From Henricia sp. BOLD:AAB3569 (taxonomy: Eukaryota > Echinodermata > Asteroidea > Spinulosida > Echinasteridae): 64,000 bases of DNA. The stretch is from the NCBI GenBank assembly GCA_037783545.1, contig JBBELK010000977.1:1-64000 (forward strand), written 5' to 3'. The position numbers were made by a program, and so were the translations under genes. Below, piece after piece: positions 1 to 64,000 of this stretch (positions are counted from its first letter, which is position 1; each line of letters opens with the position of its first letter). Below the pieces are notes generated by a model. The model had not been told where the DNA came from, searched no databases, and was given only the letters and a program-made list of their open reading frames with translations.

Positions 1-118
1 AGAAAAACTGGGTTCACAGGGAAAACCAGAGGGAGTTTACCACTGTGCCTTATAACTCAGTTGGTAGAGCATCTGCCTGGTGAGTCAGAGGTCTCGGGTT
101 CAAATCCCGATAAGGCCC
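1..118 (+). repeat. tRNA-derived repeat (SINE-A)
   Basis: Positions 47-117 look like a tRNA, with an A box (TAACTCAGTTGG) and B box (GGTTCAAATCC). The preceding leader GAAAAACTGGGTTCACAGGG recurs next to tRNA-like sequence at 2838-2935 (minus), which argues for an interspersed repeat and not a single tRNA gene. A working tRNA cannot be excluded. Confidence 0.6.
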
Positions 119-1024
119 TTTTGATTTTTCTCTCATCCCAAGTTTAGTTGTATGTCCGTTGTTATTTTTACCGGTTTTGCTAAACACACCGAGTTCAAGG
201 CAATTTAATTTGTCCAACAAACTCAGTTTTTTAGTTTAAAAAATTGCTTAGCCCATAATTATTAAGTTCAAAATTATACAACCCGTGTCTATGTCTACAG
301 AATCTGGTACTAAAAAGTCAACTGTAGTTATTTCCCTGGCAGATATCCAACACTATTTCTGCCATACATGTACTTATTTTGTTTATGATATGCGTAGTTA
401 AATCAACAATAAATATTTCTCAGTGTTCAAAGTCTGCCCGAGTATTAAAGGTACATCAAATCGAAGATTGGGTGATTTGGGGTGGTAAAAACACCTCCAA
501 AACTGTTGTAAGATTTCAAAAAAATAGTCCAAAAGCTGAACATGATGATTAACACTGTGTCATTTGACTGTAACTGTCTGACAAGATACGCTTTGGAATT
601 TTACGGACACAATTTTCAGTCGTTTGTATTTGCATTTAAATTGCGTACACTGCCACCAAAAAATTACATGTCCAGATTACAAATTTAAGAACGTGCAGGA
701 ATAATGGGCCAAATACATAAAAACTAGCAACTGCTTTTAATACAAGAAGAAACAAGGAGCAAAAGCATAAGCTCATCAAGCAGAAGCAAACGCAAAAGCA
801 ATTGCTTGAAAACATATTCATAACCATTTGCTTTGGCCGACAGCTTTTTCTTAAAGGCAGTATACCATGATTGGTAATCTCAAAAATCAGAAATGTTCAC
901 AGATTTACACCTAACTTACACAATATAAACATGATGACCGTAGAAAATTTTCTCTTAAATGGTTTTGTCTGAAGTGCTATAGTCTTTGAGAAATGAGTAA
1001 AACAATTAGTTTTCGTCTCATGAG

Positions 1025-1163
1025 ACAAACTCAATTCGCCCCAAAACCATTTCGCCCCAAAACACTTCGTCCAAACACTACATCGCCCAAATGCCACTTC
1101 GCCTGAAAACCACTTCGTGCACAGGCCTTGGTTCAGGGCGAAGTGGTTTTGGGGCGAAATGAC
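1025..1163. repeat. Short repeat of TTCGCCCCAAAACC units with an inverted end
   Basis: Variants of TTCGCCCCAAAACCA occur about five times, followed by the reverse complement GGGCGAAGTGGTTTTGGGGC. The stretch can fold back on itself. The rest of 120-1250 shows no gene. Confidence 0.6.
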
Positions 1164-1255
1164 TGCAAACCCTTTTACGGAGCTGGTTTTTTCTCAGGTT
1201 GGTTTTAATCATGCATATCTTTAATCACACAGGGGGATGAAACTATTTGTAACAA

Positions 1256-1395
1256 TTAAAGGCACAGGCTCGTCAGCAATGCGCGCCCTCCAAATTCGTG
1301 CTCGAAACACGCAGCTCCATGCCTTTGCTATGGAGCTGCGTATTGCGTGGCACACATTTGGCGGGCGCGCATTGCTGACGAGCCTGTGCCTTTAA
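1256..1395. mobile_element. Palindromic MITE (family P1), copy 1
   Basis: Two arms of about 65 bp form a near-perfect palindrome bounded by TTAA: TTAAAGGCACAGGCTCG at the left, GACGAGCCTGTGCCTTTAA at the right. Arms carry GCGCGC and GGAGCTGCGTAT. Other copies: 32629-32766, 50508-50640, half copy 43929-44010. Confidence 0.85.
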
Positions 1396-1860
1396 CCAAT
1401 CATGTATACTATCTTTAAGCTTCCTTAGCAATTGCTAGCGCTTTTCATCAAGGAGCGCGCGTATTATGTAATAGCTTTGTATAGACGCACGGGTTCGCTT
1501 TTAATCCTCACCCGGGTACCCTACCATTCTCAGGCATAAATGTTTGCGCCGTGTAGCCGTTCAACATGTATGTTGTTTGTCGAAACAAAACAGTTAGCGA
1601 TATATCCTGCTTTTGTACATTTTAGACCTACACTGAACGTTTCTCAAGGTAGATTGACAAGGTTTAATAACGGTAAATCTTGTGTGATAAGCAAGAGCTT
1701 AAGATCCTATTTGGGGATCTTGAAACACTACAAGCAAATGCTTATTTATATGTTTTTAAGCAATTGCTAAACTGGGAACCTTTTGCTTAGAGGAAATTAG
1801 TTTTTGCTTTTGCTACAAAGTAGAAGCTTTTGCTTGTGAGCACTTGCTTATTTTTAAGTA

Positions 1861-2282
1861 TTGATTGCTTTCGATGACGTAGAACATCCGGGAATGTTTG
1901 GTGGTCAACAGTCACGAGCGTACACGAGCGCGCCAATAAACGCACATAAACACGCGTAAAAAATACTCACCAGCGTATTTTCATTCAAAGATGCCGCACG
2001 CGGGCGTTGTGATATGTTCAAATTATTGAGCATGCACTCAGCTTGTAAAAACGAAAGTGCTTTTACTTGATCGCGATGTGTAGCCTGAAGAAATGCATTT
2101 TTATCTTTCTCGATACAACAGCCATGGCGCAACAACATAAAGCTAGTTCAAGCAACATAGGTAAGTGTCCCCAATGCGCCTTTCTTGCTCTTTTTGCCGG
2201 TTATTACTCGAGCCACGTGGGTCATGAAAAATGCCCACCAAAATGGTGGATGGAAGGGGTGACGTCACCGGAAAGCAATCAA
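1861..2282 (+). mobile_element. Inverted-repeat element E1, copy 1, with small conserved frame
   Basis: Ends are TTGATTGCTTTC and GAAAGCAATCAA, with GATGACGTAG / GTGACGTCACC just inside. A frame near 2067-2303 reads MAQQHKASSSNIGKCPQCAF and SHVGHEKCPPKWW, and is kept in the second copy at 40241-40659. It could be the first exon of a lost transposase; GGTAAGTGT after SSNI looks like a splice donor. Confidence 0.7.
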
Positions 2283-2447
2283 TTCGGCCCATTGTACCTT
2301 TAACATTTTAATCAGCACACAGGCCAAACAGAATTAATTACCAATGTACACAACCTTACATCTCAACTCAATATTTACGATAAGACTTATCAATAGAGTT
2401 AATATTTAAGGTATATCTACATGATATAAACTACCCGTACTTCCAAC

Positions 2448-5400
2448 TTAGTGTACATTTGTCTGCGTAGCACGGTCCTCCTGGCTTGCGTCTTTTGCAG
2501 TGTAATTTACTAGCTGTTGGCCGACCAGGTACCTACCAAAATATAAACAAAACAAAATAAATGTTGGGTTGATTTGAACAAAAAACAGCACGGATAAAAT
2601 TCAACACACAAAACGCTAAGAGGCTGTCCAAAGATGTCAACATGTTTACAGTTCTACAGAGTAGTATTTTTTAAGACTCCCCCTCTCTCCCCCGTCACAA
2701 CCACAAAATGTCAACATTCTACAGTGCATGTGAAGTCCTACGCAGCCCTCAACCCCCTCCCCCTTCCTACTCCTTGTAGAACCGTGAAAATGTTGACAAC
2801 TTTGGAAGGACCGTAACAAAGAACAACTGTAAACGACACTCCAGGCAGATGCCCTACCAACCGAGCTATGAGGCACAGTGGTATACTCACTCGGGTTTTC
2901 CCCTATGAACCCAGTTTTTCCCTTAGTGTAGAATGGGTGCACAACTGAGCAAAATAATTAAAGAAATATTTGGTAGGGTGACTAATCAACAACTAAATAT
3001 GGGACGAGAGAAAAAAAATATTCATGCTGTAACTGAACGGACGAACCAAACCGGACCGGCCCGAACCGAATATTTCACTCAGTTCGGCTGTTCGATAGTG
3101 GTTCACTTTGGATTACACATCTTACGTAATTTAATTAAAAGATATAAAAGAGAACTGGCTTCCTGAATGTCAAAAACGCACTCAAAATGACTTCCTATAC
3201 TTGCAAAAGTGCTTCGTATTTAACTGTCAAAAGTCACATACACTGTACAAAGCAATTCCTGTGCTGAATCTGACGCGATATTTTTAGCCCGGCGCCCGAC
3301 GACGTGCATGACATGACATGGATGTCGCTCGATCGGTGCCGATCAAATATTGTATTGGCTTCATCGCCGCAACGTGCCAAAGCCACAGAGTTACCGTGCA
3401 GTGCGCATCTGCACGATGTGTTGATAATTGTTGATTGATCGGAACAGTTTGATTGCAAAGGATGTTGGTAAAACGCGGAACGCAGAACCATTCCGTTTCA
3501 ATGTACCATGTTCCGCATTCTGTTCCACCCTTCTGTTCCACCGTTCCGCGTTTTACCAACGTCCGATTGCAAATGCCCTCTAGCGGCATGGCATACATTT
3601 TGCATTGTGAAAATGCCGTATCGGGAGTGTTAAAATTACCGCACAACGTTTTGGCATAAATTTGTTGCATAAATCAATAAGCCCAATTACAGAAACACAG
3701 CGATACACTAGTAAAAGCATTGGCTAGAAAAAAACCAAATATCACGATGGTACCGTGCATACACTTTGCACGTGCTACGGATTTAGTTGTTTCTCGGGTA
3801 AATTTTAACCCACCAAAGCCGTTATTTTGTTCATTACGACATATAAACTGTGTAAAAGAGCAGGTTTGAAGATAAAAAAAATCCATGCTTTGTAAAGAAA
3901 GCTGCATGTGGCGTGATCACTTTCAAACCACACCATCGGTAATATTCGCCGAACTGAACAAATGTTCGGGAAGAAATGTTTGCCGAACCGAACCGAACCG
4001 AACCAGAACTTGCTGACTTTGTTACAGCACTAAATAATATGGTCCTCATCGGGATTGGAACCCGAGACCTTGAGATATTTTGCAAACTTTTTTTCTCAAC
4101 CACTTACTTGTCATTCCTAATGTGCTCGTACAGCTTCTTGAACTGCTTCAAGTGGAATATCGTGGCACCCATGATAATCACCATGCTAACGAGGGACGGG
4201 TAGATGCGACGAACAACCAAAAGATTCACGTCCTCTCCGAAACCTTGTGTGTATGACAAACGAATATATTGCAGGTATAAATGAGTGTTCCTATAACAAT
4301 TGAAATATAGGGCGCTCGGGTTGGTGCAGTGGTTTTTCCCTGCCTTTTCACCTCTGACGCCCGGGGTTCAATTCCGGGGCGTGTATGTGGATTAGGTTTG
4401 CATGGGTTTTCCCCCGGGGATTTCTCTGGGGGTTTTCCTCCCACTTCTAAAACTGCATCTCCTTTGTCATCTCAAGCTGATAATAAGGTGAAGTTAAAGC
4501 AAATACCGTATGGAATAGAGGGCCTCAGATGCAGAGAATGCCATAAATAAATAATAATTTTTAAAAATTGGCCCTCTGGTGGACAGATATTTGATGTTAT
4601 TTTGAAACACTCCAAATTGGCACTTACCTAATAATGGAGTGAGACTCGCAGCAATGACGTACGGTGCCGCTAAGACTAGAAGCAGACATGTAACAACGGG
4701 AAGGACGACTCTCCTTGCGATGAATGCTAAACTGAGGTTACGAAATCCGTCCTGGTAAACCTGGAGATTCGTAAAGAACAACAATTATTTAACCGGGATT
4801 ATTTTTGGCAAAAAATACAAAGTTTTTATGAATCTTCTCACCAAAAGATCATGCTTTGTAACACCCCCCGAGGCGGCCGCCACGGAGCGAGATTTGCTTC
4901 ACTGACAAGTTCAAAACACGGTGTGTACAAATGAATGGTGGAAAATGGACGGGTTTACGCATCAACCGTGGAAGACGGCGACAAAGCTGATGTTTTAACT
5001 CGTCAACCACCCCTGTGACTATACATTGCCAGAATGTGTTTACACGTCCTCCAATGTCAAGTGGTTAAAATGCTGTTAATCACTAATAAAGGGCCAATGA
5101 GTAGGGGCTTTCGGGTTTATGACATGTCTGTACAAATCATAGCAACACAAAATGGCACAAAACAGTGTGATGGGCGAATATCCGTACGGTAAGGCCAAGA
5201 AAAAAAAATGCCGTGTTTCCTATTACCTGCCCCAACCTAGAAAATCATGCAGAACCTATATCTTTTTGCTCAAAAATAAATAAAAAATAAGAACTTATTG
5301 TGCCTACCTGAAGCCTACATTTTGTGTACATCTTCTTTATTTTTTTACCCCTTCAAAACATGAAAAAGTGGCTCACTTTTGTCTATTTGCAGTGTTGTAA

Positions 5401-8400
5401 TGTGCAAGTGGTAAAAATACTGACCGTCATCCCACCCTAATATTTTTGGCTGAACAAATTTAGAGCAAAATAAAATGATATTTCCCACCTACCACTATGA
5501 GCAACTAACAATGAAAATTGGGCACAAACCATTGTTATTAACAATGGTGTGTGCCCAATTTCCGTTAGTTGTTCATAGTGTACCCACCCTGAATAATTTT
5601 TCGATGTAATAAGAAACACATGTATTTTTTTTCTTGGCCTAAACCTAATGCATAGTTCCGACCTGTCAATCAAGCCTAACCCGCCGACCAATCACAACAG
5701 AGCTATCAGAGGGCGCCCACAAAGGTTAAAGTGATGCAATCATCACGCAATCACGCGATTTTCTGCCCATACAGTTTGTATGTTGTATGCGCCAGTGACC
5801 GGGTGAATTTTGGTTTCAATGTCGGGCGATTCGCTGTTCAGAGGTAGGAAAGCGCATTTTTATGAATATATGTCATCCCTGCATTATTAGCCCTTCGCTC
5901 AGTGTGTGCTACGGTAACTGTCGACCCTAAAACATAAATACCTTTGAGTTTTCTCCAATGAATCTGTGCTTTCCATGCCGAGTCCTGTTGCTTTGTACGT
6001 TGCGTCGCCATTTTTTTGCGATGGCTTGTGAGCACATAGCAACAATATCTAAGGGGCGGGGTTAACTGGGCAATCTCGAAACTATGCATTGATGCGTTAG
6101 TCAAAAAGCTTGTGATATAACTGTGCCGCTCTACCATTTATCAGCAATTGATAAAAGGCGATTCATTATATAACACTGCATATAAGATGTTGATTTTTTT
6201 CTTTCTTACTTGTTCCAAGACGGCCTTGAGCCACCAATTGGGCCCCATCATTGTAACTGCACACATGATCTTGGCATGCAGCACTCCAAGAGCCCAATCC
6301 TGTACAAACAGAACAAATGAAAAAGCGTGCTGTCATCTTCAAGAAAAGTGGAATTTTTGTATCCCCTTTCAATGATTGTCAATCGACAATCACCAGAAAC
6401 ATCCCACTTTTTGAACAAGTGAAAATTGTACATGTATGGACACCGCCATTTTGTCCGAAAACTAGGCAAGGACTGATGTTTTTGCATACAACTATTAGCT
6501 TTTTTTAAATTTTTTTATTATTTAAAGCATGGCGGACACAATAGGAGGGTGCACTATGATTTGTGTATAAATTTGAATTACATGTAAATGCAAAATGACT
6601 GCAGTTTCCACTTTGCACTTATCTATTTTATTTATAATTGTCTTTGTATTATAATTACAACATGCAGGCCCTAAATTAAGTTTTTGGAAAGAAATACAAT
6701 TGTTAAGAAAATTCATACCCAAATAAAATTGCGCCCTCTCCTTTTGTTCCGCCATACTTCTAAAAAGGCTAATGGCAGTACACGAAAAAGTTGTACACAA
6801 AAATGTCCATTAGGTCATATTTCTTGTTTTTTTAAAAATGAAAATAACGTACAATTAGCACTTGTAATGTCTTGTTTTTTGGGGCATACTTCTTTAAGGG
6901 AAGAGCTTACCTGCCATGGAAAGAAAACTGGCGACTGATCCAACGGCACTCTGATGGGAATAACGACAACCACCTCAAAGAGAAGACCCAGAAGGAATGG
7001 GATGAAACCCAGGAGCATGACGGCTACTAGTAGTGACTTGACCAACTAGCAAGTAACAAAACGTATCTAGCATGTTAACAAGTTTATAAAATCGGACTAG
7101 TTGGCAGGTACAGGTATGCATTTGTCATATCATATTTTTATCCTTATGTGACAATACGTATACATGTATATAGGACGCCCCCGCAATAGATACTTTTCTT
7201 TAATTGTGTGACGGCAAATAGTAGAGCGCCCTCGCAATAAATACTTTAACTTTTTAATTATTATTCATGTTATGCAAACTTAGAAAGTGTTCACCCAACC
7301 ATGTTTATTATAATTCAAATTTAATTAAGCGCGCGCACTCAGATTCGCGCGCTTTACTTCAGACCAGTTTTTGTCGACGACATAACACGTCTCTGTCTTC
7401 GTCTCATTTCGGATCTGAATTAAACTGATTGAATTGGCACAACTGTTTCCACTGTTGTCTTTCCGTCTGCTACACAAACCCTCAATTAAAGCACAGGCCA
7501 CAACTCTCAGTCCATTTATTTTCAAGAATATTGTAAAAAACCACAGATGTTTTGTAAACTAATTTATCCAACTATATCAAGCAGTGTACAGTAATTACAC
7601 ATACCTTTTTCTTTCCACATCCAAACTGGATATTGCAAATTTTCTGTATTCTTCCTATAGTATTTTGGGGAGGTATTACACATAGTTAGGTCAGAACGAA
7701 ATCCATTTTCTGAAAACAATCTGAACAAGCTTCTTTAATCTGACAAAAGATTCAGATTGGGATCCGTGTTAAATAGCCAAAGCCATTAGTTCAGAAAAAT
7801 TTACTCACCAGTATGGTATAGATCCTAGCCTTCTCCAGTATGAGCTCCATGCCAGCCGGCATCCAGGACCAGACTACCGTCAGTAGCCGGCATGCTAGCC
7901 AGACCAGGTACAAGCCGCAAGCGGCTGTGTAGAGTTCATGGATGACAACTCCTTTACCAACCCACAGCGACATGAAGAACCGACCCAGAAATACAGGCAG
8001 TGTCAGGCAGATAATGCTGGCTACTAGGAGCGAAAGGCAAAGGAGATGGACCAGGAGGACAATCTGTGGAATGGAATTCAGCACAGATATACATGAAGTG
8101 TTATCTCCACGTGTGATTAAAGATGTCCATGACAAAAACCAACCTGTGTAAAGCTGCACAAATTATTTGAATATTTAAATTTTTGTTTGATAACTAAATA
8201 TTCAAATTTAACATAAATTAGTACTCGAATACATGTATTTGAAAAGTGCATGTGTGATGTGTTGCTTAGTAAAACTAGAGGAAAAAGAAATGTATTTTTA
8301 CAAGAGAGGTATATGCACCAAATGTGTGCAGCGGACCCAGTGCATTTCTAGATTGATCAAATTTAGTTACTGCATTAAAATGTCCACTATGGTACAGGCT

Positions 8401-11400
8401 AATTTAAAAATTTACACCTACTAAATCAGTCTAAACAAATATTCCGTGGTTGACAGATATTCCACGTTATTTTGAAATATCCTACTTCTGACATAGGGGA
8501 AATGGCTGCATTACCCGAACTGAAAAGAAGGATGGCTTATTGTAGGGCTGGAATCCCGTGGGTCCCATCTGATTGATCATGGCGTGGTGGGCAGCGTGGA
8601 GAGCCATTCCGCCTGCTGCGTCTGGAGCAACTGGTGCAGCAGGTGCTGCATCCCCAGCAGGTGCATCCACAATAGGTTCAGCACCAGGCTCTTCCAAGTG
8701 TTCATCTAAGTGATCTTCATCCAAGTGATCTTCTTGGTCTTCGTCTTGGATTGCGTCCATGTTTTCTTCTTCATCTTCTTCTTCTTCTTCCATGACGACA
8801 TCCGAATCTTCGTCAGGTCCACTGGACAGCACCACCTCCTCCTCCCCATACACTAGCTCATCAATATTTATATCCACTCTCCCTAAAGCTCCCTCTAAAT
8901 TCAACTCAGCGGCAGTGCCTTCCACTAAATCCAACTCAGCGGCAGTGCCTTCAATGTCGCCAATGTCTAAATCATCAAAATTCTGATTTTCAGGATTAGG
9001 ATTCATTTCGTCGGGTTGGAGGTCGGCGTCACCTGGGGGTCGGAGGTCAAGCTGGTGGGGGTTGTCGACCTGGTCTGGCTCGGGGTCGAGGTGGCGGAGT
9101 TGCTGATCGTGTTGGGGTGTCGGGGCTGGTGTCTCGACCACGGGGACGTCACCAAGGAGGTACGATCGCATGTCACTGAAGAACAGATACAAAAACTTTT
9201 AAGTGTAATAAAGTATAATATATTTGATATTAATTAATTATATACTGCACATTTAATATGAATATCTTCACAAGCAATGGACATTGCACATTATCTTCAA
9301 GCAAACCTGAATCCGTGTTTCTGATTGATGGATCAATGGAAACAACAGTGTGACATTGCACTTTGTGCGTCTTCCCATTTTTATGTCACTCTCTGTGTAA
9401 ACACGCCATGATATTCCAACTACATACATGGCTGCAAATCTAAATGTGATGCGCGTGCACCCAATGCAGCTTGTTATGTGTGTAAATCTCTGCATGATGC
9501 ATTTCTTGCCCTCACCCGCTTGTGTCTCAAGTTTGCTGGGAGAAAAATTTGTAGATGCCGCATTCCACTCACACTCATGGGATATCAATATTATATAACG
9601 CCCAAGTAGATCCCCGTCATTTGATTGGACGATAGCAGGTCACTCACTCACTCAACTGCAAAGACAGCATGGATCCTTCGCGCCGATCTCCTGTGCCCAC
9701 GTCCAACAGCCTCATCCCACATGTTGTCAAACATGGCGTTAAATAATTTAACCATTTAATGCTACATCACCAACCGTGCATTTTTGTTCCTTACGATTGT
9801 TTCCATTGAACGGCGTGCCTGTTTCTATTGCACGGCGCGCCTGTTTCCATTGCACGGCACGCGCACTGCATGCATTTTTACTGCAAGAGCGTGTACGAGC
9901 GTGACATTGCACGACGCCGAAGCAGACGCTTTTGCGCAAGCCGCACGTGTGGTATATGAGTTCGATTCGGTCATTGTGATGCGAGGGATGTCAAGTACTT
10001 TTTCATATTCTAAGGCCGTCAGATGTTCTCCAATCAAATGGCAATGATCTCTTTGGGCATTATATAAAACAATGTTTTTCATTTGTTCAATGGAACGAAT
10101 ATTTTCATTTGTTAAAAGATGGAATTATTCGGAACATTCCATCTTTCAACTCATGAAAATATTTGTACCATTGAACTAAACATTAATTAAACCCACAAGT
10201 TTTTCAACAATCGGAGCTTTTACTTACCAAAAACGCATTCTGCACGTGTCGAAACCCCTACACACAATATGTGCGTACGGTAACTGTGCGACCGAGCACG
10301 TAAATAGACTACCATTTTCGGATGAGGGGGTTGGGGGGAATTTATGGGGGTTTTATGCACACCAAAAGCGCTTGTGCAACTCCAATTGTTGAAGAAAATT
10401 GTCTACGGTAGAAAAAATAAATCGTTCCTGCATTTTAGAGAGATGACAAACAGCAAGGATTACATTTTTTGGGGAAATTTGATTAAGAAAATGGAATTCT
10501 AAAAATCTCTAACCAACTTACAGTATGTATGCGGCGCAGATCGTCCAAGCTCGGATCATATTCTTGAGCCACTGGCGGGTGTGTCCTTGCTCTAGGAGTG
10601 CTGGTAGGACCACTTGAAGGAGAAGCAGTTCCAAGGAAAGCTCACTAACAGGGGACTCACTATTTAAAGGAGCAAATAAAACAATTCCTTGAATATTTCA
10701 AACACAATGGGGGAACAATGGAAGGGGGATACCCTCTGCCACAAAACCTGCTGCATATGTCAACTTGAATGCTTACTGTTATCATATCGTATCAGGGTAA
10801 TTCCCAAAATTAGGGGTCCAAAACGTTTGGTGTCCCAGTTATATACGACACCCTGTGCATCAAAAATCACACTCATGATCACATATTCTCAGAAATAGAC
10901 AGCACCAATTTCTTGAATATTTTGTTCTGTGATTACTGACAAATATTTGAAACAAAAGACCATAAAAGGCTCATAATTTGTTCCATTATATTGAACAGGA
11001 TTTTGGTGTCCCGGGTTACCTACGCCAATGAAAATTAGCTGTAGAATGAGTTTGCATTAACCTTGGTGCCTTATCCACACACAATCGAAAAATTTAAGTG
11101 GCATTTATGGAAAGAAAAACAATTTTCTACTGGAAAACCACTTTCAATTACTAAACACACATAAAAATCTTTAAAAGCATGTCACACTTTGGACCCCTAA
11201 TTTTGGGAATTACCCATAAACAACTGTATTTGTACACTTGTTAAGCCTCTTCAATAACTGACACCAACTTTACATCAATTTTAAAAAAATATATAAAATT
11301 TTCAAATTATCAAGTACCTTGAGAGGTGTATGTGGTACGGCAAGAATGAAGGGAATAGGTATCTGATGATGGTTACCGGCAGCCAGAGTACCAGCAAGAC

Positions 11401-14400
11401 CACACTACCAAACACGATGACGGATAGTAGTGATCGCCGGACGTGTCTGTAGACAGGCAGATGGATCATCTCCTGAATGGGATTGAAGTCAGGGTCGTTG
11501 AGGTTGCGAAGGAACCACAGAACTCCTGGTCGCAGAACCTGGGCCAACAAAAAGGAGAATGATGTGTTAAAATATGGTTGCAAACGAGAAATGTAAATTA
11601 TATTTCGACTGAAAGGTTGAGAAGCTGAGAGATGCAACATATTTTATAAGCCGGTAAGGCCACAAAAAAAAAAAATGAGTTTAGCATAAGTTCAAGTCTC
11701 CCAAATTGATGCATTGACACCGCTTTTTTCCGCTTTTTAAAAAAAATGTTGGTAAGTGGATCCCAAGCAATAAAGTCAAGTTGACATGAAGCCAACAGGC
11801 ATGTTTTTAATCGAAACACTCAACAACAACAACAAAAACCTTTGATGCGCAATGTTGAAAGTGACGCGCACGCTAACACTAAACATAGTTATTTTTTTTG
11901 GCCTAATGCATATGAGCACCTCTTGTGGCAAGGCCGATTGTAAAAGCCGCTGCCTTAAAGGCCCAGTGGATCATTTGCAATGACCCCAAAAAGTAATCGA
12001 CGAGTTTACAGGGGAAAAGTTCTGAAAGTAAAGATTGAATTAATAGCAACTATCCATTGAAAGATTTTCCCTCAAAATGATATAATTTTACCAGAGAATA
12101 ATCCGTAAAGGTGAAATTATTTAGATCGTTTGCAAACGATTTACTTATTTTTGGTTCGCATCTACGCGGTCCAAATTGCATGGGCGCTGTGTACTCCGTG
12201 TGCGTGTTCCAACGCGATGCATTTTTATGGATCGCGCGCACACGCAGTCACATATAGTACCCGATCAACTGAGAAAGAATATTTGAAACACACCGCCAAG
12301 ACCAGGAAAATGCATATGGATTTTCATGGTTTTTTTAAACGTGGTACATTTGACAAAACTGAAATTTATTCGGATGAGTTTGTTGATGTCTTATTTTTGA
12401 TTTATAATGGTTTTATTCGCAGAATCGCTAAAAAACAGATCATCTACAGGGCCTTTAAGTGCCTCCATGAGAACCTGCGCTAACTTCACGAAAGCCATAG
12501 CTTCAATATCTCCAAGACCCAGTCCAAAGTGTCCTCCTACCATATTGATATGCTGCCCTTTTCTTATTTATGGACACAATAGAAAAATTCATCAAGCCCA
12601 AGACCTGGAAAGAGAGATGGTGTGGCCTTCTTGTCTCAACGGCTTCCGTGAAATTCCTTTCCTATTAATATGAGCTACAAATGTTTGAAAAACAAATAAA
12701 CTGGAGCGAGAGACATGAGTCCCCAGTTTGGATTCAAGTGACAACATACAGTTGAAGTCCGAGGTTTACATACATGTACACCACTACCATCATCACCCAA
12801 GATGGTAAACAGGACTACCCGAACCATTGCAAGGTGTGCAAGCTATGTTTTAAGTACTGCAAGCACGTGAGGAATTCCATAAAATCACGACTTTAGTAAA
12901 GACTGTTACAAAAATGGTGACAACGCAAGTTGAAGCACACCAGTTTTAACACAGTTGTATGTAAACTTCTGACTACAACTGTACATGTATGTTATCCCCA
13001 CTAGGCTTTAAAGGAGCGTGACCAGAGTTTCTGGAAAATAGTTTTCGATGTAACTTACCAATATTATCAAGTAACTCCCATACACACCTCCCATGTCCCA
13101 AAAACCCGAAAACATTCGCAATTTTCAGTAAAAAATTGAACAAAACTATCGAGTATGCTTTCAGCGGATAAACGTTGATACTGGAAAATTAGTTTACAAA
13201 AAATCGGTGGATTTTCGACGATATCCTCGGAAATATGCGGCCTAGAAGCGCGGGAGTTTCAGTTTCGTAATCAGAAAAATATAACGGATGTTATGATATA
13301 AAAATCTTATGACCCATAAGGTACGTCCCGGGGAGTTATGGGTAAAAAAAAGTGATCTGGTCACACTCCTTTAAAATTAGGCTTTAATTTTAGGCAGAAT
13401 GACGTTTTACCTCTCTGAGTAGGAGAATGAATGACGCAAAGTAGAAGACATAGACCATGCCGACGAGCCAGTGAAGGAACATTGACGTGCCTGGCGCTGA
13501 CTGGAAGCTCTGTAGTCTGTCAGGAAGGCTCGTCTCAAACATGGACTGTTAAAAAAAAAGGTATGATTATATCATTTTTGAGCTAACAAGCCGAATTTTA
13601 GGAATTAAACATTGAAATCCATGGATAACAAGTTTTGTTTGGCCTATAAATACTGGGAGTACATGTTTTACTCTTTACAACTTCAGGGCATAGCAACCAT
13701 GCATTACTGGAGATCTAAAGCCGCGTTCACATTATCGCGGAAAAACCACGCTATTACACTGCGCTTACCACATTGCAATAGCGCTCAATTGCCGATCTTT
13801 CCAAAATAGAAAATTCCACCCCTGTAAGTTGGGGCTTCTCTGATACCTCATTGGCTGCGCGTTGGAAAGGTCAGCGCACCGCGGTCAAAGTTCAACAAAT
13901 TTGAACTTTGATCGCAGCTCAAAATTTTTTACGCGTCGTGATAGACCACACACAAGCAGAAAATCAGCTCCTGTACAAACCAATAACACAGGGTCGCAAA
14001 ATACAATATTTCCGCGATAGTGTGAACGCCCTTAATACCGAGCAAAAAAATTAAAATTCAGTCCAATCTAAACATATCGTGTTTCTATTGTGAAGTACAG
14101 AATCAATACTGTATTCATGGTAGGAGAAAATGGCATAAAGCAACCAGACAGTTGGGCGCTGGGCATTGGCCTGCACCACGTAGCAACAACAGTATAGTAT
14201 GTGGAATTTCTAAACTACACGTTTATTTTAAATTTAAGTATTTGGGATGCCGGCCTTAGTGTAAAGGTTGCACGTAAAAGGCTATTTTGGACCTTATCTT
14301 ATCTAATTTGAACAGTACTCGTTTCCACAAATCCCGCCTCCACCCCTGTACTTACCAATGAGCATATATCCCGCCACACACCAACGGCAGTACCCCAATC

Positions 14401-17400
14401 TCTGTTACAACCAGTAGGAACATCTTCAGTACAATGTGATTGTCCCCCAAGATGGTGTCATGCAAAGTCTCTATATCACTGATAACACTCGTTTCTGTAC
14501 TTACCAATGAGCATACCAGCCACACACCAACGGCAGGACTCCAATCTCTGTTACAACCAGTAGAAACACCTTCAGTACAATGTGATTGTCCCCCAAGATG
14601 GCGTCATGCAAAGTCTCTATATCACTGATAATACTCGTTTCTGTACTTACCAATGAGCATATATCCAGCCACCAGCCACACACCAACGGCAGTACCCCAA
14701 TCTCTGTTACAACCAGTAGGAACACCTTCAGTACAATGTGATTGTCCCCCAAGATGGCGTCATGCAAAGTCTCTATATCACTGATAACACTCATTTCTGT
14801 ACTCACCAATGAGCATATATCCAGCCACCAGCCACACACCAACGGCAGTACCCCAATCTCTGTTACAACCAGTAGGAACACCTTCAGTACAATGTGATTG
14901 TCCCCCAAGATGGCGTCATGCAAAGTCTCTATATCACCAGCCGCACACCAATGGCAGTACCCCAATCTCTGTTACAACCAGTAGGAACACCTTCAGTACA
15001 ATGTGATTGTCCCCCAAGATGGCGTCATGCAAAGTCTCTATATCACTGTTAATACTCGTTTCTGTACTTACCAATGAGCATATATCCAGCCACCAGCCAC
15101 ACACCAACGGCAGTACCCCAATCTCTGTTACAACCAGTAGGAACACCTTCAGTACAATGTGATTGTCCCCCAAGATGGCGTCATGCAAAGTCTCTATATC
15201 ACTGTTAATACTCGTTTCTGTACTTACCAATGAGCATATATCCAGCCACCAGCCACACACCAACGGCAGTACCCCAATCTCTGTTACAACCAGTAGGAAC
15301 ACCTTCAGTACAATGTGATTGTCCCCCAAGATGGCGTCATGCAAAGTCTCTATATCACTGTTAATACTCGTTTCTGTACTTACCAATGAGCATATATCCA
15401 GCCACCAGCCACACACCAACGGCAGTACCCCAATCTCTGTCACAACCAGTAGGAATACCTTCAGTACAATGTGATTGTCCCCCAAGATGGCGTCATGCAA
15501 AGTCTCTATATCACTGATAACACTCGTTTCTGTACTTACCAATGAGCATATATCCAGCCACCAGCCACACACCAATGGCAGTACCCCAATCTCTGTTACA
15601 ACCAGTAGGAACACCTTCAGTACAATGTGATTGTCCCCCAAGATGGCGTCATGCAAAGTCTCTATATCACTGATAACACTCATTTCTGTACTCACCAATG
15701 AGCATATATCCAGCCACCAGCCGCACACCAACGGCAGTACCCCAATCTCTGTTACAACCAGTAGGAACACCTTCAGTACAATGTGATTGTCCCCCAAGAT
15801 GGCGTCATGCAAAGTCTCTATATCACTGATAATACTCGTTTCTGTACTTACCAATGAGCATATATCCAGCCACCAGCCACACACCAAATGGCAGTACCCC
15901 AATCTGTTACAACCAGTAGGAACACCTTCAGTACAATGTGATTGTCCCCCAAGATGGCGTCTTGCAAAGTCTCTATATCACTGATAGCACTCGTTTCTGT
16001 ACTTACCAATGAGCATATATCCAGCCACCAGCCACACACCAAATGGCAGTACCCCAATCTGTTACAACCAGTAGGAACACCTTCAGTACAATGTGATTGT
16101 CCCCCAAGATGGCGTCATGCAAAGTCTCTATATCACTGATAATACTCGTTTCTGTACTTACCAATGAGCATATATCCAGCCACCAGCCACACACCAAATG
16201 GCAGTACCCCAATCTGTTACAACCAGTAGGAACACCTTCAGTACAATGTGATTGTCCCCCAAGATGGCGTCTTGCAAAGTCTCTATATCACTGATAGCAC
16301 TCGTTTCTGTACTTACCAATGAGCATATATCCAGCCACCAGCCACACACCAAATGGCAGTACCCCAATCTGTTACAACCAGTAGGAACACCTTCAGTACA
16401 ATGTGATTGTCCCCCAAGATGGCGTCATGCAAAGTCTCTATATCACTGTTAATACTCGTTTCTGTACTTACCAATGAGCATATATCCAGCCACCAGCCAC
16501 ACACCAAATGGCAGTACCCCAATCTCTGTTACAACCAGTAGGAACACCTTCAGTACAATGTGATTGTCCCCCAAGATGGCGTCTTGCAAAGTCTCTATAT
16601 CACTGATAGCACTCGTTTCTGTACTTACCAATGAGCATATATCCAGCCACCAGCCACACACCAATGGCAGGACTCCAATCTCTGTTACAACCAGTAGGAA
16701 CACCTTCAGTACAATGTAACACAGGCCCAGGATTCGCTTGGTGCGGTGCATCTTAAGCAAGCCGCTAAAAAACTATTACAAGAGAACAAGTTAAGGGAAA
16801 TATACCAACAAAATTGTCATGGAGAACTGTTATCTCGGTGAGAGATTGACAATGTAAGGTAAAAGCCAATCTGTTTATAAGTCAGCTCAGTGAGGTACCG
16901 TGGCCGAGTGGTTTGGGTCACTGACTCGCAATCACAGGTGAAAACTTGGGGTTGCGGGTTCGAAACTCGCCCTGGCTGGGGTACCTGTGCCCTTAAGCAA
17001 GGCACTTAATCACACATGCTTCATCCTTCGGAAGGAATGTAAAGCCGTTGGTCCAGTGTGTTAGGTAACGGTAACGCACTTTAAAGATCCCAGAGCAATC
17101 TTTCGTGAAGAGCAAGGGGAGGGATTCCCCAGGTGTTTCTGGCCGTTTCTAATTCATCATGGGTTTCCTCACGCTTGCCAGCGACAGTGCAATGGGCACT
17201 TTTGAAGAATCCTTGGTTTCAGTCCCAGAAAGAAATGATTGGCACTGTGTGGACATAGCAGCTTTTGCCAAAAAATGCAGTTGGCGTTTAGCGGTTTCTG
17301 CCAAAAAAAGTTTTCGGATAGCTTAAATGTGAGATTTAGCGGGTTTTGAAGCAGAAACTATTTGATCATCATATGCTAGGCACCGACGGCTTTCACTTGA

Positions 17401-20400
17401 TATTATCAAATCTTTTCATGGAAGTGGCGTTTAGCGGCTTTTGCGCCTGAAGCCCTCACATGTCTTCCACCTAAACATCGAGATACTTGAAACCGCAACC
17501 CTAAGCTTTCACTTGAGTGTTGCGAGCCAGTGACCCAAACCATTTGGCCACGGTACCCCACCCTAACGCCACCCCTACTCCTTTGACACTTCAAGTGTCA
17601 ATAAAAAGGATACATGAAAGAGTATAAGTGACGAGCAGAGAGTGACATATCCCGACATGGTTGTCAGTAGACCCTCAAATCGAGACATCTTGGCATACTC
17701 ATTCCATCCCATCACGAGCATTCCAAAACGGCCAATGTGGAATGGACAAAAAGCTGTCAAACAAAAAGAACAAAAATTAAACTTGTGAAATACTTTTTTT
17801 ACTTTAGTGAAATTCAAAGTGTGCAAGCTTTCAATACGTGTTGAAACTGATGGGGTTAGAAAGTGTTTTTAAAAACCGGCCGGGCCTATATCTTCCACTC
17901 ATAACCTTAGATTACACCTTCCTATTGGCTAAGAGCACGTCACATGGCCAGTCTTAAACGATGTGGGCCTTGCGCCCTAGTCAGTTTCAGCGCGTATGGA
18001 ACACGCACACAAAAACCGCACATGCCGTGTGCGTCACGTACAACACACATGCAAAGCGCGTAACGCATGCCTGCATGTGGCTCATAAGCAGGGGTAGAAA
18101 TTCCCTCAAAAAATTACTTGCGCCTTGCGCAAGTTGGCACTGGAATTAACTTGCGCTTACAAAAACTTACTTGCGTTAACTTAGATGACAAGTAAGAATC
18201 TGAATCCTTCTCTGGAACCTTAGTTACCGAGTCTGTTTTTGCGCCGGAAATTTCTTTCCGACCCAGCAGTGTCTAAGCCAGTGGTCTAAGCCGATGTTTC
18301 AGTATTTTCGTCACCCAACTTTCCACTCTGCCGTCCAAAAAAATAAAAAAGCGTTTTATCTTCTTCCCGTGATCGTTTCATCATGGAGCCTAGCCATGAA
18401 CAATTCTGCAGCGATGTGTGTTTACGTGTGAACTGTCAAACGATGCTTGTTTTCCACGTGCATTGCACTCGTATCCAATACATTGATTTCCAAGTGGGAG
18501 CTAATCGCAGGGAGCGAGGTTATGCACATGCATAGACTTGAGTAAAATCTGGAGTCGTCGGGAATCGGAATCGCGATACCGTCCTTTGGAGAAATCTTTT
18601 ACCATTATCTTGGCGATTTCAGGACGTACCTGGCGACTCTAAATGTTACAATTTGGCAGTGTTTTATATCAGGTTTTCGAGATATGTTTCTAAATTACCT
18701 GCCAACGTTTTGTTTTGAAAAACGGGAATGGCGATTGGATTCCGAAAGTATTTAAATCGCCGAGGTTGAGTTCGGGCGATCATGGATTCTCGCGTGCGAT
18801 CCTGTATGCTCCGAGTGCAGTGTTCTCAGATCGTGCTCCCACCGTTCGGGCGCGAGAAGATTGTTCGCGTATTCAGACCGCCCGAACTCGACCCGAAGCT
18901 CACATGCGCACAGTGTCTAGTTTCCAACACATGTGTGGTGAGCAAACTTTATCGATGCATCGTGTCTGCACGTACCATACTACATTGTATGTGCCAACGA
19001 TCACACTGACAGCATGACAGCATGAATACATAAAACACGGACCGGCGTAGATGACCGACACAACAAGGAAGACAAAGAAAGGAACTTCAAGTAAACTCGT
19101 TTTTATTCAATCAAACATGTGTCAAATCATGGTCAAATCAAGTAAATTTTAATCAGCAAAGTAATGTTGAGGTGCAATAAAGTTAAAACCGTACTTTATG
19201 CCAACTTGCGCAAAGTGCAAGCTTGTGCTTTGGGTTACTTGCGTTCGTTAATTTTTACTTGCGTTGCGCAATCACTTCAATGGTAATTTCGAGCCCTGAT
19301 AAGGCGCGTGGCTCGTAATGCGCGCGGCTCGTAATGCGCGCATGCTGCTTGGGTCATTATCATCCATAAGGTTATCAAACGGTCTTAAACATACAGTTTA
19401 AGACCAACAAAATACGCTTTTATTCACTACCTTAAGACCAACCACATGACATGTTCTTTGCCAATAGAAATGCGTAAACTCTCTTAGGTAATAGTATTTA
19501 TCCGGTTAGTAAGTGCTACGTCACATGCGCACGCACTGCAATTAGTTTGTACACTAGTTCCGGTTCCAACCGGAACCTGAAGTAATGTACAAACTAAAGG
19601 CAGCGCGTGCGAGTATGACGCAGTCACTTACAAGCCGGATTAACATTATTTATCAATGACTCACCGAAGACAAATATGAATAGAGCATTGAGCGAGATGA
19701 CCCAGAGGACGTGTTCCAGGAAGATGAGTGACCCATCCAGCCCCAGCATTCTCTCCCATGTCAGCTCCTCAGCGGCACGGTCCCACTCCAGGGCATTCCA
19801 GTTGATGTCATCTGTAGATGGAATATGTACAGTCAAAGGAAGGGAATATGATGGTCGAGTATGAGCAGTTTACACCATGTAACTAGGAACTCTTTATGCC
19901 ATACGTTTTCAGCCTTTATAATGGTGTCACCATTTTAGGCCTGTGCATTTTCAAAAAATTGACGATTCGAAATTTGATTAATTTTTTGGATGGAATATTT
20001 AATATTCGATTTGTAAACTTTTTCAAAAATTTCCGCCCATTTTTTGCAGTGTTATCCGAACACTTTATTAATCAAAACCTTTTGACGTAAGATTTTGGGT
20101 CTGAACTGCCAGAGCATACCTATCCAAGGATCTGATAGAACGAGCGCCAAAGGTTACTTATAGCTGAATAATATTATTTTTACCTTGTCCAGCATTTTCT
20201 GCTGGCCCAGCTGCATTATTCCCAGCATTCTCTGCTGCAACAGGCCCCACCCCTGCCCCTGGCCCCACCCCTGCTGCATTGGGATTGGCTACCTGGGCTG
20301 CTGGTTGCCTCTGATTGGCTGGTGCCTGTTGATTGGCGGCTGGCTGGGCTGCTGCTACTGCTGCTACATTCTGGCAAATTCAAACAAGGTAGGGAATAGA

Positions 20401-23196
20401 CTATGTAAGTTGACCTCGAGAACGTACGAGACCGCGCGAGACCACTGTTTTTTTACAGCACAAGACCCTATCTCTTCAACGCACGTCGCTAGCGCAATTC
20501 TTGGATTATTTTGTTTGCGCAGGTTTTTGTAAACTCAGACGGCCCAAAACGCGTATCTCTAAATAAAATCTTGCATTCCAATTGATGAAGTGGGGTATAT
20601 AATCAAAAATAAGCAATCGAAATGTAAAAATTCACGATCTTTTCTGAGCCGTCAAGTCAATATTTGAAGATCGTAAACTACATGCAGCAAAAGATATGCA
20701 TCACGCACAGCAGCCGACGTACAGTGTACATACAGACCTCGCTAGCGATAGGCGAAACGCATACCAAAAGTAGAGCTTGCAGACCTTTTTTTAGAGTGCC
20801 CAAGTTCAAAGCATTCATTTTCACATGAATCCACACTTGGGTCATCCATTCCAAATTGGATGAAGAATATGCTAGCAGGGAAATTTATTCAGGTCACGAA
20901 ATTTTAATAATTTTTTTTTCGTTTTTAGAGATAATTATGCATGTATTATATATTGTAAAAAAACATTTTAGTTACCCGAATCACTTTCGGGTCGGTTGTA
21001 TACTTAAGATTGGACACAAACATTTATATACAAAAAACAAAATCTCGCCCGTGTTATAGGAATAGGTGTTTTAGTCATGTTGTGCCCGGAAGCTCAGATT
21101 TGACCTTTGCCGCGAGACTTACATAGTCTATTCAGTGGTTGAACTGGTTTCTTTACAAATTAGTATAAGACCCGGGTGTGAATAAAATGATATGGACTTT
21201 AGAAGATTTAGGAATGTTAGGGTTACAGAAGCAGGCCCAGATCACATTTTTTAGCACCTCCCACCGCCCTCCTATTTTACCCATGGATGTTGAGGTTTTA
21301 ATAATATATAATTTGTCATATTTTTTTCATTTCCATTCTGAAATTTCGTGCCCCCAATCCACATAGATCGAAGGATATCATTAAAAAAAATCGCTGATCG
21401 CTTTTTGCTTCCAAATCCAAATTGGTGATTGCAAATTTCCCATTTTCTCCCTATAGATAGTATTTTGGGGATGCATTTTATATGAATATTGGGTTAGAAC
21501 GAAATCCAATTTCTGGAAAAAATTTGAACAAGTTCCTTTAACAAATTTAATTGCTACAAATGTGGACAGATGTCCATGAGTTTGAGAAATCTGGATGCAG
21601 TGAAAAGCAACTTGGCTCCACCGGGATTAGAACCGCACACCTTCTGCTTAATGTGCAGACGCCCTACCAATGCATAGTTCCGATTTTGCCCAGTTAACCC
21701 CACCCCCTTGGATATTGTTGCTATGGCTCACACGCTATCGTCAAAATGGAGACACACAACGCACAAAGCAATGGGACTTTCAACGGAAAGCACAGATTCA
21801 ATGGAGAAAACTCAAAGGTATTCATGTTTCAGGGTCGACAGTTATCTTAGAACACACCGAGTAAAGGGCCATTAATACAGGGATGTCATATCATGAAATA
21901 CGTGCTTTCGTACCTTTGAACAACAAAACGACCGGCCTTGAAACCACAAATTCACCCGGATCATCGCATACAACACTGTACAAATTGTATGGGGCAGAAT
22001 CGCGTGATGTTGTTGAGACAGTGCACTTTGACCTATGTGGGTGATATCTGCTAGCTCTGTTGTGATTGGTCGGCGGGTTCGGTTGATTGACAGGTCAGAA
22101 CTATGAATTGAGCTATGAAGCCAATTGGTGGTCTCGAATCACGGTAGTGCAGTTGTTCCTCACTGATTGGGATTGGCTATCACGTGAGCTTAGCAAGCCC
22201 TACAGAGGGATAAACCCTTCAATGCGATAACCACCCCTCCCATCCAAATTGGAGATTGCAAATTTCCTGTTTTCTCCCCATGGATAGTATTTTGGGGATG
22301 CATTTTATATGTTTATTGGTCAGCAGAGTTTAGAACTAAGCTTGGGCAATGTAACATTAGTGGTGAACCCTTAGCCTGTTGAAATATTGTTTGTACAATA
22401 TTCCCGTGCCGTTCAATATATTCTGTGACGCGTAACATTGCACAGTGCATGCGGGGGACTCCAGTCACCGACAGTGGCAGGAAAAAAATTTGTTTGGCGA
22501 CTCTGGAGTCGCCGACAGCAGGCTAAGAGTTAATCATATAGGGAATCTTCTTCTGTGAAAAATAGTCGTTATTTGATAAAAATCAGTCAAGAGAATCAAA
22601 GGTTATGTCATTTTTGGTACAGCAAAGTCACACCCTAGTTCAACTGGTTACCCAGTTTAGGATTAGTCAATCACTCCTAGTTGAGGGCTGACCTTGCTGC
22701 ACTGAAAATGACATAACTTTTGATTTGTTTGACTATTAATTTGATGCAATAAAGAATATTTTATATGTAAGAAGATTCCCCATCAGGATCTGGGAAAACA
22801 GACATTTTTAGGGGGACACCCTGCACAGGGGCCACCTGTTTATTCTGGCCACTTTTTGTCCATCCCTTAGATGGCCACTATTGAGCTCGTGCCAATGACG
22901 TCATTTTGGGAGTAAAACAATGCCGCGTCGTTGTGGAAGCAATGTGCGTGCGCATTGTATGTGTCCATAGCGCGCGTAACGCGCTATGCTGAGGCTCCCA
23001 TTGGTGAACTAAACCGTGTTACGCCCACCAGAGACACACACAATGCGCACGCACATTGCTTCCACAATGACTCAGCATTATTTGACTCCCAAAATGGCAT
23101 ATTCGCACGTGTTCGAAAGGGGTCAATACACAAGTGTGACTGTACCTGGTTATTAGCAGGTGCTGCAGCAGGTTGCTGCTGTTGCTGTGGTACTGG

Positions 23197-23231
<35 letters not shown>

Positions 23232-26200
23232 GTGGTGCTGGTGCTGCTTCTGCTGCTGCTGCTGCTGGTACTACAGGCGCAGCGGCCCCACCATCAGCAA
23301 CCCCGTTCCGAGCCCTCTGTGCATCATCTTCCAACCACTCGGGTCCTCCGCCGTGCGTGACCTGCTCCCGGAGCCAGACTAAGCTGACAAATGCGCACAG
23401 CGTGGAGCCGACGACCAGCAAGCCTTGTAGGATGTCAGTGGCTACGCTCTCACTGGGAACAATAAATGACATTTGTCATTGATAGGTCTCTACAAATATT
23501 TTTACAGTTTCAGAAAGAACAACTTCTAAGCTTTAAAATAATGCTTGTTTGAAGTTCATATGACATATTGGAGTTACGATACACTGAATCTGGCCATGTA
23601 TGAATATGGGTCTTTCCACAGTAAAGGGGCATTTTGGCAACACAGACAATATTTTCGAGGAAATACCTTTGTCTGGTCTCAAAATAAAAGAAATAAGTTT
23701 AAGTTGTTATGAAGAGATAACTTAGGTCCAAAAAGGGTTACAAATAGTGTGACAACATGCCTTTCTAAAAACCTTGTGTACAAATTTCCAATATACGTTA
23801 ATAGGGAGGTTTCGCACCGTCACGGATACCGATACGGATACGTCATGACTCTATGCGCTTCTCGTGACGCGTAACCGTAGTACACACGTTTTCATACGCG
23901 TGAATAACGGGTATCGGCCTCCATATGCGTAGCATAAAAACGGATACCGGTTATGCAGATTTTTCGCTATTTCCGTGATGGATTATTAAGTTGTGTGCAT
24001 TTTGTTTCTTTTTTATGTATATTCTGTGAATACAGATCGAATTTAATGAGTCGGGCCCACGTGAAAGTGAGGAAAATCTGCTGAAAACAAAGCCAAGCGA
24101 AGAGCAGATTTAGCAGATAAATGTACACGTACATTCACACAGTGCGAACCCCAGTTCAGTGTGTACATCAATGTGAACGGTTACTGTTATCATATCCGTA
24201 TTCGTAACCGTATCCGTCAACTTGCGAAACCTCCCTAATAACCGGGACGGACACTTGTGTTACATTTTAGGCCGTCCCAGTTACGAGCGTATATTGGAAA
24301 TTTGTACACAGGGTTATCAGAAATGCATGTTGTCACACTATTTGTAACCCTTTTTGGGCCTAAGTTATCTCTTCAGAACAACTGAAACTTATTTCTTTTA
24401 TTTTGAGACCCGACAAATGTATTTGGTGTTGCCAAAATGCCCCCTTTACCGCGACAAGACTCATATACATTTGTACAAGGTCTGTTTTTTAGTAAAAGGA
24501 CCCAAATTAAGCTTCTTTAAAATGTTAGGATATAAAAATATCATAGCAACCACCATGTTCTCAATTATAAGCTATAATCACCACATTTTACACAAACAAT
24601 GCTCAGACCTTATTTTAACATCGCAACAAACTTCAAAAAAATTGACAAAATAAAGTTTGCTGACTTCAAGGGTGGTAGATGGTGACATATATAGCAGTGA
24701 TTTTATTAATATCTGTCTAATGGAGGTGGGGGAGGGGAGGGGAGGGTAGGGGGGATGGGAGAGGGGGGGGGGGGGGGGGTTTTGTATAGGTAACATGCGA
24801 TCACGGTAACGCCCCCGTACCTTCGCCGATCGGATAGATATATGCATGGTAAGTGAACGATAATCATGATAATGACACCAGTGGCTAGCGAATCACGTTC
24901 GGAGAATTTGAACCTAACTTTGAAATGACATGGCTGTACTTTCATAGTGTTTTAGAGGGGAAAATTGATTTTTTTATATATTTTTTTGTTGGGGGGGGGG
25001 TGGTTTGGTCGCTAACGGTACCTGTGATGATTTTGTCTGGGCGGCACCCCCGGACAAAACCAGCAGTGGAGAACACTGATGTATATATGGCTTTGTCAAT
25101 CACATTTGCTTGTACTCACAGTGAAAACATGTCAAATGGGAGCGTCAACAGGGGCACCAAGGATGCTTGGAACAGACAACGATAGATGCGACCTGGTAGA
25201 TAGGTACAAAGTAAATTACTTGTTAACATTTCACTTAATGCCATACATGTATTTTGCTCATGATTCCAACCAGCTATTCAATACCAGCTAGCTCAGTAGT
25301 CCAGTGGTTGAGACGTCCGCCTGGTATACAGGAGGTCATGGGTTCTAGTCCCACCCGAGCACGCTATGAAGTTTTTCTCATAGTGTCTTGGGGAAACACC
25401 GAGTATACAGTGCTAATGAAGTTACATCGGGTAAGAACAAAACAAAACCCTAATTAAAGTTGAACTGTTCGTGTTTAGGTGAAAGGATGTGATCAATCAG
25501 TTAGTTCTAGTGGTACAATTGCTTTCAAACAGTGTGTCAACGTGCATTTTTATTATGACCCAAAATTTTCTACAATAGGTGCCTCGTTTTGAGGGTTCTT
25601 ACGATCTATTTCACAAATTTCTTTGATCGATTTCTTGGTTTACTTACATGCAGTGACTGGAACCACACCCAGCCAAGCAAACGTGACCAGGGTGTAGTGC
25701 AGCCAGCACTTGATGGCTGTTCCCACGCTCTTGGCTAACCCCCGGACAATGTCCATCACGGGCAGGCGCTTTGGCATGTCCGGGGAATAAACTGGGGATG
25801 AAAAAAACAAATTTAATTGGCAACTATTTCCTTGCATTTGTGCAATGACAATACAACCTAAACTGTAATGTAAAATATATAAAATGTATTTATGGATACC
25901 GTACGTTTCTGACACTTAGAAAGTCCTAGTCTGACGTGCATCCAGACCAGACACATTGTGAGTGTGTGGTATAACAAAATAATGTACAGCAGTAACAAAA
26001 GCGTATGCAATTGTAAACGTAGAAAATAAACTTAGTTTTAACACCGTATGAAGAAATTTTTTGTGGGAACCTTACAAAACAAACAAAATACACTTTTGAG
26101 AAATACTTGGTTTCAGTACCAGAAAAAATTAATAACAAAAACATATTTGAAGTCTAAATTTTCTGAAGCCGAGGGATCTTTGACTGAAAGTTCTTCTTAG

Positions 26201-28601
26201 TGCCAGTTTGTGGAATTGATAGCCATGATACCAATGCAATTTAACCGTGAACAGTAAACACTACCCCAAACACTGGTATTTCAGAAAAATTGGAGTGCAC
26301 GCTAAATCATTTTCAGATAATTACAAAGTAAAAATCTAACTATGGTACAGTTTTGCGTTATATTTCTGATGGAATATATTGTGATGGTGAAGGTTGATGA
26401 ATGTGGCTTACTTGGTGTGAATGAAAACCGGTGCATACATAGTTCACAGTATTCCTTCTTGCTGTGTTTCAACCACTGCACCAAACTGTCAAAAAGGAAC
26501 AAATCAAACTTGTGAATTAATGCAATACAGAAAAGCATTTAAAAATAAGAAGTGACATTCCTCCCTATGAAACGACCAAACATAGGACGAGAGAAAACCA
26601 TATGGGCCTCATCATAAATCATATGGGCCTCAAGTCTCAACACTCGTGGGGTGACAGAAGTTTTTCTGCAGCCGCACCACACATCTGGAACTCTCTACCG
26701 CTTAATCTTAGATCTTGTCTCTGTACAACAAAATTCAAATCACTTCTAAAAATGATCTCATGTCTCAGGTTTTTAAGGACTAATTTGGTTGTTCCTCTCA
26801 TTTTTGATTGTTTCTTTCATGTTTAATATTACTTTGTTTGTTTTTTTAGTGTCTCTGCGCCTTGAACACCCAGCAGGGTGGATATGTGCGCATTACAAAA
26901 ACTATGGATGCTAGGATAGGGCGACAATTTATGTGTAAAAAAGGTATATTAGGGCGACACGCTCAATAGGGCGACATTTTGGTGTCGCCCTAATTATTAT
27001 TTTTTTAAAATCATTTTTTAAGGTCAAAAACCATTTTTTTTTAAATCGAGAACCATTTTTATTAGGTCTAGAACCGTCTCTCTTAGGTCTGTAACCATCT
27101 TTGGAAGCTTCAGGTAGAAAAATAAGGTGTCATTTTGAGTGATTCTTGCCGAAATTTCGGTGGTCCCCGGGGAGAGTCTTCCCGAAATGTCGCCCTATTG
27201 CTGCATCCAGAGTTCTTACAAATCTTATTATTATTATTATTATTATCATGACTTTAACCCAAGACCTCTGACTCACCGGGCAGAAGCTCTACTAACTGAG
27301 CTACAAGGTATACTCCGTCAGGTTTTCCCTACCAATTTTTCTCTAGGTGTTGCAATGTTGATTAGTCATATAAGGATTCCGTTCTAACTTAATCATGTAA
27401 AATACCTCCCCAAAGTACTATCCATGGAAAGAAAACGGGAAATTTGCAATATCCAATTTGGATGTGGAAGCAAAAAGGTTGGTCTAATAACTGCCCTGCT
27501 TTACGTAACCGGATAAATTAGTTTGCAAAACATTGGTGTTTTTTTTAAAGATATCCTTTAAAATATATGGATTGAAAACATGAAATTTGAGAATGGTAAT
27601 GAGATACATATGACACATGATATAGTATCAAAATCTCAACACCCATGGGAAAAATGGAAGGGGGGAGGGGGTGTTGGGGGTGCAGCAGGTCTGTCAAAAA
27701 AATGTGTATTTCTCACCAGTCCTGATGGATGAATTTAATGCTGCCCGTGCAGATACAAGGATAGAAAAGCGGCCTATCGGAGCTGCCTTCCGAACGGCAC
27801 ACTCGACATATGTCACCTGGGTAGAACAAACAATCAAAAGCTTTTTATTTTTTAGTTTATACAAGGTTCCTACATGTAGCATTTCATGAAAACAAAATTG
27901 TCTGCAAATACCCAGAATAATCGCGGCACGAGAGGGATTTAAAAAAAAGGTAAATAAAGACAGGAAACCGTTGCGTTCTTCGTTTCAAAGTACTTCGGTT
28001 TCCAGAGGGCGCTTTTCTTTTAATTCCCGATGGGCTACCCCCTCGAAATCAAAACATTCACAGCCGTCTCTCGTCTCCGCGTCTCAAGAAACCCTCTTGC
28101 CCGGAATAATCGCGGCACGAGAGGGATTCCCGACTGGCTATCCTCCTCGAAATCAAAAACATTCACAGCCGTCTCCCGTCTCCGCGTTCCCAGAAACGAA
28201 GTCACGGCATAGTGGTGCTTTCGACCACCAGAGGGCGCTCATCTCCCGTCTCGCCGTCTCTGCTAGAACTTAGAAGTTTGATCACATCGTCTCCAATCAA
28301 CTTTGAAAAGGTGCTGTCGCGTGGGCCCTGTATTCTATAGTTACTCCGTCATGATTGTGTACAAAACATATGAAATTGGCTGAAAATTTGGTAGGCCTAG
28401 GCCTACCATATTTCATGTATTTTCAGTGTTTATTTAATTAAAAAATCCTAAATTTCGTTAACTCTTAAATGTGGGTTTTCTTATCAAATTTGTATATGTT
28501 TTGTACACGAAATCTGAAGCCATGGCCAGTTATGAAATTCATTCTTTGAATGTCAAATTTAACCCAGAACGTCCAAATTTACCTTCGCTACTTTCCTCCA
28601 T
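2448..28601 (-). CDS. MARCHF6: E3 ubiquitin ligase MARCHF6 (TEB4/Doa10), complete, 20 coding exons
   Basis: This is the ER-membrane RING-CH ligase of the ERAD-C branch, which ubiquitinates misfolded membrane proteins and sterol-pathway enzymes (family knowledge). Coding exons in 5'-to-3' order: 28583-28601, 27717-27816, 26412-26485, 25648-25791, 25120-25192, 23146-23452, 20184-20370, 19665-19811, 17614-17753, 16629-16772, 13411-13545, 11318-11538, 10522-10659, 8515-9175, 7809-8063, 6911-7045, 6210-6299, 4628-4760, 4108-4243, 2448-2532. All junctions are GT-AG and in phase, giving 1107 aa against about 910 in human. The C4HC3 RING-CH lies at about residues 7-62 (ICRVC, PCICT, CELC). Many transmembrane segments follow, including the TEB4 region around residues 350-560. 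The protein ends with the family C-terminal element [11 protein letters not shown]. The extra length is in an Ala/Gln/Asn linker (exons 6-7) and an acidic linker (exon 14). The acceptor of exon 10 was chosen because it restores the human spacing; that junction is the least certain. Confidence 0.95.
2838..2935 (-). repeat. SINE-A, second copy, truncated
   Basis: On the minus strand it reads leader AAAACTGGGTTCATAGGGGA and then GCTCGGTTGGTAGGGCATCT, the tRNA-like A-box half. The B-box half is missing. Confidence 0.6.
4312..4556 (+). repeat. tRNA-derived SINE-C, copy 1, in MARCHF6 intron 18
   Basis: The head has a B box (GGGGTTCAATTCC) and the body GGGCGTGTATGTGGATTAGG. The tail is TAATAAGG, ACCGTATGGAATAGAGGGCC and an A/T repeat. 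A second copy lies at 44855-45065. The same region after 4005 has a T-arm-like GGATTGGAACCCGAGACC of another repeat. Confidence 0.65.
5490..5582. mobile_element. Small palindrome in MARCHF6 intron 17
   Basis: Arms of about 42 bp (ATGAGCAACTAACAATGAAA and its complement ending TAGTTGTTCATAG) meet at AACAATGGTT-like centre. It is a foldback MITE or part of one. Confidence 0.65.
5649..6089. mobile_element. Inverted-repeat element E2, copy 1
   Basis: Bounded by TGCATAGTTCCGA and GAAACTATGCA. A copy in the opposite orientation lies at 21671-22107 and shares CAGTTAACCCC, AGCACAGATTCA / TGAATCTGTGCT and TGACAGGTC blocks. No gene is visible in it. Confidence 0.65.
7495..7738. mobile_element. T1 MITE, right part
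   Basis: Carries ACTAATTTATCCAACTATAT, TTTCCACATCCAAACTGG and GAACAAGCTTCTTTAA, the shared right half of T1. It ends about 70 bp before exon 15 of MARCHF6. Confidence 0.6.
8515..9175 (-). CDS. MARCHF6: MARCHF6 exon 14: enlarged acidic cytosolic linker
   Basis: This 661-base exon starts with the conserved DMRSYLLGD and ends with [12 protein letters not shown] and [11 protein letters not shown], both matched in vertebrate MARCHF6. In vertebrates about 30 residues lie between these blocks; here there are roughly 170. The insert is rich in Asp, Glu and Pro, has a direct duplication ([20 protein letters not shown]), a run EEEEEDEEE and a repeated [11 protein letters not shown]. It is predicted to be disordered and to face the cytosol (inference from family topology). 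Confidence 0.9.
10795..11215. mobile_element. DNA transposon with 28-bp inverted ends (E5)
   Basis: The left end GGGTAATTCCCAAAATTAGG is matched by CCTAATTTTGGGAATTACCC at the right. The 421-bp body has no coding frame, so it is non-autonomous. Confidence 0.8.
12749..12981. mobile_element. Tc1/mariner MITE with Sleeping Beauty-like ends
   Basis: The left end CAGTTGAAGTCCGAGGTTTA and the right end (minus strand) CAGTTGTAGTCAGAAGTTTA are 25-bp inverted repeats with TA on both outer sides. The family ends of Sleeping Beauty-type Tc1 elements begin CAGTTGAAGTCGGAAGTTTA. At 233 bp it has no transposase. Confidence 0.8.
13008..13374. mobile_element. T2-type MITE (family T2), copy 1
   Basis: The ends TTAAAGGAGCGTGACCAGA and TCTGGTCACACTCCTTTAA differ at one base. 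A copy at 45623-45988 is nearly identical across the full 366 bp (for example GATATCCTCGGAAATATGCG), so movement is recent. It lies 36 bp before MARCHF6 exon 11. Confidence 0.88.
14347..16720 (-). repeat. Exon-derived tandem array in MARCHF6: 16 units of 155-157 bp
   Basis: Each unit, read on the minus strand, holds about 87 bp copied from the 3' part of exon 10 ([14 protein letters not shown] through WWLDICSL), the 5' splice site TTG|GTAAGTAC, and about 69 bp of the following intron. I count 16 units, 15 with the splice donor; the unit near 14941 has lost it. Spacings between successive donors are mostly 156 bp, with a block of 155 at 15845-16465 and one of 157. The rightmost unit is the real exon 10 (16629-16772), which alone has the upstream [10 protein letters not shown] coding and a 3' splice site. 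Confidence 0.95.
16893..17130 (+). repeat. tRNA-derived SINE-D, copy 1
   Basis: Head GTGGCCGAGTGGTTTGGGTC with B box GGGTTCGAAACTC, then a shared body (GCCCTTAAGCAAGGCACTTA, CATCCTTCGGAAGG, GCCGTTGGTCCAGTGTGTT). Related copies: 40731-41055 (plus) and 17400-17566 (minus, mostly the head). Confidence 0.75.
17400..17566 (-). repeat. SINE-D, inverted partial copy
   Basis: On the minus strand it reads GTGGCCAAATGGTTTGGGTC and continues with ATCTCGATGTTTAGGTGGAA. With the plus copy at 16893 it forms an inverted pair beside MARCHF6 exons 9 and 10. Confidence 0.6.
18088..19302. mobile_element. Possible 1.2 kb inverted-repeat element
   Basis: Both flanks are rich in ACTTGCGCAAG-type motifs (GTAGAAATTCCCTC at the left, GGTAATTTCGAGCCCTG at the right; CGCAAGTTGGCA against TGCCAACTTGCGC). 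The plus frame at 18715-19017 has no recognisable domain. It lies in intron 8 of MARCHF6. Confidence 0.35.
19497..19650. mobile_element. Foldback MITE
   Basis: ATCCGGTTAGTAAGTGCTAC at the left pairs with CAGTCACTTACAAGCCGGAT at the right, and the centre TAGTTCCGGTTCCAACCGGA is itself palindromic. It ends a few bases before MARCHF6 exon 8. Confidence 0.65.
21238..21541. mobile_element. T1 MITE copy
   Basis: Carries CAGATCACATTTTTTAGCAC, CATTCTGAAATTTCG, AATTGGTGATTGCAAATTTC and ends GAACAAGTTCCTTTAA. A further fragment of the same family is at about 22225-22320. The tRNA-like sequence at 21605-21670 (minus) follows. Confidence 0.65.
21671..22107. mobile_element. Element E2, copy 2 (inverted relative to copy 1)
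   Basis: Shares with 5649-6089 the end TGCATAGTTCCGA and, in reverse order, ATTGGTCGGCGGGTT and CAGAACTATGAA. Same non-coding structure. Confidence 0.65.
22540..22781. mobile_element. Inverted-repeat element in MARCHF6 intron 6
   Basis: Left AGGGAATCTTCTTC pairs with right GAAGATTCCCC, and the inner GGTTATGTCATTTTTGGTAC pairs with GAAAATGACATAAC. Confidence 0.6.
22911..23095. mobile_element. Palindromic element next to MARCHF6 exon 6
   Basis: Arms such as TTGTGGAAGCAATGTGCGTG and CACGCACATTGCTTCCACAA match over about 60 bp, with TTTTGGGAGT / ACTCCCAAAA at the ends. It ends about 50 bp from the splice donor of exon 6. Confidence 0.75.
23146..23452 (-). CDS. MARCHF6: MARCHF6 exon 6: membrane segment, then poly-Ala/poly-Gln linker
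   Basis: The exon starts with a conserved segment ([14 protein letters not shown]) and continues into a low-complexity linker of alanine runs, PQQQQQP and APANNQ. In the DNA this is a CAG/GCA/GCT triplet tract at about 23160-23270, so the linker is probably length-variable. Exon 7 (20184-20370) continues it with Ala, Asn and Gln, and exon 8 resumes the conserved [20 protein letters not shown] block. The long plus-strand frame opposite this exon is only its antisense shadow. Confidence 0.9.
23617..24465. mobile_element. Long palindromic element E3, interrupted by another MITE
   Basis: The left arm (AGTAAAGGGGCATTTTGGCA, AGATAACTTAGG, GTGTGACAACATGCC) is matched by the right arm (GGCCTAAGTTATCTCTTCAG, TTGCCAAAATGCCCCC). 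An uninterrupted copy is at 54758-55176 and one arm alone at 59459-59645. The insertion 23802-24237 splits it. Confidence 0.75.
23802..24237. mobile_element. MITE with TAGGGAGGTTTCGC ends, nested in E3
   Basis: Left end TAGGGAGGTTTCGC pairs with right end GCGAAACCTCCCTA. The interior repeats CGGATACCGATACGGATACG-like motifs in both directions. A relative with the same ends is at 49705-49930. Confidence 0.75.
24719..24781 (+). repeat. G-rich tract, possible quadruplex, MARCHF6 intron 5
   Basis: Repeated runs of four or more G end in an 18-base G run. The MARCHF6 transcript is C-rich here. Nothing suggests a gene. Confidence 0.7.
25284..25440 (+). repeat. tRNA-derived SINE-B, copy 1
   Basis: A box (TAGCTCAGTAGTCCAGTGG) and B box (GGGTTCTAGTCCC), then GAGCACGCTATGAAGTTTTT and CTCATAGTG. 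The second copy is at 37715-37880. Confidence 0.7.
26412..27816 (-). CDS. MARCHF6: MARCHF6 exons 2-3: RING-CH domain
   Basis: Exon 2 (27717-27816) and exon 3 (26412-26485) together encode the zinc-binding RING-CH. It has the pairs CxxC and CxC, then His and Cys of IHQDC (the Cys codon is split across the intron), then CELC. The spacing fits the C4HC3 MARCH type rather than a classical RING. The 19-base first exon encodes only MEESSE plus one base, so the fold depends on correct splicing of a very small start exon. Confidence 0.95.
26635..26915 (+). mobile_element. 3' end fragment of an L2/CR1-like LINE
   Basis: The frame at 26602-26826 contains [20 protein letters not shown] and KFKSLLKM, the typical C-terminal tail of L2/CR1-type reverse transcriptase proteins. 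It is followed by GCGCCTTGAACACCCAGCAG and GTGCGCATTACAAAAACTA, a common 3' UTR motif of such LINEs. It is a 5'-truncated remnant. Confidence 0.7.
26918..27201. mobile_element. Foldback element with AGGGCGACA repeats
   Basis: GATAGGGCGACAATTT at the left pairs with AAATGTCGCCCTATT at the right; the motif GGGCGACA also occurs internally three times, once inverted. Confidence 0.5.
27250..27350 (-). repeat. SINE-A-related tRNA-derived repeat
   Basis: On the minus strand: GTAGCTCAGTTAGTAGAGCT and GAGTCAGAGGTCTTGGG, with the leader AACCTGACGGAGTATACC also seen at 1-60. Confidence 0.55.
27360..27655. mobile_element. T1 MITE copy, reversed
   Basis: Reads GAAAACGGGAAATTTGCAAT, GTAACCGGATAAATTAGTTT and TATCAAAATCTCAACACCCA, the complement of the other T1 copies. 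It ends 60 bp before MARCHF6 exon 2. Confidence 0.6.
27912..28200. repeat. Local tandem duplication in MARCHF6 intron 1
   Basis: AATAATCGCGGCACGAGAGG occurs near 27914 and 28103, and CATTCACAGCCGTCTC near 28051 and 28154. The repeated unit is about 100 bp with some sequence lost or added between copies. Confidence 0.65.
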
Positions 28602-28878
28602 TTCTGATCACTCAATATCTGGCAAAATGCATACAATATGTGCTGCTGCTGTGCATGTGTACTGGGCCCGTGACTGGACCGCTGCTGCGCTGGTACCCGG
28701 CAATTAATTATAGGCTTATGAGAAGACGCGGCGAAAACCAGTCGGAATTCCATTTCCGCGAAAAGCATGGTGCGCCCTCAAGAGTACAACATAACAATAC
28801 TGTACGTTCATTGACAACGCGACGGGTCACGCAAATCGGTGATTGCAACAAGCAAAATAATGATCCAGTGATGTCAAA
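28602..28878. promoter_or_regulatory. Putative bidirectional promoter between MARCHF6 and WDR88
   Basis: Only 277 bases separate the two start codons, which face away from each other. The stretch is visibly richer in CpG than its surroundings (GACGCGGCG, CATTTCCGCGAAAAG, GACAACGCGACGGGTCACGC). I see no clear TATA box. Both 5' UTRs must lie here unless there are upstream non-coding exons. A shared promoter is an inference from distance and orientation. Confidence 0.6.
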
Positions 28879-31800
28879 ATGACAGAGATCGCAGTCGAAG
28901 ACTTTGATCCTTTGGCGTTGGAGATAACTGATAGATTAAATAACGAATCAAAAAGTAAATCAGGAACGTGGGAACACGAAGATTTAGCCCAGGTAGTAGA
29001 ACTGCATTAAGTTGTAAACAAAACCGACACCGGGACTCCGACCCAAACTTTTTAGGGGCGGGGCCGCTAAGTTAAAGGAGCGCGCGTGACCAGGGTCCAA
29101 TTTCATAAAGCCCATTTAGAAACATTCCTGAATAAAAAATTCTTAACTCATGCTTTGAAAGATAGGGAAAATTATATTACATGTAATATTGTTCCTAAAT
29201 CCACTTTAATTTATGAAATAGGACCCTGATCACATTTTTGAGCAACCCATTTTTCCCATATGGAAGTTGAGATTTTGATATCATGTCAATTGTCATATTT
29301 TTCTCATTACCGTTCTGAAATTTCGCATTCTCAATCCGCATGATGATAAACTGTATTCTGCTGCTGCAGTAGTAGAAACATCCTGCAGCGGCAATCAGTC
29401 CTTCTTCAGTTGAAGCCACTGCTTCTTATCGGTTGCGAGCATCCTGAGCTCCCTCAGTTTCTTTCGAGATTTTAGGGTTCCAAGTCCTGACGTTTTGAGG
29501 TCGGCCCTGAGAACACCAAGGAGGTTCATGCAATGGCGGCCTTTACGTGCTCGGTACTGACTGGATCCAATCACTGCAAAATTCAATGCCGTCTGAGCTG
29601 GTACAGACTCTGGCATGCGCAATATGTGACCAAACATTGACCATCTTTGTTTGGCTACTCTGGTAGACAGTGGAACTGTGTTACACATTTCATACAGAGC
29701 ATCGTTAGAGATCAAACTATTTGGCCATCGGTGTCCCGTGATGATCCGTAGGTGTCTACGGTGGCAGGCGTCCAGCTTGTCCATGACTGCTTTTGGAGCG
29801 GCCCAGCTGTTGCAGTTGTACAGCATTATGGAGACACACGTTGCATCGTAGAGTCGTAGCTTTTTTGACAGTGGGATTTTTGACTTTCTGATCCAGATTT
29901 TCCAAAAGGACTGGAAGGCTATGTTGCCAATAACACGACGTGCAGATACATCTGACGAACTACAAAGTAGGGAGCCAAGAATTTTGCTTTTTCTCCACTG
30001 TTCGTCCCCTCTCACAGGATCGTCCTCGTCGTCTCCTGCACGGTTGTCTGACAGATAGACATGTGTGAATTCCGTTTTGGTCTCATTCATGAACAGGTTC
30101 ACATCTTTCAATTTGGCTGCAGCGATAGGGAGTACGTTGTCCAGTGTTTCTTTTTCCTCGTCTATGAAGTCTACGTCATCTGCATATTCCATCTCTAGTG
30201 GCATTCCAAGTGATGAGATAGGAGGGTTAGGTCTAGTAGAAGCCTCTCTAACGGATGACAAGGCAGCAGCGAGGTAACATGTGAAGAGCACTGGTGAAAG
30301 ACTGTCTCCCTGTGGCGAGCCGATAGATGTGACGAATTCAGCCGAGTAGGTCTTCATGACACGGACCTTCAGCTTGGTATTTGCTAGTACTAGCCTCACA
30401 AGTCGTAATTCGTCGTCATTGCAGCCTGCCTGATGGAGAACATCTAGTATTCTTGAGCGCTTTATGGTGTCGAAAGCCTTGGACATATCTATGCCCATCT
30501 TGAAGAAATCCCAGTGTTTTGACATCACTACTGAAACGAGCATACGTTGTGCCCAGACTATGTCAGCACAGCTCCTACCTCTCTTAAAACCGCTTTGATA
30601 TGGGCCAGTAAAGATGTCAATCTTCTCCCGGATACGATTTAGCGTTATTGTGGACAGGATTTTACGGATACTGTTCAGTAGGACGATTGGTCGCAAGTTG
30701 GCAGGTGGGCCAGGAGCCTTCTTGGGTTTTGGCAATGCTATTAGTGTGCCTTGTCCGGTAGATTCAATTGAAACGTGGTGATGGAATGCTGAGTTAAAGA
30801 TGGAAGCAATAGGTGGTGACACAACATCGTTGGCATATTTGAACAATTCGTTTGGGATTCCATCAGGTCCAGGTGAACGGCAGTTTCTCAGGGATGTTAT
30901 AGCTTTGCCAACCTCCCCGTTTGTGATGGGGGCCGTTAGTGGCCTTGGATCACCAGTAAAAGGCTCTAAACCGTCGTCGTCTGGGTCTGTAAATTGTTTG
31001 CTGAACCATTCGCGAATGGTATCGGCCTTGCCTTGGTCAGTTCCCATGAATTGTCCATCAGCATTATGTACTGTGAGTGTTGGTGTCGGACCAGTTACCT
31101 TAAGAGCACGTGCAGCTCGGAACATTTTGCGACAGTCGTCTGTAGATGTGATGTCATCTGCCAGGGCATCTGCTCGTTCAACTGCGAGTTCTCGCAGGCG
31201 CTTCTTGATCTTGCGTAGTAGAACATTTCGTTCCTTGCGTATGTTCGAACGATCTTCACTAACGCTGCTTTGGTAGATGCGGAGTCTCATAGCCTTTTGT
31301 TGCAGTGACAGGTCTCTCACCAATTGGTCTTCAGTGTGGCGTCTGCCACGGCAATTTGTCAAGACTCCAACAGTTTCAGTAGCTGATGTTTCCATTTGCT
31401 TCAGTACATTTGACAGGGCATCATTATTGTCACGGCCAGTAAGGATACCTTCCAGGTTGACCTGCAGACTATGTCTGTAGGCATTTTGGGTTGAGGCATC
31501 ACTTGCAAGCCTGTAAAGGTCATACCTGACTGGACCACGTCCTTTCGGGCGATATTTATGTGTCAGGCATATGCGATTCAGTTGCAGCCGTGTAACTACC
31601 AGTTTATGGTCGGAGTTGAGATCGCATCCTCCATAAGAACGAGAATCGTGTAGCATGGGTTTAGTTGTCTGTTTGCAAAGCACAAAGTCTATTTGGTTGA
31701 AGACCGGTATGGTTGCTTTGGAGTTGGGCCGTCTTTTGGGGGCAGCGATGTGTCCGGTCCAAGTTGTACGGTGTCGACATGGGTGTTTGAAGGCCGTGTT

Positions 31801-34800
31801 TGTTGCAAATAGGCCATGGCTACTAATGAATTGTACCAAACAATCACCATTGTTGTTTCGGGTGCCTGTTCCATGCAATCCCATGCATGAGCCAAGTCCT
31901 GATCCAATGTCTAACTGGTTTAGTTTGCCAAGTTTGGAGTTGAAATCGCCGCATACGAAGAGGAGCCATCTAGATGGCACATCGATGGCATAAGCCAGTT
32001 CTTCGTAGAGAGTGTCTAGCAGTGATGGGTCTTCCCGAGCTCTTTCTGATGTAGGACCGTAGACGTTTACTATGCGACATTTGGCAGTTGAGCCATTTCT
32101 CAGGGGAAGTGACAGATCAATGGTTGCAATGCGGTCGCTTACATATCCATAGCTGATGACATGGTTTAATAGTCTGGAGCCGATGACAAATCCCAGTCCA
32201 TGGTGTACAGTGTGCTTTTGTTGCATCAGTACTAGTTTGTGCCCGGTGTGCAAGGTTTGTTCTGATTGCATTGTGACTTTGGTCTCTTGGATGCATGCGA
32301 TGTCGACCTGGTAATGTTCGCAGTCTTCTCCGAGCGTTTGCCTTTTCGATGATGCTGCAAGGCCTCTCACATTCCATATCAATCCGCATATTTTTAAGGA
32401 TATCGTCAAAAAATTAATTTAAAACTAATTTATCTCGTTCCATAGTATTTACCCCAACCTTTTTGGTTTTAGCTCCGCATCCAACTTGGAGATTGCAAAT
32501 TTCCTGTTTTCTTCCATGGATAGTATTTTTGGGAGGTATTTTATGTGATTCTTAAAACGAAATCCATTTTTCTGAACACGCTCCTTTAACTCTTTCACCA
32601 CAGAATTTTGTCATGGTCTGTGACGTAATTAAAGGCTGAGGCTCATCAATGCGCGCACGCCAAATTTGTGGCACGAAATATGCAGCTCCATAGCAAAGGC
32701 ATGGAGCTGCGTATTTCGTGGCTCGAATTTGGCGCGCGCGCATTGCTGACGAGCCTCTGCCTTTAATATTTAGACTAACTTGACTAACCATTTTATCACA
32801 CGTACGTTTCCCTTTGACAAGGTCAGATACAAAGTTCTGCGTGGCCACAAGGAGGGAATCAACTCCTGTCAGTTTTGTGTGAATGATACCCGCATCTTGA
32901 CAGCTTCCGATGATAAATCATGCTCTCTATGGGTGAAGTACAGTTTCTCTCTCAGTCAAATGACAGAATCATGCACCCCTGATATGTTCAGGATTGGACC
33001 TGAAACAAAATGACGCCACATTTTGTTTTGGCATCCTTTCCTATGGCCCTATGTCATCTGGTACCCTGAGACGTCGAGACTCCCCCATAGATTTGTGCAC
33101 ATGTAAACAAACCGTGACACGTCATTATGTTTCAGGTCCATTGAAATATAGGACTTCCAAGAAAGACAATTTTCTTACAATAACAATTCTTGATCAGAGC
33201 AGAAATACAACGAACTTGTGGGTAAGAAGGCATCTATCCAACAATCACTTTGGAATCGCTTTCAAGACTGTTCCACTTTAGTGATTTCCTCCAGGTCCAA
33301 GAGGACCTGTTTAAACGAAGTGATTCCCACAGTAATAAAGTCTGCAGCTCTTGACAATTTTGTTGGGTGTTCAACCTGATAAAAACCAGCTTGAGTGGGA
33401 TGAGCTGACTACTGCATCCGTGTGTCTTCCAAACAACTCTAGTAACAGGGAGGCACTTCAGGCAGAGTGCCACACCCTATCTCAGTGGCTCTTACAGAGG
33501 AGGCTGGTGCAGCCGGCCTTGTCACAAGAGTTGGTCATGCATATGAGTGACCAATTAAAATATGTTACATCTCTCAGCCTCCTTGACCTTGCGGTCAGAA
33601 TATAATTTGTGTAAATCTTTGTTGAAGTGCATAGTCATTGTTGTGTACAGTCAAACCTTGTCAATAAAATCCTTCGGACTTTAAAACAAACCTTGTATTA
33701 AAGGAATTAAAACAATATAGAACAAAGGATTGGGACCCGATTGGCAGAATGTTGTATTAACAGTGCTCTTATCAACAAGGTTGCATTTTTCTGCAGAATG
33801 TGGAAACAGGACGATGCGAGAAGACGTACGAGGGTCACCCAATGTGCATCAGCCAGTGTCATATGAGTCCAGATAACACCAAGTTTGTGTCGTCCTGCTG
33901 GGACAAGAGAGTCAGGGTGTGGGACGTTGAAACTGGGGAGGTTCTGGTAAGGTGGTCTAATGCTATGCTCACATTGGGTGGTTTCTTCCATTATCTCAGA
34001 TGACTGCAATCTGTTGTTTTGTTGTGCCTACTCAGAAAGTTACCACAGCTCCACTGTAACCATTTTATTCCTATATGCTCATTGTTACTGCATGGTCACT
34101 TAACATTAAGTCTATTGCAGCAAAAACTAAACTGACTGGAACGCTTTATTCAAATGAAGATAGAAATACACTACTCAAGTTAGGGATATTGTGGGGTGTG
34201 CACAGATATTTTATTGAGGGTATGCATTCCACTTGATTTTGTATATGATTAGACAATTGTATCTACATGACAGACACACCTTGTCACAGAAATAGGTGAA
34301 AACAGTCATTTAAAAATAAATAAATAAATTGAACCACACCAATATCCCTAACTTATTGTGAGTGTACTTCCAACTGTCCAATGCAATGATATTACAAGCA
34401 GGCTATATAGACCAGTCTTTTATAACAAGCCCTGTATTAGCCACCTATGCCTTAGGGTATAGACCGGTCTTATATTAGACTGCATATTGTAACCAACCTA
34501 AGCTGCTGGATTTGAATATACAGACTTAGAAGGCCTAGTGGCTTGTTTGGATTGTGAAAGCCAAACGAAAGATTAGGCAGTACTTAAATCAAAAAAGGAA
34601 GAATTTTGTGTTGTTTTCTCTCCACAGTGGAGTGTATTGCAAGGTGGCATTGTGACATGCTGCCAGTTTTCACACAACAGCAGATACATTGCCTCTGGTA
34701 CTGACTTGGATCATTGCTTGACCATCTGGGATGCGGGGAATGGCAACGTTATCCAATCAATAAAAAGTAATCATATACAACCAGGATTTGAACCCGAGAC

Positions 34801-37800
34801 CTCTGGTCTTCCATAATGTGGCCCATCAGCATAGCTATAATATCTAGCCTTATTCCAGCATAAAGTATAAATTTTACAGATAGCGCAGTTTATAGTGCAG
34901 TAGGCCAGAGGTCTCAGGTTCGAATCCAATTTTTATGCTCATTTAAATTTAACGGACAGTAATTTATTGTAAAAATTGACATTAACACTTCTGAGATTTG
35001 ACATGTCCATGATAGTTTAAAGAGGAAGAATCCCCCTTGACGAAAATCCAGCATTTAGGCTTTTTTCGATAGTCCAAACATCCCTCTTGCCGACGTGGAT
35101 TTTTATTATTTTTTAATTGTCGGTTTTAAGTGGATAAATTGCAAGCAAAAGTGCGCTTTTCGAAAATGAGATTTTCGCGATTTCTGAAACGCTCATTAGG
35201 TATTCATGATATGCGCGTGACCCCGTGACGCAATCCTGAGAAAGAGAAGTCAACACGATAGTTAGCTCCATACGTTTACACGCAAAAAACTTAGAAAACC
35301 GTCTCTTTTAGATGGTGTTTTTTGAAGAATTTTGTTGTTCCAAAAAGCCAGAGATATGCCCAGTAGCTGCGTGGTTGCATGTTTTACCAGACACTATGAA
35401 AAAAAGAGAGCAGAAAGATTTTCTTTTCTATTACCAAGAGAGAGAAAAATTAGTCGCTCATTGTATAACTTGTACGGCCGATGTCCAAACACGTGGAAAC
35501 TACGCCGCAGTGGACCGTACACAGACCGCTGTGAATGCCGTTCGTTCCGTGACAAAATCACCCGTCGCAATGCACTAGTATTTACTTCAAAAGAGAGTCA
35601 CTGTGAGCAACAATTTCATCGTTTTTTCACAAAACAGGTAATAGTAGATTGCTGTCATATTACATGAAGTGTTTTTCACGTTTGTATTTTGAATTACAAG
35701 GACAAAATAGGCATGATAAACATTCACTTCGTGTATTTTCCATTCAATACTGCACATACCGTTTTGTATGTTTCTCAGGATGACGTCAACACCCTGTTGA
35801 TAAACAAGCCGAGTGACCTCGAGCGTTTCAGAATTTGGGTGAAGAGGGTCGGAACTGCTTTACGTTTTAAGCAAAAGTCTGTCGATTTTTTGTGAAAAAC
35901 AAGTTGTGATGGTGTTGTAGACACATACACCTCCATGATAAACAGAAAAACTAAAAAAATATGGAAGGGGGGATTCTAGCTGTTTAATACAAAAAAAATC
36001 CTATGGGAACACTGCTTGACACTAAGCTTGGGATTGTTTTGGGGAACAATCCGAGACTATTAAAACTTATTGGGTTCTTTTTTGTTTCTTATTCGTTTAT
36101 ACTATGTGTAAAAAAAAGTCCTACTTTTGATCCTAAATAACTCATTTGTCAATGGATTTAACCAGTTAATGCCATTATTTTTTTAACCATTGCTGTCTGT
36201 AGGCGCGGGTTTATTTTTAGTTGAAGCGTGGAGGAAAGAAAACAACTAAACTCATTAATCGTGCGCGGTAAAATATTGTTATGTCGATACACTGTCATTG
36301 TACACCCTAATGCCGCTTTGTTATAAACTGTTTTGCCCAAAAGATGTCAAAAGCAGTAACAAGTGAATTTCCCCTAAACGTGTTAACAAGTCCTCCGCTG
36401 CACCGATGCGGAAATCTTGGCGTGTTTAAACGTCCTCCGGCGTCAAGTGGTTAAACCAAAATTTCAGATCATGTAAACAAGGCTTGACAAATTTTATTGA
36501 GCAAATTGCATCAGCTTTTTCCAAGAGGGTGAGATTTAATTTAATCCTTAAAAAACAAAAGCCGGACTTCTCCAATGTCAATACATCGCTGGAGATGGTG
36601 GCAGAAAATGCGTACTGCAGCCAAAAGCTTCTGAAGGAATGCAGGATCACCCCTAATGTCATTGCACACCCCCTTGATCTTTTTTGTGCAACTCGTCAAG
36701 AAATGCAAAATGAGCTCTGACATAGACATATCCATGACAGGAGGATGCCAGATGGAAGTGGCTGGTTCTGAAATTAAGGTTTTTTTTTTTTTGGCTTTTA
36801 AATTTTACCCTCTTGGTCAAAACTGATGCAAATCGCTCAAAAAAATTGTCAGGCCTTGTTTACATGACCTGAATTTTTGGTCTAAATCCGTTGGCAAATG
36901 ACAAACTTATTCAAGATCAAAAGTAGTAAAAAATATATTAGACCCGTAGTATTATTACTTCTTTCACAGAGCACCACAACAGCACCATTACGAGCTGTAA
37001 ATTCTCTCCAAATGACTCCAGAATCTGCACGACGTCCATGGACATGGTGACCAAGCTGTGGGACATAGCATCGCAGAGTGTTACTGTTAAACTTGGGTAA
37101 TGACCAGAGTCCTATTTCATGGAGCTGTTTAGCAGCCGATCTTGTGCTAACGTAGGCTCCATTTATTTCATAAAGACCATAAGCACTGCTAAATGTTTGC
37201 TAGCTTCAGAGGCAAAATAACCTATTACTTTTTACATCTTTATTTAGGGCCGTCAACATTTTTTTAAGTAGTATTTTTCAAGACCCCCTTCCCTGCTGCC
37301 GAAATACTACTTATAAATTGTTTTTGTCACTACCATGAAATGTTAACTTTTACAGTGCATGTAACATTTTACGCGGCCCTTGAGCACCCCCCTTCCGACG
37401 CTTTGTAGAACCGTTACAATGTTGACAACTTTGGACGGCCCCTTACATTTTTTACGTTTTACTTTTTACATCAGAGGCCACATCAACATTGTTTCCTGCT
37501 GTTGTTTCAACAAGGACGAGCGTCGACTTTGCACAGGATCCTGGGACAAGCAACTCCAGGTGTGGGACGTGTCTACAGGGATCTACCGGTCCGAGGGACC
37601 TGTCACCTTTAGCAAAGGTCATGAGGGGTCGGTCAGCTCATGCACATTCAGCGAAGATGGTAAGTGAAGTCAGATCGTATTCCTGAGATTAGCTGACGAA
37701 AGTCGTTTAGACACTATGAGAAAAACTGAATAGCATGCTCGGGTGGGACTCAAACTCGCGACCTCCTGTATACTAAGCAGATGTCTTGACCACTCGCGAC

Positions 37801-40800
37801 CACTAATTATTTAGCAGCCAGAACCACAGTGATGTCCTACCTGAGCACGCTATGAAGTTTTTCTCATAGGAAAAGCAAAACAAACCCAAATTAACGTTAA
37901 ACAGCAGGATTGTTTTTTGGCAAAAATACATTTTTTTTTTAAAGGCAAATGTGATTGGCCAAAAGTTAAGACCAGCAGCCGATTTCACGAAACATTGCGC
38001 AACTTGTGCCATGGCGTAAGACTTACGCCATAACTTTATGGCGTAGCTGCGCAATAAACCCAGGATCGATTTCACAAAACTCTCCTTAGCTGCGCAATGT
38101 TCATTTTTTCACTTTAGCACTTGTAACTTCTAGGACGAGGATAATTTCTAGTTTTATGAACGACTATTTGATGTTTGCGCTTGATAAAATATTCATACAT
38201 AAAACATACGTCGTTGTTTTTCACAAATTTGCACTGTAATCATGGCTACCACCACTCATGTCGCTCGCTCATCATGCGTGCAGCGTCTCGTCGCAGATTT
38301 CACTGATGTTAAAAGGCCGGGGATAAGGGAAGGCCGGGGTTCAGTTCGTTGACGATGCGATAAATAAGCATGTGTAGCTAGCTGCATTATCGCCATTTTT
38401 CACTGTCCTACGACACATTTTTCCAACTTACGTCACCAAAAACCACGCCACATTTTATCGCGTTTCACGAAAGTTGCGTCAATTCCAAATGTGGTGCAAC
38501 TTTTGTGAAACGCGCCGCAACTTATTGCGCAAGTTGCGCAATTATTTATGGCGATTTCGTGAAATCGGCTGCAGATCAAGTACCACAAAAACTGACACTT
38601 GAGAGCCATTTCTTCATTCATTGTATGAATCTCACCACACAAACTAAATCACCTTCCCTCATAACTGATTTAGTGCAATTACATTTATTTTGTGTTAATT
38701 TGTTTACTTATTTTTACATTTTCCATCTGCAGGTAGTATGTTGGTTTCAGGTTCCTACGATCAAACAGTTGTGGTTTGGGATGCTGAAAACTGCGGACCA
38801 AAACTAACGCTCAAGGTAACTATCTGCTTTTATCGTATCGCCATCTTTCAATGCTTATTCATCTTTCTTGTCAGGATATATACCGAACAACAAAATAAAT
38901 GCAAAATATTTCCTCACTTTTTAATTTAAAAAAAACCCTCTCCCACTCTCGGTCAGTCTGAGAGTGGGGGTTTTCAGCACACAGAAGCTTTATTCAGTTG
39001 TACATAATGAAGCTGTTAATGACAATAATGATAATACGGACTTATACATATCTAGGGAAACCCTGATCAAGGCACCTACACTATCATCACCCTGATCACA
39101 GAACCCCATTAAAGGGCCCCTGAAATGCTCAATAACTCTATGCACAGTTTTTGCTGCATATGAAGGATTACTTGTGTAGAAAGACAATACTACTGTTCAT
39201 TTTGATGCCCTATGAATAAAAAGTGGAATTTCTTCACATAAACTCACAGAAAGAGGGCGCTATTTGGGGCATGTCACTTTAGGAACACACAGCAGAAAAG
39301 CAAAGAAAAAACAAGACTTCAAACTGGAATTGTGGAAAAATGCTGCAGTTTCCAACCTTAGTTTTTTCATGGTTTGCAACAAGCAACATGTAAAACAAAC
39401 CTAAACCGTCATGGGTTACAAAAGTTTCAGCAAGTTGGAGAAAATTGTGGAAACATTTGTGCACAGTTGAATGAGATTTTCCTGTGTTTTCCTAATGTGA
39501 CATCACCACTTTGCTCATGCATATGTAAATTTTGCATTAGCATAAAAATCAAAAACCTTGATTTTAACCCCCCAAACAACTTTCAAGTAGGGTTTTTATG
39601 ATTGTAAATAATGGACTAGTTCCATAGCACAGATTTCATTGATAAACCCACCATTTCAGGGGCCCTTTAAATCACTTCATATACCATCTCAGCTCCCTGG
39701 GGAGTATACAGCCCCGGCTGCCTTAGGCCCTCAATGGCTAATTAAACACGTCAACATTCGCTACTCCCTTTAGGTACTCATTTACTTCTGGGTGGGGAGA
39801 AGCAATGTGAAATGGTCATCGTTCTCAGTAGAAACACGCTCTATGCTTTAGCTTGTAGAGAATTTTCCTAGTCAAGCCCGTAGGGATGAGTTTGAATGAA
39901 CCCCCCTCCCCCTCCCTTAATCTGGATCCCGTGGTCCACTCATCGTCTCTGGATGTATTTATAAAAAATCAACCATAAAAGTGTCACAACATAAGGGAGA
40001 CGCTGGGTTTTTTAGTTATCAAGATTCACTACTTTTTCAGGGCCATACTGACTGGGTTACAGACGTAGACATCACCCAAGACATGAATTGGATTCTCTCC
40101 AGCTCCAGGGACCAGACGATACGACTCTGGAACATCGAGGATAGCGATAATATACCTGTAGTGTTGGAGAATAAGAAGAACATGGGGCTGAAAATTGTCA
40201 AGGTGAGAGTTTTGAAAAGGATGTGGACAAAAGCAGGCAATTGATTTCTTTCCGGTGACGTCACCCCTTCCATCCACAATTTTGGTGGGCATTTTTCATG
40301 ACCCACGTGGCTCGAGTAATAACCGGCAAACAGAGCAAGAAAAGCGCATTGGTTGCACTTACCTTTGTTGCTTGAACTTGCTTTATGCTTTTGCGCCATG
40401 GCTGTTGTATCGATAAAGATAAAAAATTTCTTCAGGCTAAAAATCGCAATCAAGTAAAAGCACTTTCGTGTTTACAAGCCTAGTGCATGCTCAATAATTT
40501 GAACGTATCACAACGCGCGCGTGCGGCATCTTCGAATGAAAATACGCTGGTGAGTATTTTTTACGAGTGTTCACGTGCGTCTATTGGCGCGCGCGTGTAT
40601 GCGCGCAACTGTTGACCACCAAACATCCCCGGATGTTCTACGTCACGGAAAGCAATCAATATGACAAAGTGACGACATTTAGTACATTTGCTTCACTTCT
40701 CTATTGGCATTCTTATATTCATTCATACCGTGGCTGAGGGGTTTGGGTCACTAACATTCAGGTATAAACTTGGGGATGCGGGTTTGATACCTGGCCGTGG

Positions 40801-41337
40801 TACCTGTGCCCTTGAGCAAGACACTTAAACACACTTGCTCCATCCTTCGGAAGGGATTTAAAGCCGTTGGTCCAGTGTGTTGAGTAACGCACTTCAAAGA
40901 TCCCAGAGCACTCTTTCGTTAAGAGTAAGGGGATTCCCCGGTGTCTCTGGCTGCCAATGGCGCCACCCACGTATGTATCTCGATGTTTAGGTGAAAGACA
41001 CTTGGCTAAAGTCATGTGCAGTGCACATGAATATGCGCTATATAAATGTTCATATGACAATTCATATGACATATGAAATGTCATATGACACGTGATATGA
41101 CATGTGATATGTCATATGATATATGTGAAAACATGTATAACTTAGGTAAACTCATCGTACTTTTTTTCACAATTTCTCATCTATCCATTTCAGTGTAATC
41201 AATGCAGTAAGCCATTCTCCATATCACAACTGGATGATCCTCGAGAGCTCAAGATGTGTGTGTTCTGCCGTCTTCAGTCAAGCCGTCCCTTGCTCAACTT
41301 GACCTTAGGGGAAGATATGAATATGCCAGATTTTTGA
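28879..41337 (+). CDS. WDR88: WD repeat-containing protein 88 orthologue, complete, 9 exons
   Basis: Exons: 28879-28992, 32822-32932, 33797-33946, 34628-34766, 36970-37096, 37475-37659, 38733-38815, 40041-40202, 41194-41337. All have GT-AG borders and compatible phases, giving 404 aa. After a 38-residue start come seven WD40 blades (LRGHKEGINSC; WDKRVRVWD; HHNSTITSCKFSPND; GHINIVSCCCF; GHEGSVSSCTFSEDG; GHTDWVTDVDI with SSSRDQTIRLWNIED). The end matches the unusual tail of human WDR88: GLKIVKCNQCSKPFSI and then MCVFCR, two CxxC pairs that could bind zinc. The function is not established; a beta-propeller scaffold is expected. The start ATG follows a short upstream ATG-TGA frame. Introns 1, 2, 3, 4 and 8 hold transposons. 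Confidence 0.93.
29092..29227. mobile_element. Small inverted-repeat MITE nested in the T1 element
   Basis: The 136-bp unit starts AGGGTCCAATTTCATAAA and ends TTTATGAAATAGGACCCT, an inverted repeat of about 18 bp. It interrupts the T1 MITE close to its left end. Confidence 0.6.
29342..32378 (-). mobile_element. RTE-like non-LTR retrotransposon (LINE), almost full length
   Basis: The element is flanked by an 11-bp target duplication TCAATCCGCAT at 29331-29341 and 32379-32389. It has a 3' UTR of only 53 bp and no poly-A, ending in an ATC-rich tail, which fits the RTE group; clade assignment is tentative. It lies antisense in WDR88 intron 1. The 5' end starts directly in the endonuclease motif WNVRGL, so a small 5' truncation is likely. 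The frame is uninterrupted and the flanks match exactly, so insertion was recent. Confidence 0.93.
29395..32409 (-). CDS. LINE polyprotein: APE endonuclease and reverse transcriptase, 1004 aa
   Basis: The N-terminal third is an apurinic-type endonuclease (WNVRGL, IQETKV, CGDFNSKLG, SDHKLVVTRL). The centre is a reverse transcriptase (RPIVLLNSIRKI, YQSGFKRGRS, IDMSKAFDTI, GSPQGDSLSPVLF, catalytic MEYADDVDF). The C-terminus carries the RTE-type CHRRHLRIITGHRWP and FGHILRMPES blocks. The first 11 codons (MTISLKICGLI) come from the flanking MITE, not from the element, so the given ATG is a chimera and the native start is lost or lies elsewhere. No internal stop is present. Confidence 0.92.
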   Translation of the reverse strand: MTISLKICGLIWNVRGLAASSKRQTLGEDCEHYQVDIACIQETKVTMQSEQTLHTGHKLVLMQQKHTVHHGLGFVIGSRLLNHVISYGYVSDRIATIDLSLPLRNGSTAKCRIVNVYGPTSERAREDPSLLDTLYEELAYAIDVPSRWLLFVCGDFNSKLGKLNQLDIGSGLGSCMGLHGTGTRNNNGDCLVQFISSHGLFATNTAFKHPCRHRTTWTGHIAAPKRRPNSKATIPVFNQIDFVLCKQTTKPMLHDSRSYGGCDLNSDHKLVVTRLQLNRICLTHKYRPKGRGPVRYDLYRLASDASTQNAYRHSLQVNLEGILTGRDNNDALSNVLKQMETSATETVGVLTNCRGRRHTEDQLVRDLSLQQKAMRLRIYQSSVSEDRSNIRKERNVLLRKIKKRLRELAVERADALADDITSTDDCRKMFRAARALKVTGPTPTLTVHNADGQFMGTDQGKADTIREWFSKQFTDPDDDGLEPFTGDPRPLTAPITNGEVGKAITSLRNCRSPGPDGIPNELFKYANDVVSPPIASIFNSAFHHHVSIESTGQGTLIALPKPKKAPGPPANLRPIVLLNSIRKILSTITLNRIREKIDIFTGPYQSGFKRGRSCADIVWAQRMLVSVVMSKHWDFFKMGIDMSKAFDTIKRSRILDVLHQAGCNDDELRLVRLVLANTKLKVRVMKTYSAEFVTSIGSPQGDSLSPVLFTCYLAAALSSVREASTRPNPPISSLGMPLEMEYADDVDFIDEEKETLDNVLPIAAAKLKDVNLFMNETKTEFTHVYLSDNRAGDDEDDPVRGDEQWRKSKILGSLLCSSSDVSARRVIGNIAFQSFWKIWIRKSKIPLSKKLRLYDATCVSIMLYNCNSWAAPKAVMDKLDACHRRHLRIITGHRWPNSLISNDALYEMCNTVPLSTRVAKQRWSMFGHILRMPESVPAQTALNFAVIGSSQYRARKGRHCMNLLGVLRADLKTSGLGTLKSRKKLRELRMLATDKKQWLQLKKD
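32629..32766. mobile_element. Palindromic MITE P1, copy 2, just before WDR88 exon 2
   Basis: TTAAAGGCTGAGGCTC at the left and GACGAGCCTCTGCCTTTAA at the right; TTAA on both sides. It ends 55 bp before the acceptor of WDR88 exon 2. Confidence 0.85.
32995..33140. mobile_element. Small inverted-repeat MITE in WDR88 intron 2
   Basis: TGGACCTGAAACAAAATGAC at the left pairs with TCATTATGTTTCAGGTCCA at the right; 146 bp, no coding content. Confidence 0.65.
34169..34364. mobile_element. Mariner-type MITE in WDR88 intron 3
   Basis: CTCAAGTTAGGGATATTGTG at the left and CACACCAATATCCCTAACTT at the right, outer TA on each side and CACT / AGTG termini. About 196 bp. Confidence 0.65.
34775..34940. repeat. 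Inverted pair of tRNA-like sequences in WDR88 intron 4
   Basis: GGATTTGAACCCGAGACCTC (minus-strand B box) is followed by AGAGGTCTCAGGTTCGAATC (plus-strand B box), so two tRNA-derived pieces face each other. They begin eight bases after the exon 4 donor. Confidence 0.55.
35018..35987 (+). mobile_element. TTAA-flanked element with a decayed THAP-like exon
   Basis: The ends TTAAAGAGGAAGAATCCCCC and (reverse) TTAAACAGCTAGAATCCCCC are imperfect inverted repeats with TTAA. A frame starting at 35356 reads MPSSCVVACFTRHYEKKRAE and continues as FSFLLPRERK. The MPxxC...C start with a basic follow-up resembles a THAP zinc finger, which occurs in P and Kolobok transposases. The downstream HF and AVPTF-type residues are not preserved in one frame, so the domain call is weak. 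Confidence 0.4.
37715..37880 (-). repeat. SINE-B, copy 2
   Basis: The minus strand reads CTTAGTATACAGGAGGTCGC and GAGTCCCACCCGAGCATGCT, matching 25284-25440. A short plus-oriented remnant (GCACGCTATGAAGTTTTTCT) follows at about 37842. Confidence 0.65.
40241..40659 (-). mobile_element. Element E1, copy 2, in WDR88 intron 8
   Basis: Reverse orientation of 1861-2282. The minus strand again encodes MAQKHKASSSNKGKCNQCAF and SHVGHEKCPPKLW, ending beside ACGTCACGGAAAGCAATCAA. It starts 39 bp after the donor of exon 8. Confidence 0.7.
40731..41055 (+). repeat. SINE-D, copy 2, with LINE-like tail
   Basis: Matches 16893-17130 (GAGCAAGACACTTAA, CATCCTTCGGAAGG, GCCGTTGGTCCAGTGTGTT). The end ATATGCGCTATATAAATG resembles L2-type LINE tails. 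It runs into an ATATGACATATG repeat to about 41130. Confidence 0.7.
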
Positions 41338-41384
41338 AGTATTCAATTTGTAGACTGCATAACAAACTTGTTTTTCTACTTCAG

Positions 41385-41405
41385 TGTAGTCAGTGTGGCA
41401 AGTAA
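41385..41405 (+). other. Possible alternative last exon (decayed copy of WDR88 exon 9 start)
   Basis: Forty-seven bases after the WDR88 stop, a second pyrimidine tract and CAG are followed by codons for CSQCGK and a stop. This resembles the start of exon 9, CNQCSK, at both DNA and protein level. Use of this acceptor would keep the phase but remove the second CxxC pair. It may be a partial local duplication or chance. Confidence 0.3.
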
Positions 41406-42765
41406 TGCTGTACGTACATTATTACATACAAAGGATGTCCACACTTGGCAGGAGAAATGGATGTTATGTGGACTAGCACACGTCCACAGTCAGATTGTCC
41501 AAGCTTGAAAAATAGGGTTAGGGTGGGGGAGGGGTGTAGGTTCAGGGTTAGAGAACTGTTTTAATTTTGATAAAAACGTTTGCATTTTGTAACAGTTTTC
41601 TTAACCCTTTTAGTGCATACCCACACCCACCCCCGCACCCCAAAAAAGATAAATCCGTCAATTTTTTATTGATACTTATAATTTACTGAATCTGCTACAT
41701 CAAAAAAGTAAATATTTCTTTAAATAATTGTAGACACATGCCTTTATGAACATGTTCGGTTTTTAGTATTATAGCAAAATCATACCAAAGTTTACAATTT
41801 TATACCAAATGTAAATAAAATGCAAAAATAGGACACTAAAAATGGTGAATGTGGTATGCCTGCTAGTATGTTCCAACTTCATGTTGGTCCTTGTTGGCCA
41901 ACAAATGTTGGCTCGTGTAGACGGGCCTTCGGATACTACAAATGCTGTTCTGGTAAACTTAAAAATAAAAGATTTATCCTCCATCTGAATTAAAAACTGT
42001 CTGAAATAGTGCCGTCTTTTTTTGTCAAATCTTGTATACAAAATTATCTTGACATTACATGGGTTTTTCCGTAAAAACAGGAGCCAAAGTGTGACATTTT
42101 GATGCATTTGTAAAAATTGCCTTTTCAAGTTAACAAAATTGTTTAAAGATATTTCTGTGCAATTTATAAATAATGTTAGAATATTTAAAATAATTTACAA
42201 ACGGTTAGACATGTCTTGGTATCATAGTCTTGAAAATATTCAAGAAAATTTTTTAACGACGTAAGGGGGGACTGCAAGGCATTTTCCAACTCTTGCAATT
42301 ACATTTCAAGTCTTTTTGGCAAGTTTTTTATCTGGAAAAGGTATATTGCCGATTTTACCTGTACTTTATTGATTCAAATTACACTGAGCGAAATTTGTTA
42401 CCTTTTGAGCGAAAGTTTAAAAATGTCACACTTGCATTTAGTATATAGTATCAACAGATAAAGGTCGTGTTCGATTTATGAAGCCATTCTTTATATGCTA
42501 AAGGTAATTGTTCTCTGAAGTCCGGTAAAAAAAACAAAACTCCAGAAGTGTCACGTAAGGGGGGACACTCTGTCCCGTTTTCATGGAATGACATGCATAT
42601 AAAATATAAATATACCAAATATAAAAAAGGAAACCTCAGAATATTCGCAAGTAACGGGTAAACACTGTGGTCCAGTTTTATGAAAAGACCCATGTAGAAG
42701 ATGCCTTCGGAATTTTAGAATATACTTGATGCTGCTTTTTCCGCAATTCAATAGGCTGGCGTTTG

Positions 42766-43217
42766 TTAAAGTTGCACTGCCCGTGTTTGGGCCGATTTGG
42801 GCGTCCAATTTTTTTTTTAAAAGTTAAATAGGTATCTTTCTAGAATAGAAAAAGTTATCAGCTTTCATTTGGTACCAAGAACGTAAAAATCCGTCAAGGA
42901 TTAATGCCAGTCGATTAAAAACAAGAAATGATTAAATGGCTGGCAGGTCATTTAATCGACAGGGTTATGACGTAAAGGTACATGTGCGCGTACATGTGTA
43001 CATTGTACACACTATGTACATAATGAGCGTACGCGCACATGTACAACATGTGAAGCACGTTTCAAGAAAAAGGCTTGTATCTCCAATTCCCGACGTCGGA
43101 AATTTAAGTTTTTGATATTTTTCGTTACAGAGACACGTAAGCTTTCTAAATTCGTTCGCTTTCGTGTAAATTAATTGTTTTAATCCTTTCACCGAAACAC
43201 GGGCAATGCAACTTTAA
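42766..43217. mobile_element. T2-type MITE (family T3)
   Basis: TTAAAGTTGCACTGCCCGTG at the left pairs with CACGGGCAATGCAACTTTAA at the right. Inside, GTGCGCGTACATGTGTACAT and its complement form an inner palindrome. Confidence 0.8.
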
Positions 43218-43928
43218 TCACCGGTCTTATCCAGCCCGAATCTTATAATCATAAGTCCAATGAAATTTCTTGAATTACGCAATGGTTGTCCGTAAATCTA
43301 GCAGTTACACCTTTGAAATCACGATTGGATTTTCGGGAGTCTTTATTACAGATGCTGATTTCGATATTTCACTGTCATGTCCCGTATAAAGAAACACTTG
43401 CTTTGTGCTAAGCTTCGGCTTACATGCTAAATCGCGATGAATCGGAAGGGACAATAAATTCACGACACTTGAATCTGTCAATCACACTCTGATATCAAGC
43501 TGTGGGCGTGTTCATTTCCAGCTTATCAGTGGAGTTAACAAGTCTTTTGCTGAGTATGACAGGCCTGGCGGCCGGCCCAGCATGCGTTCTACAAATATTG
43601 ACGTTTTCTTCTAATGTGCAAGCTGTCAATCAATTTTAACTCGCCCTTCTCTCTCACCACCAGTAGGGGGAGAACGAAAATATCGACCACAATTTTGTCT
43701 TTTAATCCGCCCTACCAGGAAGACAGAGGCTAGCTGGTATATTGAAGAAAGAAAAGTTATTACCCTAACCCATTGCTCTATGCTATGGGAGAAATACAAT
43801 TCGGCAGTTAATACACAGCAAACGTATGGTTTTCTGTTTCATCGGGATTTACAGATTCGACAGATGAAGAAAATTTTCTTTTAACAAGTTTTTCAATATT
43901 ACCTTCAAGGGGGAAAATGCTTTTCTTT

Positions 43929-44010
43929 GTAAAGGCACAGGCTCGTCAGCAATGCGCGCGCGCCAAATTCGTGCCACGAAATATGCAGCTCCATGGCAAA
44001 AGGCATTTAA
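43929..44010. mobile_element. Half copy of palindrome P1
   Basis: Only one arm is present (GTAAAGGCACAGGCTCGTCA to GCAGCTCCATGGCAAAAGGC); the second arm is gone. Confidence 0.75.
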
Positions 44011-44854
44011 GAGTATATTTTTGGAACGCCAAGACTATACTTTATACGAAAGTAACACTTCCAATTTGTTTGGAAAAAATCTCTCGTGCATTTACTAAAG
44101 TCTTGTTTGTAGCAACAGTAACCTTCGTTGCAGCGGGACAAACCCGCCGTGCGCGACCCCGTTAAGTCTGCCGAGTCCCGCTGAGACCCCTTTAACTGAG
44201 CTAACCTTTGGAAAAATGTTACTTTAGCAAATTGTTTTAATCCTTCATTGGTCGCAAAGCTAACCCGCGGCGAAGCGAGGTGAACCACCTTGAAAAGGAG
44301 AAATGCGAGGTGAAAAAGAGCTCAGGAATTTAAACCAAGGTAATCTGGCTGGATCAGTGAAGAAGATACCAAAATGTTTGTCAAAGGACTCCAAATTAAA
44401 TGATGCAACTTGCATCAGTCCTTTACCTTTTTTGATGAATCCGTACGGAATAAATTTGTCCCAACATAAAACTCAATAAGTTATTTTTGAAATCGTTAAA
44501 GCCCCTTCCTACGAGACTTGCAAACATCAATAAGCCAAATTACAAAAATTAAAATGACTATTTTTCAATTCTGCAGAAAATTTTAAAAAGAAAGATACTT
44601 TACTAGTTTGAACTGTGGAAAATTAGTCGCACTTTGGCGGTTTGCTGTCATTTCACAAAAAGCGGACTTTTTGGAGAAGCATCCAGTAAAGTTGGCGTAG
44701 GCCATAGACCGTATCGAAATGCTGCCATCTTTAATAGGCCAACTTTTGTTGTTAAAATTGGTCAACAATGCACAAACTGTGTAACCATGCACGCCTCATG
44801 GAACAAAGAAACTGCCCTACAAGTTGGCATGCTATTCGATACGGTCTATAGTGG

Positions 44855-45065
44855 TTCTTTTACCTCTGGCGTCCCGGGTTCGATTCCTGGGCGTGTATGT
44901 AGATTGGGTTTGCAGTCCCTATACTTGACTACATGGGGTTTACCTTCCATTTCTCAAACGGCGTTTGATAATAAAATAAGCTAATACCGTACATAGTTGA
45001 TAACTTGATAGCATAAAGGGCCTTAGTTGCTGAAGATGCCTTTAACAATTACTACTACTACTACT
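44855..45065 (+). repeat. SINE-C, copy 2
   Basis: TCCCGGGTTCGATTCCTGGG and GCGTGTATGTAGATTGGGTT match 4312-4556; the tail ends in a (TAC)n run. Confidence 0.65.
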
Positions 45066-45622
45066 CAACGGACTAGAGCAAGTTTAATCATACTGTCTCA
45101 CTTTTATTTGTGTAACCAGTTTAATGATAGGGTAATGTGAATGACCTGCTTGACATCCTATTAATGCAATCGCTGTATCACTTAAGCGCATGCCAATCTC
45201 CATCACTCAAAAAAAGTGACATCGATCGTTTATAGGAGATGACAAAAAAGTACTTAAAACCCGTTAATAAATAGTGACTCGTGTCTTAAAATGTCAATTT
45301 TGATTTTTCTTGGTAGAGGGATACATGTAACTATAGAACGGAAAGTGAATGACAAATTATGACAGTTGGATGTTGTGGCGCGCGCGGGGGAAAACTTGTT
45401 TCCGTATTCAAAACAAAAGTCCACTTTTTTATAGGACGTTCGAAGGTCGTCTTCTTCACTATATTTTTATTCAGAATAATATATTGTTACACATTTGTAA
45501 CAAACACCACACGAATTTATTTCTGTCCAAGACGATATACTTTCTGTATAAGAAATTAAAAACTGAAGGTAGTTTTCTAACAAAATGTGTGTGCACACAC
45601 AAACACTTTTTTTACCATTCAC

Positions 45623-45988
45623 TTAAAGGAGCGTGACCAGAGTTTCTGGAAAATAGTTTTCGATGTAACTTACCAATATTATCAAGTAACTCCCATACAC
45701 ACCTCCCATGTCCCAAAAACCCGAAAACATTCGCAATTTCCAGTAAAAAAATGAACAAAACTATCGAGTCGGCTTTCAGGGAAAAACGTTGATACTGGAA
45801 AATTAGTTTACAAATAATCGGTGGATTTTCGACGATATCCTCGGAAATATGCGGCCTAGAAGCGCGGGAGTTTCAGTTTCGTAATCAGAAAAATATAACG
45901 GATGTTATGATATAAAAATCTCATGACCCATAAGGTAAGTCCCGGGGAGTTATGGGTAAAAAAAAGTGATCTGGTCACACTCCTTTAA
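45623..45988. mobile_element. T2-type MITE (family T2), copy 2
   Basis: Near-identical to 13008-13374, with the same ends and TTAA on both sides. Confidence 0.88.
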
Positions 45989-47053
45989 CACAAAAAACTT
46001 GCGTGGATTTTAAAGGTTTCCTCAAGCATTGATGCATCTATGTAGCTGAAATTTCTGCATTATTACCAACATTCTTCTTATAATTATGTAAAACGGAGTT
46101 TCATCTTGCAAATTATATACATTGGACCTTTAACATTTTATCTCACGAAGACTAATGACTTTCGTTTTACCATGTCGTCTCGAAGGCTAAAATCGTCTGC
46201 AGGATCTGAAAACAAAAAATCCTTGAGACCAGAAGAGGTCCTTAAAATTCGAAGTCAGAGTTAAACTGTGCATATTGATCGACATGGAGGCGACTGTCCA
46301 GCAATCGTCTACCGAGCATCGCTCCGTTTGCCCCGCCTTGGCTTTTCGTGGCGACACGCTGCGTTCGTTGTTCCACCAATTCTCTTTGCACAACGGGGTA
46401 AAGTAAAAATGTAATTTGGGTGGGTGGGGAAGTGAAGATGAACCTGCCTCGTGAAAAGTAAATTTTTCAGATGATCCTACTCCCTCTGGAAATTTACTGT
46501 TCTAGGTTTCCAAACTGAAATATGTTTATGCTTCCGTGCACTGCATATGGAATTGTTTATATAATATGAAAATCCTTTTCGTCGAAACGTTGTTTTTGAA
46601 GTTCAGAAAATTACTAACATAAGGCCAACAAATTGTTTTTCTTCTTCGGAATTCTTAAAACTACCCACCCACCCAAAAAAATTGCATAGGTTGGAAATAC
46701 TAAAAGGTTTAAATTACATGAAAAGTTTCAGCCAATCAAAAGCCGCCGATGAGTATTGCCCGGAGGGAGTGTGCTTAATTGATCCACTCGCAACCTGTCA
46801 ATCCATAAACACTGCAGTGCAACAATTCTGAGGAAGTTCTTTCAGGCGTAACCTCGGCGCAGCATGACACAAAACAGAAAGTGACCAGCCTTTCCCCTCT
46901 TTCACACACCCCAGCAGGACCACGAACAGTTCTCCCGTCGCGGAAATTGTGCCTCACTTTCATAACCCCATGCAAGACAACGCGCGGTCACAGTCCCGTG
47001 AGGAATACCGAACAGCAAGGATGACCGAAAGAAGAAGCGTACAATCGGTGACA

Positions 47054-50000
47054 ATGGCAACGGGGAAGCGCTTCGCAAGCCCCGGTAGCTTCACTCGCAT
47101 CTCTTCGATGCCAACCGAGCGGGTATACCTGATATTTATGGGAATTCTACTACAGCTTCTACTCTTATCTGTACAAGGTGCAACAGGCTACAATACAAGT
47201 AAGTTTCCTTGCTTTTACAATATTCCGTATCGGTATATGCCTAAGTAACCTATACTTAGCGAGTCTAAACAAAAGTTACGAGATTAATTACCAGACGTAT
47301 TAACACGACTAAATTTCTCTCACCAGTCAACAGTGTATTAAAACGAACATGTTCTCTCCCATTATCGTAAATAATTACTGAAACTGAACTTTGCTGTCAG
47401 GATACCTGTTTGTAATACATGAACTGAAAGAACTATAATTCATTGACCTAAGATTTTACTTCGAGTTGACAAGAAAACAAAACTTATTGAAAGATTTGAC
47501 AACAACGGTATTAAACAAACACGACATGGGTTTATTTCTGTCCAATATGGTACTTTCTGTTAGAAACTAACAACTGATTTTTTTAAATGTGCGAGCACGC
47601 ACATTTTTTACCATTCACTTATATTTCGATAAATACTTCTGCACAGTTTACTAAATACTTTCTTTTTTATAATGTTATCCCCTTATTCCAGGAATCAGTA
47701 AAATGTTCTATCTTTAATTTTAGTAAAAGTAATAATTAAACATCTTTAAGGCAAATATCTCTATTGATCGCTTAATATTTGAGAAAGCAAATCACAAATT
47801 TTCTTCCATAATTTCTAGCATTCAGAAAAAAATAAAACTAGTAGGTTTATTCATGCTCTATGGTTTATTCCAAGCAAACTGAGAGACGGTATAGATAATG
47901 ACATGGTTCCCCGATGTCCCATTAGCCGTATAGGAATTTCGAGAGTCCAAATATTTATGCACTTCCTGTTGTGCAGCTTACGTAACAGGCACAACGTGAA
48001 GCCTGTTAAAAGTGTTATACTTCGCGCTTTTCTGGACTGGGTGACAAAATGTGCTACGTTGTGATTTTGGTTCATTTCACATGACATTGCAATTGCGCAC
48101 TTTACATATAAGGTTAAAATCAGTATTGGGTTATACATCAGTTTAAGTTTTCGCTGAAAATGCAAGGTGACAAATTCAGAACATTTCCAGTTAGACTTTT
48201 GTGTGTAACATATGCATAATGGCTGCGCCGGTACCCCGAATTCTTTACTTTCAAATGGAGGTGCAGTTTGGAAAGTCCACATACTATGTTGTTGTTGTTG
48301 GTATGTGGTGCACGCCAATGCCTAGCTACCAAATTTTTATAGTCTGGTTGCTTTATGGCTTTATGGCATTCTGTTATTCTCTATACGGCGAACACGGTGT
48401 TGATTCTGTACTTCACACCTGCTGCGTGCACCACATAGCAACAAACAATTAGTCTGGTCAAGTAGATACTAAGTATGCATGTGAAAGGAAGAACGCCAGT
48501 ACACCAGACGTAGTAATCTGCACGTGAAACGCGCAAAAGGCTATTTTGAAAAATTGTCCATTACCCAAGTTCACATATCTTGCATTTCTGACAGACACCA
48601 TTACACACACGTAACAATTTCATTTAGGCCTATGCATGTAGTTGGCTGCTTTTTCTGCTATATTTCTTGTCCCTTATAGAATTGTTATCGTCAATTTTTA
48701 CCGCTATTTTATCGATAACGTTTTGTATAAGTTATATATTTTATGGTACTGATGATTATGCAAACATTCCTTATCAGTTACAATCAAAATGTGTCCAAAA
48801 AAGTTACTGTCCACAAAATGCAACATAGTATATATTTCAGGAGAAAAGCTTTGCATCCTTTACACGTTACCTAATCTACTATCGTAACAAAAACCAAATG
48901 TCAATCAACTCTATTGATGACATAATTATTCGTAAATCTTTAGAACGACACAGTGAACGCACCACAAAGACTGGATGGGTGATAACAGACAGCTGAAATC
49001 CCCTCCTAAACCGGTCAATTCAATTATGGCTATTGTGTTCGTGTCAGCACCAATCAACTCCCGAGGTCTCCCTCGCTTATTGATGGGCACACCCAAACAA
49101 AAGACCATCCCTGCTGCCCTGTAGGGGAGACACTGTGGATTAGGGCATGGAGGTAGTGATTAGGGGAAGTGACAGCCAAGGTACACTATGTATCTTGTCA
49201 AACGGACACTGACCGGATTACAAAATGCATTTTAGCTTTCGCTACACGCAAAAATGGTGAGTCACAACGATTTTTGCGACAACACCAAAACCTTGTATAG
49301 GGCAATACTTTGGGCGCCAAAAAAATACCCCTTTTTTCAGACAAAATGGCGGCGCCCATACTAAGGCGTTGCTGCAGTTGCCTTTTGTTGTGAAATTCAT
49401 ACCCACTTTTCAGGGGGCTATTTTCTTGTTATTTAATCTTCGTGTAACAAAAATGTACAGGTTGAGATTGTTTAACACAGTTTGTTTCGTTTCTCTTGGG
49501 ATCCCTCGAACTACGAATATTACCCATCGTTCGATGGACTCGAAAGTAAGCCAAAAACTGCCTTATAAACTAACCATATACAGTAACGAACACAATACAT
49601 ATATCTGATGGTCTCGGGTTCAAATCCCTATTTTTTTCCTATCCATAGTTGGTTATTTTATTTCCATTGTAATCTATGGTGCCAAAGTGTCCATGTGTAA
49701 ACATTAGGGAGGTTTCGGTCGCATACGGTTAGGCAAAACGACGACTATTAGTGAATTTTACGTCATCGATTTGTGCGTACTTGTGGCGTTTACACAAATA
49801 TTCCAAGTGTTGTTTACACTGATAGCAACGCCTCTACACCTTAGTGAGAAACGGACAGCGAAAGGTAACGATTTTGAGGTTTGGCTAATCGTAGTCGTAA
49901 TCACTAACCGTGCACACCGAAACCTCACTAATGTCTCCGATATCGGTCATTGAAAACATTTCACCAACTGATTGATTGCTACAACCTCAGAATAAAACCA

Positions 50001-53000
50001 CGGTTGAAAGATAGGCCTATCGAAGAAATGTCATGTGCATAGACTCCATTGATCTGAGACTTGGGTTTTCGCGACCATAACTAGAAACACGTTTCTGGCG
50101 CAACCACCAATGGCCGACGACCAAAGCTAACCATTGGTCGAGTCCACAGTTACGGCAGAAGCATGTTTCTGGTTAAGGTTGCAAACTGGCGCGAAACCAG
50201 TTCGTTCCATTACAGACGCTTCAGCTCAAAAATTCTAAGCAACATCAGACGATTTCAGTAAAGATCTACATGTAACTTCAATGTAACAGGCACAATAATG
50301 TATGCACCACGCAATACAAAAGGCGTCACGTATATTTAACCGAATTTAACCGGCTTGGCGCCAAATGTTGACTAACTTGATCGACCAACTCGATTAACGA
50401 ATCTCTGGTGAAATGTGAACGGTTAATTCACACGCATGAGATATATTTAAACAGACACGACATCACTGTTATATACGGTAAACGATTCCAAAAAGCAACA
50501 GTTGGCATTAAAGGCACAGGCTCGTCAGCAATGCGCGCGTGCCAAATTCGTGCCACGAAATATGCAGCTCCATGCTTTGCTATGGAGCTGCGTATTTCGT
50601 GGCACGAATTTGGTGCGCGCGCATTGCTGACGAGCTTGTAATGGGCACATTAGAAATGCTTGAAAAGCAACGATATTCGAATCCCATAATCGATTTTTCG
50701 TCTTCGCATCTCCACCCAGCTTTTGTACAGAAACACATAAATGGTGAATGTTGGCAGTACGTGACCCATAAGGGAGGCCGGATCGTGTCTCATGCGAGCA
50801 GCGGGCGGTATGCGGACAACACGGACTGCAAAGTGACTGTCACTGCGGACGCAGGCAGCAGGATCCGCCTCGTGTTTGAGAGCTTTGACCTGACTGAATC
50901 CATCAACTGCTACCAAGATGAGGTAGGTGGGGCATACAGGCACCGTGTCAATGGGGGACTTCTGAGACACTTGGGGCCTTTTCCAAATCTCGACTTGGGC
51001 TCAGGCTCCGGCTCCATGTGAACCCTATGGAGACGGAAACGGAGACAGAGACGAAGCCGAGATTTGGAAAAGCCCCATGCAGTGGCAGCAAACATATAAA
51101 AAAAAACGTGCGCACTGTAGCACATCAAACAAGTGGACTGGTCACGTGGGACTGTAAACATGTTTGCTGCCACCAAGTGTCTCACATTCTTTAATGGTCA
51201 AAGTGACGAGTATAACGAGACCACTGACCTATTTTAATGGACCGGGTTAGGCGAATCCCTGAATGAAGCAACCTTCCGCCATCTTGCTCCAGCAAGACAA
51301 TGCCCTGCTTGGACTGGTTATACAGTCACTGTATACTTTTTTTTTTCCATTTTCCAGAAAATGGATTTCGTTCAAACCTAACAATCATATATAAAATAAT
51401 TTCCCCGAAATACTATCCATGAGAAGATAACAGGAAATTTGCAATCCCCAGTTTGGATATGGAAGCAAAAAAGTGTGTGTAATCACTGCACTCTTTATGT
51501 AATCGGATAAATTAGTTTACAAAACACCGGACGGTGGATTTCTGACGATATCCCTGGAAATATACGGACTGAGAGCGCGAAATTTCAGAATGATAATATC
51601 TGTATATTTTCAAAAACATTTTTTGGGTAAATTAATCTATAGTATCCTGTTCTATAAAGCAATGCAGTGGTTATACCAACCATTTTGCTTAAACATCCAA
51701 ATTGAAGATTGCAAATTTCCTGTTTTCTTCCCATATATAGGTGGTATTTTATATGATTGTTAACTAAGATTAGATCAAAATCCATTTTCTGGAAAAATAT
51801 GGACGCTTCTTTAAATAACCAATAAAACATGCAACGCTCCTTTGTCTTATTTAAGTGAAAGCTGGTTGACACTATAATATGTTAGAGGGGTCCTGTACAA
51901 AATATATTAAACAAATCAGCTTATTCTACGTTTTGTGTCGATTACGAATTTTGTATGTACACATGAACAATTTTTGAACTATATGGTTAATAGGTTATCT
52001 AAACGTTTACTTAGGTAATCGTGTACGATGGCCGGTATTTCTCCAGCCTCATGCTGAGCGGAGCCCCGTACGGTCTGTGCGGTAACGAGCTGGAACAACG
52101 CCACCGCGTGCTTGAGACTACGGGCAGTGAAATGACTCTCAGGTTTATTACGGACAACGTCAGGTCGAGGAATAAAGGGTTCACTGCAGTCTACACCACG
52201 TTCATACCGGAGGACACGAAAACAGGTAAGGCTTGGCGAATTTAGACAGATTGCAGGGTTGGAAAATGTTACTAACGGTGTTATCTTCATAAGCCAGCTC
52301 AGCACCTCATCAATACGTTCCGAGGTAACAATGAAAATTTGTGTCATGCGTTCAGGAAATTGTACGAAGCATATATAGGGCCTAGTATCGTGTGCACACG
52401 CATTTACCTACATAAATTCGTCTTCAATTATCTTTTAGTCATAAAAATGATATCTTAGGCTGAATGCATTGGACCACTTTCATCTTCATTTCAGTAAGGT
52501 GTTTTTCCCCTGGTTTTCTAGGGAAATGGTTAAAGATGTATATTGTCCGTGCGTTTTGGGTGTGGCACCTCGAAAAATATTTTCCCCTTATCAAAGTTAT
52601 TCGCTTTCAAATGAGACAAACGGGGGAAAAAATCGACCAACGTTTAGTTATCGAACATGCAATTACTGTCAATATTTCGAATTATTGGCGGTCCGCCAAT
52701 ATTCAAACTCACAGTATAGGCATAGACTTGCCCAAGTCTGACTTCCCGTGTTTGGTCTGTAATGCGCAGTGTACAGCATGCCCTCTTGACTAGTGGCCTG
52801 TGTAGTCTGTTTTCTTCTTTTCGAACTATAACACGGGAAGTCAGACTTGGGTAAGTCTAGGTAAGGCGCAAGTGAGTACTGGTAAGAAATATGCAGACAT
52901 CCACTACGGGGGTACACTCTAAAAACAGATTGGTACGGGGGTACACTCTAAAAACAGATTGGTTGAATTCAACCAATGTGGTTGGTAGATATGTGTCCAA

Positions 53001-56000
53001 CCAATATATTGGTTAAAATAACCAATCATATTGGTTAAAATAACCAATCATATTGGTTAACCAATACGGATTGGTCATTTAAACCAACATAGGCCTATCT
53101 ACCAACCACATTGGTTGAATTCAACCAATCTGTTTTTAGAGTGTCTGTTGTTTTTATATTTATTTCAAGTCTGAGATCGCGTATACCAATTACGGGAAGT
53201 ACCTTATGCATAATTGGTACATACACGAAGTCAAACGACAGGACATACCCCGCAGTGGATGTCTGCAAATAGACTGCTGAAGTGAATACGTCACCTTTTG
53301 TTGGTTGCCTAGGCAATAATTGGCTCTAATCTAAAAATCACTGAACCGTGTCCCCGTGCTTTTCCAATAGTACGTTTGCCGACGGCCATGATAGTTTAGA
53401 GCCAATTGCCATGGCAACACGTCACACTTCAGCTGTCTATTTTCTTACCGATGTCTGAAACACAAAGTAGGCTGTTTTGTTCGTTAAAATAAAGTAAATG
53501 CTTTAAAAAAGACGTCAACTGATTGATAACATGGAAAAGTCTTTCGATAAATTAGGGTCCATTTTTTGTGTCCTCCGTTACATCCGAAATTGTTTTAAAT
53601 TTTTTTTTTAAATCCCTATTTATGGAAAGACTCAATTGATCACACGGAAAAGCAATTTTTACAAATGCATTAAATGTCACACTTCGTTTTCCCCGATATC
53701 CTAATTTGAAACGGTTCTCCGCAGTTGACCGCACACAGATGCAGTAATCATTGCACATAATGACTGATTACTATTCCAAATGGACTACTCGTGCAATACA
53801 AATCATTCGTTTTGTCAAGCTCAAATTAATTTCACCTTTCCAAACTAGCGCGCAACTATAATGGGCCCGTGTCTGTATAGATGCATTACATAGTCAGTCT
53901 TCCCCCAAGGAAATTATTTCCACAGCGTTATCTGTCAATTATAAACCTCGCAAGTGCATGATACATTTCTGTATTATCAAATCTTCCCCACATGAAAATG
54001 TGCGTACACCAATAAATCTGACAAACAGTCGTCAAACAGTATGGAAGATACAACATTTTGCTCTATTCACAAAAGTGGTTGAACATTCAGAAAACTCGTG
54101 ACCTATTCACAAAAATGCAGGGTATATATTCATAAAACGATTGATTGTAACAGGTTATGAGCCGTGACAACCGTAGTCAGAGGGAGGCAAACGACTAATT
54201 ACTGTAATGCATGGGCTTACAGATAATTCCCGAGACTATCAAACAACGCATAGTCGCCACAAACTAATCTAGATATTGCTAGGTGTAGACACGAGATGCA
54301 GTGATATGCGCCGTGTTCGCGAAAGGCTTTTTGGGAAAAATGACAAACTTTGCCACACACGTTGTACGAAAACGTACTTTTTAGAGAGTCACTGTGGGTT
54401 CGGAGAGATAGGCTTAGAATGGACTAGCCATACAACTTTGAAATACCAAAGTGACTTTATTTAGGCTGCACGATAATTTCTACCGTGCTTTGCCGTTTTG
54501 CGTGGGCTGTGGAACACAGGGTTTTAAAATGTCTCCTCTGTGGCTTGTATTGATTTTTCGTTGTGTTCTGTGACAGCCAAGGACAGATGTTTCAACTGCG
54601 TTGACGGTTCAATGTGCATCGACAGCAGCCTGACGTGCGATTCCTTGCAAAATTGTCCAGACGGCAGCGACGAGGCCTTGCAACTCTGCTCAGGTCAGTA
54701 TAGTAATAAGAATGTCCCACCTTCACTTGCTACATGTATAATTGGTCGAATTGTACACAGTAAAGGGGGACATTTTGGCAAAACTGACCATATTTTCGAG
54801 GAAATACCTTTGTTTGGTCTCAAAATAAAAGAAATAAGTTTAAGTTGTTCTGAAGAGATAACTTAGGCCCAAAAAGGGTTACAAATAGTGTGACAACATG
54901 CCTTTAAAAAAACCCTGTGTACAACTTTCCAATATACGCTCGTAACTGGGACGGACACTTGTTACATTTTAGGCCGTCCCGGTTACGAGCGTATATAATG
55001 TAAATGTGTACACAGGGTTTTTAGAAAGGCACGTTGTCACACTGTTTGTAACCCTTTTTGGGCCTACGTTATCTCTTCAGAACAATTGAAACTTTTTTAT
55101 TTCATTTTGAAACCAGACAAAGGTATTTTCTGGGAAAATATGGTCTGTGTTACCAAAATGCCTTTACTGTGGAAAGACCCACTTACATGTATGTTTCTTC
55201 TTTTCTTAGATAGGCAAAATTATGAGGCTTGTTGTACACAATATTTCACAACACAAGATAATCAATTATGGCACTTCCAAATCACTTTTATATGGTTAAT
55301 GTTACATTTTCTTTGGTCAAGTCCTGCTGCTGTGTAAAAACACTGTTAAGGCTGCTGCTGCGGTTAATGCTGATGCTTTGGCTGCTGTGTTTAACACTTC
55401 TGTTGCTGTAGTTAACACTGCTGCTGCCACGGTTAACTTCACTGCTGATGTGGTTTACACTGCTGCTGCTGTGGTTAACACCTCTGTTGCTGTAGTTAAC
55501 ACTGATGCTGCCACAGTTATCTCTGCTGCTGTAGTTAGCACTGCTGCTGTCAAGGTTAACTTCACTGCTGCTGTGGTTAATACTGCTGCAGTTAACACAC
55601 TTTTGCTGCTGCGGTTAACACACTTCTGCTGCTGCGGTTCACACACTTCTGCTGCTGCGGTTCACACACTTCTGCTGCTGCAGTTAACACTGATGCTGCC
55701 ACAGTTATCTCTGCTGCTGTGGTCCATACTGCCCCTGCCGCAATTATCACTGCTGCTATGGTTAATACTGCTGCTGCTGCCGCCATGGTTAACACTTCTT
55801 CTGCTTCTGTGGTTAACACTTCTTCTGCTTCTGTAGTTAACACTGTCACTGCCGTGGTTAACACCGCTGCTGCTTTGGTTAAAACTAATGTGCTGCTGTG
55901 GTTAATACTGCTGCTGCTGCTGTGGTGAACACTACTGCTGCCGCTGTGGTGAACACTACTGCTGCCGCTGTAGTTAACACTTCCGCAGTTAACATCATTG

Positions 56001-57853
56001 CTGCCATTGTTGATACTGCTATGCTACTGTGGTTAACACTTCTGTGGTTAACATCAATGCTTCTGCTGTGGTTAGCACTTCTGGTTAACATTCACTGCTG
56101 CTATGGTTAATACTGCTGCTGCTGTGGTTAACATTGCTGCTGCTATGCTTAACACTGCCACATCCACAGTTAACACTTATGTTGCTTTAGTTAACATTGC
56201 CATTGCCAAGGTTAACATCACTGCTGCTGTAGTTAACACTGCTGCCACAGTTAGTACTATCACTGCTGCTGTGGTCAACACCTCTGTTGCTGCAGCTGCT
56301 GCTGCTGTAATTAACACTGTCGCCATCGTGGTTAAAATCACTTCTGCCCCTGTGGTTAAAACTGCTGCTGTTTTAGTTAGCACTGCTTCTACCGCAGTTA
56401 ACATCTACCGCAGTTAACATCATCGCTGCTGTTGTGATTAGTGCAGTTAACATTACTGCTGCCACTACTATGGTTAACACTTCCGCTGCTGTGGTTAGTT
56501 AAAACTGCTGCTGCTGCTGCTGCGGATAACATTTTGGCTTAACACTGTCACTTCCGTGGTTAACATCAATACTGCTGTGGTTAATACTGCTACTGCTGCC
56601 ATGGTTAACACTTCTGCTGCTGTGGCTGACACTATCCCTGGCATGCGTACATCGCTGCTGCTTTGGTCGATACTGCTGTGCCACTGTGCTCAACATCGCT
56701 GCTGCTGCTGTGGTGGTTAACACTTCTGCTGGTGTAGTTAACACTGCTGTGCTACAGCAGTTGTTAACACATTAATTATCGTGGTTATAACTGCACTATG
56801 GTTAATACTGCTGTGGTTAACACTTCTGCTGGTGTAGTTAACACGGCTGCTGCTATAGTTAGCTTCTGCTGCTTTGTTTAACACCGTCAATGCCACAGTT
56901 AACATCAATGCTGATGTTCTGGTTAACACCGTCACTGCCACACTTTTACGGCTGTGGTTAACACTTTTGTTACTGTAGTTAACACATACTGCCATGGTTT
57001 ACATCGCTGCTGCTGCTGCTGTGTTTAACACTGCCCCTACTGCTGCTTACATCACTGCTGCTGCGATTAACACTTATGCTGCTGTGGGTACAGTTAATAC
57101 TGCTACTGCTGCGGTGGTGGCGGTGTCGACGCGCATCTGCTGCTGCTGTTATGATTAACACCGTCACTGCCGTGGTTAACATTACTGCTGCTGCTACGGT
57201 TAACCCTTCTGCTGGATGGTCAACACTGTTGCTGCCACAGTTAACACTGCCTCCTTTGTGCACTTCCTTGATTAAGTTGCCAAATTCTCAGTTTTCTCAA
57301 TTTCATTACAGCACCAACAACAGAAACCCCGGCACCTCCTAGCGGGTCACTCGCACGGATGGGGACCCTGGTGGCAATCACCGTAGCAACCGTAATCATT
57401 CTCTTCGTCTCCGTCGCCCTCTTCTGCTGCTGCTGCAAGAGCAAAACCAGTTCCCCCACAGGGAACTCCCAGTCCAATGCGGTCAGGGGGCAGGGAACTG
57501 CATCGTCGGCGCCACCGAGTAGCATTAGTTCCTCCAGTAATAACAGCAGTACTTCAAGTCCGAACTACAGCGAGATGATCCCGAGGCGGCCGCAAAGTGG
57601 GGTACAGGTCTTCAATATGGAATCGGAAAGGGCGCCTAATGGCGGACACCACATGATATATAATTACCCGGCACCGAATGGGAGAGATAGGAGTGGGATG
57701 TATGGGTGTCAATCAGGCGCTCCGGTGGCAGCATACTACCCCATGAAAAGGGACATTAATCCGTGTTATAAAATGGAGCAGGAATACTCACCTGAACAGA
57801 AATACAGCATGGGACCTAATGGGCACTGTGTTATAGGCATGCCAACGAACTGA
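47054..57853 (+). CDS. CUB and LDLa domain single-pass membrane receptor, 5 exons, about 405 aa
   Basis: Exons: 47054-47198, 50720-50922, 52015-52225, 54577-54693, 57312-57853, all phase-compatible with GT-AG borders. Exon 1 encodes a hydrophobic signal peptide (VYLIFMGILLQLLLLSVQG). Exons 2-3 encode one CUB domain with four cysteines (NGECWQ, DNTDCKV, SINCYQDE, GLCGNE). Exon 4 is one LDL-receptor class A module ending CPDGSDE, with calcium-binding acidic residues. Exon 5 has a short Thr/Pro stalk, a transmembrane helix (TLVAITVATVIILFVSVALF), four cysteines that may be palmitoylated, and a Ser- and Tyr-rich cytoplasmic tail of about 135 residues. The architecture resembles LDLRAD2 or a NETO protein with one CUB, but I cannot name the orthologue. 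The start at 47054 has a good Kozak context; in-frame ATGs at 46949, 47021 and 47108 are alternatives. Confidence 0.85.
49705..49930. mobile_element. MITE with TAGGGAGGTTTCG ends, in intron 1 of the CUB-LDLa gene
   Basis: TAGGGAGGTTTCGGTCGCAT at the left, CCGAAACCTCACTA at the right; related by ends to 23802-24237. Confidence 0.65.
50508..50640. mobile_element. Palindromic MITE P1, copy 3, upstream of CUB exon 2
   Basis: Arms match copies 1 and 2 (CAAATTCGTGCCACGAAATA, TGGAGCTGCGTATTTCG). The last few bases of the right end (GCCTTTAA) are missing. It lies 79 bp before the exon 2 acceptor. Confidence 0.8.
51349..51830. mobile_element. Two T1 MITE copies facing each other
   Basis: 51349-51600 reads GATAACAGGAAATTTGCAAT and GTAATCGGATAAATTAGTTT in reverse orientation, while 51655-51830 reads CATCCAAATTGAAGATTGCA and ends GACGCTTCTTTAA in forward orientation. 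The pair forms an imperfect hairpin before CUB exon 3. Confidence 0.6.
52716..53144. mobile_element. Foldback (52716-52865) and ACACTCTAAAAA MITE (52943-53144)
   Basis: The first has TAGACTTGCCCAAGTCTGAC paired with GTCAGACTTGGGTAAGTCTA. The second has ACACTCTAAAAACAGATTGG paired with CCAATCTGTTTTTAGAGTGT, with internal repeats of ATTGGTTAAAATAACCAATC. The left end of the second is itself duplicated once in tandem (about 28 bp, 52914-52942). Confidence 0.75.
54758..55176. mobile_element. Element E3, uninterrupted palindromic copy
   Basis: Arms of about 190 bp (AGTAAAGGGGGACATTTTGG; GCCAAAATG...CTTTACTG-type right end) meet around GGACGGACACTTGTTACATT. It lies in the last intron of the CUB-LDLa gene, just before the minisatellite. 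Confidence 0.75.
55330..57250. repeat. Degenerate triplet-based minisatellite in the last intron of the CUB-LDLa gene
   Basis: About 1.9 kb is built of variants of the unit GCTGCTGTGGTTAACACT, mixing GCTGCTG runs with GTTAAC. Unit lengths are multiples of three, so several frames stay open and translate as Val-Asn-Thr-Ala-Ala-rich chains. These are not genes: they lack splice support, composition is repetitive, and frames are open on both strands. The array ends about 60 bp before the acceptor of the final exon. Confidence 0.9.
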
Positions 57854-59947
57854 GTCATTAGGAAACAACTACATGGGCAAGTTAGAGCAACCACTACTGT
57901 TTGATCAGAATCCCTTGAACGAAGGGTAGTATCCAAAGTTTTTTCGAACTTGCTCACTCAAGTCGTAAAAGTGGAATACAAGTACAGTAGAAAGCTAGTA
58001 CATGAATAATGAACATAGCGGTCTCCTTTTAAAATGTTATTTTATATTACAATGTATATGTTATATTAATACATGTATAGTGACTGTTGGTAATAGTGAA
58101 CAAAGGAAGGCCTTAACATTATTAAACCAAGGCCAATGGCCTCATGCCCTGCTGAGTTGGTCCTGATATGGGCCAACTTGGCCAGCATTCCCTATCCTCT
58201 TAATAGCAGTTGGCCTCTGTATCCTTTAAAAATGGGACAACATTGAGACTGGAGTGACCCGGCCGTCCCAATTCTGATATCATCGAGGCTCGACAAGGGA
58301 ATATGTTACAATTTGGTAGTTGTTCACTGTATCCAAATACATGTATTCATGTACACATGTATAGTGATGTTCATTATGTATATCCCCTTCAATTATCACA
58401 ATGTACATTTGTTGAAAAGGACTTATTTTTCTGTCCAAATTCCTGTGACTAAAGGGGATATGAATTTTGCTATATTGGTTACAAAAATGTAAAAAGTGTA
58501 CAGGAAATTTAAGCATAACACAAAACTATGGAGCTTTCAAAAAGTTCAAAATGTTAAAAGAAAATTACTAGAATGCATCATTAAATGATTAAATTCAAAC
58601 CGGGGATATTTTGTAATTAAAATTTTTACTCTGTATAGATGTATATAAGTTCATATAACTGTAAGCCATTTTACAGGATTCAATCTGGCTTTGCTGAATT
58701 AGATCTGGGTTTGATCGGGCATTTTGTACCAATACGAGTTGAAGCCGGGTATGGGCTAGCCCAAGTGTGAACACAAAAGGTGAATTAAAAAAAAAAAAAA
58801 AAATCAGATTCGAGTCCAATTCTTTTTTTAAAACCACCTTTTCGGTAGGGTTAAACCTGGCAATTGTTGAACAAGACTGGTGTAAATGCTACCCAAATAC
58901 AGATTCAGCAATCTGCGCATTCTTAGCGCATAGCTTGTGCAGTGCCTGCTGTGTGGTAGATTTAACTGATAAATCCAGTGCCAACTGTACAATGCAAAAC
59001 CTTGCATGCGTTACGTGATCTTTGCGGTTAGGAAGGGAAATTGGGACATTGTTTAAACACAACAAATTTTGGCTGCAATAAAAATGCCAGATTTTAATCC
59101 ATTTTCACCGTTTCGAGCGTTAAAAGACTGCAAAATCTTTTCAACCCGTGTTTACATATGCAGCACGATATGTGGCAAACGGGCTCCCCCTACCATTGTT
59201 CCCCTATAATTGTGTCTCAAACATCCACGGAATACCAAAGGTATCTTTAAGTTTTTAGGGGGATTGGTGCGTTAACAAAAGGAAAGAGTGTTTGAGGTAT
59301 AGGAGCATGGGGGGACCCTCTGCCACATATCGTGCTGGGTATACGTGTTTACCCGGCAGATATGTTGTAAAATAAGGATGGGTTCACCCACTCTGCCACC
59401 TCTAAAACGCAACATTTCTTCATCTTCTCTCAAATGGGTCTTTTAGAGTTAGACCTCTAGGTTACGAGCGTATATTGGAAATTTGTAAACAGGGTTTTTA
59501 GAAAGGCATGTTGTCACACTATTTGTAACCGTTTTTGGGCCGAAGTTATCTCTTGAGAACAAACTTATTTCTTTTATTTTGAGACCAGACAAAGGTATTT
59601 TCTGGAAAGTATGGTCTGTGTTGCCAAAACGCCCCCTTTACCGTGGCAACACTCAAAACAAATTTGTAATTTGCATTGTAATATTGCTATTGATTTTTAA
59701 ATGAAATAAATAAAAACGTTGTCTTCTTATACAGTATTGCTGGCTTTTTGCATTTTTGAAGTCTACATTGTGACCGTCAAAGTGAAGTGTTGACAACACT
59801 GTAGCCAACACCACGGCCCAAAGACCATGGCCAACAAAAAATAAAATTCACTGGAGAATTTTTCCAAGTTATGAAAAAAAAAAATCTGGAGTTGCTGAAT
59901 ATTGCATAGGCCTACAATTAAAATGGAATAAGAAAACAGACAAGTAC
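57854..59947. other. 3' flank of the CUB-LDLa gene; UTR and repeats
   Basis: The first part is probably 3' UTR. Candidate AATAAA signals occur at about 59078 and 59703, but the true end cannot be fixed. A single arm of E3 is at 59459-59645 and a poly-A tract at about 58787. No gene is visible. Confidence 0.5.
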
Positions 59948-62207
59948 CTGGCTCTTGATGACAGTAGTGAAGAAGATCCAACTTGTACTCTTTAAAACAT
60001 CCTTTATTACCATGTCTTGGAAAGTCTGTAAAAAGGGTTGAACAGGTGTGACAGGTGTATAATTGATTGACAAAACTAGATTAAAAATAAATTAAAGAGG
60101 TGGGGACATGCCTGAGTCACTCATTCTAAATCCATTTGAATTTCTTCCATTTTGATGCCGAAAGCACAATAAAGTATTACTCCATCTATGTGGCTGTAAT
60201 TTCTACAAGACAGTTTATCAACATTATTCAGTTAGGTAAGGCTGTTGTTCATGGAATTCATTAACCCTCGGAACAGAATAAGTACTGTTGACGTAGTGCA
60301 AATTTTAATGACTAAAAAAACCTTTCGGCCGATAGCGCTTAAACCCCAGGTATTCCTCAATCAAACCTAGTTTGAGCCTGCACAGTCACATTTACCCTGC
60401 TGGGGTTCACCCAGCAAGCACACCGATCCTGAGAAAAAGTGTGTCTCCGGGTAATCCCGAATGACTTGTGTACAAAATGTGATCACCATGCTTGCCGCCC
60501 TTGTTTGGGCTGGCAACCAATCACCTATGCCTTCTAAGTGCCTGAATGCAAACAACTGCTTTCTTTTGTGATGAAATTTGCAAATAAAAAGACGTGCATC
60601 CTAATACAGTGGCTCAGCACAGCATCTCAACTGAGGCTGCCAGTGCTAATTGATCACGTTTAAATGACGTCACTTCCTACAATTTGCCACGTGCATCATG
60701 ATTTTGAGCGTATTTTTTTGTGACGCGCATTGGTAGTCTGGTACCCGGACCAAAAATTGTTTGACTAGACTGAATTGTATGTAAAATATGTGGAGCGGGA
60801 ACCAGTCTATGCATTGGTTGCGCCGTATTTCGAACAAATTTCGAGCAACACGCGCACGTGTTTGGAACATGTTTGGAACATGTTACAGCCTGTGCGTGCC
60901 ACGGACGTATATATACATTTATATATACGTCCGTGGTGCGTGCGCGTACTTTATGGCGTTTAATATGCAGTAGCATTTTTTCCTACGAAGATGGCGTCTG
61001 TGAACGTGATCGAAATGTTTCAATAAAGTGTCTAAAACTAAATCTTGATGATACCGATGCAAGTCTAAAACGATAATAAAAACAACTTTGCAAAGGCCTA
61101 ATTTCAAGCAAAATTTGTTCACCTTTTCCTCAGATTTTATGGTTGTTATATTCAAGAATAGAGCTCAATTTCGTGGCATTGTTTAGCAAAAAATGCAAAA
61201 TTAGAACAGAAAAAACAAAACGGGTAAAATTTCATGTTATCCGTATAGCAATAATTTCAATGGCATCATGCATTCCAACACTTACGAGTTCTCACCAGTA
61301 AAAGACGTAAGAAGAGCATATTGGTTACACTAATATCTGTACTTTTATCTTGCTTTTTACGTTGTGTTGAATAAGATACTTCTTTAGTCTTTCTTTGGGC
61401 TCCATTGTGAATCAAAGAGAAAACACTTGGGGTTTTACATGCTCAATTTCAAGGTGTTTTTTAACATAGGGCCTACGGTTATTTGTAAAGAATTATTTGC
61501 AAGCGTAACCGGCCAACTGGTGACAGTTTCTTTGCAATTTTCTTTGAATTTCTTCTTCACAAAAAAAGTGTAAAGTAGTACTTTCTGCTAAACAGTGCCA
61601 TGCAATTCGGCCATGGACTACAACTTTGCTGCTTTGTAGTAAATGTCAAATTGGGCAAATTACAATTATTCGAATAACCATGGTAATCACACAAAGCAAA
61701 AACCTTTATTTCCCCACAAAATAAAATCTGTAAGCACAAGCGACATCTTACTCAAACTGTAAGGGCCAAAGTTCATTCTATCTTCCATAATTTCTTATTT
61801 ACCCCAGCCCTTGCGCACCATTTTCTTGTCAAATTCACATGAAGTTGTCAACAAATAATATGTAGGCTAATTTTTTTTAAAAATAAAACACCAAAAATAA
61901 AGTTTAATAAAACACGAAAAATAAAGTCTAATAAAAAAAATTGTATCATACTGTCATTTTTCATGTTAAAAATACAGCTAATATTTACAAAAGTTCAACA
62001 GTTCAACTGTATGATCGTGCACAACGTACTATACATTACCCTGCCCTGGGCAGAAGGTTGACATAAATGGGTCACAACGTTCATTTTGTGACCTAGACGA
62101 GTCGTCAGCTGCACCTGCTTAAATCGCAAGAAACTCGACTTCGCGTGTCTTGCGTCTGATAATTCCACCCTAGCTTGAAACAGGGCGGAGGACGAGTACA
62201 TTGACAT
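59948..62207 (-). CDS. Unrecognised gene, partial: three or four phase-compatible exons
   Basis: I do not recognise the product. Exon at 61329-61405 starts ATGGAG in a good Kozak context (MEPKERLKKYLIQHN) and ends GT|GTAACC. Exon 60396-60541 follows in phase (HLEGIGDWLPAQTRAA, then VITFCTQVIRDYPE and SGSVCLLGEPQQG). Exon 59948-60025 also fits the phase (FPRHGNKGCFKEYKLDLLHY). Each has a pyrimidine-rich acceptor and a GT donor. A further candidate exon lies upstream at 62115-62207 (MYSSSALFQARVELSDARHA); if used, the 61405 ATG would be internal. I could not find exons to the left of 59948, so the gene is incomplete or uses exons too short to see. Orientation is tail-to-tail with the CUB-LDLa gene. 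Confidence 0.42.
60898..60937. repeat. Short perfect palindrome
   Basis: CCACGGACGTATATATACAT is followed by its complement TATATATACGTCCGTGG. It could be the centre of a foldback MITE (about 60660-60975), in the putative gene's first intron. Confidence 0.65.
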
Positions 62208-63017
62208 CTGCAAATTGAGAGAAGAAAAATGGTCACAATACCACTGCACAATGTATACAAGTTATGGCTGAAAAAAAAAATAGGTGCAAGAAATAAAATT
62301 GATACGTAGTTCTCATCAAAAAGTGGTAAAAAATATAAAATGTGAATAGTAGCTCAATGTTTTGATCAGAGGGAAAAAAGTAAAAAAATGAAGTGAGATT
62401 TATTTTGTATCTTTATCAAAATGAAAAATATGCAATATTCTTTGCCTTATGGTGCCTTTCTTAGAGAAATGAACAAAAATCGCACTTGAAAGCATCATAC
62501 TGCTTGTGTGCAATTTTCAGAAGTACACATTTGAGGCAAATATAGCCCAACTTCAGAAAATTTAGACTTCAGAGTTGTTGATCATTTGATAACACAAGCA
62601 GATCAAAGAACTAAAGCCATACACGTAGGGAATACAGTAAATTATATCACATTAATCTCTCTGCATGGACAGGTAGCCAACGACAAAGAAATTAGTCGCC
62701 AGGCACTTAAAAAAAACGTAAAGAAAATCTTAAAAAGTAACTATTTTATGGCCGACCCACTCCTTTTGGTTTTAATACCTTCGCATTATCTCCACATCCG
62801 GCAATAGAGACATGGGACCTGTGTTTAAGACAAAAAAATCCATCGTTAAGAACAATAAAAACAAATTGGTTTTGAGAATCGAAAAACAGAAAACATTTTA
62901 ACTCAATATATCAACTACATCTATTTTAATGCAATAATCCTTGTCATGTTATCCTACTATCTTAAAGCCGTTTACTTAATGGAACAATAACAGTGCCAAT
63001 ATAATATACACACCGGT

Positions 63018-63845
63018 TTAAAGGGACACACCGGCTTACTGTTTACATAATGTAGCAATCTAGCATCCTCGACAATAATTTTTCAATGGTCATTGTGAAA
63101 AATAATTATCAAAATGTCACGTAATTAACTAGAAATGTTTAAAATTAACAAAAAAGACAAATGTTGGGCTATACGCTTTACCAGCCATCGCGATGTATTA
63201 TGTATCATGTGTTTGTAAAAAAAAGTGGCGTTCGATATGGGTCAACACATGTTTAACCTCGATTCCTTGTTTTCCCTGACTCATCACACCTTGCATGATC
63301 CCTCAGGTCAGCGCTGATTCGAGGAAGCAACTCGAACGCAACGTTTTGGTGTCTGTAGCGCCCTCAATAGGCCTATGCTGTTTATTCCTTCGGATATTAT
63401 TTATTGCCGCGAACGCGAAGCGAAGACACGAAAATCTAAGATATTCTCTCGTCCTTATCAACACCCAGAAACCCTTCTTATGAAATCTGTTGGCAGATTT
63501 GTGTACAAATTGGAAAATATGGTAGGCCTATGTACATAGCGTTCGTATTATTTTCCAACAAGAAGAGAAACCAACCGCGAATGACAAAAGCAACTCGCAC
63601 TTCGCGCTGGTTTCTACAGCTGGAAATACAACTAATGTAACTCACAAGACCACGTGACTTTTCGGAACCAGAATCTGGTTCCGAAAAGTCATGTAACCAT
63701 GGTTTTTTGAAAAATTTAAAAAAACTGCCAAATTTGACGGCGTCTTTTCAGGATATATCTAATTTACTCTGGAAAGCGCTTCAGAATAATGTATGGGTCT
63801 ATTTCGAGCCTAAAATAGCCCAACAAAGCCGGTGTGTCCCTTTAA
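63018..63845. mobile_element. T2-type element (family T4), 828 bp
   Basis: TTAAAGGGACACACCGGCTT at the left pairs exactly with AAGCCGGTGTGTCCCTTTAA at the right. Inside, GACTTTTCGGAACCAGA and TCTGGTTCCGAAAAGTC (63647-63700) form a second palindrome. The frame at 63295-63483 has no recognisable domain. Confidence 0.85.
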
Positions 63846-64000
63846 GGAAGTTAATACTAAAGAAAGATTACATGTAATCTGGAACAAGTACGCAATGTGA
63901 AACTCTCTGAATAGTTAAAGATACATTCTGTCTAGACATTCGTGGATTTTTTGTACCTCAAATTAACGTCTTGATTTGGTTCAATAAAATCAGCATAAAT

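Follow-up and report, generated by a model that had tools for sequence, protein, structure and literature searches.

The IFI6 minisatellite, whose units are very short (12 nt), and the FAME3 expansion, which lies in intron 1 of MARCHF6, are two tandem repeats that number among the closest known parallels to the locus described here. The IFI6 repeat is a minisatellite at an exon–intron border whose units supply splice donors, and two of its downstream units are reported as used donors (PMC4526556, PMC3618361). A second example is provided by human variable internal tandem repeats in segmental duplications, in which repeats at exon–intron boundaries are able to alter splicing; 27 intron modifications are reported in recently duplicated human genes on the basis of manual inspection and transcript evidence (PMC2812944). 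The choice between equal donors behind one acceptor, with long flanking introns, is addressed by designed constructs: when two identical strong 5' splice sites competed in each of five minigenes, behind a strong U2-type acceptor and with flanking introns of 365 nt, only the upstream one was used (PMC9225289). The FAME3 expansion (TTTTA/TTTCA; PMC6820781) resembles the array described here as an unstable intronic tandem repeat of the same gene; however, it is a pentanucleotide in another intron, is devoid of exon or splice-site content and gives no sign of a common origin with the array. Intronic minisatellites of other kinds are also described (PMC12783039, PMC4039745).

The window analyzed here is a stretch of 64,000 nucleotides, without any N, from the sea star Henricia sp. 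BOLD:AAB3569 (contig JBBELK010000977.1). Its reverse strand carries ten exons of a gene that, judged from its sequence, is a conserved membrane ubiquitin ligase of the MARCHF6/Doa10 type. Exons 2–11, spliced via the first of the donors described below (donor 1), form a single open frame of 483 aa that runs from the RING-CH domain to ...FILLLRE and that we take to be close to human MARCHF6. The N-terminal RING-CH domain is recognized by Pfam as RINGv (4.8e-16, residues 3–49); this match appeared with the spliced frame, and a Pfam scan of the separate unspliced pieces found no ligase domain. In a phmmer comparison with yeast Doa10 (8pd0), the spliced frame has a whole-sequence E-value of 4.7e-15, nearly all of it from the RING region, and a second, colinear stretch (residues 404–482 against Doa10 616–697) scores weakly by itself (13.6 bits, i-Evalue 0.24). 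The exon 10 frame alone had no match in the PDB, and the available text of the MARCH6 structure paper gives no placement of exon 10 (PMC10776854). The features of the locus are as follows, with a slash at each splice junction.

13411..27816, reverse strand: MARCHF6/Doa10-type gene, exons 2–11 (10 exons), from the spliced frame; more exons lie below 13411.
17614..17753, reverse strand: exon 9, 140 nt, from the spliced reading frame.
16773..17613, reverse strand: intron 9, 841 nt, with U12-type signals and a frame-exact, phase-0 junction.
16629..16772, reverse strand: exon 10, 144 nt (48 residues), from the spliced reading frame; the 3'-most 88 nt double as the first exon copy in the array.
16621..16631, reverse strand: donor 1, TTG/GTAAGTAC, first intron base 16628, at the exon 10 end in the spliced frame.
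14346..16717, reverse strand: minisatellite of ~15 units of ~156 bp plus one partial unit, on the intron 10 side of exon 10, from TRF, unit splitting and alignment.
14355..16471, reverse strand: donors 2–15, first intron bases 16471, 16316, 16161, 16006, 15851, 15695, 15539, 15383, 15227, 15071, 14806, 14650, 14504 and 14355.
16449..16451, reverse strand: in-frame TAA common to exon 10 extended to donors 3–15 (13/13), from the frame check of extended exons.
14399..16525, reverse strand: weak potential acceptors GTAACAG/AG/ATTGG in the exon part of units 2–15, pyrimidine fraction up to 0.60.
13411..13545, reverse strand: exon 11, 135 nt, acceptor TTTTTTTTTAACAG/TCCATG, from the spliced reading frame.

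As in an IFI6-type minisatellite with multiple 5' splice sites, the array begins within the exon and extends into the intron, where it takes up ~2.27 kb of the 3083 nt of intron 10. TRF reports two rows of period 156, at 14346–14937 (3.9 copies, 93% match) and 14935–16717 (11.4 copies, 97% match), and a 109-bp row over the partial unit (14826–15046). In each full unit, ~88 nt from the end of exon 10 precede the donor and ~68 nt of intron follow it; all 15 donors are intact, with TTG/GTAAGT in 13 and TTG/GTGAGT in two (donors 7 and 12). The TRF rows, donor positions and spliced frame bear out the gene call, the array and the 15 copies of one donor that a sequence-only reading of this DNA had proposed. 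The same reading held that many units are 156 bp long, which is true of six of the 14 donor-to-donor intervals; the remaining eight measure 157, 155 (four intervals), 265, 146 and 149 nt, and the 155-bp intervals shift the frame as it had stated. The 265-nt interval contains one complete and one partial unit, the latter lacking a donor. The donors had further been described as standing in identical context, a wording slightly too strong for contexts that are near-identical and that in units 14 and 15 carry deletions of 10 and 7 nt near the donor. Frame-breaking indels are frequent in the array, affecting exon copies E2–E6, E14 and E15. A search for further copies of the unit elsewhere in the window returned chance-level matches only, and folding of one two-unit stretch as RNA revealed nothing unusual (z +1.46, equalled or bettered by 90 of 100 shuffles). 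The idea that the intron part of the unit is a diverged 5' part of exon 10 was rejected, its local score being reached by 761 of 2000 shuffles. The sequence past the last donor resembles 48227–48417 (71% identity), a dispersed repeat.

The locus differs from each of the described systems. Unlike the very short IFI6 unit, the ~156-bp unit includes 88 nt of conserved coding exon, and whereas two downstream donors are reported as used in IFI6, the 14 extra donors here are predicted to be unproductive on this haplotype. The human boundary repeats come from recently duplicated genes, whereas this is one array in one gene copy, read from genomic sequence; the minigenes have two donors and a U2-type acceptor, whereas here 15 natural donors follow an acceptor of apparent U12 type.

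The consequence of using each donor can be read from the frame. When exon 10 is extended to each of the 15 donors, the frame remains open through exon 11 for donor 1 only. Donor 2, at +157, produces a frameshift with a stop within 11 nt of exon 11, and the exons extended to donors 3–15 all contain the TAA at 16449–16451; exons ending at donors 2–15 would measure 301 to 2417 nt. The earlier proposal that a distal donor or retention of the array adds multiples of 52 residues therefore fails on this haplotype, and in-frame lengthening of exon 10 to later donors is rejected for it, with a stop for 14 of 14 extra donors. In-frame 156-bp intervals do run between donors 6 and 11, where a 347-aa open frame lies at 15977–14934, but this frame is severed from the real one because intervals of 157 and 155 bp adjoin exon 10. 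A Pfam MbeB_N match on the 347-aa frame was read as a chance match multiplied by the array. Because lengthening exon 10 to any later donor would break the protein on this haplotype, the array is most likely a tolerated repeat with the first donor used. This supports the simpler view that the sequence-only reading had also offered, namely that the minisatellite is tolerated since the first donor prevails.

The intron upstream of exon 10 also has distinctive signals. The U12-type 5' splice site consensus is RTATCCTTT, and introns of this type have a branch site like TTCCTTAAC shortly upstream of the acceptor. The donor of intron 9, CAT/GTATCCTTTTT (that is, CAT/GTATCCTTT), at 17613, fits RTATCCTTT and falls at the exon end that preserves the frame. 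This donor pattern has a single match in 19 kb of the transcribed strand, with 0.24 expected in shuffles, and a looser pattern has three additional matches elsewhere in the window, counting both strands. A branch-like TTCCCTTAAC at 16799–16790, ~18 nt ahead of the AG, is found at one place in 19 kb (0.20 expected), and the acceptor is TAATAG, with its last base at 16773. By these signals intron 9 looks U12-type, which would give exon 10 a U12 acceptor at its upstream end and a U1 donor at its downstream end. None of the literature matches listed links a minor intron with MARCHF6; a match for U12-type and MARCH6 is unrelated by title.

The array is likely a neutral, homogenized minisatellite of which the first donor is used and the other 14 are removed with intron 10. 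A segment made up of the 3' portion of exon 10, its donor and the beginning of the intron would first have been duplicated in tandem, and the copies would then have multiplied to ~15 units by unequal exchange. Exon 10 would be defined by the U12-type acceptor at one end and, 144 nt further on, by U1 bound to donor 1, leading to splicing of donor 1; donors 2–15 would yield unproductive mRNA, and these 14 would leave with the excised intron. Exchange among the copies and, we infer, with the coding copy would preserve the donors and leave the exon parts coding-like without a function of their own. The upstream preference of the minigenes is applied here because introns 9 and 10 are both long (841 and 3083 nt) and the donors near-equal. 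Conversely, the same study refers to classical in vitro experiments where, of two competing donors, the downstream one prevails, which counts against donor 1, and it reports that ~60% of all human events favor the downstream donor and that, before strength matching, this donor has the majority in every intron class including long–long; the upstream preference appears only at near-equal donor strength (PMC9225289).

The variants within the array bear on its homogenization. They are held in common between units, as 310-bp dimers in units 1–6, and the coding copy (E1) shares two variants with unit 14 (E14) only, which suggests that copies exchange sequence, including the coding copy with unit 14. 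Array variants read GGG GTA in place of the GGA GTC of exon 10. Changes among the exon parts are seven synonymous to two nonsynonymous (P 0.0099; Fisher against the intron part 0.041), both tests having been devised post hoc, after the data were seen, and a unit 14 change at position 138, part of the 10-nt deletion, having been left out of the count. The intron part has six nonsynonymous changes to one synonymous, so that residues change freely. The synonymous skew of the exon part is unexpected under plain neutrality and counts against it; it may be accounted for by exchange with the coding copy. The density of substitution events is equal in the exon part (9/88) and the intron part (7/68), another point against the main reading: purging of nonsynonymous changes would be expected to lower it in the exon part.

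Instead of being neutral, the array might act as a dosage switch through unproductive splicing, an unlikely alternative in which a share of transcripts passes via donors 2–15 to a premature stop and the loss rises with unit number, lowering ligase output. Decay follows a 50-nt rule, and for every one of the 14 extra donors the premature stop falls over 50 nt upstream of the following junction (distances by hand). The extra donors also pair with U1 as donor 1 does, at -10.5 or -10.6 kcal/mol, although pairing so strong is not special and is reached at 20 of 3838 other GT sites on the same strand of the window. The donors are not conserved beyond the rest of the unit: from 16 substitution events in 156 positions, 0.9 would be expected in the nine donor positions and one is seen, leaving no donor-specific constraint visible. 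The reported use of downstream repeat units as donors in IFI6 argues for the switch and against use of donor 1 only (PMC4526556, PMC3618361), and the novel introns reported at human exon–intron tandem repeats likewise count against donor-1-only use (PMC2812944). Against the switch, the identical-donor minigenes predict the first donor (PMC9225289).

It is quite improbable that the row of 15 U1-binding donors works even though only the first is cut, by boosting the definition of exon 10 beside a slow U12-type intron, with unit number setting the balance between ligase mRNA that is completed and that lost through retained introns or unproductive donors. On that account, haplotypes lacking units 2–6 would put in-frame 156-bp units directly behind exon 10, where they could be read through, and on the present haplotype in-frame pseudo-exons could add 17–18 residues. 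A related and similarly improbable proposal is that the array collects U1 snRNP by exon 10 and thereby either aids recognition, across the exon, of intron 9 with its slow U12-type splicing or shields intron 10 from early polyadenylation. The frame-exact position of the U12-type signals of intron 9 is in its favor, as is the U1 pairing of donor 1 (-10.5 kcal/mol), already the strongest among the 10 donors of the gene that were scored; however, donor 1 by itself stands at a suitable distance (144 nt), and the only AATAAA/ATTAAA in intron 10, at 14227, lies past the array.

The chance is very slight that distal donors, retention or array pseudo-exons extend the protein with membrane-segment residues. 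In favor are the open, hydrophobic frame of the unit (highest mean over 19 residues 2.42), the six intervals of 156 bp and the mostly synonymous changes in the exon parts. On this haplotype, however, extending exon 10 to any of the 14 later donors runs into a stop or a frameshift, the "intron" part of the unit alters residues freely, and added pieces would be expected to harm topology in a Doa10 scaffold. Small in-frame pseudo-exons could provide a route that the earlier reading had not named. A weak acceptor and the donor within one unit bound pseudo-exons of 41–54 nt, and eight of 24 tested keep the frame: those of 51 nt that start at the second AG of units 7–13 and would add 17 residues, and one of 54 nt that starts at the first AG of unit 2 and would add 18. 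The acceptors they require are weak: the 20 nt ahead of each of the 132 array AGs reach a pyrimidine fraction of at most 0.60, compared with 0.65–0.80 for 11 real acceptors of the gene. However, the best array AGs (0.60) fall only a little short of the weakest real acceptors (0.65), and this, together with the in-frame third of the pseudo-exons, counts against the view that donor 1 alone is used. That an assembler inflated the array or its unit number is similarly far-fetched, for although the array is known from a single assembly and its exact unit number could be wrong, the window is free of N and a simple assembler duplication would not invent private and mosaic variants, indels and a partial unit.

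Among the matches listed for related arrays, the literature contained no 5'-splice-site array of this size, and nothing was found on echinoderm MARCH6. Minisatellites with multiple donors, as in IFI6, and boundary repeats are known; new here are the apparent U12-type intron 9 upstream, the mainly synonymous differences among the exon copies and the variants that the coding copy has in common with unit 14. The locus offers a natural test of donor choice, with fifteen equal donors behind one acceptor, in which use of a later donor would be visible because its product is stopped. It also shows how a minisatellite can have a conserved coding exon at its margin, perhaps with exchange of sequence between this exon and its own non-coding copies. 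If it is true that the array influences the neighboring U12-type intron, repeat number would be linked to minor splicing.

Most of a ubiquitin ligase gene of the MARCHF6/Doa10 type lies on the minus strand of the window. Ten of its exons (e2-e11, a numbering that assumes one unseen first exon) join into a single open frame of 483 residues, running from the RING-CH domain to ...FILLLRE. The spliced frame matches the Pfam domain RINGv at 4.8e-16 and has four PDB sequence matches, the best of which is to yeast Doa10 (E 4.7e-15) and comes from the RING region; a second yeast Doa10 stretch, across exons 10-11, is colinear and weak on its own. The name MARCHF6 is used because of these RINGv and Doa10 matches, the exon order and a presumed likeness of the gene product to the human protein. 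In exon 6 (23146-23452), a CAG/GCA repeat at 23174-23267 codes for stretches rich in alanine and glutamine. Upstream of the ligase gene, a LINE-type element (29395-32418) contains a single 1007-aa open frame with reverse transcriptase (1.3e-23) and endonuclease (3e-9) domains. WD40-like pieces lie at 32774-40244 on the plus strand (one tested frame, 33761-34003, matches WD40 at 1.1e-9; the others were recognized by eye). At the gathering threshold, Rfam gave a single match across the window, a tRNA-like gene at 46-118.

Features of the exon 10-11 region
16772-16629, minus strand: exon 10, from the spliced frame
14346-16717, minus strand: minisatellite array, ~2.27 kb of intron 10
13545-13411, minus strand: exon 11, from the spliced frame

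Since exon 10 ends at 16629 and exon 11 starts at 13545, intron 10 is 3083 nt long. A complete unit of its array consists of ~68 nt beginning with a 5' splice site (donors 1-15 in transcription order, donor 1 being that of exon 10) and ~88 nt that repeat the end of exon 10. The sequence-only reading of an exon-intron minisatellite with 15 donors stands with small corrections: the 14 donor-to-donor intervals measure 157, 155 (four), 156 (only six), 265, 146 and 149 nt, one of them also includes a further, partial unit, and the final two units have lost sequence close to the donor. Every one of the 15 donors is intact, 13 reading GTAAGT and 2 GTGAGT. Their predicted U1 pairing (-10.5 or -10.6 kcal/mol, ignoring modified bases of U1) is the top value among the 10 scored donors of the gene; of the window's 3838 remaining minus-strand GT sites, 20 reach it. 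In the comparison of array units, no greater conservation of the donors than of the rest of the unit was seen. The intron after the last donor (13900-14355) contains a dispersed repeat that recurs at 48227-48417, 71% identical across 191 bp. A second large, diverged minisatellite of ~21-24 bp, GCTGCTGTGGTTAACACT-like, lies at 55381-57086; the longest open frame of that region (55301-57200) has 177 codons.

Relative to the coding copy (the exon 10 end itself), the exon parts of the units show nine substitution events, seven synonymous and two nonsynonymous; both nonsynonymous events fall in the truncated final unit. Random placement of changes of these kinds would give 3.2 synonymous events (P 0.0099 for at least 7). 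Reading the intron part in that frame yields one synonymous and six nonsynonymous events (Fisher 0.041 versus the exon part). GGA GTC is found in the coding copy and in unit 14; GGG GTA takes its place in the remaining 14 copies of the comparison, one of which is the partial unit. Because of this skew, the shared GGA GTC and a 310-bp dimer pattern in units 1-6, we read the array as having probably exchanged sequence with the coding copy, which may have come from different alleles. Three points count against exchange: the equal density of events (9 in 88 in the exon part, 7 in 68 in the intron part), the low number of events, and the selection of the test with the data already in view.

Donor 1 is expected to take nearly all exon 10 splicing. 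Exon 10 is 144 nt long with donor 1 and 301-2417 nt with the other donors, and the introns on either side both exceed 250 nt. According to PMC9225289, the upstream donor is preferred when donors of near-equal strength are flanked by long introns, five minigenes with two identical strong donors used the upstream one exclusively, and larger exons were skipped when donors were weakened. The rule is not universal, because the same paper refers to earlier in vitro experiments won by the downstream donor and gives a ~60% downstream preference over all human events, with a downstream majority in each intron class before strength matching. IFI6 is reported (PMC4526556) to use downstream repeat units as donors.

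With an acceptor inside the array, a short additional exon could arise between donor 1 and exon 11. The best of the 132 array AGs (GTGTTCCTACTGGTTGTAAC/AG) have a pyrimidine fraction of 0.60, compared with 0.65-0.80 for 11 acceptors of the ligase gene. Pairing AGs at this site with the donor of the same unit gave 24 pseudo-exons of 41-54 nt, of which 8 preserve the frame and are open, adding 17 residues (units 7-13, second AG) or 18 (unit 2, first AG). This route would stay at low odds, since the candidate acceptors are weak, yet not far under the weakest real ones.

A functional reading of the array concerns intron 9 (16773-17613). The protein stays in frame with an exon 9 border of CAT/GTATCCTTTTT at 17613 (minus strand). 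Paired with it is the acceptor TAATAG/TTTTTTAGC, whose final intron base is 16773 (minus strand); a branch-like TTCCCTTAAC lies ~18 nt ahead of it (16799-16790, minus strand). At these frame-required positions, the intron ends and putative branch site fit the U12-type consensus. Over 19 kb of the transcribed strand there is a single match to the donor pattern (0.24 expected) and one site with the branch pattern (0.20 expected; two overlapping forms match there and are counted once), and looser U12 patterns also match elsewhere in the window. The intron 9 donor has the weakest U1 pairing of the ten scored (-1.3). Exon 10 is thus predicted to have an acceptor of the minor spliceosome at one end and a U1 donor at the other. 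As contacts across an exon between such sites have been shown in vitro (review PMC8329584), the array might serve as a U1 platform beside intron 9, the one functional reading worth keeping, at low probability.

The proposal that distal donors or array retention would add multiples of 52 residues fails on this haplotype. When exon 10 was lengthened to each donor and joined to exon 11, only the donor 1 form stayed open: the donor 2 form (+157 nt) shifts frame and meets a stop inside the first 11 nt of exon 11, and the forms from donors 3-15 all hit TAA at 16451-16449 because the exon part of unit 2 has gained a single T. In units 3-6 the exon part carries this insertion together with a 2-nt deletion. 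The 156-bp intervals between donors 6 and 11 make up a long open frame (347 aa, 15977-14934) that is unconnected with the exon 10 frame; therefore, neither route can produce 52-residue modules here. A haplotype without units 2-6 could make them.

A donor-supplying minisatellite is known from IFI6, and PMC2812944 reports tandem repeats at human exon-intron boundaries, which can give rise to novel introns, with 27 intron modifications after manual inspection. The array is of the same kind as both, but differs from IFI6 in how large its units are and in the coding sequence they hold; among the literature matches listed, none shows 15 donors in an array whose 156-bp unit is half coding. The minisatellite that straddles this exon-intron border is real and unusual. 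It most likely arose as a side effect of tandem duplication and unequal exchange, and would be tolerated because donor 1 is the one predicted to be used.
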